From NCBI GenBank assembly GCA_916610825.1, contig OU744451.1, positions 18,003,307 through 18,067,306 of the forward strand: a stretch of 64,000 bases of DNA. The letters are read 5' to 3'. The translations under genes and the position numbers were made by a program. Shown here piece by piece: positions 1-64,000 of the stretch (position 1 is the stretch's first letter; each line of letters opens with the position of its first letter). The stretch comes from Haliclystus octoradiatus. Lineage: Eukaryota; Cnidaria; Staurozoa; Stauromedusae; Haliclystidae. The notes under the pieces were generated by a model that was not told where the DNA came from, did no database searches, and saw nothing but the letters and a program-made list of their open reading frames with translations.

Positions 1-97
1 GATAGGAATGTATTTTTCATGAACTGTTTAGTGTACACTGAAACCTGTATATAACAGCCAGCTATAACAGGTAGATAAATTGACTACAAGTGATGCT

Positions 98-172
98 AAG
101 CTAGCTTAGATTGCAGAGCAACCAATCTTCGGATCTGATCATATCTGATCGACGGTGGTTCCAATTCGCCAT
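98..172 (+). repeat. tRNA-derived SINE head, copy 1
   Basis: An A-box-like stretch (about 100-120) is followed by a B-box-like stretch (about 154-168) at tRNA-like spacing. The segment aligns with the better copy at 862-945; both carry the words GCAGAGCAACC and ATCATATCTGATCGAC. The B box is degraded, so this is a SINE fossil and not a tRNA gene. Confidence 0.55.
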
Positions 173-676
173 GTAGGCTACCCATTGCCATGAAACTGTA
201 TTAATGATGTCCATACTTGAACTTGAATGACACAATATCGTCTACTGCTACACAACAACAAGATGGAATTTATTATCATTGGCTCGGTGTCAGCGGCTAT
301 CTAAAGTATGCATAAATTCGATTGGTGTTGGAGAGTTAATATCTCACCTGTGAGCAATGTCGGAATCTTGGTGTTTATTTCGACGATCAAATGTCAATGA
401 ACATTGTTGAACAATCATATTGGAAAGATTTGCAGTTTATACTCTAGCTATTACATTTAGGAGTTTATACTCCATTTGTCGAATCAGAAATCTTTGTCTT
501 GTGAAGTCACAGAAACATTGATCCATCCATTCATAACGTCGCATATAGGCTACTGCAACAACTCCTTGATGAAATCATCCTAAAATGTCTAGAAGGAAAA
601 GTTGGAATCCCGGAGGGAAAAATATTTATTGGATCCTGCTTATGACTCATGCCTTTCCTATGTCATGTTTAATATA

Positions 677-853
677 CAGTCAAACCTGTTATAACAGTCA
701 CCTCTATACAGTGGCCACCTGTCTATAGTGGTCACTCTTGCAATGTCAAAAATAGTATTTTCTATTGCATAAAACCTGTATATAACGGCCACCTGTCTAT
801 AGTGGTCAATTTATCTATCTCTTGTAGCTGGCCCTTATATACAGGTTTTACTG
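677..853 (-). mobile_element. 177-bp pogo/Tigger-like MITE
   Basis: Starts CAGTCAAACCTG and ends CAGGTTTTACTG, exactly 177 bp like the copies at 22474 and 54798 but in reverse orientation. Both ends carry the alternating 'TATAACGGCCACC' and 'CTATAGTGGTCA' words of the family. CAGT...ACTG ends at TA fit pogo/Tigger-type non-autonomous elements. No coding capacity. Confidence 0.7.
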
Positions 854-861
854 ATATATTT

Positions 862-945
862 GAGGGAGAATTAGCTCAGATGGCAGAGCAACCGAACCTC
901 AGATGAGATCATATCTGATCGACTGTGGTTCAAATCCCCTAAGGT
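862..945 (+). repeat. tRNA-derived SINE head, copy 2
   Basis: A box TTAGCTCAGATGGCAGAGCA (871-890) and B box GTGGTTCAAATCC (925-937) sit at tRNA spacing, as in a polymerase III promoter. No aminoacyl acceptor stem closes around them, so this is read as a SINE head. Its 3' limit is not visible. Confidence 0.6.
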
Positions 946-1257
946 CAACTCAGCCTTGACTTTATCTGAAACATCAAATGAGTACCATCTTAGGATGGCG
1001 GATGGAATGGTCCAGAGGGAATTGCATTGTGAGTAGCTGCGGCGCATCGTTGCGCATTGACAATCAAGACCTATCTGCCACGAAATCTGTTGAAATTGAT
1101 CTGCAGTGTCGCGGCTGAGATCAACAAAGAGCGTTTAAAATCATTTCTCTCAGTGAAAAAAGCCATTCATCTAAAAATAGAGGAATGGTACGGGTGCTTT
1201 TGGTAGGGCGACACCGTCTACATTACTTACTTTACTGATATACATTCTTTATTTTAG

Positions 1258-4200
1258 GTTCTTACATTGTTCAAGCGCAAACTGAATCTGTTACATACAC
1301 TGCTGTTGGTATTCATAGTAAACCGTTGTTGAATGAAAATCGTGTATGTATGAGAAGTTTAGGTGAAGGCGCTACTGACCCTATTGACAGAGGATTTCAA
1401 TACAATGAAAGTATATACCAATCAAAGAAGAATTTTTTCTTTGTATTAGGTAAGAGTTTGCCTGAAAAAGCATATTTTAAACGTAACTGCTTCTGTGTGT
1501 TGTTAAGTTGATTTTGTTAGGAATCTAGGAATTTTATTCCAGTAGAATTTTTCATTGTCAACAGCTCATACTTTTGATTGAAAATATTTGAAAGGAAAGT
1601 ATAGTATGACTCTGCTACATCTTAAAAAGAAATCATGATCAAGTTGTATGTGTGTCCCAATTAGCAGAGGTCAGCAATAGCAAATATTTCAACTAATTTG
1701 ATTTATTCTTGGAATTTGACACCTGGTTAAATTTGATATTGAAATGAAAGCTATAAATTTAATACAGTTGCAATGCTAGCGTCTTCTCCTTTTCTCTGTG
1801 CAAAACGGAAATCGAAATAAAAAATCAAAGCCCATCCAAACCACGACTTGAAAAATGCTAATGATGATTTACAACTCAAATATCTTACTTAATAATTGAA
1901 ACAGTGATACCTTACCAAAGGCATGCGTACAACTCCTCTATTGTTAGAAGAGTGGCTCTTTTTACTGAGAACAATGATGGTGAATGCTTACTTGGAAGTG
2001 ACTGAAAAAGCAGATGGGAAACTGGGCAACACAGACACCAAACATACACACAGAGACATTTATATGGATTATGTTGGTTGTGGTGCCTCGCATACATATA
2101 GCCTCTTATTGATTGATATAAAAAACTATTCAACTTATTGTATTTAGAATAGTGTGGTTGTAATTCAGAAAGTGAACTGATCAAGTATTTACTGTTGCTT
2201 TTAGTTGTCAAATCTGATCTATTTTATTATTATTGTTTGAGCTGCGGTACTCAACATTGGCGCAGTCTGACTATATACCGGGTGATCATTCAGTTGATTA
2301 ATTAACCATTAAGTTTAATCAGTTTACATATATTCATAGCTTGGAATATTATGTCGGTTTCATTGTATTTGTTTGTGTTAGGTGGACCTGGTGTTGGTAA
2401 AGGTACGCAATGTAAAATATTAAAAGAGGTTTTTGGCTTTGCTCATATTTCTGCTGGTGATTTACTGCGTGAAGAGATGAAAGCAAATGGTAGTCAATCA
2501 CAGTTAATACAATCTTGTATTAAAGAAGGAAAACTTGTACCACAGGTAAAAGTGTTTGTTGTTGACATTTCACTGTCATATCATTAATTAGCAAACACAT
2601 TCCCTGCAAAAGTTCATAAACAGCTCATGGGCATGTAATTTGCAATTTATAAACATAAAATGACACACTTCATAGAAATTTGCCATTTCACATTCATGAA
2701 CTTCACGCTGAAAAAAATCCATGAGGTCATGAATCAGTTTATGCACAGTTTATGAACAATTCATGAACTTCGTGAACAGTTCATGAACATCTTTTTTCGG
2801 GTTCATGAACAGTTCATGAACAGTCACGAAGAGTTCATGAATGTGAAATTGCCTGAAAGTTTCTGAAGTTCTTAAACGGTTCATGAACTCATGAACATTT
2901 TTTTCAGAGGTTATCATTCAGGGTTGACTTCAATGATAACTTGTTTCTCATTTGATCCATTGTCCAATGATCGATTATTTTTGTGTAAGGTACCTCACTA
3001 TATGTCACCTATCTGCAATGACCATCACCATCATTGCTAATATTCCTATATACATTTATTCAGTTGGGAGAGTTTATATAGAGACTGTTCAAAACTTGCC
3101 AGCGCTCTTGATGATTTGAACTAATCAACCAAGAGCCATCTATTTACAAAAGTTGGGGCACTCTTTCATGTGCAACTCTCAGCTCAAATTGGATAGATGC
3201 CATTCACGTGTTTTTATGAATGCCATTTTCGTTCTGCAAAATCCAGGCCTGCAAAATTTGAACCAAGCGCGTGAATATTGAATTCAATAAATTTGTTGTT
3301 CAAAAGCAAAACCTCGTTTCCAATGGAATGAAAATAGTGATGTTCAAGCCCCAACAGTTACGTGTCCTAACTCTTATAAATAGATGGCTCTGAATCAACC
3401 TGTGTAATGCTCAACATGAAAACTATAGGCAATCAGAATTTAACTTGTTTGTCTAAACGCAGGCTAAGAAATGCTAATATTTGTTTCTTATTTAAACATT
3501 CAAGCTTATTAAATTATTTTAATAATTTAAATCTCAAACTTCTTTCACATAATGTAAATCAAATATTTGGCACTTTCTTGCGCAATTTAGCCTATCATAA
3601 TTCATAATGATTTTTATCTTGTATCATTTTATCAAAAACTAGTTGCTTATTTCACCGAGGTGATTGATTAGTTGGTTAATTTTTTATCAATGAACTTACA
3701 GCACAAAGATTCAAACTCAACATTTAAGCGTCATGTGTAAAATCAATTATTTGAATCTCTTTTCAATATGCATCATTTTATTCCATTTGATATTTATAAT
3801 CAAGTTTTGAGTTTTGCAAAGAAAATTGTAAATAATTATAATACATTTATTAAGTTATAATATCTTAATATATTCAGCATTTGAATCATTCCTCAGGATG
3901 TGATCCTTGATCTTTTATCTAAAAAAATCAACAAGGAATATCAATCATTCGGTGGATTCCTCATTGATGGATTTCCAAGGGAGGTACAACAAGGAATTGA
4001 GTTTGAAAGTAAGGTAAGCTCCAGAGTATGCTATGCTAATGCTGTTGAGGGGGTGATCTTGGCAGGGCAACTGCTCCAAGACTCAGGTTATTTATACCCT
4101 TGCAAAAAACAGTTTTAGGAGTTCATGAACAGTTCATGAATGTTAAATGGCACCAAGTTTTCATGATCTCCTGAACTGTTTTTCGCATGGGGTAGCACCC

Positions 4201-7200
4201 AAAAGCTTCCCTGCTGCATTTTGATAGTGTATTTGTGTTTGGCTGTGGTGTTCTGCCCTAATCCATAGAACCTTTGTTGTATTTGCTTGAATATTATACA
4301 GTATACAAGGAAATACGCGTAATTTGCTCCACATATTTTTACGGTTAAATAGCAAACAATGATTAATTAATAGTAAATAAATTAAACAAAAAATAATGAC
4401 TATAAAAATAGAAATAACCTCAATATACATTTGTATAATTAACCGATTTTAATTGACAGTGTCTCTATTCATATCGAGACATTACCATGTACTACAGACT
4501 ATACCATGTGAAGACTGCAATGCTAATAAATTACAAATCAACAGAAATACGCTACAGTTGGCTACAGTCACAAACAGATTACAAATAATGCATTTAGCCT
4601 CGCTTAGATATTACTGGTGTCATTTTCCGATGCAACATGTGGATATAATTGATCAAAAAAATATTTTTTGGACCAATTATTTCACAATTCCCCTTTTCCT
4701 GGAATTTCTCTCTGCGGCCCAGTCAATGAAGGATAATAACCATTAAATTGAATTTTACGGAACACCAATTAACTGGGGTGCGAACTTTTTATCAACTATC
4801 TGTAAATTTAAATGAGCGGTTTATTGACAGTTGAGGTTCATGGGAAAGTCATGAATTTCCTTGAAATAAGAAGTTTATAATGAACAACTTCGTTAAAGGG
4901 CCACTTAACTTAACCAAAATATTTATGACATTAATAGACATTTTTGATTTGTTCATAACCCATATGGAGAAAATTTGCTGAATTCAATGTTTCATGAACC
5001 GGTTGCTTAACAACCTTCCATGAACTCCCATGTGCGCCATTTACTCTTTAACTTATTTTGCAAAGGAATGTCCATGAGAGCTCTCTTTCAGATGTGTAAA
5101 TGAGGCTATAACTCGTTATTAACTCGTTAGTATAGCAGCCAAAAATATTTATATTTATGAAAGTGAATATAGGCTAATAATTAGAACTAGGGTGAACTCA
5201 GTTTGAAAGCTGATTACTATGTATTCCTGCTATCTTGTTTTCGCTGATTGAACCTTGAAATGCTACTTGGATGGCTCCATTCCATTAAACAAAATCAACA
5301 TGAATGGTAATGCGATATCTGGTTGCTATAATCTGTTTTGCCTTGTACGTATTCCGTCTTGTGAGACAAAGTCCATAAAACAGATAGAAAAACCTGGTAA
5401 AATCAATGTAGAGATTGAACTTCATTGAACTTGAGCAGCTATACTATCAACCTTTAAGAAGGCTTTGAATTCTCACTGCCAAGATTGAATACGTCCGCTT
5501 TCCAGTAGCAAATTGTTCATGTGCACCTAGCAAACAGCTCATGAAGAGTTCATGAAAATTAAATGGCTTGTTCTTCGTAACCGTTTATAGCTGTTGAGCT
5601 GATTTTACAGTGTTAAATTGTTACATATCTAAATGTTGATGATCTTTGTCTAATAATTCTAGAGTGCAGATTTTAAATTATTTCTGCTATTAGACCAGTT
5701 CAAGTAGTCCATGTGCACTTCTGAAAAATCTGTGAAATCAACAAAGGGCTTTTTGCAATGCTTTGTCTGATAATCTCTTACGGTGATAATATCAAGTTGC
5801 TGCTTTTATTAGATCCATCCAGCGACTGGTATATTAATGTTTGATTGTCCAACAAACGTTTTGAAAGAAAGACTGATGAAAAGAGCATTGACAAGTAATA
5901 GGTCAGATGATAACGAAGAAACGATTGAGAAGAGACTTTTAACTTTTGAAATGAAAACTCTTCCTGTCCTGCAACATTTTAGAGATAAAGTTATCAAGGT
6001 ATAAATATAATCTATAAATGTGATAATGACATCCTCAAAGTATACCCTGCGAAACAAGTTCATGAACGTTCATGAACTGCAAAGAATAGCTCATAAAAAA
6101 TATAGTTCATTAGCTCTTAAAATTCATGAACATTCATGAACTTTGATGAACTCAAACTCATCATTCATGAACTACATCCCTAGTTCATGAACTAGTTTTC
6201 AAAGTTCATAAACTATAATCCGAGTTCATGAACCAGTATTCAAAGTCCATGAACTATAAGCATGGTTCTTCATCATAATCATAATCAACAACATTCATGA
6301 ACTTTTTCGCAGGTGTATCGGCCACTCCAGTCTAGAGAGATGAATACTAATTGTATGCCACTATTTCCTTCTTTCCCGACAATGAAATTAATGTTATTTC
6401 TAATTAATCCTTAGGTGACACACATTTTGTGTAGTTTAGGATACGTTTTTCATGAAGCTTGTGAGCTTCATTCCGTGAATTTTACACTGTAACAATAGAT
6501 TGTGGAATTTTCAATCAGCTATTCATGAACTGTAAACAAATGTTGCTAAATTTAATTGAATTTCACTATCAGGAAAAATATTTATGGTTGTTTCCCCAAA
6601 ATATTTACTGACTTCATGAATGTCTATAAACATCCCCTGCGAGAAGCAGTTCAGGAGTTCTTGACCTGTTCATGAACTCCTTCATGACCTGTTCATGAAC
6701 TCCTGCATTGTTTTTTTCAGGGATATAAGGAACGTTCATGAAAATATGTACTATTCTATCAATAATAAAACACTCCATATCATGCCAAAAATTAAAGTAA
6801 CTGGCCCTTCATGTTGATCATTAAATTGCTGATAGCTGTGAAACATCAGTATTACAGAGTGCTCACAATTAGTCATATAACATAAGTATTAAGTATGCTA
6901 AATGATTTAAATATTATAGTTATGAATATTATACACTCAATCAGTAATGATGTCCTAATTAAGTTTGCCACAAAATCGTTTTGGTCCATGGGATAAGGGT
7001 CCACATTACTCATAAATATTTCATGAATGATGAAAAGTATATGCATATTTTATGGATATTTTATTGAGGTTTTATGAGCAATTTATAAACAAATTGATTC
7101 AAAGCTTATGAACTTGAAATCGCCCACAGGAGAACTGTTCAGGAAAAATCGTTCTAATTCTGTTTCATGAACTTGTGAACTTTTAGGGGATAAATTCATA

Positions 7201-10200
7201 GGGGATTAATCGTTTATGATTAAATCTGTTTTATTACACAGATCAATGCTAATAGAAGTATTAATGAGATTGCATCAGATCTAAAAAGAACTATTTGTAA
7301 AATAAATGATGGTAAGTAGCTCACTTGTTAGGGTATTTTGGGTTAAATCCCATTAGATTTATCATTGTGGTATAGGTCTACAGTCGAAATCAATATTGCA
7401 TTTTTGACAGGCAATAGGGTAATGTGATACAGTATTATAGTATATTAAATCCAAAACTTTATAAATGCTAGAAGAAATCTAATGGTAAGTCTTTTGTTGA
7501 TTTAAATAGATTTCATTTTGTAACAAAATATTTTGCGTTTGTCAAAGATGTTTCTACTTTTCGTAGAAGAAAAATGAGTTTTATTCACACATTTTTTGGA
7601 ATGATTCAATTTCTATGTCCATGAAATTTGAAGCCAAAATATAACAACAGATGCTTCGAAAATTTCTTTCACCTCTGAATTTTCTTACTTCCCTTTCGTA
7701 AAAAGTTTGTAAACAAATCATGAGCTTGATAAATGGTTCATGAGCTGTTCTTCAAAAGTTCATCAAATCCTAAAGTTTGAAGTTCCTAAACACACAGTAA
7801 ACAAGTTCATGGAATTTTATGAGAATTTTATGAGAATTTTAGCTTACACAGTTTGTAATAAAATGACAAGAAAGTGAGACAATCAACAATTGAATAATTT
7901 CAAAATTATAACTATTTTGCTAATGAACAAAACTTGTGCTTTTGAATCAAAGATTTATACAAAGCTTATTTTTTCCAACAGCAAGAAAATCGAAGAATTT
8001 CAATGATGAATTTCTCAAACAGCTTCAGAATGATATGCAACGTTCTGAAGATGAATACCCTGGCAACAACAGCAACTTTGGACGAGAACAATATCCAACC
8101 ACTGGATTAAATAGCAATGATCACCATGTCAAATTTCAAAGACAAGATAAAGTTGTCAATGAAGATATATGTGAATATAGCAACCCCCTATTTACTGGTG
8201 AAAATGGTTTGACTCAAGAACGGTTGGGTCATCGTCGATTTATCTCAATCATTGGTATATTTTCCACACACATTTATTGATATTGTTTATAACCAATTTA
8301 AAATACCCCCAATATCCCCAGTACTATAACTTTGGGTTGAACTGATTTATGAATATAGCAGCCAATTAAAAAATAACCACTACAGTATAGCAAGGTGTGC
8401 TTTATGCATTGGGTATTTCCAATATAATAACTATTTTCATATTATCATAAAATGACGTAAATGATTAAATGAACGCCTTAATTATATATAGAGAGGCATG
8501 ACAATTTGGATGTAGCAATGATTCAAAACCCTTACTACCAGGAATGGTGTCATGATTCCTCTAAAAAGGGGCTTACTCCCCTAAAGAGGGAGCTATTTAT
8601 AGAAAATAGTTTAAAAAAGCTCATTGAAGAAGCACCAAAAATTCCCCCCACAGTCGAAAGTTTTTTTCACTGATGAGGGAATCAATATCCCCAACAGAGG
8701 GACCGTAGCCCTTCCCCCTCTACTGACACAAAGTTTGACTTCTAACATGGGAGTATGTCAAGATGTTTCGAATGCAACGTGATCAATTGGACCGTCCATT
8801 GATATTAGAAATATACATGAATTCGTAAAGCGGCTGGTCTGACACGTGTTTCGTTCCTGCCAAGGAACTCATCAGAGACCTTTCTGATGTCGTAGCTCGT
8901 CAGGCATCGCGCCTGAATTCCCGCTAACGAATTGTAGTGACAACCTCGATGCATATCGCTTGCGCAGTCCCGGTTTAATAACAACGTGATTGATTAATCA
9001 ATTGATAAAGCGGCTGGTCTGACACGTGTTTCGTTCCTGCCAAGGAACTCATCAGAGACCTTTCCGGTGTCGTAGCTCGTCAGGCATCGCACCCGAAGTC
9101 CCGCTAACGAATTGTAGAGATGGTGACAACCTCGGTGCATATCGTGAATTCATCACTAAAATTTGTACATCATTTGAATGATATATTTTGATATAGACTG
9201 TATAGTGAGAGTGATCCACTATGTTGCTAATTTCATAATAGGTGATATCTAATTTTGCTTAACAAAATTCTGACGATATGGGGTATCTATTAATTGCTGG
9301 AAAATTCAAATGAATAAAAAGCAGAAATGTCGGAAATTTAGTATGTTTTCTATATCTATTAATTGTAGAGTAAGATAAGACTTATATTTATTGATTTATT
9401 TGTTTGTTTAATTATTAAAAACAGTCTTTTTGTGAAAATATGTGTTTACTTTACAGATATGCTTCCTAAAATGGCATATTCTAACAGTTGCTATTCATTA
9501 TATATATATATATAGCAGCAGACAAGTACATGTTTCTGGCCATTAGCCTTCATCAGTACTGCTCAGTGAGCGAACAAGGAACTGACTTCAGTATATAACC
9601 TAAGTCAAGATGAGTTATAAATGTGGTGAAAAAATTCATCACATGAAAAAAACATCTGTGCCATACCAGAGTGCTCAAACTACCGAAGTAGTGGGCAATG
9701 CATAGTGCAAATAGTATAGACACATCCCGAGTCGATAGTGCTCAAAATTGCGCATGCGCAATCGAGACATACATATAATAAAGTAATTGTGTGGGCAAAA
9801 CATCAATTTGAGTGCTCAATGCTAAAAGCAGAGCAATATAAATAGTAGATCAAAGATCACGAGTTTATTCCGTTACTCTGAGTTTCGCGTAAAGACGCTC
9901 TTCAGACGGTTTTATTAAATGAAAAATCATTACGGTGTGCTCAAGTATATACATGAATTAATGAAGCGTTTCTATTGTTTAAATATATTTATTACATTCT
10001 ATTGTATTATCGATGCTATTGTTAAATATCTACTTGTTATTCTTATAGTTTCTTAAATAATATTCCATATAATTATAGGAGAAATTCCATATAATTTATT
10101 ATAAACATGACAATTTACTAAATAAAAGAACGGAACTCATTTCTAAGTGCCGCCACGAAAACAAATATAACAATAAGAATAACAAGTAGATATTTAACAA

Positions 10201-13200
10201 TAGCATCGATAATACAATAGAATGTAATAAATATATTTAAACAATAGAAACGCTTCATTAATAATTCATGTATATACTTGAGCACACCGTAATGATTTTT
10301 CATTTAATAAAACCGTCTGAAGAGCGTTTTTACGCGAAACTCAGAGTAACGGAATAAACTCGTGATCTTTGATCTACTATTTATATATATATATATATAT
10401 AATAAAATAATGTTATCTGATAGCAGTTGAGATAGTGCTCAATGTCATTTGACAGAGCGGTGAATAATAATAATGAAATGAAGTCAAAGACTAAACATTC
10501 TTTTACTGTTACTTAAAGTTTCTCGCTTTATGCGATCATCAGACAGAATATAATATTAAACTAGTTATAATATACTAGTTTAATAGTATAATATTAAACT
10601 AGTTATAATATACTAGTTTAATAGTATATTCTGTCTGATGATCGCATAAAGCGAGAAACTTTAAGTAACAGTAAAAGAATGTTTAGTCTTTGACTTCATT
10701 TCATTATTATTATATATATATATATATATATAATATTATTTATCTTTATTTAGGTGCTACAAACACGGGTAAATCATCACTCTGTCAGCAATTATCAACT
10801 GTCTATGGCTTACATCATATCAACTGTGATCAATTGATTGACGATGAATGTGATAGAAAGACAAAGCTTGGTATGACAATCCAAAAATTCAAAGAAGACA
10901 AAGAAATGGTTCCAACTGTAAGTCCTATTCATGAGGGGAAGGGACTTCAATATGATTTTGACAGCAAATCTACAATCTGTGTAGTAGTATAGTCTCATAG
11001 AGAAAATCAATCAATCATATGGACATTTTGACTAAAAGAGAGTTATTGGAAATAGTCTAGAATTATTCACTACGATATTCTGAACAAATTAGAGACAAAA
11101 AATATTTTAAAATGTGCACCGGAATTAAGTTCCAGGCTCTAATTGTTAAAACTCAGATACAAATTAAAAGAGCCTGGAACTAGTTCTGGTGCACATTTTA
11201 AAATATATTTTGACTCTGATTTGTTCAGAATGTCATAGGGAATAATTCTAGACTATTTTAAATAACTATCTTCTAGTCAAAGTGTCCACATCGCTGGTTG
11301 ATTTTTTTTAAGGGACTATACTACTACACAGATTGTAGATTTGCGATTGTGACAGGGATTTGCCATTTTAAGAAATCCAAGAAGACGGTGAAATTTCACA
11401 GCAGATGAGATTGAAGACTCTAAAATTTAAAAATTGTTGAAGAACGCTTTATAATTTCATATTTTTACCGGGATTTCTACGACTAGAACAAATGAAAGTT
11501 TTGAAAAAAATTTAATATCTACTGCACATTTTTATGTCTAACGTTTACGCTTCCTAGACTTGGCGACTTGAGTCTTTCAGTCCAACATACATGAAAGATT
11601 CACTGTCTCCTTTAGTTTGTAATCACTACGTGATTCCCTCTGTATTCATCCACCATAACGACCAATGTTTATTTGAATTCAATCTCATATGTTTTCTTTC
11701 TCTTTTCGCTGAAGGGAATCATTATTCACTTGCTGGCCAAGGCTCTCGATGTTCTTCCAGATGATGCAGTTGTTGCATTCGATGGTTATCCAAAAGCTGC
11801 AGCTGATTTAACGAAATTTAGAATGGTGAGGGCAAAGATTTTTATATGCAATTATTGTTTCATTTTAAGTTTAAGATACAGAGTGTTAGTACCCAAGCAT
11901 CCATAACTTGGTTTTCAGACAGTTGATAATTCTGAGAAGAACGATTATTAAATAATTGACATTCGACATGTTGTTTTGAAGCTCGATAACATCAAAGTTT
12001 GTTGATACTATGAATTTCAAATATAAGCTAATTTGAAATCCAAATAGATTACTTTGAAAATGAGCACAAATTTATTAATTGAAAACCTTTCGATTAGCTG
12101 CTGGCCTCCAAGGAACCATGAGCCCTCATTTTATAGCTGCATATAGGACTACAGTCCGAGGATCGGTGTAGGTTTGTTGTAGGCTACTTGATGTCTACAT
12201 GCGATCGTACTTGGTAGATTTCCTTGTAATGACACCTGTATTGTGAGGACAGTATGTTCGTCTCTGAATATAAGTCACATGAGTTTCAGGGTTTGACTAT
12301 TAAATCACCCCAATTGACTGTTAAAGTAACATATCATATTTTTGCAACCAAAATCCAGAAAGAGGTAATATATCATTTTTAAATTAACGAAACTCTTTTT
12401 ACGTGGCTCCTGCTAAAACATCGCTTAACATCATTCGGAAGATTTTTATACGGATGATCTCATCCCATTTAAATATGGGACTTTTATGCATTGCATGTGC
12501 TATATATATACAAGGATGTTTTTTTTGGGGGGGGGGTGAAAACGTAGGCTTTTGTGTTACAGGCTAGCTCATCTTTTTACAGCATCACTTGCCTATAAAT
12601 ACTAATACTTGTCGGCAGTGAACAGAATCTGGAAGGATCTGACATAAGGTTTCGCATTCTGGACATCAAGAATCCTTCGGCATTTCAAAATTTTGATCTG
12701 AATTTTTTGCTGAAGTTTGGTATATAAATCATAAAAATACTAAGCCTTCTGTAATCTAGGAGCAAGTGCATATTGCCAGCATAGTCGTAACATCTTTACC
12801 CAAAAGATTACCTTTTTCAACTGGATATTACCAATCTGAAAATGATCTAGAATCAATCAGTATCTAACTTAAGACCAACACCATGCCAAAAATTACGAAA
12901 AAATGCTCACCGAAGCTAGTCCTAGGCCTTTTTGCCAATATTTATTGGGTCATCTTGAAACACAAACGTGTAAATTCTGTTTCAACCAATTTTCAAATCC
13001 TGAAATTCTGAAAAGTGGACCTCATGATGCCTTCGTTCATTTACTACAAATCTACTGCAAGCTTTTCATATACGATTAAAAATTAAAAAGTTATTCAACT
13101 TTGAAACTGTGCTAACATTTATTGTAATACCTTTTTTCTCTTTATTTATTTTATTTAAAAAACTCGCGGTAGATTTGTAGTAAATGTACAAAGGTACCAG

Positions 13201-16200
13201 ATGCAAATAGAATTTTGAAAATCGGTGGAAACAGAATTCGTTACTCGTTTTTGTAATTCTTGATGAACTGCATTTGGTTGTAAAGGTTTTTTTCTGAATA
13301 ACATCTGTTGCGATAATAAATCGTTGCCACTTGATCAGACCATGGACGTGAAACCATTATTTGTATTTCTATGAGATTTTACTGTTTTAATACTGTGATT
13401 TTATTTACTCAATTAGAGTTTTGGCTTTTCTAACATGATTGCAATTGAATCTCCTGTTGAAGACATTATCTCCAGAATCAAATCAAATAGTAATCAATTT
13501 TTGAAATATGGTAATAACGATGATGTATTGGCTTATGAAATTGATCGTCAGTTAAAACAAACGAAAGAGATGATTATGGAAATCAGTCAAAACCCATGGA
13601 TGCCAATCTCAACGGTATACTAATTAATTTCAAGATACAATTATGATAGACCATTAATGGTGCGTCATTATCTTGATTTGCTTGATAAACTGTTGCAGTG
13701 AATGTACTATATTGCGAATTGAAATTGAACAGTGATGTGAGAATTACTTTAGAAAAGTAATAAGTTACATAGCCTGCGAAGTTTTGTTTTGAGTCTGCAC
13801 GCAGGCTATAAATTACATTACAAATTACTTTTCCTCAAAAGTAGCTAATTACATTACTAATTACTTCAGCCGAAAAAGGTAATCAATTACACTTACTAAT
13901 CACTTTCTCAAAAAAGTAATTAATTACTAATTTAATTAGTTTTATTTAAATGACCAAAATTAGGACATGTCATTCAAATTAATCAAGCTATCTTAATTGT
14001 CATTCAATTTCAATTTGTGCGAAAATTTCCAAAATATGTTTTAAACGGCAAGAAAGTGATTCTTATACAAATGCATTATCCGTTATTGCCTTTTGGAACG
14101 ATCGTGGGTTTAAGATAATAGCATAAATGGTCAAATACATCAACGAGTCTATTTTTAATCGTAACTTTAAGTTCTTATTTCTTATAGCTTGGTTGATAGA
14201 GGACTGTTGACTTATTATTATGTTTGACTTTATTGAAATACCACGTATAGGCCTACTATTACTATTATTATTACTATTACTATTACTATTACTATTACTA
14301 TTACTATTACTATTACTATTACTATTACTATTACTATTACTATTACTATTACTATTACTATTACTATTACTATTACTATTACTATTACTATTACTATTAC
14401 TATTACTATTACTATTACTATTACTATTACTATTACTATTACTATTACTATTACTATTACTATTACTATTACTATTACTATTATTATTACTATTACTATT
14501 ACAATACAGAAAATATTTACAATTAAAATTTATTTACAATTCAGAGAACTAACAATGAAAATCGTTGTCAATTTTGACTTGCACAATCACACACTGTCCT
14601 ATTGTATACACGTGTAGATGAATCGAAAAAGTTTCACAACCGACATCCGATAAAGAATCATGAATACTATATATACTGCCTTCCAATAGGCAAGAGCCTC
14701 TACTCCCATGTTCTGCTCCATGAAACCGAGTCTAACGTATAATCATACAGGGTAACAAAATTAATGTTGCCTATAATATAGCCTTCATAAACAATACGCC
14801 GCTCCGTGGTTTTCATTTGGGGTCGGGAAGCAATAGTTAAATCATTTTCATCATTAGTTAGTTCACAAAATTTGGTTCACCTATTTATACGTTGCGCATT
14901 GTCATGGTTTTATGCAAGTGAATTTATTCTCAAACATGATATACTGTGGCGTTGCTTCATTGTGGCAGTTTTCAGCTACTTCATTCTATCTCATTTAAGC
15001 AATTATAAGCATACGTCGAAATTAAAACGATGGCATTTTATTTTTCAAAATCTTCCCGATATGCATATATCTTAATTTTTCGTCTACAATCCTGCGTGAC
15101 GGAATTGTCAATAGATAGATAAAGTCTCCGTATACTTTAGCAAACTCATTTGATCTTTACCTATATAGTTAGCTAAATTGTAAAAATACATTTGATAAAC
15201 ATCTCTATGCAGAAAGGATAATCCAAAATCCCATGTTTGATCATGTTAATGTAACCTTTGACTCGTTATATATGCTCCAGATTAAGAAATATATATATGG
15301 TCATTTGGAGACATTTGTGCACCAAAACGAAGATTTTTTGAAAAACATGGAAAGAATCTATATCAAACATATTTTCATTGTTACATTTCGCTCGCGATTT
15401 ATTAGTTCCAATTTGCAGAATCATTACAGACAAATATGTCATTTTTTCTGTCGCGGCGAATAATTAGATTGTTCCAATCTTAAATAAGTGATTGACTGAC
15501 ACAAGATTACTTAACAAAAGCGATATTTATTTCTGCTTTCAAAATTTTGTCAAAAAAAACTTTTTCTTGTAACAACTTTCCTAATCCTCTCTTAAAGCGC
15601 ATTATAGTTTTTACGTGGTAATAAACATATGGTTTGCGTTTATAAATTATGTTACAAATGGATCATATCACAATTATTCTAGTTTCTCATCTTACATGTG
15701 TATTATATCTTATATCTTATTATTAATTTAGTATTTAAATGTACTTCACTCATAACATGAACACCTGATTTATAAGAAATCATAGAAATATATTATCTAT
15801 TGTTTTCGAACATGATCACGTGATTAAATTGATTGTCTCTCATTCTAGTCACGTGGTTATTGTATTGTTTCTAGATTGTAAATAAAGGTGAATCGATCGG
15901 TGAACTTGTCGAAGAGGTGTGTGAGCTATTGATTGTAGAAGGACAGACCGAATTCAAATCGAATTTCTACACTTTAGAGATGGAACAACAAAATATTATT
16001 TTTGTTTTGGGTAAGTAGTTTTATCGAATAATATAAGAAATAATATAAATGTTGACGAGCTCCTGCCGAATTTAATCAAAGAAACCTCGCATTATGTCTT
16101 ACCATTGGCTGTTTACTTTACCGTTTATCAATAAATACACTTCAATATTAAACTGTATTACAGTACTATAAAGTAATCAATTATGATGTACGTCCAAATA

Positions 16201-18895
16201 CGTTATCAGCCTTTACATAATATGCTCCTCATGACATGTACTGTGTATTGTGTAATGTTTTCGAACCATCGATTTATTCGCTCTTACTGAGAAGTCACAC
16301 AATAGGCAGATGCACCGCAGCTGTGGTTGTGGCTTTACAAACTTCTAACTACAAACCATAATATTATTATCCCACTCTTTCAGGGGGCTTCTGGACCCCT
16401 GAAAATCCTCTATTTCAATATTCTGTATTGCCAAGAAAATTGATTGCATCTCACCAAATGGTGTAAGAAGTAAGAAGACCATGAAAAGACTCAACAATTT
16501 CCTTATTTGTGATGTTTTTTATTTTCAATTGATCATTTATATTTGAACAATTTAGAACCACATCAAATAATTAGTTAAACAAACAATTAGTCACTACATA
16601 AAACTTCGATTGTTACGAATTTAACAGATTCAGCTACATGACTAAACTTTATTCATAAAAATCAAATGATCCTTGGGCATTTCCTCTTTGAATAGCCATG
16701 CTGACTGTTTACAAGATGTATTATATATGTATCCATGGTCGTGATTTAGCTTTCTGTTTTTTTTTTATTTGTCTTCTTCTTAGTTTCATTCTATCAAAAA
16801 TATTGAATCCTGTATCCCTCTAACCTCCATTATACCCATGGCATTAGACCATGGACATCCATTGGACCCATCCATTAGACCATGGACATCCATTAGGTCG
16901 GCGTCCAATCACTAAAAGGAATTCCATGTATTTATTATTTATAGGTGGACCTGGTTCTGGTAAAGGTACACAGTGTGCCAAGATTGTTGAAAAGTACGGC
17001 TACTGTCATTTATCAACTGGGGACTTACTACGAGATGAAGTGAAATCTGGTACACCAAGAGCAGAAAAGCTGAAACAAGTCATGGAGAGTGGTGGTCTCG
17101 TATCCCAAGTAAGTTGTTGTATTTTGTATGCATGCCCAATTGCTCATTACCCAAAAAACGGAAGCAAATTACTTCTCTTCTACTTGTAGAACTAGAATTC
17201 ATTATCCTTCCCTTCCTTCTGAAATTTTGCTAGCCTTCTAGGACTCTGAGTCCCAGAATCCCCCGTAATCCATTGTATCGAACCTAACGGTATCCGATAG
17301 TTGGACTGAGTCTGTTCTATCATTTTACTAAACATTTTTCCAACGTCTTTTTCTTAGGACACGATTCTTGAATTACTTAAAGATGCAATCGCAGCAAAGA
17401 AAGATTCCAAAGGTTTTCTTATTGATGGTTTCCCAAGAGATATTCCGCAAGGAGAGAAATTTGAAACAGAGGTATATCCTGTACAGTATACTGATATGTA
17501 TATATATATATTTAAATAGAATAAAAACAATATTTGCATATAATAATGACAGCGATCAGGAGTGCTCATTCTATATAATATTTACTTCTGTTTGTCCCTG
17601 CTACGTTGCAGGGACTCCTTTTGCGACCAAGGTGCGACCGACCTCCCTGAGACTGTATGGGACGGTCGCAGAGCGGTCAGTGTTTACCGGGTAGACATCA
17701 CATTTAAGCTAGTACTCACGAGAGGGATTGATGAAATGTTTGCAGTTACTCTATTTCAAACATGGCTTTGTATCAGATGTACTTTCGGATCGATGTATTA
17801 AAGACATTTAATTTATTCTACTAATAACAATGCAAGCATGCTTACAAATAATTTCCATTGCACATGCATTATTCTGAAAATTAAAACATTAAAAGAACGC
17901 AATATTTTTACTTCAGATCGGCGCATGTAAATTTATCCTTTATTTCGATTGTTCTAATGAAGAAATGACAAAACGGCTATTAGAAAGAGCGAAAAGTAGT
18001 GGCCGAGTGGATGACAACGAAGAAACAATCAAAAAGAGGTTAAAGACTTTCGAAGAACAAACGCTACCTGTTCTTGATAAATATGGCAAAGTAGAAAAAA
18101 CACGAAAGGTAAGTTTCAAGTGGTCCTTGTGATTTGGTTGCTTATATAACGCAGCGATGCAGACATGTGATTGCGTAAAAAACGTATGGGTTATTCTTCT
18201 ACTTTCAACTCTACCTTCAGACACGATGATTCCGATTCGTTATGTTTTTATAAATTGATCAGTATCGGAAGCTGATTGGTTCACGTACATAGAATAGAAT
18301 AGAATAGAATATATTTGTCAAAAATTAAATGGTGTAAAAAAATTGACAGGCAAATAATGGGAAGTACAACTTCCACTGAAATAGAGCCTTCTTGACATAC
18401 GTGCATTCTTGACAGAACATTTTCCAGTTTAACATTCGAGGAGATGTCTGGAAGCGTATACGACATAAGATATATTCTGATGTGGAGGGTGCTAAGCTGT
18501 CGATGCCTATCAATTGTCCTTTTATATGTAAGATGGCCATGATTTGTGATATAAGTGTTCTTTCTTGTTTTAAAGTCTTTAAAAAGGTATACTCTGAAGA
18601 CCTCCCTCACCGTTTCTTAGTATATTCTGATGTACTCACATACGTATCGGGACTGGTTGATCTTTGGGACATTTATCATTTAATATAGGGAAATTCTATG
18701 CTATACATTTCGGGAAAATGATAGAAAAAAGGGAAAACTGAATGTATTCCTCTTAGAACGTGACTATGTCTATGTGGAACGTAAATTATGAAGTGTAATT
18801 TACAATTATTGATTATTTGTTTTGTTTGACAGGTAAATGCTGAACGATCAATTGATGCTATATTTCTTGATGTTTGTAAAGCATTAGATGGCTAG
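1258..18895 (+). CDS. Triple-domain adenylate kinase, 5' partial
   Basis: Adenylate kinase (2 ADP = ATP + AMP) with three AK1-type domains, probably in cytosol or axoneme. Exons: 1258-1449, 2382-2545, 3897-4013, 5813-5998, 7242-7311, 7982-8254, 10754-10917, 11715-11825, 13417-13614, 15875-16010, 16945-17108, 17358-17471, 17917-18108 and 18833-18895 (stop TAG). All junctions are GT-AG and phases agree, giving 713 residues in frame. Domains 1 and 3 show GGPGxGKGTQC, DGFPR and a LID of the form R-x-DDNEETI-x-KRL. Domain 2 keeps only a P-loop. Each domain is built from the same exon set, with a 164-bp P-loop exon each time. Vertebrate AK5 has two such domains; a three-domain enzyme is known from sea urchin sperm flagella. 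The first exon begins in mid-codon, so the N-terminus lies outside the window. Exact orthology is unproven. Confidence 0.88.
2597..2909. mobile_element. GTTCATGAAC-rich element in intron 2
   Basis: It begins like CCTGCAAAAGTTCAT and ends TTTTTTCAGAGG, the ends shared by related copies at 4098, 6046, 6636, 24515 and about 28573. The interior is packed with the 10-bp palindrome GTTCATGAAC and decayed forms. No coding capacity. The superfamily is not determined. Confidence 0.6.
3131..3392. mobile_element. 262-bp hAT-like MITE with 8-bp target duplication
   Basis: Terminal inverted repeats AAGAGCCATCTATTTA and TAAATAGATGGCTCTG bound the element. The 8-bp direct repeat AATCAACC occurs at 3123-3130 and 3393-3400. 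Eight-base duplications with CAGAG-like ends fit a non-autonomous hAT element. It sits in adenylate kinase intron 2. Confidence 0.65.
4098..4190. mobile_element. Short GTTCATGAAC element beside adenylate kinase exon 3
   Basis: A 93-bp copy: CCTTGCAAAAAACAG at the left, CTGTTTTTCGCATGG at the right, and GTTCATGAACAG inside. It starts only 85 bp after the exon donor at 4014. A small hairpin element of the same family as 6046-6313. Confidence 0.6.
6046..6313. mobile_element. GTTCATGAAC element, intron 4
   Basis: Clean ends CCTGCGAAA and TTTCGCAGG, with at least ten full or decayed GTTCATGAAC words between. It begins 47 bp after the donor of exon 5813-5998. Confidence 0.65.
6636..6721. mobile_element. 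86-bp GTTCATGAAC element, intron 4
   Basis: Begins CCTGCGAGAAGCAG and ends TTTTTTTCAGG, with CTGTTCATGAACTCC words inside. This is the minimal form of the family and could fold into a hairpin. Confidence 0.6.
8836..8880 (-). ncRNA. Hammerhead ribozyme 1 (type I)
   Basis: Read on the minus strand: stem I GGUCU/AGACC, core CUGAUGA, stem II GUUCC/GGAAC with loop UUGGCA, core GAA, stem III ACAC/GUGU, then C17 at the GUC cleavage site. Every core position is canonical. Stem III is a self-complementary 8-mer with no room for a loop, so activity as a dimer is likely, as known for short-stem-III hammerheads. Confidence 0.85.
9016..9060 (-). ncRNA. Hammerhead ribozyme 2 (tandem copy)
   Basis: Identical over all 45 nt to 8836-8880 and exactly 180 bp away, although the rest of the two units has diverged (for example at 9063-9067 and 9092-9097). 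Preservation of the ribozyme relative to its surroundings suggests it was functional when the element moved. Confidence 0.85.
9514..9563 (-). ncRNA. Hammerhead ribozyme 3
   Basis: Minus strand: stem I AGCAGUA/UGCUGCU (7 pairs, one wobble), core CUGAUGA, stem II GGC/GCC with loop UAAUG and flanking A/A, core GAA, stem III ACA/UGU with loop UGUACU, and C17 after U16.1. A TA run (9499-9513) abuts the 3' end of stem I. The A/A at the base of stem II is the only departure from the usual form. Confidence 0.72.
9870..9909 (-). ncRNA. Hammerhead ribozyme 4 (left arm, inverted repeat 1)
   Basis: Minus strand: stem I CCGU/ACGG, core CUGAAGA (position 7 is free in the consensus CUGANGA), stem II GCGU/ACGC with loop CUUU, core GAA, stem III ACU/AGU with triloop CAG, then A17 (GUA cleavage triplet). 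All three stems pair perfectly. Confidence 0.75.
10313..10352 (+). ncRNA. Hammerhead ribozyme 5 (right arm, inverted repeat 1)
   Basis: Plus-strand partner of 9870-9909. It is the same 40-nt fold with loop II UUUU in place of CUUU. It lies in the sense orientation of the adenylate kinase pre-mRNA, 401 nt upstream of the next exon. Confidence 0.75.
10506..10546 (-). ncRNA. Hammerhead ribozyme 6 (left arm, inverted repeat 2)
   Basis: Minus strand: stem I CUGU/ACAG, core CUGAUGA, stem II UCGC/GCGA with loop AUAAA, core GAA, stem III ACU/AGU with triloop UUA, then A17. The layout is the same as ribozymes 4 and 5 but with different stem sequences, as expected of a diverged relative with compensatory changes. 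Confidence 0.75.
10631..10671 (+). ncRNA. Hammerhead ribozyme 7 (right arm, inverted repeat 2)
   Basis: Plus-strand mirror of 10506-10546, identical in core and stems. It is sense to the adenylate kinase transcript and ends 82 nt before exon 10754-10917. In a full transcript the opposite arm should pair with it and mask it. Confidence 0.75.
10964..11344. repeat. Inverted repeat 3 (foldback) after adenylate kinase exon 7
   Basis: Begins GCAAATCTACAATCTGTG and ends with its reverse complement; arms of about 165 bp with scattered mismatches. It starts 46 bp after the donor at 10918. I found no hammerhead core in it. Probably a foldback transposon. Confidence 0.75.
11826..13416 (+). other. Adenylate kinase intron 8
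   Basis: Contains a degenerate foldback at 12961-13250 and a T/G homopolymer run near 12516-12536. No exon with the required phase and coding character was seen. Confidence 0.5.
12961..13250. repeat. Degenerate inverted repeat (foldback)
   Basis: The left side has TTTACTACAAATCTACTGC and the right side has GCGGTAGATTTGTAGTAAA; further out AATTCTGTTTC pairs with GAAACAGAATT. Arms of about 110 bp with many mismatches indicate an older insertion than inverted repeats 1-3. Confidence 0.55.
13615..15874 (+). other. Adenylate kinase intron 9
   Basis: Holds a small hairpin with AGCCTGCG/CGCAGGCT ends (13771-13808), degenerate GTAATTAATTAC-type repeats (13740-13945) and the TATTAC microsatellite. 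In 14510-15870 I see only AT-rich sequence with no supported exon. Confidence 0.5.
14254..14502 (+). repeat. (TATTAC)n microsatellite
   Basis: About 41 nearly perfect copies of a hexanucleotide. Its open frames encode only poly-leucine or similar and are not genes. Length polymorphism between alleles is expected. Confidence 0.95.
16001..18895 (+). other. Adenylate kinase domain 3 (C-terminal)
   Basis: P-loop [11 protein letters not shown] (exon 16945-17108), NMP motif DGFPRD (exon 17358-17471) and [17 protein letters not shown] (exon 17917-18108) follow the AK1 pattern closely. The protein ends with a short helix exon (18833-18895) and TAG. It is the most conserved of the three domains and very likely catalytic. 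Confidence 0.88.
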
Positions 18896-21800
18896 ATTTT
18901 ATTTTAATTTGTATAATTTTTATGATAATCAATGAAGTATATATATATGTATATATACATGCTACTATCAATTTTGATGCCATAATTTTTAAAGGCATGT
19001 ATAAACTAATTTAAGTATTTAAAATTATCTTGTTGTCACATGTATAAAAATTAGCTTTTGTTATGCAATACTGGATATATATTAGATCCTAAATATTGGT
19101 CGATTTTTAAAATCACTCTAATAAGTATATTAAAATATGTACAGGTATCGATGCTTCTTCGCTATCCTTGTCTAAAGTTTGAAAAAGTTCCGACAAAACT
19201 AAAAGTGATTTGGTACATATTCTAGGCAAAGACTAGGCAAAGACCTGTATGTTCCATTTTATCATAATTTGCGATATTCATCGGTTTTCATCTCCCTGCC
19301 TATAAAAATATCGTCAACATTTTCCAGAAATCTTTAAAAATAGCAGCAACAATTTCCTAGAATTTGATCTGAAAAATTTAAAACTCGGTTAAATGTAAAT
19401 TCGGTTTATCCTGAATGGTTGCCCCTCCCCATTTGTTTGTTTTCTCTCCACCTCATCTTCGTGTTGTGCACTTTCGCCATCTTCAGTCAAAAGAAAGACA
19501 TAGCTTCTGATTTTAGTTGATACTTTTGTGGTTTTAGTCTTAATTTCATACAGCTGGAGAGAATTATCCCAATTTACAAATTACAGCAGCTGTTATACTT
19601 AAAATATAGACACTATTTGTAGCCTGATGATATTGAGCTGAACCAATAGATTAGACAGGATAAAGACGAAGCAAAGAGTAACGAGAACAAGTCGAAATTT
19701 TGAAAAGTTGGTGAGGTGAGTCATTCCTAGAAACAACTACACTACAGCCAACAAACTATTAAATAATTTCACCCAGAAATTCATAATATGATAATTTCAA
19801 GCATTATATTACCATTGACAAATTCAGATTTCTTAATTCTTTGGAACTACAACTGTATGCCTGCGTTTTCATATAGAATTATATGCTAGACCTATTCAAC
19901 TGATGTAGTCATGCACGCAGGCTGGCCATGTTTATGTAGGATGATGTAGGTATGTAGCCCAATCAAGGTCCGCCCGTCATTGTAACCATGCTGTAACGCA
20001 TTTCTATTCAGAGCAATTGTTGCTGTCCTGCTATGAATGCATATAATTACTTGTTGTCGTATATGAAGAAGTCTTGCATTTGCAATCAAGTAGCATCTAA
20101 TCTCAAAGTTTCACGTAAAAGAATATAAATTATATAATAACTAAATAAATGAGACTCCATAATAGTCTAAAAGATGTTGCTCAATTATTGCCTTGCATGG
20201 AGGCTGTTAGATAACCGTAGTATACAACATCTATATCAGACGCAAAACAGTTTGCAGGCCTAGGCTACTTCCAGATTGTAGAGTTTTATGTCTGCGGCCA
20301 AGAAGAGACATAAAACAAGAATTTCCTGGTAAGCGAGTCTTAGTCCTGGTAGTCAAATGTGCACACGCAGAACACCAACAATTAAATCGTTAAGTATCAA
20401 TATCGCATTCATATCGTATTCATTTCTGTCACCTTTCTCGATGTTATAGCATTGGAAAATCTTCCGTAGAAATTTAATTCCATTAATCAATTTATAATGT
20501 ATTAGGCCTAGGCTATATACATACAAAAATATAATCCTCATTTAATTAATGTTCAAAAGAACTGCTTCGATTAAATTGAAGAAACACTACTTGGGACCCC
20601 AATATTTATATGTGACTCGTTACTGGCCTATGTTTTGTCCGTGAAATCGTAAAAAGGCTTTCTGTAAAAAAAACATTGAAAACGTTTCAAACAGCATATT
20701 AAAGTTAAAATCAGAACAAAATTTTGGACACTATTTTGGACATCAGAATTGAAAAATTTCATTTTCAAAAACACCGCATTCAAGCACTGTTGGTTTAATT
20801 CGTGAGATTTGAAATTTTTTGTTTCGTTATGCGTGAAATTGCAAAAATTGAGTGTGTGAATGTGTTATTGCTTTGGCATATAGGTGTTTTAGGTGATTTA
20901 GCTCTTTATCCATTGGAACTATAACGGTGGATAATATTATTATCACTATATAATCAGTAAACTCAATAAACAGTCAACTTCATACTTTTAAATATAACAA
21001 TCTTCATAACAACGATAACAGGTAAAGATTACACAGCACGCGGTTGATATACACTTAATGCACATGCTCTTCATAATAACAATGATACAAAAGATGTCTG
21101 TCAATCATAAAAATAGGGGGGCTACCTGCTTATAGATATTTTTTCTAAATCATCCATATTCTTGCAAAGCGAAAACAGCGCTGCCTTTTGCTGGCTTTCA
21201 ATATCAGGAAACTATGTTCTGTTGTTACTGATGTTATTCACAGATAAACAATTATGAAAGATTTGATGGTTTAATGGTTTGAGTCTAAACTTATGAATGG
21301 CTGTTTTAGGCCTACAGTGTGATTAGGCAATTTAAGAATTTTCTTCTAAAATCTTAGATTTGATTTTTAGCTTGAGGCTGAATGTTTCTGTTGGCCGTAG
21401 TTGAAGCTGCAAAGTATTGTTTTCCATTTCTGTGAAATCAAGAATTTGTTTCCACAAATGTTGAATCTTTTTCACAAGGTATCATATTTGCCATCATCTG
21501 ATTATCAAGTAAATTCTATTTATTAAGAAAAACTATTAAAATAATTATACCAAAGATTACAACAAAATGATTTGATTTTGATTTATGAAAACGCCATATA
21601 TCAAAGAAAAGCTGCAAAGCTTTATGCGCATGCAAATTTAATTAGGCTAATGAGACTCTGTTTTTCAACCAAAGAACTTGATTACCAGAACCCTGCGTCC
21701 TTTCAATACTGATCTGGGCCAGGTTTTCTGGCCACACATTTTGTCTCGTTAAAATTTTCTATACGTTTTCAACGAAAGCCAGCCTCAAATTCTGTTTAAG

Positions 21801-22422
21801 GAAAGTGGTGGAAGAAATTTTTTTATCTTTTCTAATTAGAAGACAATTAGTTGCTTTCTTTTCTTGGACACAGAAGTAAACTGCGCAGCTTTTATCATAT
21901 TTTTATGACAATAGCCGTAAAATAAAAAGATGTGAAAACGTTAGCATAATGAAATCACCCCAAAAAGTTTGGAAGGAAAAATATTTTATAAGACCTTGCA
22001 CAAAACAAGTAAAAAGTAGCATAAAATGGTGCTTCCAGTAAAAGCAGCATAAATTACAGACTCTGCATTTGAATATTTTATGGCCAAATTTGGGATGTTT
22101 GAAAATTTATTTGAAACGAAACTTTTGATCACATTTTCAAATTTAAAAGCACTTTCCATAATTCTCTCATCAATTCCCCCGTGACCTAATACCTACTGGT
22201 AGCCGGAAAAGTTTATTTATGGCATACAAAAATGATTTGCGGAACTAATATGTCTAACGTAAGAGGGATGACCCATGTAATATGATATGGGGCCTTTGAT
22301 TATGCCCACTTTCCTGAAGATATGAAAGATGATATGAAAAACACCCAATGTTAATTTTTCATAGAAATAGAACATTGTTTAATTGACCAAATCCTTATGT
22401 TCAATTATTTCAATTTTTGCAG
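18896..22422. other. Intergenic region between adenylate kinase and VHL-like genes
   Basis: No AATAAA close after the TAG at 18893-18895 was seen, though the next 200 bp are very T-rich. A 5' non-coding exon of the downstream gene should lie here because the exon with the ATG starts at an acceptor (22421-22422). One possible donor is at about 19711 (AAAAGTTG|GTGAGG), without further support. I see no other gene. Confidence 0.45.
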
Positions 22423-22429
22423 TTTCAAA

Positions 22430-25400
22430 ATGAGTGGATATCCTGGACAAGGACAGGTATGGAAATAAAACTACAGTGAAACCTGTATATAACGGCCAGC
22501 TACGAGAGGTAGATAAATTGACCACTATAGACAGGTGGCCTTTATATACACGTTTGATTCAATAGAAAATACTATTTTGGACATTGCAAGAGTGACCACT
22601 ATAGACAGATGGCCGCTGTATAGAGGTAACCGCTATAACAGGTTTGACTGTAGCAAGAAAATATAAACATTGGAATATACGCAGATAAATGACAAGCGTC
22701 CGTGACAGTTAGCAAGCTAGACCGAATCTCTTAACAACATTAAACCTTAATTATATACATTATTAGACTATTATGTCATCTAAGATAATATATATATACT
22801 CCAAACATGTTTAGGTCTAAATCTTAATGACTAGACCTACTTGATTAATCTGCTATATAAATTGATAGAGATTTGTTTAATGATTGTCACATCTGTTATA
22901 TGTTTAAAGAGTATATAGCCTAGTTCATACTGTAGCCTACACATTCCGATTCTATTTAGATGGAGTAATCATTTAGGTCAATTTCAATCATATGAATAAT
23001 CTGGTTTTAGATGCCCTTCCAAGAATTTCATGCATAAGTTTACATCTAATGTAATCATTTCAAATAACGTTTATGAACAGCAAGGCATTCTTATTCATTT
23101 CATACAGTATACTTCGTTGCGAGTCAATCTTCAGCTATAGGTTGACACTTATTAGGATCAGCACATGTATCAACCTCATATGAACCACACCTAAAGAGTA
23201 ATGTGCCACCGCTATATATATTTGAACTACACTACAGTATTATATAATGCATGCAAATACAACCAAACCTTTTATAATGGTCACCTCTATACACATTATA
23301 TAACAGCCAGATACGGCCCTGGAAGTCAACTTCAATTGTTCTCGGCAGCCATTATGTTTGATGCTACTTTTGGTTGCTAACAAATTGTTTATTTTTGCAG
23401 CAAGGAGATGGCCAATACCCTCCTCCAGGTGGCAATCCTATTGGTCAACAACCACCGGCTGCACAACAGTACCCAGCACTTGCAGGTGGTCAATATCCCC
23501 CTCCTGCTGGCGGTCAATATCCCCCTCCTGCAGGGGGTCAATATCCCCCTCCTGTAGGTGGCCAGTATCCCTCTCCTGCTGGGCAATATCCACCTTCGTC
23601 ATATCCTCCTGGACCTCCTGCTGGATTTGTCACACAGGTTAGTAAACATATCAAGTATTGTGTATAATTTATCTATCGTCATTCATGCTGTATTTAATTT
23701 ATGATGTATCGACTACAGTTGAACTCGGGTAATATGCCCTCTTTAAATATCCCCACATATAATTCATTTCTATTTTCCATTCTCCATGCAAACTCTCATA
23801 ATCCTACCTTGATTAATATCCCACCTCGCTTAATGTCCTGCTTTTTACCTGTACCAGAGGGGGATATTAAGCAAGTTCGACTGTAAAATCAATGAGCCTG
23901 CTGATACACCGAGCACTAGACAAAAAACAGACAGCGCTACGGTCAAATATGCTTTAATTGCCATACTGATAGAGCAGTCACTCATCTGGAACGGTCACAT
24001 TAATTAGTTCTCTTTCCATGTTATTCTTGTTTCCATACAATCCCCCAAAGAGCAGTCATGCAACAGGTTGGCTAATTTATTACATTGAGAAATATGCTTA
24101 CATACCGTAATATGCATCATTACTTGTTCAACTTGAACCTTCATTTTTTTTTACTTTTTCAACCTCGACTGGAGAATTCCACATTTTTAAAATATAAATA
24201 TATAATACTTTCAAAAGTAAATTGTAGTATCAGTATATCACTGGCACTAATATGCCTATTTTTGAAATCCTTTACAGCATGTAGATACATGGCCTGTATT
24301 ATTTTGCTTGTTTAATTGCCTTCAAGGGGATTTTGAATTGTTGATATTCTTCTCGTGAAGCTATTTCAATTGAAACTTGCTTTTAAAAGATCTTAAATAT
24401 CCACATCCTTCATTACATTAAGCACTGTTGAGCTAGTTCTATTCTAAAGCGTGTTTCCTCTTCCTGATTCATTTTCATAGCATAGGCACATGCAATCGAA
24501 CTCAGTTACTGTCCCCTGCGAAAAACAGTTCAGTAGTTCATGAACAGTTCATGAACAGTTCATGAACGTTAAATGGCTCCAATCTTCCTGAACTGTTCAT
24601 GAGCTGTTCATGAACTCCTGAACTTTTTTTTCAGAGGCTGTCCCCTTTTTATTGTCCTTCCTTGCGTAATATCCCCACATAAAACTGATCTCAATGTTCC
24701 TTTCTCCATACAAACTCTCATATGCTTACCTTGCGTAATATCCCCACATAAAACTGATCTCTATGTTCCTTTCTCCATACAAACGCTCATATTCCTACCT
24801 TGCGTAATATTCCCACATAAAACTGATCTCTATGTTCCTTTCTCCATACAAACTCTCATATTTCTACCTTGCTTAATATCCCCACATAAAACTGATGTCC
24901 ATGCTCCTTTCTCCATACAAACTCTCATATTCCTACCTTGCTAATTGCCCCATTTTTCATCCTCACCAGAGGGAGTTTATTAAACAAGTTTTACTGTATT
25001 TTTCTACATGTATTGATTCATTAACAGCTATTAGGTCTACTAAATTTAATAATCTCTGTGGTTATTCATTAGCCTGGTACAGGATACCCACCTACTGGTC
25101 CACATCCACCTGGTAGCGATTTGGCATATCCTCCATCGCATCCTGGACCAGCACATCATGTGAGTATCTCCGCATAGATTTGGCATTTATTATTAATAAA
25201 TTGTTAATAAATAATAAAACTATTGATTCATTTCACCTTTATAGAATCTTTGTTAAAGATAGTTAACATGTTAATGCTATATTTTGCTTGTACGTAATTA
25301 CCTAGAATTGATGTAAGCTTCTTAATAATGTGTCTTTCTCAAACTTCTCTGACAATGCTAATTAAATAATAAATACAAACATTTGTATTTATCATACAAA

Positions 25401-28400
25401 GCACCAAAGGCAGTTTGACAGCAAAAGGCCATAACTCGACGTAAGCAGGCAAATTGTCGAATCTAAAATCAATTGCAAAGAAAATATTGACAAGAGGGTG
25501 TTGATAATAATAATGCTGGCTAAAAATGATTTAAGGCTTCTTTGATAACTGATTAATTTCTAGCTTTCTATCAAAACTTTTTTCAAGTTTAATGCATAGA
25601 TTTTCATGGGTTCTCAAGCGATGTCGTCAGCATGCGTGCCTGTGTGCCCAATTGTTATTTTTTCAGAAAGTTAACACTTTATTTTTCAGTTTGAGTTTCT
25701 TCTTCAACTTTGTGCCCTTTTACGTTAAATATAACAATTGGGCTAAACCTGCTCCTGCATACTGTACTAATTTTTATGTACATTTTTGGACGTGATAAAG
25801 AAATGTGACGCTCAAGCGAGTCAATTTTTGCAAACTAATTTATTTCTGTTTATTGTCAAGGGTGGTGACCTAAATGACTCTGAACCTGAGTATGGTAAGT
25901 GATAGTTAATTTGAAGACCTAAATACTGTCCAAGCCAAAAAAGGATTTGCATACCGTAAAACAGATCCTCACACAGCATCAACACATTATTTCATTTTAC
26001 CAAATACCGGGTAAGCTAGTAGATTTTGTCGCTGGGTGGTTGGTTAGTGTGTATTGAGTGTGTGTGAGTTCAATAGCAAAATGCCCTTCCTGATGCCAAC
26101 CAATAGTACTTTGCCAGGGATTGAACCCAAGACCTTTGCTGCCCAAATCCAACTCCTTGACCACTACACTAAGGCCCCATTGATAGACCTATAGTATTGA
26201 AGATTGTGCAGAAAGAATTACGTCTACGACTCCATTGACTGTCACCAATACACCACTTTTCTGAGTTGTGATTTTTAAACCTTACTGTTATAGAAAACTA
26301 ATTAAATTGTGTAGAATCTTCTAGCAGACTCTATTGCGCTATGCACATATAGATGCTGTGTGTAATTTTTAGATAGTTTTGTAGAAGATTTATCTTATCC
26401 TGTCTTATAGATATTCGCTCCAAACAAAATCAATCACCAGTTAATGTCCGATTTGTCAATACAACTGGAAAGAAGGTGGATTTACAATGGATAAATTATG
26501 AAGGAGAATTTGAGAAATGTCGTAAAATCAAAGAAGGAAAATCAGAAATCCTAAGTACATTTGAAGGTCATGCTTTCATCATATGTGGAAAGAAGAAAAA
26601 TACAAAATTTGTTATAAATCAAAATAGAGTCTACTTTGTTAGAAGTGTGCCTGGCCAAATGGAGTTAGTTGCTGAAATCAAAATGAACCCCAATTCTGGT
26701 AAAAGTCATGGTAAGCTCAAACAGAGTTGAGACTCACATCTGCTGATTGTTTAATATGGAGTCATGGATATATTAAGTAGTATACTGCAGTGAAACCTGT
26801 ATATTTAACAGCCAGCTATGACAGTTAGATCAATTGACCACTACATTTAGGTGGCCATTATATTGTATACAGGGTTGAATCAATAAAAAAAAATACTATT
26901 TTAGACATTGAAAAAGTAACCACTGTAGACAGGTAACCGTTATAACAGGTTTGATTGTAATTAGATAGAGTAAAAGGTACGTAGATTTCTTTTGAGACAA
27001 ATCTCTCCTAATTTTTTGTCTTAATTTCAAGCTTTGCAAACAAAAATAGATTTTTTTAAAACATTTTAAAACAAAGTCATGCTTCAGTAACAAATCAAGT
27101 ACCGGTACACCCTTTTCAGTCATTCACAATGCCTTGATTTCAACAACCTCAATGCAGCCATTATGCAGGAAATATCCAAGTTTCGCTGTAATGTTTATCT
27201 GAAATATAACTTGTAGAGGCTACTGCAATTTTAATTTGCCTCACTGACAAGAAATTTGTTATAACCTTTACATATTAAAATGACTGCATGCCTTGATGAA
27301 AATGAACAATATTTCAAGGCACTGAAAGCACACCTGTGTGAAATATTTGCACATTGTTAAGAAGTACAAGCAAAGTGTTGAATTTAAGATAGAATCGCAA
27401 TGTGGACAAGAAGCCACTTGTGGTCATCATTTTATCTAGTTTTACTCAATCATACTAGTTGCAATTGCCCGACATTGTGAAACAAGTCTGTGGGTTCATT
27501 ATTACGTAAGCCAAGGCTTAAAATTAATAATCCTACCTTCATAAACATTGTGCAATGAATTGTGTTTGGTTCTGCTGAAATTCGTTATTTGTTACCATCT
27601 TTAAATGATTTTCCATTTCTGACAACATTCAATGGATGCACCCCAAACAGGCAATTACTTTTGCTTACAGGGGCAGTAATTTATAGCTATCTGGGTCAAA
27701 TTACTTCATTATTGGGCAATCACAGAAGCATTAGACAGTTGTTTGCAGATCCCTTGTTGAAAACATTGGCAAAATTTCTGCAATTATTTTTCTATTTATC
27801 ACAACTTTTTGACAGGGTAGCCATAACTATAAGGCCTGAGTTTGTTTTAGTTAAAGAGCAGCTGATGAAGTCCTGAAGTAGTTTATTAGCAGTTGATGAA
27901 CGCTAGTAAGATGTTAATGGACTTTTATTTGCCTGTTTTTCATAAACTTCTCATCGATCAACAATTACAGTCCCTTCGTTCAAATAGGGTCATTTAACGT
28001 TGGTGTACTGTGTTCTACAAGAGAGGCGTTGTCAAATGATATTAATTTCCTGATATTGCCAGAAATTTAAGGGAAAATCCCAGACTAGCTGCGCCTAACT
28101 GGTTTACTTTACTAGGATAAAAACATGCATTACCTGATTTAATAATTACAGATAAAGACAAAAAGAAAGATAAAGATCACAAGAAGGATAAGGATCACAA
28201 AAAAAATAAAGACCATAAAAAAGATACAAACGTTCAAAAAATAGGTGTAAGATCTACTAATGGAGGGCGTCCCATCAAAGTTAAATTTGTTAATCGTAGC
28301 AGAGGAAATGCTGTAATCAACTGGGTTAATACTGATGGATCATATCAGGCTGTAAAGGATCTTGCATCAAAAAAATGTTGGTTTACAGATTCTTCTGAAG

Positions 28401-29464
28401 GCCATTATTTCACAGCACATCGCCACGGCCAAAATAATGACAATCTTGAATTGAACTATGCAACTCATTATACGCCTGTGTTTGGTGGACAATTTGATAA
28501 AGTTATCATCACAGAAGGTTTGCACATTGTTTTTCTATAATTTATTTATCTGATGTGAATCTTATGATGTAACCCTGAGAAAAAATCTATTGATTTCATG
28601 AACTAGCTGTTCATGAACTCCAGGAACTTTTGTGAACAGCTCCTGAACACCTTATAAACAGTTCATGAACTAATTCAAGAATGTTCAATGGCTCAACTTT
28701 CATGAACTTTTTTTATAAACTTTTTATGAATGAATGTTTACAAACTTTTGATGAACAATTCATGGAAATTGGGCCATTTAACATTCATGGACTGTTTTCA
28801 CATAAATATGCCTATGATACCTTGCATGTTAATTGTTTTAGGGGGCATGTCAAACTGCCAGCTGTCGTCTGAAGTATTGTGACATAAAGGGGATTTTTTA
28901 AGCATCCATAAATGTAGACATTTTTAATTTGATTTTGAATGCTTTTTGCCTATGATTATATTAGTTATAATTGAGTAAGTATAATGTTAGAATAACGGAC
29001 ACACTACTGATAAGTATCAGTTGTATCAGTAGCAAAGTAAAATATTTCAGAAACAAGGAGTACAGCATGGAAACGAGGATAGTCATCAGTAGTCTTGACG
29101 TTTAGCATCGAACCAGTCAGAAGATTGTGCTGATTTTTGCAATACTCCAGCCTCAATTTACCTCCCATTGATTATTATTGTATCTTTGTTACCACGCTGC
29201 TGCGAGTTCCTCTGAAAGTTGGATGTTGTAGATTATACGTACTAAGTCAATGTTGAGAGATTATTATTTATTTGAAAGAATTGTTATTTCAAAAACAAAA
29301 TGCTGACTTTCATTTTAATCAAATTGTTTAATCCAACCCAATCTGATCAATGACCAGAAAGCATTATCCTACAGTTGACCAATTTGCCAATATAAATGAC
29401 ATCTGTGTATCTTCTAGGTCGACATCGCTCCAGCAGCAGCGGTAGCAGTAGCGATTCATCGTAA
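22430..29464 (+). CDS. Protein with proline-rich N-terminus and two VHL beta-type domains
   Basis: Seven coding exons: 22430-22456, 23401-23637, 25073-25159, 25861-25894, 26411-26710, 28152-28517 and 29418-29464 (TAA); junctions are GT-AG and in phase. Residues 1-117 are Gly/Pro/Gln/Tyr-rich with GGQYPPPA repeats, like the N-termini of annexin-7/11-type proteins. Exon 5 encodes a VHL beta domain (VRFVN, LQWINYEGE, TFEGHAFI). Exon 6 begins with a charged Lys/Asp/His stretch built on KKDKDH and then a second beta-type domain (KVKFVNRS, WVNTDGSY, SEGHYF). Exon 7 adds a serine-rich tail. In human VHL the beta domain binds hydroxyproline and the alpha domain recruits elongin C; no alpha domain is visible here, so it is not an ordinary VHL ligase subunit. 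Function unknown. An intron-retaining form would end at a stop shortly after 26710. Confidence 0.82.
22474..22650 (+). mobile_element. 177-bp pogo/Tigger-like MITE, VHL-like intron 1
   Basis: CAGTGAAACCTG...GGTTTGACTG with TA on each side (22472-22473 and 22651-22652). It starts only 17 bp after the donor of the first coding exon, yet the donor GTATGG is intact. Almost identical to 54798-54974. Confidence 0.85.
23716..23883 (+). mobile_element. 168-bp TA-flanked MITE, second family
   Basis: Begins CAGTTGAACTCGGGTAATAT and ends ATTAAGCAAGTTCGACTG, flanked by TA at 23714-23715 and 23884-23885. The ends are again pogo/Tigger-like but the interior differs from the 177-bp family and includes CATATTTAATCCC-like tracts shared with 24490-24996. 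Confidence 0.75.
24490..24996 (+). mobile_element. Second-family MITE expanded by a 69-bp tandem and split by an insertion
   Basis: Ends TTAAACAAGTTTTACTG before TA, matching 23716-23883. Its interior is amplified: the 69-bp unit starting CCTTGCGTAATATCCCC begins at 24660, 24729, 24798, 24867 and (partial) 24936. A GTTCATGAAC element is inserted in its left part at 24515-24637. The left end (about 24490) is eroded. Confidence 0.65.
24515..24637. mobile_element. GTTCATGAAC element nested in a MITE
   Basis: CCTGCGAAAAACAGTTCAG at the left and CTGAACTTTTTTTTCAGAGG at the right form imperfect inverted ends. The hexamer CTGTCC stands on both sides (24509-24514 and 24638-24643). The nesting shows this family moved after the MITE expansion began. 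Confidence 0.65.
26060..26181 (-). repeat. tRNA-derived SINE
   Basis: On the minus strand an A-box-like TTAGTGTAGTGGTCAAGG is followed by a B box GGGTTCAATCCC and then CATCAGGAAGGGCATTTTG, a body motif common in animal tRNA-derived SINEs. A different SINE family from the heads at 98 and 862. Confidence 0.65.
26411..26710 (+). other. VHL beta-type domain 1
   Basis: It aligns without gaps to human VHL from Trp88 to Trp117. Trp88 is kept (LQWIN) and His115 is kept (EGH). Tyr98 is Cys, Ser111 is Thr and Trp117 is Phe. The hydroxyproline pocket is therefore only partly conserved. Intron 5, which follows, carries a MITE and the GTTCATGAAC relatives lie beyond exon 6. Confidence 0.8.
26788..26957 (+). 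mobile_element. Decayed pogo/Tigger-like MITE, VHL-like intron 5
   Basis: CAGTGAAACCTGTATATT at the left and CAGGTTTGATTG at the right. Aligns along its length with 22474-22650 but has several substitutions and short indels. Confidence 0.7.
28152..28517 (+). other. Charged linker and VHL beta-type domain 2
   Basis: The first 24 codons are nearly all Lys, Asp, His or Asn. The domain that follows aligns without gaps to the same window of human VHL: Trp88, Ser111 and His115 are kept, Tyr98 is Val and Trp117 is Phe. It is more diverged elsewhere than domain 1. Confidence 0.72.
28573..28800. mobile_element. Decayed GTTCATGAAC element, VHL-like intron 6
   Basis: Starts CCCTGAGAAAAAATC and contains many CTGTTCATGAACTCC and TTTCATGAAC words plus the TTCAATGGCTC block shared with the other copies. 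The right limit is uncertain. Confidence 0.45.
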
Positions 29465-29674
29465 TCAAATTGGCAAAATTAATGGGAAAAGAGGGATTTA
29501 CAAGAGATTTGATCTTATATGCTAGTATATATACATTTTACATGGTGAACTTCGATCAGTTTATTTGAATGCAGTCTGCTAAATGGCCATTCCTTATATC
29601 ACAAAATATATATTAAAATGTATCAATACTCCACTTCGATAGAATTAATATTATTTCGATTGCACACAAATATA

Positions 29675-29819
29675 AATAAAATATTGATACTACTTTTCGT
29701 TTAAAAATGTGATGAATCCAAAAGATTGTTATAAAAAAGATGGATATAAAATAGTAAATATAAAATGAATGTAGTAGAGATTTTAAATATTGGAATTTTC
29801 TTACATTTTTAATAATAAA
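29675..29819 (+). terminator. Candidate polyadenylation signals of VHL-like gene
   Basis: AATAAA occurs at 29675-29680 and again at 29814-29819, about 210 and 350 bp after the stop codon. The spacing suits a normal 3' UTR. Which is used cannot be told. Confidence 0.4.
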
Positions 29820-30690
29820 GCATGTATAAAGAGATATATTTTTGAGTACAGATTAGTGATCATTGACTATGCATGATTGCAAGTATATGCAATCGAATTC
29901 GTCATAGCGACCACTCCTATCAATCGGACACTCTTTGTAAGCGACCACCCTTCAAACGCGCGACCAGCGACCACCTCCTTATTGTCCCTCGTTTGACTAT
30001 CCATTCTCCACTGTATTATTTTTGACATTGCAAAACTAATCATGTAGTGTTCACGAAAACGGCGGAAAATCATCACCTAATGTATAGCTTATCAGAAAGA
30101 TAATAAAACATCAATCCATTGGGTTCTTTTTGCTTAATTAGTATATTTTGTTATATCGATAAAAACAAAAGCTTTTTTATTTGAAGCACTTTTGCAACTA
30201 GAGGGACGCTAAAAATCGAAATAATTCGTTTCGAATTCTGATGTTCTGGATGTCAAAAAGACAAACTCCCACAGCAGATATGCTCAAACTCCTACGAAAT
30301 TTGAAATTGAACATTATGCTCCTAGAAATGACTGGTAAACTGTTACTGCACTAGAGCTCTGGTCAATCATATCATGTTACCTAGAACGCATTTACGGTAA
30401 CTATTGGTTAAGGCCCACTCCTCTCACATTGGGTTTTTCATTATTTTATTTTCAGGAATAATCAGTTTGTTTTATTGTTTGTGTCTGCATGTTAGTCATG
30501 CTTCACTCACTAACATCGTTTTATAATAATATTATGATAGTTATGAAGTTACACAAATAAAATGATGACGAAGATGATATTTGATGAAATATGATGAAAT
30601 ATGAAGCATATTTGGAGATCGAAATAAGGAGGTGTGCTTTATAAAATTGCTTTGAATAGTTAGTTTTCTGAAAATGCTTGTCTTCAAATA
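29820..30690. other. Intergenic spacer before the radial spoke gene
   Basis: Positions 29900-29985 repeat the word GCGACCAC several times and resemble the internal words of the pogo-like MITEs, but ends are not clear. The rest, to about 30690, is AT-rich and I see no gene in it. Confidence 0.4.
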
Positions 30691-30744
30691 TGTTTGTTTA
30701 CAAATGAGTACGATGACGTCATACATTTCTGTTACTATGGAGAT
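30691..30744 (+). promoter_or_regulatory. Forkhead, CRE and X-box-like sites upstream of RSPH
   Basis: TGTTTGTTTAC (30691-30701) is a full forkhead site of the FOXJ1 kind. TGACGTCA (30714-30721) is a perfect CRE. GTTACTATGGAGAT (30731-30744) matches the RFX X-box pattern (RYYNCC-AT-RGNAAC) except near its ends. FOXJ1 and RFX factors drive motile-cilia genes, and all three sites lie just upstream of the RSPH start codon. Confidence 0.6.
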
Positions 30745-30782
30745 AGCAACTGCGAATGACGCTCTGCAAAAAGAAGTTCAAG

Positions 30783-33700
30783 ATGGGGGAAGAAGACAGT
30801 CAAACCTCAGAATTCAGCAAAGAAATTAAACAAGCTAAAGCATATCTTGAAAAACATAGCGAGAAAACACCAGGATTCAATAATTTGTAAGTATTTTCAT
30901 ACATATGACAGAAGCAAAGCTCGCTTTAACAGATAGGAGAATATATACTAGCAGATTTCAAGATTGTTGCTATAGAAAGTTGAAACCGAACAAGTTGTTG
31001 CATGTTGAAATCACCTGCACTCCTATGATACTGCCCACTGACATACATCTTCTCGTACTTCGAGTTGTTCAAATGAATGTCAGGCGTAGCTTTTCAGAAT
31101 GAGAGCTACGGATATATTACCAATTTATATTACATACAAAGCTTTATATGAAATGTAACATTTTCAGAAATTCATTTAATTATTTTTAAGTTTTACTCAG
31201 TGGTACGATTAACGACATGCAATAATTCAATCACTAGCAGGTCTTCAACAGGTATTTCTATTAAAGAAAGGGATTGTTATTTCTACCACTATTGTGATAT
31301 GAATTTAGTCAAGAGATGTGTACAATGCCGATGTAGTAGTGTTATTTCAAGCTGCAAACAAGTTTTCTGATGTAAAATATGGACAGGAAACAGTCTACAT
31401 ATTCGGTATTGTGTCTGGTCTGAGTAGGCTCAGTCATGCGTCCCCTGTTACACGAAATTACGCAGGGAATAATGGTTACATCATGTTACTTACTCAATTT
31501 ATCAAAAATATGTGAAATATTCCCCTTCTGTCCTTCTTTCCGTAAGAACATCTAATTTAAATTAATTATTTATTTGTAGATATGATCAACTTACTGAAGT
31601 CGTGAAGACGTTGTTAAATGAAAGACCAACTAATAATATCGGTACGACTATTGTCCAAATATGAAACATTAATTTTTGAATGTATCCTATATACTATAGC
31701 TTTCTCGTAAACACGAGAGATGCGTGATAAGACACGTGAGATGCATCAACAGGTGTATATATACCTTTGACTCTACGCATAGTGATAAATTATCACTCAT
31801 CTTAATTGTACTATCTTGTTTAAATTTATAGATATTTTAGAGCAATATGTTAAAAGATTAAATATCAAACGAGATGATCAGATTTTATCAACACAAGATG
31901 AGGTAAAAATATTAATAATAACGAATAACGAAAAAAAATCCCTGTTATTGGTCCGTACGGACGAATAACAGAATAATTTTGTTATTGGTACGTACGGACA
32001 TATAAGCACTTCGTAATAATAAATCAATTTTATTTTAATTTTCAATGCACAAGATAGAAAACCAATTACATATTGAGTAATCTGAACGACGTGGCTGAAA
32101 CTATTGTTGTCGTAGCATTAGTCTGTGGGCTAAAACCACGTACATCTGTTGACTTCGGTGCTCTTTTGATTGCTGCCCTGGTCGTCCTGGTCATACTGGA
32201 GTATTATTACTGTCTTCAACGCATGCGCGATCGATGTACGTGGTTTCAGCCACTTCGTAATTTAAATTATGACATTTATAACCTTGTTAATTATCTAGTC
32301 CACAAACGAAATCATCGAGGCTGAAGCAGAAATCAAGCTTTTTCAGGTAAACATGATTATTTTAGATGATGTTTTAATACAGCGAGACCCTTGTGTAAAA
32401 ATCCCCCTATAGAGCAGTCACCTGTCTATAATGATCATTACATAATGTTAAAGATGATCTATCTATTGAATTCAACCTTTATAAAAAGGTCACCTCCCAC
32501 TATTGGTCAATGTTCTCTAGTCTCTTAACTGGCCGTTCTGGACAGGGTTCATTGTATATAGAAAACATCAGGGTCAACAACTTTTATTTTTGATGCTCGC
32601 ATCTTCGTCTAGGAAGCGAAATTAATCATTCTTTTTAACTTTTAGCGTGAAAATGACGGTGATGGCGACGTTGCCGAAGCCGAAGAAGATTTTGATATTC
32701 CATTACCAGACATGATGGAGCTAGCGCATTATTTTGAACAAGCTGGATTTGGCTTGGGTCGAGAAGAAATGTATAGAATTTCCTTAGCTTTGAAACAATT
32801 GGCAATTACTTTGCCTTTGGAGAGTGTTCGCTTTTGGGGTAAGGGTTGATGTGATGTTATCAGTCATTATAAGTCTAACTTTTAATGTGAGTCATCTCCC
32901 ATGTGACGATTGGGTAAGTTGTATCTCCGGAGGGGGGGACTTTTATGTGAGTCATCTCCCATGTGACGATTGGGTAAGTTGTATCTCCGGAGGGGGGACT
33001 TTTATGTGAGTCATCTCCCATGTGACGATTGGGTAAGTTGTATCTCCGGAGGGGGGACTTTTATGTGAGTCATCTCCCATGTGACGATTGGGTAAGTTGT
33101 ATCTCCGGAGGGGGGACTTTTGTACACATGTTTTATTGTCATTAAACGGGAATATTCCGTTTTGTACCTGATAACCTTTTCCAGATTCTCTTGAAAATTG
33201 AAGATATAAATTTATTATTCAGTAAGCTTTAAAAATTGTCACAGGAAGCTATTTTTACATAACTCGAAAACCCAAACATTTGGAAATGGGAATCTGTAGT
33301 CAATTTTTCAAATCACTTTTTTAAATAATTCATGAATCTCAACTCCTGCATAAGTAATTACTGTGAAGTTTGGCTGTCGATCTTAAATATTTAAAATGGC
33401 AATCACTGCCGAAAAGTCTCCAAAGAACTCCTCTGACGATTGACGTGCCTATACGGTATATAGAGGACTGTATATCAGGATCTATTTATATATTGAATTA
33501 TTTGACTTTGATATCATATGAACGAAATGGAGGAATGCATTAGCCATGACATGGATGTATACTATAGTCGTGTACACTATAATATTACTTGTACTATAGA
33601 ATATATTATTTATTATTCCAGGTAAAATATTTGGAACGAAGGCAGATTATTTAATTGCAGAAGTTGAGTACAGGGAAGGGGAAGAAGACGAAGAGCCGCC

Positions 33701-36700
33701 AACTGATGAGGTATAAATAGAACAATCAACTAATATAGATCATGAATAGTAATCATTAGGGCTGTATATATAATGAAATTCATAATTATGCATAAGAAAT
33801 AAAAGGGACCGTTAATCTGAAAATTTCTACGAAGAAAGTTTTACACATTTAAGTTCGTTAATGATCAATTCCTGTGTCCCATGACACTGCCAACACCAAA
33901 CCATGAAAATGCCCCGAAAGCATTGTTAAAAACCATGAAGATGTATAAAAGTGAAAACCACAAAATGACATGAAAAGGTTTGACAACCATGAAAACATTA
34001 TTATTCACGATATTAAAATGTGAAAATGCTAGGTAAACTCAATGAAATTTCACGATTTTTTTCATGCATGGTTTTGATGTCAGTAGAGTGATTCTCCTGT
34101 ATATTCTTATAGGAAACCTTCGATCATCTTAAGATACTTCTACCTGAACCATAATTATTCCTATAAAAATAATTGGAGGAAAAAGCTTTAGCAAAACTAT
34201 AATAATTTGATTTCATTTATTAAATATTAGCAAAATATTTTTAAAGGGCTTCGATCTATAGCATTATTTCTTCAGCTGCAGAATAGTCGTTAGCTATCTT
34301 GGTAACTATTAACAATCACTTTAGGCAAAGATTAGAAAATATTATGCAGAGAGAAGAAGACAAATGAAAATAAAAAAAGCAGAAATGCAGAATAACAAAA
34401 GAAAACAAAACACAAGAAACAAAAAAACAAAAAGCAAAATAAGTAATGAGAAACAAACAAAGAGAAGAAACATTGAAATTGAAAATCAGGATGACGAACA
34501 CCCGCATGATGAACACCCGCATGATGAACATCTTAATGAATACACCAAATGTACATCAAAGGTTTGTGCTTCAAATGTGGCACTTTTCAACTTTTGCACA
34601 CAAAGCACAACCAAATGGCACACTTATTGTAAAGTAGCGCACAACGCACATGCATGCACGACATTTTACCTGCAATGCACATATACACCTTTTATTGATA
34701 ACAAATCACTTGGATGAGGATGGAGGATGACGGACACTGAACAATCGAAAGATGAAAAACATAATCAAAGTCAGCACTATAAAGAAGGTACACCTACAAT
34801 AAGTATGCACGTTATTTTTTTAAATGCACATCCAAAGAAGCACTTGCATATTTTTTTTTCAACTTTTTAACATACGCCATGGGATAGTGCCGTTTACATG
34901 ACAGTTCTACTAATAAACATATTTATATAAGACAAGCAATACTTGATCTCAACCAACAGCTATCTTGCACAACCACTAGCAATTCTACGTTTTAAAAATC
35001 GACACAACAGCACATTTAAAATATAACTATTATCGACACAGTATAAAACGAAGCTTTTTGATGTTTCAATTATTCAATAACACTCCACAAAGATGTTCTC
35101 CGATGCACACAATTATTAATTTTACGACTTCAAAGCACATCTCAACTCAAAAGATTTTGCACACATTTTTTTTTATTATCGCACAACTACAAGAACATGT
35201 TCATCTGCCTAATATTTTCTTTATGCTATTATTATACTGTATGCGTATAACAGTGGTGTGTTCGGTGTGGTAAAGTCATTTGGAGAAGTGAAGCAGTAGT
35301 TGTCACGGCAACAGTAGACCATGATCAACAACGACCAATAAAAAAACCTGCAAAAAGGTCGCAAAAACAGGTTATACATCGCAATGACGAAGACTCAGTG
35401 AGTATCTAGATTTTCTATTACCCATTCTTCTTTGATCGGCACCTTTACATAAAATATTATGTATAATAAAATGTATAATAAATTACATTTTATAGCTACA
35501 AATTGTATAATATGTTTTATTTTAGGAAAATAAATCGTGTCAGTAATTGTGTAGTATTGTAATTGAGTTGAGAGCAAATTATTTGATATAATCATATTCC
35601 GATATTCGTTATATTTATTCATACCAGTGTTGTTTGACGCTGATTTTTCTGGTTACAACCTTAAATCGGGCCAGCAATCTGGAGTAATCCCAACAATCAA
35701 CGATCATGGTAGGAATTCGATCGTCTATCCAAGTCTCACGACGTCTCCCGATGCTTACTGATTCTAAAATGGAAAGAAGAGTTACCGTTTTCAAAATATT
35801 TGATTACCAGAATGGGTCAAATTAATGAATGTTGCGCTAATACAGATGTCTATGTTATGCTTAACGCTATGAGGTATATATATGAGGAGTTAAAATATAG
35901 AAGAGCAAAGCACAAGAGGCCTGAAAATTAAGTCAAATAATGCAAGTTCAATTTCTTTTTTTACTTTTAATTTATTCTGAGCTTTCTCTAGCCGAATGAG
36001 TATCATGAAATCACTTGTATGTACTTGACAATTTCAATTAGGACAGTATAGTAACTATAGCAGGACTTAGAAACTACTGATGTGCTGCACATTTTAAATA
36101 AGGCGCGATGTTTCTTTATAAAGGAAGTAAAAGAAGAGAAAGAAGAAGATAATCAAGAAGGGGAAGACGGAGAAGGTTAGATTACAAAATACATGGAAGA
36201 TGCAAAATACAATCAGATATTTCGGGTTTTGAATCCTTTTATATATTTACGTATTATTCAGCCCTGCTTATAATCATTTTACACTGTCCGCCTTTCTCCA
36301 AATTAATTTGATTGGTATTCATGCTCGCCTATACAGTAATTGTGAAAACATATGATTTGATGTTTCCTACAAGCAAATAATATGTCTTTCTTGGCCTTTT
36401 CATTATTATTATTTTTCTTTCCTATACATACAGTTATTCCGGGGATTTTTGGAGGATTTTGCGGTATCAAATTTCCAGCAAAACATGCTGTGTTGGAGTG
36501 CTAGCAAGTTTCTATAAATGGAACTCCGGTACCGAATTACCCTCTCAGATAGTTATTTACCGGTAAACATACAGTTAGTAATTGTTTGCTGGGAAAGTAG
36601 GACTACATCGCAATCTGTAAATTGTGACCCAATTTCATTTTTCAAACTATACAGTATTATTTTTTAATTCATCGTATCATCAAACATTTTTATGAATAGA

Positions 36701-39700
36701 TGGAGATCCTGTCGAAGAAGACAACATTCCGCAATCAACATGGAAACCACCGCCAGAGATTCCAGCTGAAACGCATCACAACGGAACGAATAAGAAAGTT
36801 TATTTTGTTTGTAATAAAGGTTAGTGATAAAGTAACACACAAACTCTCTGAATCTCTGACATTCAAGAAGTGACTGTTTGTTGTCTACATATTTATTTTT
36901 ATTTTACTACAACAGTTTCAAGTGAATTTCAAAATTAGCAAATTTTTAAACAGAGATATTTTGCAATCAAGATCAATTTCAATTTCAAAGATATAGTATA
37001 GCCCCTCCGTTAAAATATAAGGGAATCCTGAAATTGTATTGGAAACTTAAGAAAAAAACTAGAATTATTGTATAATACAGTAAATAACAAAATTAAGCAA
37101 ATTAATGACAGCCAGCCATTTACTTGGGTGGTGGCTATACTGTTACAGTTTCAAATTATGTGACTTCACAACTTTTTTTTTTTGTGTAGCTTTCGTGAAG
37201 TACAATTTGGTCTTGAAATTATAACGAATAGAAATTGTATCAACGATTTTAATTGGGATTATATGTTTTTGGAAATAGCTTCGAAGTTGGGTAGATGTCA
37301 GACAGATAATTGGTTTTGTAGACTACTGTTTTACTAATTCTGCGTTCAGGCTACTTGAAACTATATGCTTTACATAGCCCCGGGACAGAGCCTCTATAAT
37401 GTGAACTCCAATCGGACGTGACGACGGTTAACACCGAAAGTTTTATTGTGTACGGAGTGCTCCTGTTCAAGGATAATTTACATTCCAAAATTTCATCAAA
37501 TAGATTTAATGAGCATAATGTATTCGCTATTACAACGTATCAAAGTAACAATTTTAATAATTATATTAAGTATTAAGGGTTGATTACACCATGCATGTGC
37601 ATTGTAGTTTACGGTACCTATGTATTACAGTTTCATTTACATTATATTGCGGATATTCATATCACCTTTTGTAGATATCTCATGTGACATCTATTTTGAT
37701 TTTCAGTCGGTGGCGAATGGAAGAAATTGCCTCATGTTACTCCTGCACAAATAACAATAGCAAGACAAATTAAGAAATTCTTCACGGGCAATCTTGAATC
37801 TGCGGTATGGACAATTAGCTATAATAATTGCTTTGATTGGCCGATAGCACACAACTAACTTCTAGTAAATTGGAAAAAATCTCTATTTTCAGAAACTTTC
37901 GCCAAATAAAAAGTTTTAATTATAACTTGTATTGGCAATGCATTTTATGCTAAATTTATCAGTAAGAAAATTATATTTTCGCTGAAATTTAAAATGAAAT
38001 TTAACGATGTAACCATGTCTTTTTGTTGGCTAGAATACGTTCTATAAAGTAGAAGATATAGCGACAAGAAAATACTTTGATAATTGCCATGTTTCGAATT
38101 ATCATAATTCATATTTAAGTAAAAAGGGAATAAATTTAGAACTTACATGAGTTATAAAGTACAAAAAATGTTTCAAAATTCACATTAAAATTTCTCTGCT
38201 GTATAGATTGTTTGAATTTTTCCATACTATACAAGTTACTAAAGTAATTTTGAAACATTCACTTTGAAATGAATAAACTTCTTTCTCTTCTTATAGATCG
38301 TGTCGTATCCCCCATTTCCTGGAAACGAAAGTAATTATTTGCGAGCACAGATCGCTCGTGTATCGGCTGGCAGTCAGATTAGTCCTGCTGGTTTTTATAC
38401 ATTTGACGAAGAGGAAGAAGAGGAGGATGAAGATGAGGGTGAGAAATACAAGATGTTTAATTTCAAACGATAGTACTATTCTTGACTTTGAAAGTCCAGA
38501 GAGTACGTCCGATATTGTATAGGATGTGAGCACTACGAGTTTTAAAAGCGCTAAAAAAACACTGACACATTAATAGTACATTTTGAGGAGTTTTTCAATA
38601 TTTTTTTTTGAAATTCAATGAGGCTATAGACGAGGAAGGGTCCAGTTCAGATGCTCTTGAATTTTGAAGGTGTAAAATTTGGCATTTGTTTCAGAAATTT
38701 CATTTTTACATCACCCACAACTCGCTCAGAACAACAGTCTACCAAAATAGGGTAATGTAGGTCAAGTTCCAAAAATGTAAATTTATTGGTATCAATCCTC
38801 ATTCCTGACCTCCTTTGAAAAGTTGAAAATCTCTTAACCATTGCCGTTTGACACGAAAACCCATCGACAAAAAACCAACTTGTATATTTTCTATCCAACT
38901 TAATACGTGTCACTCCATACTCAGAGGAAAACACCCGATACATAGGCTAACTCTCCCGGTGAGGGGGCTATTTATCGTAAATATTCGAAAAATTCTTGAG
39001 AAAGTATTGACATTTCCCCCCATTGATATGTGCCTGATAATGTATCATATAGATTTAGAAATATAAACAATTGTGCCAAGTCTCTTAATCTGAATTGTAT
39101 ATCACATTTTGATGAGTTTTTAAATTCTCCTTTCAAATGTCCTGCAAATGTTCGAGGTGACATCTCAAGCTGTTTAGCTCCAGCCTATAGATCATAGTAG
39201 ACATGGTTGTTCTGCAATATTCCAACAATTATGTTTATACTATTAGGTCGCAATTCTTATACTGTTAATCCTGATTTTGATGGTTTGACATTACGTGAAT
39301 TAACGGACCCATCAATGTCAAATTGGGTCCACCATGTTCAAAGTGTCTTACCGCAAGGGAGGTGTACATGGTTTAATCCATTTCAAAAACAAGAAGATGA
39401 TTTTGAAGATGATGACATGGACGATGATATGGAAGAAGAAGAAGATAATATACAACCGGAAATTGGACAACCATTGTTATCATCTGTATCAGAAGACAAT
39501 GGTGAGAAAACAAGACAGTGTAACCTCAATAACCCGGGGGGGGGGGGTAACATCAGCTCTGCATTGGCGGGGGGTGCCATTTAGGAAAGTGATGAAGTAC
39601 CCAAAAGGTTGCAACAATCCTGTAAATGCTACCCAAAAAGTTCCAAAAATCTAAAAAAAAGTTCTTCAAATTTCAAAGCTCTCTAGAAAGTCAATAAAGG

Positions 39701-41387
39701 AGACCTATAAAATTTTCAGAATCTAAAACTGGAAAATAGACCGAAAAAAGTGGCACGTCTGATGTATAGCCATCATATTGGAGTAGCCCCGGGGTTACTA
39801 TCGTGAACTGATAATGAATGAGAGCGGGTAGTAATATTAACAGGATGAAACTATTGTGTTTGGTAAAACAATTTAAACAAACACAGTGCAGAGATAGTAC
39901 ACGAGTCGTGACATTAACTGGGCTACACTGTGTGACTACACATTTTTTCGCATGCACTCGGGTAGCTGATGTTGAATGAAAAACAAATGCAATATGTGAA
40001 AATGATTATTTTAACTTGGACGCAAATAAGTGGGAATATTAAAACATGTGCAATTAACCTTCAGAATGGAAGCGTCTTAATCAATATTCTTCCCTCCAAT
40101 CGGTCATAGAAAGATTGGATGCGTTCAGATTCTGCATGGAATATCACTTGAAGACAAATTTCTGCCTTGAAGTATGAGCATAGAAAGAAATTATACTATT
40201 ATACTATTATATAAATTTTCAAAAATATACTTACAGTTGAAATTTTAATATAATATAATACTTTATTATAGAAAATTAATCAATTATGTGTAAAACATTG
40301 CAGCTTGTAGATGATAATGATAATTCAATTATTATATATATACATCCATTTGGTTTTGCGATAGCCAGGATTTGTGTGATTTTAATTATCTATATATTGA
40401 TATCCACTTAGGTACGGAAGATCATCCAGCGTGGACAGTTTTCTTGTCGTCAAAAGTTGCACCAAAGTATTCAGTAGCTGTAGCACGATCTAATCATTGG
40501 CCTGGTGCAGTAGCATTCGCTAAAGGAAGGTGTGTAGTGAACGAAATTGAGCGTTCTCTTGGGTTTTATTACGAAGGGGGACTACCATCCCAAGCACAAT
40601 GCATAATCGACTATAAACGCCGGTACATGTACATGGGTGTCCTTTTGCGAGATTCTCTTGAAATTTTACGGAAATCAACTTCAACTCAGAGTCACAACTC
40701 AAAACATATAAAAATTGGAAACTTCAGATCAGCTGGCCTACAGACTTTTTATGGGCCTATAGTCTGTGAAATTTTGCAGAACAGGATACACCTCAAATAT
40801 TCAAGATGATCAAGTTTGCTGTCCACTAAATCAATTATTATTGGCATAAAAATTGAATTTTTTCCAAACCACGCACTGCCTTTCAGGCTCTCCGTAAAAA
40901 TATTTGCGCTAATAAACGGATTCTTGAAATGATAAAGGCACTGTTTTACCCGTGTCCATTGTTTATGTGGTGCGTGCTTAGACTGGCTTTAAATAATTCA
41001 ACTTGGGCGGGCGGGTTAGTACCCTGGTTGGGCTTGTACTACACACAACACATTAAAACTCGGTAAGGTGAGTCACCCGCCTATGGGTAACTCACCCTCC
41101 TTGTGAACAAGGCCTACGCTCAATTCACTTGTGAAAATATTGTCTTAATTTTATTTATTAGGAAATTCGAAAATATTTATATTGGATTTGGTCTTAAATA
41201 TGCTGCTGAAAATTATTCTCCACCTGTACCCCCTGTGGCATTTGATGAATACCCTGTGGATGAAGCTGTGGCAGAAATGGCTGACCCAACCGTTGAAGAG
41301 GAAAATGCTTTAAAACAAGCAGAAGAAGAAGCAAGAAGAGAAACAGAAGATTTAGACGGAGAAGATGATGAAGATGACGATGATTGA
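30783..41387 (+). CDS. RSPH4A: Radial spoke head protein, RSPH4A/RSPH6A family
   Basis: Component of the radial spoke head in motile 9+2 axonemes. Exons: 30783-30886, 31580-31641, 31832-31902, 32299-32346, 32646-32838, 33622-33710, 36124-36175, 36700-36819, 37707-37804, 38297-38438, 39247-39501, 40412-40529 and 41162-41387 (TGA); phases agree throughout. Family signatures in order: [44 protein letters not shown], the motif [20 protein letters not shown] (here VSYPP), [48 protein letters not shown] and an acidic C-terminus. Length about 490 residues, like the conserved core of human RSPH4A without its long N-terminal extension. An in-frame ATG at 30756 would add nine residues; an out-of-frame ATG at 30737 makes an overlapping upstream ORF. 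Vertebrates split this family into two genes, so RSPH4A is a family-level symbol. Confidence 0.93.
32377..32561. mobile_element. Very decayed pogo/Tigger-like MITE
   Basis: Words such as CACCTGTCTATAATG and TTATAAAAAGGTCACCTC keep the order of the 177-bp family inside RSPH intron 4, but the ends are mutated. Confidence 0.45.
32881..33121 (+). repeat. 60-bp minisatellite with donor-like motifs, RSPH intron 5
   Basis: Four near-identical 59-60 bp units, each with GTGAGTCATCTCCCATGTGA, TTGGGTAAGTTG and a run of six or seven G. Each unit contains GGGTAAGT, a near-consensus 5' splice site, and the array starts 43 bp after the true donor at 32839. Confidence 0.9.
33711..36123 (+). other. RSPH intron 6, mainly unassigned
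   Basis: A purine-rich segment with an open frame (34364-34717) has no recognisable domain and looks like low-complexity sequence. A candidate cassette exon lies at 35254-35397. Elsewhere I see only AT-rich sequence. Confidence 0.4.
35254..35397 (+). CDS. Possible cassette exon in RSPH intron 6
   Basis: An acceptor (ATAACAG) and a good donor (GTGAGT) bound a 144-bp stretch that is open in the frame of the flanking RSPH exons (phase 0 on both sides). It would encode 48 residues starting [13 protein letters not shown] and ending HRNDEDS, with a basic middle. The CxxC pair is unusual for this family, and human RSPH4A has no such insert. It could be a lineage-specific cassette, a transposon-derived exon or chance. 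Confidence 0.28.
36827..37440 (+). mobile_element. Dispersed repeat, long copy, RSPH intron 8
   Basis: Both ends recur in inverse orientation at 42905-43040: TGATAAAGTAACA near the left, and ACAGAGCCTCTATAATGTG followed by a GACGTGACGA word near the right. The copy at 42905 has lost the middle. Likely a non-autonomous transposon of about 0.6 kb; inverted ends were not resolved. Confidence 0.5.
39532..39797 (+). mobile_element. G-run-bounded element, RSPH intron 11
   Basis: Left end ACCCGGGGGG continuing as a long G run then TAACATCAGC; right end GTAGCCCCGGGGTTAC. It starts 30 bp inside the intron. Related by ends and by TGGCACGTCTG-type words to 48711-49052 and 41562-41760. Confidence 0.5.
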
Positions 41388-41561
41388 AATATCTTTTAAT
41401 ATATATCTAATATTAATTTGTCTCTAGAGTTGTATAAATGAATTTCGATAATAGTTTTTGGAGCTTAAAAAAATATATAGATTTACATCAATTTTGCCTC
41501 ATTTCACCTATACCTAGTAGAGTAGAACTTGATATTACTTCGTAATTCCAACCGTTTATTC

Positions 41562-41760
41562 ACCCGGGGGGGGGGTAACTTCAATATTGTTGGTATACGG
41601 GAACGAGGTATAAATTAAAAAAAAATTTGCCTACATTTTTTTATCATATTTTAGGGTAATATGTCCCTTTTAAACAAATATTTGGTGTATCTTATGGTCA
41701 TCCTCCCAAAGTTCTATTTGAGCAACTCCATCGAAGCGCAGTGGATGTTACCGCGGGCGG
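41562..41760 (+). mobile_element. G-run-bounded element downstream of RSPH
   Basis: ACCCGGGGGGGGG then GTAACTTCAATATTG at the left; GGATGTTACCGCGGGCGG at the right. Same family as 39532-39797 and 48711-49052. Contains no gene. Confidence 0.45.
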
Positions 41761-41924
41761 AAGAAATAGCCCTTAATTAACAGACTTTGCTGAATGATAT
41801 CATTTGAAACAAACTTTCACAAAACATATTCAGTGATATCATCTTATACTTCGTTTAAAATGTAGAAACAAATTTGGTTGTTTAATTTATGACATTTTGG
41901 CCATTCGTGAGCTGAAACAAACAT

Positions 41925-42320
41925 TAAAGGCGGTGTCGGAATCAGTTCAACCTAGAGTTTTTTTCAATTTAGTTTCTCATGGTAAGTGGTATCACAGGAT
42001 AAAATATTTGTACTTATTTTTTCACTAAAGGCGGTGAATCAGTTCAACCTAGAGTTTTTTTCAATTTAGTTTCTCATAGTAAGTGGTATCACAGGATAAA
42101 ATATTTGTACTTATTTTTTCACTAAAGGCGGTGAATCAGTTCAACCTAGAGTTTTTTTCAATTTAGTTTCTCATAGTAAGTGGTATCACAGGATAAAATA
42201 TTTGTACTTATTTTTTCACTAAAGGCGGTGAATCAGTTCAACCTAGAGTTTTTTTCAATTTAGTTTCTCATAGTAAGTGGTATCACAGGATAAAATATTT
42301 GTACTTATTTTTTCACTATG
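41925..42320 (+). repeat. 97-bp minisatellite
   Basis: About four tandem copies with period 97, each including CTAAAGGCGGTGAATCAG, ACCTAGAGTTTTTTTC and GTGGTATCACAGGATAAAAT. The last three units are almost identical, so the array expanded recently. Confidence 0.92.
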
Positions 42321-43422
42321 TTAAAAAATTTCCTTTTATAGACATAGCATTTAACTTGCGAATTTTGTCTAATGGTTCCTAACTTTGGGGCTTACTTCTT
42401 ATTCACTATTGTATGCAATATATACCTTTGAAATGGTATATATTTTTTATTATGTTCTAGATTTCCTATTAGAGATAATTTAAAAAATTGTGAAATTTGT
42501 CTAATGATTCTTGCAAGCCTTGCGGCTCATCTCTTAGTAGCTATTGTATGTAGTTTACCTTTGAAATGGTTTTCCCCGTGCAATATCATATTCATATCTA
42601 TTTAAAGCGTTCTTTGTTGTTGTCGAAATATCGTCTATACAGTATATGATGATGTTAATCCACGTTACAAATAATTATAGTTCTTAATAATACATAACTG
42701 ATTAATGGGTATTTACCTAGACAATTACACGTAATTATGTAAATTATATAAATTTATGCTCAAATGATATGTGATGGTGCTGTTTCGAACGTGGAATACA
42801 CTAAATCCTTTAAGCATTCTTTGTTGAATAACTGATTTACAGATTTTAACTAATTAATTGATTGATTGATACTCTTTTACAAAACAATTTGGCTAATAAT
42901 ATTTAATTTTCAAAGTTACCCTTCGTCACGTCTGATTGGAGTTCACATTATAAAGGCTCTGTAAAGCCAACAGGTTTCAAGTAGCCTGCTCGTATAGACT
43001 ATGTCAGAGATTCAAAAAGTTTTGATGTTACTTTATCATTAATTTATACTAACAAATCATATCTGTATGCTTAGATATTTTAGAATGTAAATAGAAAATT
43101 TCGTCATGTATTATTCTTGCTATAATGAAATTGCTGTGTATCAGTGGTACGATAGTATTTTATTCTAGATGATTACAAAAACAACTATATTTGATGAATA
43201 AGCTAATTTCTATATCATCATTTCAAATTGCTTTGAGAGAAAGCTTATTTATTCTCAAATATTTAACATTTAATTAACAGATAGACAACATTTATAAAAA
43301 TTTACATTTTACATTTTACATTTTACAATTTCTATACAGTATTGAAATGCTATTATGAAAAAATGACGTCATCACGAAATCGAGGCGTGTATTATCAAAA
43401 TTCAATCACATTTAATTACAGA

Positions 43423-43526
43423 AAATTAGTGATGTAGAACCAGGTCAGGAGGCAATTCCACCGTTTGAGATGTATCTGACGTCATCAAAGCGTGCAGACT
43501 CAAAACAAAACTTCTCTAAAGTGTAG
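43423..43526 (+). CDS. Exon-like segment, unassigned
   Basis: After the acceptor TTAATTACAG an open frame of 34 codons runs to TAG, beginning KISDVEPGQEAIPPFE. The second half contains GTGCAGACTCAAAACAAAAC, which recurs inverted at 13777-13800 as part of a small repeat. That weakens the case for a real terminal exon. Confidence 0.22.
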
Positions 43527-43602
43527 AGTTTAAAAGAGTCTATAAACATTCCGAAAGTTAATTAATTAATAATTAGACTAGACTGACCACACTTTTTCCT
43601 AG

Positions 43603-43705
43603 ATGGAACTCGCAAACGGACCCACAGGTCGCGCCTCTTCAGAGTCTACCATGCACAAAGGAATACCCACACAAAGGCAAATGGACAATGAAGAACACAG
43701 GAAAG
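43603..43705 (+). CDS. Start-exon-like segment, unassigned
   Basis: The acceptor TTTTTCCTAG is followed directly by ATG and 34 open codons beginning MELANGPTGRASSESTMHKG, then the donor GTAATT. Composition is protein-like and less AT-rich than its surroundings. No following exon of matching phase was recognised, so it may be the start of a small gene, an unseen alternative exon or chance. Confidence 0.28.
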
Positions 43706-44239
43706 GTAATTATCTGGGCAGGAAAATGCATACGTAAATGAATAATTATATAATTGTTGACGTGATTTTTACGTGGATTTATACTGTCTGTGCTGTAGCG
43801 CGTTTCGCAGTCATCGCGCAGCGATCAAAAAGTTGAAATTGAAAGTTGAAACAATACACATTTCACATGTCAGGGCTGAAGGTTGTTGAATGAGAAGCTA
43901 AGAATAGAATAATTTGAAATCAATCAAATTACATTACTTGATATATTGCCGTATATATATATTGATCACGGTCTTGCCGTATTCACAAATGTATCCCTCA
44001 AGTAACTGCTAACTTATCTAAATTGTATATCATTACTGACTATTTTTTCACACTCCTCTTATAGTATAGATTATTAGCATGGATATCTTATTTATTGGTT
44101 ATAGTTAATAACTAGTTTAAATTTTTTATATCGCGTAATTACTGTATGCATTTGTAAATTATGTAATTGCGGCAATATGTAAGTAGAAGCTTACTTCCCT
44201 TTATTTACAAGTCAGAATTTTTGACACATAAATCAACAA

Positions 44240-44450
44240 CCCGGGAGGCGATTTGACAAACAGATAGAAGTTGTGACCACCTGCGCGCGCATGTGCCGTA
44301 ACATATCCAAAGCGGTCAATTTGCTCTAATTGTGCGGCCAAAGCCTAACACGTAAGTTATCTTTACAAATTGACCGCTTTGGATATGTTACGGCACATGC
44401 GCGCGCAGGTGGTCACAACTTCTATCTGTTTGTCAAATCGCACCCGGGAG
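44240..44450. repeat. CpG-rich inverted repeat
   Basis: Left arm about 44240-44322 and right arm about 44368-44450 are near-perfect reverse complements, including CACCTGCGCGCGCATGTG. GC content stands out sharply from the AT-rich surroundings. Probably a foldback element. Confidence 0.8.
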
Positions 44451-45413
44451 GGGGTATACTTCAATATTATTTAGAGGGGGATGTGCCCTTTTTAAATATA
44501 GAGGAAACCCCTAAAAATTTCACAGCAAGTGAGGACGGAGACCCTAAAATTTCATGTTTTTACGAGTGAAACAAAGCCAAATCCTCAAAAATCCAATGCA
44601 TGTCAACAACACATTTAACTAAATTTTACTCAATTACATATGTATTATTCCCTCTGTAAATAATTCTCTTTCCACTACAACATATTATAAAATATCATTA
44701 TATTTTGTTCAATGATTATATGTATAGTCTCGTGAAAAAAAGCTTAAAGCTTATCGGGTACTGAATAAAAGATAATGATGATGATGATGCCTAAGTCAGA
44801 TTTGAGCATTTCAAGGCTTTTGAATTCCAAATGGACAAACGCAAAACGCAAAATTCTAGGCATACTGTATTGAAGGTTACATATACGCCTATGGGAAGTA
44901 CAGTAATTAATTAACTAATTATGCATAAGTCATTGGCAAGGGCTAGACAATTTCGGAAGTCACATGGCAAAGTACTATAGAAAGCTATTAGTAACTTTTC
45001 CAGTTTGAATGGTGAGGAAACCTCCTTTTCAGTTTATTCTACATTATCATATTTTCAAAAACTACACGTAATGCGTTTCTTCACCTCTTTATTGACAACC
45101 CTGACAAAATCAAAATAAAATTTAAAGTAGTTTTAACAAGATCAAAGTGTCATTCCATTATTTATAATGAATGATCCTAATTATCCTTGTTACCCTAATT
45201 AGTTCTCGTGATTGCCGTTCCTGCACATTTTGAAATAGTATCACGCTTAATGTACAGTACGGTTAATGGATTGCTGACGAATACATAATTAAAATGACGT
45301 AAATGAATTTAAATTCAAAAATTAATTTAACAACTTCCAGATGAACCACGTTGTCCAGCATGAGTGGCACTATTAATTGTCTGAATTTAATTGACGTCTC
45401 ATACGAAAATCAT

Positions 45414-45421
45414 TATAAAAG
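45414..45421 (+). promoter_or_regulatory. TATA box of the mucin gene
   Basis: TATAAAAG lies 83 bp before the ATG at 45497. With the usual spacing of about 30 bp, transcription would start near 45445, leaving a 5' UTR of about 50 bp. Confidence 0.55.
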
Positions 45422-45496
45422 GGTTGTTGTCCGGCTGTTTTTATCATTCGATTAATTTGTTACAATTGAAACAGCCACTTGATATATAATTTCAAA

Positions 45497-48282
45497 ATGC
45501 TACGAAAAACATTAATATTACTTTTATTACTTATCATTGGCGATATTTATATCAGTTTTGGTTTCAGAATCGAAAGTCAAATCGATGAAAATCAATCTGC
45601 TACAGACATACAGGTAAGCTATACAATTATGTATATTCTGTTAAAAAAAACTAAAAAAGTACATCAGATGTAAATCAACATTCACAAGAAGCTTAATTTC
45701 TCATTATTTATTTAGACGCCATCGGATTGGGGGTACCATCATATCCAATCATTAATTGTGTTTATTACTCTTCTATGATTTAGGTAATGCTGTCTCAAAT
45801 TAGCTCTTACAGAAGAACTACAGCCAAATCAACACAGAAAACTGCATCTTCAACTCATCCTGACATAACGCAGATTACAAGGCCATCAACCAAGCCTACA
45901 ACAGGACCATCAACACGAAAGACCACATCTTCTACTCGTGGTACAATCAAGGGGACTACAAGACCATCAACGAAGCCTACTACTAGACCATCGACACGAA
46001 AGACCGCATCTTCTACTCGAGGTACAACCAAGGGAACTAGAAGACCATCAACGAAGCCTACAGCTAGACCATCGACTCGAAAGACCGCATCTTCTACTCG
46101 TGGAACAACCAGGGGGACTACAAGACCATCAACGAAGCCTACAACTAGACCATCGACACGAAATACCGCATCTTCCACTCGTGGTACAACCAAGGGGACT
46201 ACAAGACCATCAACGAAGCCTGCAACTAGACCATCGACACGAAATACCGTATCTTCCACTCGTGGTACAACCAAGGGGACTACAAGACCATCAACGAAGC
46301 CTACAACTAGACCATCGACACGAAATAGCGCATCTTCCACTCGTGGTACAACCAAGGGGACTACAAGACCATCAACGAAGCCTACAACTGGACCATCGAC
46401 ACGAAAGACCGCATCTTCCACTCGTGGTACAACCAAGGGGACTACAAGACCATCAACGAAGCCTACAACTAGACCATCGACACGAAAGACCGCATCTTCT
46501 ACTCGAGGTACAACCGAGGGAACTAGAAAACCATCAACGAAGCCTACAACTAGACCATCGACACGAAATACCGCATCTTCCACTAGTGGTACAACCAAGG
46601 GGACTACAAGACCATCAACGAATCCTACAACTAGACCATCGACACGAAAGACCGCATCTTCTACTCGAGGTACAACCAAGGGAACTAGAAAACCATCAAC
46701 GAAGCCTACAACTAGACCATCGACACGAAATACCGCATCTTCCACTCGTGGTACAACCAAGGGGACTACAAGACCATCAACGAATCCTACAACTAGACCA
46801 TCGACACGAAAGACCGCATCTTCTACTCGAGGTACAACCAAGGGAACTAGAAAACCATCAACGAAGCCTACAACTAGACCATCGACACGAAAGACCGCAT
46901 CTTCTACTCGTGGAACAACCAGGGGGACTAAAAGACCATCAACGAAGCCTACAACTAGACCATCGACGAAGCCTACAGCTAGACCATCGACACGAAAGAC
47001 CGCATCTTCTACTCGAGGTACAACCAAGGGAATGACAAGACCTTCAACGAAGCCTACAGCTAGACCATCGACACGAAAGACAGCATCTTCTACTCCTGGT
47101 ACCACAAAGGGAACAACAAAACCATCAACGAAGCCTACAGCTAGACCATCGACTCGAAAGACCGCATCTTCTACTCGTGGTACAACCAAGGGGACTACAA
47201 GATCATCAACGAAGCCTACAAGTAGACAATCGACACGAAATACCGCATCTTCCACTGGTGGTACAACCAAGGGGACTACAAGACCATCATCGAAGCCTAC
47301 AACTAGACCATCGACACGAAAGACCGCATCTTCTACTCGAGGACCATCGACTCGAAAGACCGCATCTTCTACTCGAGGTACAACCAAGGGAACTAGAAGA
47401 CCATCAACGAAGCCTACAACTAGTAGACTATCGACACGAAAGACAGCATCTTCTACTCCTGGTACCACAAAGGGAACAACAAAACCATCAACGAAGCCTA
47501 CAGCTAGACCATCGACTCGAAAGACCGCATCTTCTACTCGTGGTACAACCAAGGGGATTACAAGATCATCAACGAAGCCTACAAGTAGACAATCGACACG
47601 AAATACCGCATCTTCCACTGGTGGTACAACCAAGGGGACTACAAGACCATCATCGAAGCCTACAACTAGACCATCGACACGAAAGACCGCATCTTCTACT
47701 CGAGGACCATCGACTCGAAAGACCGCATCTTCTACTCGAGGTACAACCAAGGGAACTAGAAGACCATCAACGAAGCCTACAACTAGTAGACTATCGACAC
47801 GAAAGACAGCATCTTCTACTCCTGGTACCACAAAGGGAACAACAAGACCATCAACGAAGCCTACAGCTAGACCATCGACTCGAAAGACCGCATCTTCTAC
47901 TCGTGGTACAACCAAGGGAACAACAAGACCATCAACGAAGCCTGCAACTAGACCATCTACACGAAAGACCGCATTTTTTACTCGTGGTACAACCAAGGGG
48001 ACTACAAGACCATCAACGAAGCCTACAACTAGACCATCGACACGAAAGACCGCATCTTCTACTCGAGGTACAACCAAGGGAACGACAAGACCATCAACGA
48101 AGCCTACAACTATACCATCGACTCGAAAGACCGCATCATTTACTCGTGGTACAACCAAGGGGATTACAAGACCATCAACGAAGCCTACAACTAGTAGACT
48201 ATCGACACGAAAGACTGCATCTTTTACTCGTGGTACCACCAAGGGGACTACTAGACCATCAACTTATTATTATAGAGAATAG
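45497..48282 (+). CDS. Secreted basic Thr/Ser-rich mucin, dystroglycan-derived
   Basis: Two exons: 45497-45613 (39 codons: signal peptide with a leucine/isoleucine core at residues 5-14, then a short GFRIESQID segment) and 45784-48282 (stop TAG), 871 residues in all. Exon 2 is nearly all 27-residue repeats of the form TTKGTTRPSTKP...STRKTASSTRG. The repeats have no cysteine and are rich in Thr, Ser, Pro, Arg and Lys, so heavy O-glycosylation and a strong positive charge are expected. No transmembrane segment or globular domain is visible, so the product should be secreted. The signal exon resembles that of the dystroglycan-like gene at 52371 (IESQ-x-D) and the repeats resemble its first mucin block. 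I infer a tandem duplicate that lost the S6, cadherin-like, SEA and membrane parts. A non-productive copy is possible, but the frame is intact over 2.5 kb. Confidence 0.75.
45862..48265 (+). repeat. 81-bp coding tandem repeat (about 29 units)
   Basis: The unit is 81 bp. There are higher-order steps: a 162-bp dimer recurring around 46500-46860, and a 363-bp block recurring from about 47222 to 47585, made of four units plus 39 bp. Because the period is a multiple of three, other frames and the opposite strand also stay open; those are by-products. Confidence 0.93.
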
Positions 48283-51200
48283 CAGTAAGAGATATTTATG
48301 ACAGTTTACCACTTATAACAGATGGTTTCTATAAATATTTAGATTTAGATTCTGTAATCTTTTGATATTTTTCATGACCAACTGTAAGCGATATAGATTT
48401 TGAAAAAAAAGTTTCCATGCAGTTTACTATAGCTTTTCAATTTCTTTAGATACGAGAAAAATCACCAAATTAGGAACACAGCGATAGCTGCTCAGAGCGG
48501 AGAGCGCCCATTTGTAAACCTTGAAATGATATCTGTATTTAACTCATTAGGAAAACGCTCTCAGTTTGACGGGTTATAACGCAAAGACAGGTGGTTGCTT
48601 ATGAAACTGGAATCGAGAATCACCTTTTCGATTAAGTGAAACGGAAACTTGGGAACAACACTAACGAGAGACGAGACTTCATCAAAACGGGTATTTTCCA
48701 TCGTTTTTCACTCAGGAGGGGGGAGGTAACTCAAGAAATTTCAGGGACGGGGCGTGCCATTTTGAATTCAGAAATTTGCCCTCCAAAATTGTGTTTTTGT
48801 GGTTTTGTGTTGATACCTCAAAGATTTTATTTAGGCTAAAATGTATACCTCAAATATTTTTTTATCGACGCATATTTGAAAATTGATTACAATTTCGTGG
48901 ATTTAGATCAAAAAATTTTGCTTGTTGACAAACAAAACCTAGAATATTTTGAAAATTCTGAAATAGATACTTTTCAAGGATCATGAAAAGGTACCCTCAA
49001 TAATTGGCACGTCTCTGTATGCCAGCCATTCGAAGTTACCCCCCCCCCCCGGGTTTTTCATCTATAAAGTAAAATCAATTGCTCTGTGTGAAATTGGTAA
49101 AAAAATATGAAGAAAAATGTGTTTTGTTATAGAAGGAATTATATGTCTTCTTAAGTTCAAAAAGTACGATCTCAGAAAAAAGAAGCCAGTGATGATTTTT
49201 AAAAATTTTCTCTCGTGGTCCGAGAACTGCACTTCATATAGGAGCCCTTCTTTGCAAGGCATTTATTAGCAATGAATGGTGATTTATCAAATTACAGGCA
49301 TGAGTGATTAGTGGACAAACGAACAAAATTCCAATTAATATACATTCATGAATCGCCTTGGGCAAAACATTAAACTTCTGTTGATAAAAGTCAAAAAAGA
49401 AATTAAAAACAACACAATTTTCATGATTAGAGGCACATATTATTTTGAAAAAATTCAACTTCTCAATACCACTTTCAATACAAATGCTATAACCAATCTA
49501 TCCTTACAAAGGAAAATGTGTTGGGAATATATTAACAACTAAACTAGTGCTGCCAAAGGAGTTTTACCAAAAACAAAGGCTTATTAAAATTGAGTTATTT
49601 TTAATTTCTTTTGAACTTTTAACAACACAAGTTTAATGTCCTGCCTAAGGGGATACTTGAATGTGTAGTAATTGGAATTTTGATCGTCTGTACACTTATT
49701 TAAGTCCGTTAATTAAGTCTCCTTCGAGGTTGCATTATAGAAATTAAAAATAGATGATAAAATAAAAGGGAAAAATATTTATGCAATATTCATTACAGAT
49801 TAGATTTGTTTCACATCATTTTGTGAAAGCTGACACTTGACAGTATCCACAGAATGACAGATCGTTCCCCACAGGTATGACTGCTACAAGGAGGTATATT
49901 TTATTACTATGTTGTTTTCATACAGTAAAAACTCAACCGAGCAGCATTAAATATACTTGTAGTCTGTAATGAATATTATATAAATATATTTGACCTTGAT
50001 ATTATCGATCTATTTTTAACTTTTATAATGCACTCTCGAAGGTGACTTCATTAAAGGAATTTAAACGAGAAGTATCAGTTAATTGGAATCGGTCTAACAT
50101 ATCATTCAATCATACTTTATGGTTATTTTTTACATTTTAAATCTAATATGATCACGTGGACAGAGTTTAGCTTTCCAAACCCGGGTAGAACTCCTGCATA
50201 ACCAGGTATACAAGACAAATTCACAAGACAGGGGGTGTGCTATTTTGTCTCACAGAGAAAGGGCTCAAGTTTGTGACCACTTTGAAAATGATAGCCCAAA
50301 ATCTCATTAATTTGGAAAATATTACCCCCAAAATTTAAAAAATCCTGAAAACTATACATCAAAATTTGATATTTTTCGAAACATCTGTTCAATCTTGAAT
50401 TTGCAACACTTGAATTTTTTTTGGAATGCCACTAAAGGATACACATTCAAAGTCGTACGTTCCTTTATAGCAATCGTATGGGAGTTATACCATAATTACA
50501 CCTTGGGTTATTTCCCAATGAATTCTGTGAGATGACAGAGTATATAATGCTTACTAAACCTTTGGTTGTGAAAAACTTGGAGTATTTCTTTATTGTAGAC
50601 GTTATGTGTGGTCCTGTCCCTGTCTTATCGTTTCGGTTCGAGGTCATCAAAACTACATCTCTGTAGCGGAAAAAAGTGCGCTTTACAGATTATGGCCGCT
50701 GGTGATAGGTTTCAGTTATTTCCGATCAGATCTGAGGCAATCTGGTGTTGCTGCGATTAATTCTGATAGGACGCGACAAGACATTTATTGGAGGCCTTCC
50801 GTGACTATAAATCAATGACTAAATCAATAGAGACTCATTCGAAGTTCATAATTTCGTTTCCTTAATTTCATCATTAACTTCAATTAATTCAGGAAAGCAT
50901 GTATATTAATGACTTTGTGTACCTAATAATAATTTAATGAAAATGATATCATATTGTTAAGATAATTGCAGCCGCATTGTTCCAAAGTCGTGTTCGGATA
51001 TGGGACAATTTAGGGATACAACACATACAACTGTTGTCTATAATAAGTACATTGCATTGTTTACAAAATTTATTGTTCGCATTGTTTGTAATTTATTCCT
51101 TGTTGTCTAAATACAATCGATTATTGTGAATAACAGTTAGGTTATTAAAATAAACTTTAACAATATCGTTAAACAGAAAGCCGCAGCGTTTCTGAAAAAT

Positions 51201-52370
51201 CCTTTTACAATCCTCTGACATTTTTTATCTGAAAATTATGAACAATTCATATAGCAAATATGCAGAAGAAAATTGTGCAAAAACGGGGTAGACAAAATAT
51301 ATTGAATAATTTTAAATAAAAAGGGGAGATGTTGAAATGTTGATAAAAACGGATACATAATAAAATTGTTTCCAATATCATTTATAGCCAAATTTTTAGA
51401 AATGAAATTCAAATCTCATTCTTTTTTTTAAACTGCAAAAACACTCAACAATAATACTTTTCCATTAAAAAGTTAACGATCTCTGTATGTCCAAATTATA
51501 AAAATCAATCACTTTATCTTCAAGAGAGTTTGGAGCAATAAATCCAGAATAAGGTCAATTGCAATTTAGGTTAATTACAAGTCTGAACTTTTTGCATTTC
51601 CTGGCTCTGTCTGAAGCCTGCAGTCTGTCTTTGGAGTCGCCCAAGGAAATATAATAATAAGTTGTAACAGAAAATTATGCATACAATAATTGCATTACCG
51701 CAAAATAAATGACATATTTTAGGGTACATTTAAAGATTGAAAATTATATGAATAAGATTTAATTTGGTTATCGGTCTTATTTATTTCATTGGCGAATGTG
51801 AATGTACTCCATTAGGATTCTCACAGATAGCTTTCTATTTTTCTCGCAGATAGCTTTCTAAAGTTGGAAATGGACATTTTAAAATTTTTGTAACTACTCC
51901 CTTATTACTAAACTATGGTAAAACAGAAGGTAGATAAAACAATAATAGATGAACAATATTTGTAGATATTTTACTGCATTTTAATATAGTATAACCCGCA
52001 TGTCTCAATAGCAATAATTTGACGTCATTTATCATGTAACAAATTAATAGCTTTAACATAATACTTTACCCCGACGTTCAATATTACAGTTTGATGAAAA
52101 CTGTCTGAACAATAGGAAGAAGATGTAGACGCACATTTAATGATATGTCAATTGCAACAATTTAAATAAAGGAAAAGCAATCAAATTTAAAATGAACAAA
52201 TGCCCCCACGCTGTCTAGAATTGTAAATGAAAGTAGTTAAAAGCAATGTGTTTGATGTAATTGAATTTATTTAACCACAAGTTGATGCCAAGCCAAGCTG
52301 GCATAATTTATTAAGTAAAACACTAGGAAGAGTCAGGCGGCTCTATAAGATTTGCCTTCAAAATCAAATT
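48283..52370. other. Intergenic region between mucin and dystroglycan-like genes
   Basis: Apart from the element at 48711-49052 and a possible relative near 50180-50460 (starts ACCCGGGTAGAAC), this 4-kb stretch is AT-rich and I see no gene in it. A TATAAG at 52344 lies only 27 bp before the next ATG and is probably not the core promoter. Confidence 0.5.
48711..49052 (+). mobile_element. 342-bp G-run-bounded element with 8-bp duplication
   Basis: The 8-bp direct repeat GTTTTTCA flanks the element (48703-48710 and 49053-49060). Inverted ends: CTCAGGAGGGGGGAGGTAAC at the left; GTTACC, a C run and GGG at the right. An 8-bp duplication suggests a hAT-like MITE. This is the best-preserved copy of the family at 39532 and 41562. 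Confidence 0.7.
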
Positions 52371-55300
52371 ATGTCTCGAATTTATTACACTTTATTTATT
52401 ATATTATTATTATTGGTAGTAATTGGAGATTATACTTTTGGTTATAGTATTGAAAGTCAAAATGATGTTAGAAAAAGTTGGTTTAACGTTGAAAATGAGG
52501 TAAGAATACTAAGTACTATGTTTTATTCACTTGTATATATGTTTGTCTGTTTTATTTGTATGTACTGTATTTATAATTGAGCGTGATAAGCATATGAAAT
52601 ATTATTTGATTTGATACACTTTAATTTGTATAGCGTGTCCATTCCCGTAGAACTACCGCATCGTAACTATTTAGTCGACGCTGTTATTCATTCAAACTAT
52701 TGATATCTACAATGCTTTTGAATTGAAAATGACCTTGATTATCTTTTGTAAGATTTGATTAATACCTCACTTATATAGTGAGAACTATTATACAAGAATA
52801 GATAAACTCGCAAATTTAAGAATTATTAAATTAGCATATAGCTGTATAAAAGGAATTGTTCATTAAGGTATAAGCTATTAATTACGATTTTCACTATTCA
52901 AGCGGATGACAGTGAACATTATTTCTCGTTGGACATCATGTAATTGTAACTTTTCTCCGCATTTTGGCAGTAAAATACATAAAATGATATTTATCAACTA
53001 TGGGCGTTAATTAAAACAATAAGGTCGACTGATAGAAAATTAAAACATTTATCGACAAAACTTGGCAAAGTGATCAAGGCAATTAGTACAACAAGTTAAT
53101 GTAAAAATGTTGAGATTTAATTTCTATGAGTCGACTCTATTTAAGTCATACAGCTTGAAAAAGAAAGATAACACATGACGGAACTTAATTCAATAGTAGA
53201 TAGCTGTAAAACCATGAGAAAAAATTTCAAGTAAACCTATCTGCAATTTTGAAACATTTTGTCCGACTTTTCTGTTCAAAATGAACCAAAATGGTTAAAT
53301 TTATCTGGGATCTCTATCAATTTAAAAATAAATACCGGATTGGATTGGATTACTTCGTAGCAACTATAAGCAATTAATAGTTGGAAAGATTATGCACTAG
53401 CTACAGCATTTTATCATGTAATTAGTACTTACTTGTGAGCACCTATTTTCAAGGCGTCATACTAGCTCGTTAATATAAGCAATTATTTGACATATAATTA
53501 TGCCATTTCAAAAAACAATTCTTGCGGAGCACGTCATATAGAACTTTCCCGATATATAATAAGAGTCGGAAATCGATATCGCGTTGACCTACTGGAAAAT
53601 ACTGTATAAGCTGCATGCACTGGTTGTATAACGATGCTCGCGGAAGGAAATTCAAAATCAATCCGATGCTTAATAAAATCATATGAGTCAAAAATAGTGC
53701 CAATTTCAGACAGGTTGCTTCATGCAGTGCTACTGTTTAGCTTAATAAAGAAAGAAGATAATTATTGCCTAATATGAGTTGAAATTATTCCAATCTATAT
53801 TGAATGTTTATAAGACAGCGTAACATGTATTTAGCAAAGATGTCCTCAATCACAGGTGGTCCTCATTCACAGGTGGTCCTCATTCACAGGTGGTCCTTAA
53901 GAAAACGTAATCTGCTCAAGTAAGATACCTGTATCTATTGACCACCTGGCTAATGAGACCGTCTTGCAGCCTTACGTTAGTTGAATGGGTTTATCTTAGC
54001 CACTATGCCACATAATATATTTACCCTTAAGAAAGGTCATCAATCTAAAATGGTGACCAGGAAACCTTTATTTGATATTTGATGCAGATGATAAAAATTT
54101 AATAACTCAAAGCTAACTCAAAATGAACTCAAAATTGCAAGCTTACCTTATAAAAATAGTATTTTCTCACGAGTTGACAAATAACCATTATTTTATTCTT
54201 AATTGCAGTTGTCAAGACAACGTCGATCACCAACACATCCGTTTTGTATGGGTACAAACAATCAAGATTCATTATTAGTTCTTCATATTTTATTATGTAT
54301 TGACTTTCGGCAATCATTTGTTGAAGAGCGCGAAGGTCTAATAAATAAAATAGCAACATTTTATAATTTCCAAAGTAATTCCATATCTTTAGAAGGCTTA
54401 GATGTCTATTCAGCAGGAGCATATGACTATCCAATACCAAATACATGGTCTAATCCTATTGTTTTGGCATCTGGTTATGGTGAAGTATCAAATAATGGCA
54501 GACCAGCTCTTTTCATTGGTGCAGCAACATCAGTTAAGATCCAATTAGATTGTATGAAGACATTTTATGTTACACAGCTTATACAAACGATACAACGTAC
54601 TACCAGCAATGGTGAACTATTTGAACACTTACAAAGTCATGTTCTTGCTTGGTCATTGATTGGGTACAGTAAACACCTAGAAGCAACAACAACACATAGG
54701 TAAGGATTGATATCAGTATATATACATAGGAATAACAATTTAATAGTACTTTTATAGATTCATTTCCTCATATTGAATTAGAAACAGTAGATTGCTACAG
54801 TGAAACCTGTATATAACGGCCAGCTAGAAGAGGTAAAAAAATTGGCCATTATAGACAGGTGGCCTTTATATACAGGTTTGATTCAATAGAAAATACTATT
54901 TTAGACATTGCAAGAGTGACCACTATAGACAGGTGGCCACTGTATAGAGTTGACCGTTATAACAGGTATGACTGTACATTTCTTGAGATTGCATCAAAAA
55001 GAATTTTTAAAAAATGAACCTACCATGCATTTAGTGCTTTTAGTTGTCAAAACCAGTCAATTTGAGTCCAACACTACACAGCAGTCATTTTACAACAGAG
55101 ACCACTTTAGTTTATTATTGAGTACACTCTGTATATAAATTCACCTGTATATGTGGTCACTTGTATATAATGGTCAATTTATATAGATCTAATAGCTGGT
55201 AGTTATATACAGGTCTCAATGTCTCATCGTAACAGTCAATTTGGTCACGTCCTAAAAGACTTCCTATCATTTTATGTCTGTTTAGAGTATTCACATACTT

Positions 55301-58300
55301 AACACAGTTGAATGAGAACCGTATAGGAATAGTCTCCTTTTGGAAACTTGCATAGAATTTTTGAGAGAAAATGAATAACAATACTCGACTATCTATCTAC
55401 ACTCACCACTACTAATATTACTATTCGGGAAAATAAGAGGATATAAGGAATGGATGAGCATATCTGAGTACAAGATGAGTCAGCTGAAGGCTGTTTACAA
55501 TAGCAATTACATAAAATAAGGCTACTATGCACAATAAGATCCTCAGGTCTATAATGATCATGTGAGTAAGTCCTGGAGGGCTGCTATTTAATGGAATCAA
55601 ATCATATTTATTTATAAGGGTACCTATATCTTGAATGGTCAGTTGCATCAGGCTTAAATAGCTGGCTGAAATACATAGGAGTGAAGATATTTTGAATTAC
55701 TTTATTCATGTATCAGTCTTCATTACTTTATTCGTTTCACATTTTGACCATTTCTGCCAATAGATGCAAATAGAGCTGCCAATAGATAAAAAAAATAAAT
55801 TAAGTAAAAGCAATTGTATTAAAAAAAAGACTATATAATAACATCAATTGCATTTTCATTTTAGACCAACAACCAGGCAAATCACAACAACCCCTGCATC
55901 AACTTCTACACAAGTCACAACAAAATCCTCAACACGTCCAACACCTGAGTCTACAACAAGAGCATTGACACAGAGGACCACTTCTTCTACTCGAGAAACA
56001 ACAAAATCATCAACGCGCCCAACATCAAAGTCTACAACAAGACCATCGACACAGAGGACAACTTCATCATATACTCGAGCAACAACAAAATCGTCAACAC
56101 GTCCAACACAAAAGTCTACAACAAGATCATCGACACAGAGGACAACTTCATCTACTCGAGCAACAACAAAATCATCGACAAGTCCAACACCTGAGTCTAC
56201 AACAAGACCATCGACACAGAGGACAACTTCAAATACTTGGGTAACAACAAAATCGTCAACACGTCCAACACAAAAGTCTACAACAAGACCATCGACACAG
56301 AGGACAACTTCATCTACTCGAGCAACAACAAAATCATCAACACGTCCAACAGCAGGGTCTACAACAAAACCATCGACAGAGAGGACAACATCGACTACTC
56401 CAGCAACAACAAAATCATTAACACGCCCAACATCAAAGTCTACAACAAGACCATCTACAGAGAGGACTACTTCATCTACCCGAGCCACGACAAAATCCTC
56501 CACACGTCCAACACCTGAGTCTACAACAAGACCATCTACAGTTAGGACTACTTCTTCTACTCGAGCAACAACAAAATCCTCAACACGTCCAACACATGAG
56601 TCTACAACAAGACCATCTACAGAGAGGACTACTTTTTCTACTCGAGAAACAACAAAATCCTCAACACGTCCAACACATGAGTCTACAAAAAGACCAACAA
56701 CAGAGAGGACAACTTCATCTACTCGAGCAACAACAAAATCCTCAACACGTCCAACACCTGATTCTACAATAAGACCATCTACAGAGAGGAAAACTTCATC
56801 TACTCGAGCAACAACAAAATCCTCAACACGTCCAACGCCTGAGCCTACAACAAGAACATCAACACAAATGACTATGTCTTCTACTGGAAAGACTTATGGA
56901 CCAACAATGATACCATCTACCCATCCGAGTTCAATGTCTTCAACAAGATCATCAACATCAATAAAAACTTCTTCTACAAGAGCTACAGAGACAGTTACCC
57001 CTATTTCAACAACAGTCACAACAAATATTGTAAGTACGGTGGATATTTTAACACAAGAAATATCTACAATAGGACAAGTTCTAACCACTGTTACAAATAC
57101 ACCGTCAACTCAACATGGAACAACAATAGCAACTGGTCCTGTTACATTTCAGTCTACCTCTCCTTCGTCTACTAATAAACCATCAACTGCATATCCAACT
57201 GATGCTACAACAAAAAGTACTTCATCTCAACCAACAACATCACATCACACTCAGAAGCAAACAACCCAGCATCCAACAACAGTAGAAACTGGTCCTGTTA
57301 CATCTCAATCTACCTCCGCTTCATCTACTAATAAACCATCAACTGCATATCCAACTGATGCTACAACAAAAAGTACTTCAACTCAACCAACAACATCACA
57401 TCACACTCAGAAGCAAACAACCCAGCATCCAACAACAGTAGAAACTGGTCCTGTTACATCTCAATCTACCTCCGCTTTGTCTACTAGTAAACCATCAACT
57501 GCATATCCAACTGATGCTACAACAAAAAGTACTTCATCTCAACCAACAACATCACATCACACTCAGAAGCAAACAACGCAGCATCCAACAACAGTAGAAA
57601 CTGGTTCTGTTACATCTCAATCTACCTCCGCTTTGTCTACTAGTAAACCATCAACTGCATATCCAACTGATGCTACAACAAAAAGTACTTCATCTCAACC
57701 AACAACATCACATCACACTCAGAAGCAAACAACCCAGCATCCAACAAAAGTAGAAACCGGTTCTGTTACATCTCAATCTACCTCCGCTTCGTCTACTAGT
57801 AAACCATCAACTGCATATCCAACTGATGCTACATCAAAAAGTACTTCATCTCAACCAACAACATCACATCACACTCAGAAGCAAACAACGCAGCATCCAA
57901 CAACAGTAGAAACTGTTCCTGTTACATCTCAATCTACCTCGGCTTCATCTACTAATAAACCATCAACTGCATATCCAACTGATGCTACAACAAAAAGTAC
58001 TTCAACTCAACCAACAACATCACATCACACTCAGAAGCAAACAACCCAACATCCAACAACAGTAGAAACTGGTCATGTTACATCTCAATCTACCTCCGCT
58101 TCATCTACTAATAAACCATCAACTGCATATCCAACTGATGCTACAACAAAAAGTACTTCAACTCAACCAACAACATCACATCACACACAGAAGCAAACAA
58201 CCCAACATCCAACAACAGTAGAAACTGATCATGTTACATCTCAATCTACCTCCGCTTCGTCTACTAATAAACCATCAACTGCATATCCAACTGATGCTAC

Positions 58301-61300
58301 AACAAAAAGTACTTCATCTCAACCAACAACATCACATCACACTCAGAAGCAAACAACCCAGCATCCAACAACAGTAGAAACTGGTTCTGTTACATCTCAA
58401 TCTACCTCCATTTTGTCTACTGGTAAACCATCAACTGCATATCCAACTGATGCTACAGCAAAAAGTACTTCATCTCCACCAACAACATCACATCACACTC
58501 AGAAGCAAACAACCCAGCATCCAACAACAGTAGAAACTGGTTCTGTTACATCTCAATCTACCTCCGCTTTGTCTACTAAGAAACCATCAACTGCATATCC
58601 AACTGATGCTACAACAAAAAGTACTTCATCTCAACCAACAACATCACATCACACTCAGAAGCAAACAACCCAGAATCCAACAACAGTAGAAACTGTTCCT
58701 GTTACATCTCAATATACCTCCGCTTCATCTACTAATAAACAATCAACTGCATATCCAACTGATGCTACAACAAAAAGTACTTCAACTCAACCAACAACAT
58801 CACATCACACTCAGCAGCAAACAACCCAACATCCAACAACAGTAGAAACTGGTCATGTTACATCTCAATCTACCTCCGCTTCATCTACTAATAAACCATC
58901 AACTGCATATCCAACTGATGCTACAACAAAAAGTACTTCAACTCAACCAACAACATCACATCACACACAGAAGCAAACAACCCAACATCCAACAACAGTA
59001 GAAACTGGTCATGTTACATCTCAATCTACCTCCGCTTCGTCTACTAATAAACCATCAACTGCATATCCAACTGATGCTACAACAAAAAGTACTTCATCTC
59101 AACCAACAACATCACATCACACTCAGAAGCAAACAACCCAGCATCCAACAACAGTAGAAACTGGTTCTGTTACATCTCAATCTACCTCCGTTTTGTCTAC
59201 TGGTAAACCATCAACTGCATATCCAACTGATGCTACAGCAAAAAGTACTTCATCTCAACCAACAACATCACATCACACTCAGAAGCAAACAACCCAGCAT
59301 CAAACAACAGTAGAAACTAGTTCTGTTACATCTCAATCTACCTCCGCTTTGTCTACTAAGAAACCATCAACTGCATATCCAACTGATGCTACAACAAAAA
59401 GTACTTCATCTCAACCAACAACATCACATCACACTCAGAAGCAAACAACCCAGCATCCAACAACAGTAGAAACTGGATCTATTACATCTCAATCTACCTC
59501 CGCTTCATCTACTAATAAACCATCAACTGCATATCCAACTGATGCTATAACAAAAAGTACTTCATCTCAACTAACAACATCACATCACACTCAGAAGCAA
59601 ACAACGCAGCATCCAACAACAGTAGAAACTGTTCCTGTTACATCTCAATCTACCTCGGCTTCATCTACTAATAAACCATCAACTGCATATCCAACTGATG
59701 CTACAACAAAAAGTAGTTCATCGCAACCAACAACATCACATCACACTCAGAAGCAAACAACCCAGCATCCAACAACAGTAGAAACTGGTCCGGCTACATC
59801 ACAATCTACCTCCGCTTCGTCTACTAATAAACCATCAACTGCATATCCAACTGATGCTACAACAAAAAGTACCTCATCTCAACCAACAACATCACATCAC
59901 ACTCAGAAGCAAACAACCCAGAATCCAACAACAGTAGAAACTGGTCCGGCTACATCACAATCTACCTCCGCTTCGTCTACTAATAAACCATCAACTACAT
60001 ATCCAACTGATGCTACAAAAAAAAGTAGTTCATCGCAACCAACAACATCACATCACACTCAGAAGCAAACAACCCAGCATCCAACAACAGTAGAAACTGG
60101 TCCGGCTACATCACAATCTACCTCCGCTTCGTCTACTAATAAACCATCAACTGCATATCCAACTGATGCTACAACAAAAAGTACCTCATCTCAACCAACA
60201 ACATCACATCACACTCAGAAGCAAACAACCCAGAATTCAACAACAGTAGAAACTGGTTCTGTTACATCTCAATCTACCTCGGCTTCATCTACTAATAAAC
60301 CATCAACTGCATATCCAACTGATGCTACAACAAAAAGTACTTCATCTCAACCAACAACATCACATCACACTCAGAAGCAAACAACCCAACATCAAACAAC
60401 AGTAGAAACTGGTCCTGTTACATCTCAATCCACCTCCGCTTCATCTACTAATAAACCATCAACTGCATATCCAACTGATGCTACAACAAAACGTACTTCA
60501 TCTCAACCAACAACATCACATCACACACAGAAGCAAACAACCCAACATCCAACAACAGTAGAAACTGGTCCTGTTACATCTCAATCTACCTCCTCTTCTT
60601 CTACTAAGAAACGATCAACTGCATATCCAACTGATGCTACAACAAAAAGTACTTCAACTCAACCAACAACATCACATCACACACAGAAGCAAACAACCCA
60701 ACATCCAACAACAGTAGAAACTGGTCATGTTACATCTCAATCTACCTCCGCTTCGTCTACTAATAAACCATCAACTGCATATCCAACTGATGCTACAACA
60801 AAAAGTACTTCATCTCAACCAACAACATCACATCACACTCAGAAGCAAACAACCCAGCATCCAACAACAGTAGAAACTGGTCCTGTTACATCTCAATCTA
60901 CCTCTGCTTCATCTACTAATAAACCATCAACTGCATATCCAACTGAAGCTACAACAAAAAGTACCTCATCTCAACCAACAACATCACATCACACTCAGAA
61001 GCAAACAACCCAACATCCAACAACAGTAGAAACTGGTCCTGTTACATCTCAATCTACCTCCGCTTCATCTACTGATAAACCATCAACTGCATATTCAACT
61101 GATGCTACAACAAAAAGTACTTCATCTCAACCAACAACATCACATCACACTCAGAAGCAAACAACCCAACATCCAACAACAGTAGAAACTGGTTCTGTTA
61201 CATCTCAATCTACCTCCGCTTCATCTACTAATAAACCATCAACTGCATATCCAACTGATGCTACAACAAAAAGTACTTCATCTCAACCAACAACATCACA

Positions 61301-64000
61301 TCACACTCAGAAGCAAACAACCCAACATCCAACAACAGTAGAAACTGGTCCTGTTACATCTCAATCTACCTCCGCTTCATCTACTAATAAACCATCAACT
61401 GCATATCCAACTGATGCTACAACAAAAAGTACTTCATCTCAACCAACAACATCACATCACACTCAGAAGCAAACAACCCAACATCCAACAACAGTAGCAA
61501 CTGCAAAATCTACAATATATTACCCAGTGTCCACACCAGATAGCATTACAACAGAAACAACAAGCTCTAGCAGTACTGTTACACATTATCCAACGGAACA
61601 TAGTACGATCACAGATACATATCCAACACAAAAGAAAACAACTGGTAAAACATCATCGACATTACAATCAACTACTATGATGCCAAGCACAACATTCTTC
61701 CCAACAACGAAGACTAGTAATCCAAGGTAAGATTCATATTAATATTTTAAAGCAATCAATTCTAAATATAGAATGGATGTCATCTGTAACTTTTCCCTAA
61801 AATCTATAAATTCTCTGTTTAACTTTACCAAGTAAGCTGTGAATATCCTCATATCAAGGTTTTAAATCATTAATGTCATCATCGTAGCAAATAATTACCT
61901 CAACATTTTTATTGTGGTTAATATTTTTCAAATGTGGATTTTTAATCGTTGATTGATTGGAGAATTAAAAAGGCTATCATAATCAAATGCAACTCAGTGA
62001 AATATTTTTTATTGGTAATTAAATAATGTTGAACAAATGCTATAAAATAATTAACCATTTGACTGTGAACCTAGGCATATACAGTCCAACAAAAGGTGGG
62101 GGTGATTGGGTCCTAGATTGTGGAAAGATTTAGAGCAGATTCAGATGAAATGATTCTGATTTATGAGTCAAATTTAGGAATATCCAGAAAAAAAAGCTGA
62201 AAATAATTTAGGGTTTCGGGAAGGGCTCGAAAACTTTGGTCAGATACTGCCTGTTGATTTTATTGAAATAACTGCCGGTAGTTTCAAAATTTCAAACTGA
62301 GGCATTACCTTTATATATATATTTTTTTTTCTAGTACTGTATGTGTCGCCCCCAATTTGATGTTTCCTGTTGGTGAGATTGATACAATACCTGGTCAAAG
62401 TACAATATTAAATATCACAGAAGTATTTTTATCAGATCCATATCAACTTCTATTCATCAGAGTAGAATTAACCGAAGAAATTGATTCATGCTGGTTTGAA
62501 TATAACGAAACAAGTACACTATTAACCATATTCCCATTTGTCAATTTACTAAATGGAAAAAGAAGTCGCATTTTTAATTTCAAAATTATTGTTGAAAATG
62601 GTTGTGGATCTGTGTCTAAAGTACCATTTCAAGTACAAGTGAATGAAATAATTCAAAATCCATGTTTTGAAGTGGAAGTTATATTCACTAGCGACAAGGA
62701 ATTAGAATGTGAGTTACAGAATATACAAAATATGACTGATAAAATAGTGGAATATTTGCAATTGAATGATTCAAAAGATTTTATATTAATCAACTATAAT
62801 AAAATATCACCATTCTCAAAGAAACAATCATTGACATTTACGTTATCACAAGAAGTATTTCCATGCAAGGCATGCAATGCCGAAAAATTAGCAAATATTA
62901 CAGAAAAACTTGTTAACGAAAATGGTACTGTTAATCCAGAATTTATTGCGTTTGTTTATCCAACACATTATGTTCATAACGTTACAACAACAAAAATAAA
63001 TCGATGCACTTTAGTTGGTATCATTCCAACATCAGATGATGGAACACCATTTTGGGTAATTTTGTTACCAATTCTGATATTTCTGTTAGCCTTATTATTA
63101 ACATTATGTTTAGTATGCTGTTGTAAAAAACGATGGTGTGCTAATCTTTTATTTCCGCAAAGTAATGAAGAATCAAGTTGTTCGTATACTAATTCAACAA
63201 TTCGACGCGAATTTGAAAGAAGTTGTCAACATACAGCAATAGCAGTTCCTGAAACAGCATCTTTAACATCAACATCGTATGCACATAGGAATACTCTATA
63301 CAAGAACAAGAATACACCAAAACCATCAAGTAATGAATTTCATGGTGATAATGCAATATATAATGATGGTACTATGTTCTTTCTACCAATCGCTGAAGAA
63401 CAAGGACCAATGAAGAAACAAGATAGAAATGCGCAGCGTATGAATCAAAATTCACCTTTAAAGGCACAACCAAGAGGAATGAATGAAACAAAGGATACAA
63501 CAGTATACCCTCACACTGACAACGATCAATCACGGCAATCACAAAGAATGATGCAGAATGACGACCAACCGATAGATGCTAATACTCATTACTTCATTCC
63601 AACACAAGTACCTACTAACGATGATGCTATTGTTCTTCATCGGACACCACCTGAGTTTTACCCACCACCACCACCCCCTCTTTCACCAACGCCATCATCA
63701 TCCCCATATCCTGATCCTGGGCCACCACCTCCACCGCCTGCATTTCAACCACATACTGACGATTTAGGATATGGCACATTAGAAGGCGATCGAACAGCTT
63801 ATAATATTAAGGTTGAAAGAGAAGGACCAAACAATGGATTGAAACAACACAATAATATGAATCTTCCAATTGCATTAAATATGATTCAAGGTCGCAGTTC
63901 ACAAGATCAAACAAAGCAGTCACAGAGGTTAAATAATAGTATGGACCTTAGTAACCAAGGAAATAAGGTTAATTTCAGTCATGGGTTTGGAGGACAAGAT
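52371..64000 (+). CDS. DAG1: Dystroglycan-like transmembrane mucin, 3' partial
   Basis: Cell-surface receptor of the dystroglycan type, linking extracellular matrix to the cytoskeleton in known animals. Exons: 52371-52499, 54209-54699, 55865-61726 and 62335 to beyond the edge; phases agree. About 2716 residues are in the window. Order: signal peptide (1-24), RQRR furin-type site at about 46-49, S6-like domain (60-195; features LDC near its middle and AWSLIGYS near its end), two mucin blocks (225-535 and 626-2084), cadherin-like domain (2163-2275), SEA-like beta-dystroglycan domain (to about 2390, with CNAEKLANITEKLVNENG), transmembrane helix (2399-2422) and a tail with PPEFYPPPPPP. Human dystroglycan has an extra N-terminal Ig-like domain, absent here, and a mucin region of only about 170 residues. 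The Gly-Ser cleavage site is not conserved. The C-terminus, where dystrophin binds, lies beyond the window. Confidence 0.82.
53847..53898 (+). repeat. 17-bp tandem repeat
   Basis: Three copies of TCACAGGTGGTCCTCAT in dystroglycan-like intron 1. No further role is evident. Confidence 0.9.
54209..54699 (+). other. S6-like domain exon after a furin-type site
   Basis: The exon opens with LSRQRRSP, a furin-type RxRR site, and then encodes a fold resembling the second half of the alpha-dystroglycan N-terminal region: an alpha-helical segment (REGLINKIATFYNF), a strand ending QLDCMKT and the closing AWSLIGYS. In human alpha-dystroglycan the furin site follows this domain; here it precedes it. Confidence 0.68.
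54798..54974 (+). mobile_element. 177-bp pogo/Tigger-like MITE, dystroglycan-like intron 2
   Basis: CAGTGAAACCTG...GGTATGACTG flanked by TA at 54796-54797 and 54975-54976. Very close to 22474-22650. A decayed partial relative follows at about 55090-55225. Confidence 0.85.
55918..56850 (+). repeat. 81-bp coding repeat, first mucin block of dystroglycan-like gene
   Basis: About 11 units of 27 residues of the form TTKSSTRPTPESTTRPST then QRTTSSTRA. Lined up with the repeat of the neighbouring mucin gene it is the same length and matches at most Thr, Ser, Arg and Pro positions, so the two arrays are homologous. Confidence 0.88.
57121..61496 (+). repeat. 156-bp coding repeat, second mucin block (28 units)
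   Basis: Twenty-eight units of 52 residues with TNKPSTAYPTDATTKSTSSQ and PTTSHHTQKQTTQHP at the core. Each unit carries a His-His pair and usually one more histidine. A five-unit block (780 bp) starting at the ETVPV unit near 57909 recurs at 58689, and the same unit appears again at 59625, showing higher-order duplication or conversion. Confidence 0.95.
61727..62334 (+). other. Dystroglycan-like intron 3
   Basis: A 608-bp intron with a pyrimidine-rich acceptor (TTTTTTTCTAG). I see no element or exon in it. Confidence 0.6.
62335..64000 (+). other. Cadherin-like, SEA-like, membrane and cytoplasmic exon
   Basis: The open frame runs without interruption to the window edge. The cadherin-like part starts VCVAPNLMFPVGEID. 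The SEA-like part ends TTTKINRCTLVGIIP, where human dystroglycan has the Gly-Ser cleavage site just before the matching Cys; here Gly-Ser is replaced by Lys-Ile. The helix from FWVILLPIL ends at a CCCKKRW stop-transfer. The tail contains proline-rich stretches at about 63645-63745, possible WW or SH3 targets. Confidence 0.8.

Follow-up and report, generated by a model that had tools for sequence, protein, structure and literature searches.

An adenylate-kinase intron of Haliclystus octoradiatus contains seven hammerhead ribozyme motifs, which raises the question of what kinds of element carry them and how these elements came to lie side by side. Here we analyse the intron within its window, the whole 64-kb stretch of DNA under study. 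The presence of hammerheads in Penelope-like elements (PLEs) and retrozymes is already known: they are found in the pseudo-LTRs of the Penelope/Poseidon element PAc of Anolis (PMC11167929) and, in the part of PMC3846280 covered, of the rotifer element Pen2a, and non-LTR retrozymes of animals are recorded from coral, mussel and axolotl in the excerpted text of PMC7229834. The new part is the insertion anatomy. Two PLE families are abundant in this genome, their copies nearly identical, and a retrozyme-like family shares a short motif with them. The subject touches three questions unsettled in the portion of the literature covered: what the hammerhead does, how inverted pseudo-LTRs arise, and which enzyme mobilises animal retrozymes.

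We searched the window with a descriptor that combines a CUGANGA core, a stem II of at least 3 bp (a mismatch at its base being tolerated), GAAA, a stem III of at least 2 bp ending in U-H and a stem I of at least 4 bp, with G-U pairs permitted. It matched exactly seven sites, on the same positions and strands as the core-bearing motifs listed in the initial annotation. That annotation had also argued that chance would not produce such motifs, and we set a chance origin aside: 100 first-order Markov shuffles of the window gave 0 descriptor sites. All seven motifs resemble Rfam Hammerhead_1 (RF00163) in having the core, three helices and NUH site of a type I hammerhead, motif 3 by way of a mismatch at the first stem II pair. 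Motifs 1 and 2 (8836..8880 and 9016..9060, both on the minus strand) form a 180-nt direct repeat, whereas motifs 4 (9870..9909, minus) and 5 (10313..10352, plus), like motifs 6 (10506..10546, minus) and 7 (10631..10671, plus), are inverted copies; the set therefore represents four sequences, not seven independent motifs. These correspond to the four differing stem sequences reported previously, and we refer to them as families A (motifs 1 and 2), B (motifs 4 and 5), C (motifs 6 and 7) and D (motif 3, 9514..9563, minus, with an A-A mismatch at the base of stem II). The predicted cleavage site is GUC in motif 1, the stem III of which is palindromic, and GUA in motifs 4 and 6.

The covariance-model check suggested with the original claim placed none of the seven motifs above the gathering threshold. 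An Rfam scan of the window at that threshold gave no matches, and in E-value mode, across positions 8400-11000, RF00163 matched two of the seven motifs (1 and 2 only), each scoring 25.2 bits where the cut-off is 34. The motifs differ from RF00163 in this score and in their tiny, self-complementary stem III, the strand of which is self-complementary at 8/8 positions in A, 8/9 in B, 8/9 in C and 10/12 in D; such a stem III has been reported for PLE-associated dimeric hammerhead variants (Lunse 2017, as cited in the part of PMC7761336 covered). A paired hammerhead is the predicted form of the A dimer. Among five sequences folded as isolated monomers, none had a complete hammerhead as its minimum-energy fold; stems I and II are present in the centroid fold of the C monomer, and monomer stability shows no clear excess over shuffles (z of +0.06 to -1.62).

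The four families are not confined to this locus. Near-identical copies in the 262-Mb genome number 201 for A, 631 for B, 685 for C and 680 for D, and the intron is therefore very unlikely to be the nursery, or the favoured landing site, that the initial annotation had proposed. That proposal draws on the presence of four families inside 1.9 kb and on three (TA)n tracts of the intron, which are the longest TA runs in the window; similar clusters, however, occur at other loci. At 21 B-seeded loci, D lay within 1.5 kb in 5 cases and C in 3 (expected 0.16 each), and at 22 D-seeded loci B was nearby in 6 and C in 3 (1.5 kb). C-seeded loci (n = 21) had B in 1 and D in 1 within the same distance, which is not significant, and none of the 7 A-seeded loci had B, C or D close by. 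One B-seeded locus (L014) contains an A copy with 3 mismatches. The common factor is the AT microsatellite, which flanks most B, C and D ends: it is AT microsatellites, and not this intron in itself, that serve these three families as landing pads. What stands of the earlier reading is that several mobile ribozyme elements of PLE or animal retrozyme kind landed together, and the 'at least three kinds' then counted are better described as four families, two of PLEs (B and C) and two of apparent retrozymes (D and A).

The assignment of B and C draws first on coding capacity. Tandem 2.5-kb units of these PLEs carry reverse transcriptase (RT)-type open reading frames (ORFs). No usable RT or GIY-YIG match came from a Pfam search of the ORF pieces and homologues, and structure prediction was therefore applied to the PLE protein; a PDB sequence search with it gave 0 matches. 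The predicted structure of one homologue (P0002, pLDDT 88) matches solved RTs with a best E of 1.1e-8, and telomerase is among the best fold matches. Conserved in the alignment of homologues are FD..FYPSI and YRDDG, which we take to be RT motifs, as well as the Y-x-G, R, H and E of a GIY-YIG-like domain. When the model of this domain was compared with a viral structure library, 8 of the best 10 matches carried a GIY-YIG or endonuclease name, the strongest at E 1.5e-3 (prob 1.00); its PDB matches were weak (E of at least 0.67) and included Endo II, Hpy188I and the UvrC GIY-YIG domain. An RT with telomerase among its fold matches and a putative C-terminal GIY-YIG-like domain, as these models predict, would be a likeness to PAc and Pen2a, and B and C share with those elements a hammerhead just upstream of the reverse-transcription start region, pseudo-LTRs in tandem and head-to-head arrangement, a 'tail' on one inverted pseudo-LTR and AT-rich targets.

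The window copies of B and C are 5'-truncated PLEs. The B copy consists of an inverted arm (9779..10050, minus), which has its L end at 9779 and its S position at 9837 and an inner limit placed where similarity to the other arm ends, and an S-site arm (10119..10385, plus), the inner limit of which is approximate: similarity between the arms begins at 10169, and the PLE coding end lies inside the arm at 10124. The last 21 codons of the PLE ORF and its stop codon occupy 10124..10189 (plus). A (TA)n tract at 10382..10401 is shared by the two elements, by B at its S end and by C at its L end; the C copy comprises an inverted arm from its L-site end at 10399 (10399..10565, minus) and an S-site arm (10612..10713, plus) that runs into a further (TA)n tract (10711..10732). 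Family B also forms an array with 352-nt spacing on contig C2 (13.9126-13.9166 Mb), which may be a retrozyme made of pseudo-LTRs only; this array is absent among the 42 matches listed from a DNA search with window positions 10051-10262, in which 40 of 287 candidates were scored.

At the loci retrieved or listed across the genome, copies of B and C lie head to head with their ribozymes facing outward, mostly within AT microsatellites. One arm of a pair stops at a short site, S, and the other at a site, L, located ~58-64 nt beyond S, with TTGAGCACT between the two. We found one S and one L in 45 of 48 pairs at retrieved loci and in 38 of 40 pairs among the matches listed genome-wide, which partly overlap the retrieved loci. 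Of 29 C pairs, 21 could be typed, and these have AT microsatellites on both sides. The published PLE tail is termed optional and measures ~30-40 bp (PMC11167929; PMC3846280, in the part covered), unlike the S-L distance here, and B and C further differ from published PLEs in that most of their S and L ends border AT microsatellites and almost all pairs have a single S and a single L. No statement of the one-S-one-L rule was found in the PLE and retrozyme literature covered (PMC11167929 and parts of PMC3846280, PMC7761336, PMC12910113 and PMC7229834), and any novelty of the rule is provisional. The near-perfect inverted arms (94-125 nt in the window) and high copy numbers are also what DNA transposons or MITEs would show, if their long terminal inverted repeats happened to hold hammerheads. 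We regard this as highly improbable, given that the ends are unequal, one arm stopping at S and its partner at L, that spacing within pairs varies from 14 to 2752 nt, and that RT-type ORFs occur in the tandem units and a PLE ORF end in the window copy.

The other two families are built from short tandem units with one hammerhead each, 144-186 nt long in A and 260-261 nt in D, and resemble the animal retrozymes of PMC7229834, as far as its excerpted text goes, in belonging to the 150-450-nt class, in having one type I hammerhead per unit and in their hundreds of copies. In the window, A is a dimer in direct repeat with 180-nt spacing (8817..9144, minus; outer limits approximate), and D is exactly one 261-nt unit (9512..9772, minus), the S-site end of which lies in a (TA)n tract (9499..9514). 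Unlike those retrozymes, D shares TTGAGCACT and the S/L layout with PLEs of the same genome. The sole copies of this motif in the window are four, all on the minus strand between 9670 and 10442, starting at 9670 and 9737 in D, 9811 in B and 10434 in C. Judged by these signals, A appears to be a retrozyme without PLE signals and D a retrozyme that shares them. The targets of D are mostly microsatellites, which mask any target-site duplication. Head-to-head D arrays occur at one locus only; the D arrays on contig C8 face inward.

We consider it probable that the intron holds a nest of an A dimer, one D unit and 5'-truncated head-to-head B and C PLEs, and that these PLEs were placed by two-ended target-primed reverse transcription. 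To the copy numbers observed, the PLE-like coding capacity, fixed 3' ends at S and L, microsatellite flanks, one-S-one-L pairs and 5' truncation, this explanation would add a double-strand break, priming at L and S, and cDNA joining. The PLE protein, with its RT and GIY-YIG-like nuclease, would break both strands of an AT microsatellite, and both DNA ends would prime reverse transcription immediately 3' of the ribozyme, with L used at one end and S at the other. Each cDNA would extend back through the ribozyme towards the 5' end of the RNA, where the two would join, leaving two outward-facing ribozymes. If both start sites are used in each insertion, with L and S at opposite broken ends, inverted pseudo-LTRs and a one-sided tail would follow. 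No more than 62 nt separate the two ribozyme cores in 18 of 34 pairs; such short gaps would be expected if transcription were to begin shortly before the ribozyme. Arms copied from two different templates were considered and rejected: the arms of a pair are more alike than shuffled arms, and the model is therefore restricted to one RNA or one source locus.

The one-S-one-L rule can be counted in any PLE-rich genome and bears on the choice between two-ended priming and self-priming, in which a single cDNA started at L would fold back at its 3' end and copy itself, its AT-rich S annealing to the other side of the microsatellite to yield the S end. Palindromic junctions had led to a self-priming model for rotifer PLEs (PMC3846280, in the part covered), and such a model would accord with variants common to both arms of a pair and with microsatellite-like sequence in the S sites (ATTATTATT in C). 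We nevertheless think it unlikely. Perfect palindromes without a central spacer make up 5 of 34 pairs, two of the five resembling one duplicated insertion, and 2 further pairs have a 1-nt centre; a hairpin loop would need later trimming to give such junctions. Moreover, S is the 3' end of most D insertions (23/29), and extension of both strands in vitro has been observed with a purified PLE protein.

Returning to two-ended priming, D has the S - TTGAGCACT - L layout of the PLEs in a 261-nt unit and was probably copied by the same enzyme, from a template that may have been circular or multimeric RNA produced by the D ribozyme, giving tandem units with the last one truncated. In general terms, we tentatively suggest, at somewhat less than even chances, that PLE integration is a coordinated reaction at two ends, L and S, and that short hammerhead retrozymes with the S - TTGAGCACT - L cassette, such as D, are its parasites, their tandem arrays ending in a truncated unit because they are copied from RNA circles.

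Two motifs, 5 and 7, run in the sense direction of the host gene, with the next exon ~85 nt downstream of motif 7, a layout that might suggest recruitment of the ribozymes to regulate the adenylate-kinase pre-mRNA. This is extremely improbable: five of the seven motifs are antisense, copies occur genome-wide, and upstream of both sense motifs lies an arm with 99% complementarity. Long hairpins are predicted for the arm pairs (-360.5 and -192.2 kcal/mol; z of -33 and -32), and a role in adenylate-kinase expression is therefore not indicated. The host exon downstream of the intron lies at 10754..10920 (plus), with splice limits placed from the sequence. Its frame scores 24.6 bits with PF00406, just below the cut-off of 26.8, which six other exon frames of the host gene pass.

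As the initial annotation had claimed, the adenylate-kinase intron contains seven hammerhead motifs: within the 64 kb, a hammerhead descriptor picked up these seven sites and no others, and 100 Markov shuffles yielded none. The motifs comprise four sequences, A (motifs 1 and 2), D (motif 3), B (motifs 4 and 5) and C (motifs 6 and 7), all with a very small stem III whose strands are self-complementary. An Rfam search of the window gave no match at the gathering score, and the family A motifs reached a sub-threshold 25.2 bits, with 34 needed. Structure prediction suggests that the A dimer folds as a paired hammerhead; for monomers, the best predicted fold was never a complete hammerhead. Across the fetched repeat loci, 20 stem II variants were listed (one a misparse), of which the diversity alone is informative because the descriptor requires pairing. 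Locus L025 and other fetched loci carry additional hammerhead families, such as CTGATGATCGCCTTGGCGTGAAA, whose stem II has U-U at its base; this genome therefore holds more than four hammerhead families.

The repeat elements of the intron belong to already known kinds, B and C being 5'-truncated Penelope-like elements (PLEs) and A and D short retrozyme-like tandem repeats; the parts of specialist interest are an end-point rule in B and C and a motif that D shares with PLEs. Ribozyme copies (≤3 mismatches) number 201 for A, 631 for B, 685 for C and 680 for D genome-wide, with 0 in reversed-pattern controls. The sequence we read comprised the window and 60 stretches (205 kb in total) formed by merging 98 loci, chosen as first exact matches by contig. 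Tandem spacing is 144 and 180–186 nt for A, 260–261 nt for D and about 2.5 kb for C. A head-to-head array of B ribozymes on contig C2 (13912559-13916564; five minus then seven plus units, 352-nt spacing) is, judged from match positions alone, possibly a pLTR-only retrozyme of a PLE.

Copies of B and C terminate 3' of the ribozyme at a fixed position, either S or a second site, L, about 58–64 nt beyond it. In the window these lie at 9837 (S) and 9779 (L) for B, and at 10399 (L) and ~10463 (S, placed from sequence) for C. Microsatellites (at least 4 TA, TTA or TAA units within the next 45–50 nt) flank 21/29 S and 14/23 L ends of B, 36/45 S and 33/39 L ends of C, and 21/24 S ends of D. Same-family neighbours ≤150 nt apart mostly face outward (9/10 for B, 12/13 for C). 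Outward pairs combine one S arm with one L arm: when they are classed by ribozyme, this holds for 15/16 B pairs, the other being unclassified, and 17/18 C pairs, and by BLAST of tails for 18/19 and 27/29, a set with 14 B and 26 C unpaired tails. The B exception has partly lost its L tail; of the two C exceptions, one sits inside a tandem array as its inner pair, the array itself having S and L as outermost ends, and the other lies on contig C1 at 18.93 Mb. With two B patterns applied genome-wide, 38 of 40 outward pairs among the matches listed were L+S (p = 7e-10 versus independent halves), on the basis of 100 of 273 L and 100 of 133 S places listed, which partially overlap the fetched loci. 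Both L+L pairs are on contig C6, each with a same-strand S copy 2.44 kb downstream in a tandem-like arrangement. Among 29 C pairs, 21 had two flanks that could be typed, and in every one of these the microsatellite was identical on both sides; in trinucleotide-flanked pairs it was the same when read as one strand (8/8).

The S and L data agree with two-ended priming, in which one reverse-transcription start site would serve each DNA end. In work on a purified PLE from Anolis, both DNA strands were cut and extended, AT-rich DNA was favoured, and reverse transcription began at two internal sites bounding the tail, with the strands not differing in this respect (PMC11167929). Self-priming may also yield head-to-head pairs, and has been put forward for rotifer PLEs, which have head-to-head pLTRs, one with an optional tail (PMC3846280). 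Paired arms have private variants in common and are more similar than shuffled arms, and thus derive from one source RNA or locus; self-priming is compatible with the data because the arms of a pair share their source. At the inner junctions, 5 of 34 pairs have a spacer-free palindrome (two of these resemble a single duplicated insertion), 2 more have a 1-nt centre, and the two cores lie ≤62 nt apart in 18/34.

The window contains four copies of the motif TTGAGCACT, all of them minus-strand; each lies either within D or, in B and C, in the interval from S to L. The motif occurs 117 times in the 205 kb of loci versus about 1.3 expected, an excess inflated in part because the loci were picked for these elements. 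When D units are numbered from a start after S, 23 of the 29 3' ends map to position 259–261, 2 to 57–58 (an L-like distance) and 4 elsewhere; 5' ends are exactly at the unit start or truncated to varying extents, and 21 of 23 partial D matches, among the genome matches listed, retain the ribozyme side. D does not regularly lie head-to-head in the fetched loci, which contain one '-+' and one '+-' neighbour pair within 1.5 kb; the '-+' pair, at 18.926 Mb on contig C1, has two S ends, and neighbouring D arrays on contig C8 face inward. PLEs have already been proposed as movers of animal retrozymes (PMC7229834, PMC7761336), and the TTGAGCACT motif and layout that D has in common with PLEs are evidence for that role.

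B and D occur together within 1.5 kb at 5/21 B-seeded and 6/22 D-seeded loci (0.16 expected each), and C is as close at 3/21 and 3/22, respectively. Within the same distance, C-seeded loci showed no significant excess (B 1/21, D 1/21) and A-seeded loci no excess of B, C or D (0/7); one A copy lies near B at locus L014.

The motifs lie upstream of an exon at ~10754 in a plus-strand gene with several adenylate-kinase exons (limits inferred). Of seven exon frames tested, six score above the PF00406 cut-off and one, at 10687-10992, falls short (24.6 versus 26.8). Relative to the gene, five motifs are antisense and two are sense. From left to right, the intron contains the A dimer, (TA)n, one D unit, the B L-arm and S-arm, (TA)n, the C L-arm and S-arm, and (TA)n before the exon; these tracts (16, 20 and 22 nt) are the three longest TA runs in the window, all others being ≤12 nt. 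Transcribed with the host, the B and C pairs are predicted to form long hairpins (-360.5 and -192.2 kcal/mol), which makes ribozyme control of the gene unlikely, and we expect the ribozymes to exert none. Directly past the exon is an inverted repeat (10964-11344; 164-nt arms, 87% complementary, 53-nt spacer), in which the descriptor finds no hammerhead. Elsewhere in the window are a (TACTAT) array at 14254-14502 (41 copies, 98% matches) and a short palindromic repeat based on GTTCATGAAC that recurs at 2729-2841, 6164-6259, 6657-6708 and 24535-24616. Long mucin-like, Thr/Ser-rich tandem-repeat open reading frames span 45784-48279 and 55842-61727, with 81-nt and 156-nt units and 832 and 1962 open codons, respectively; the latter has strong GC skew.
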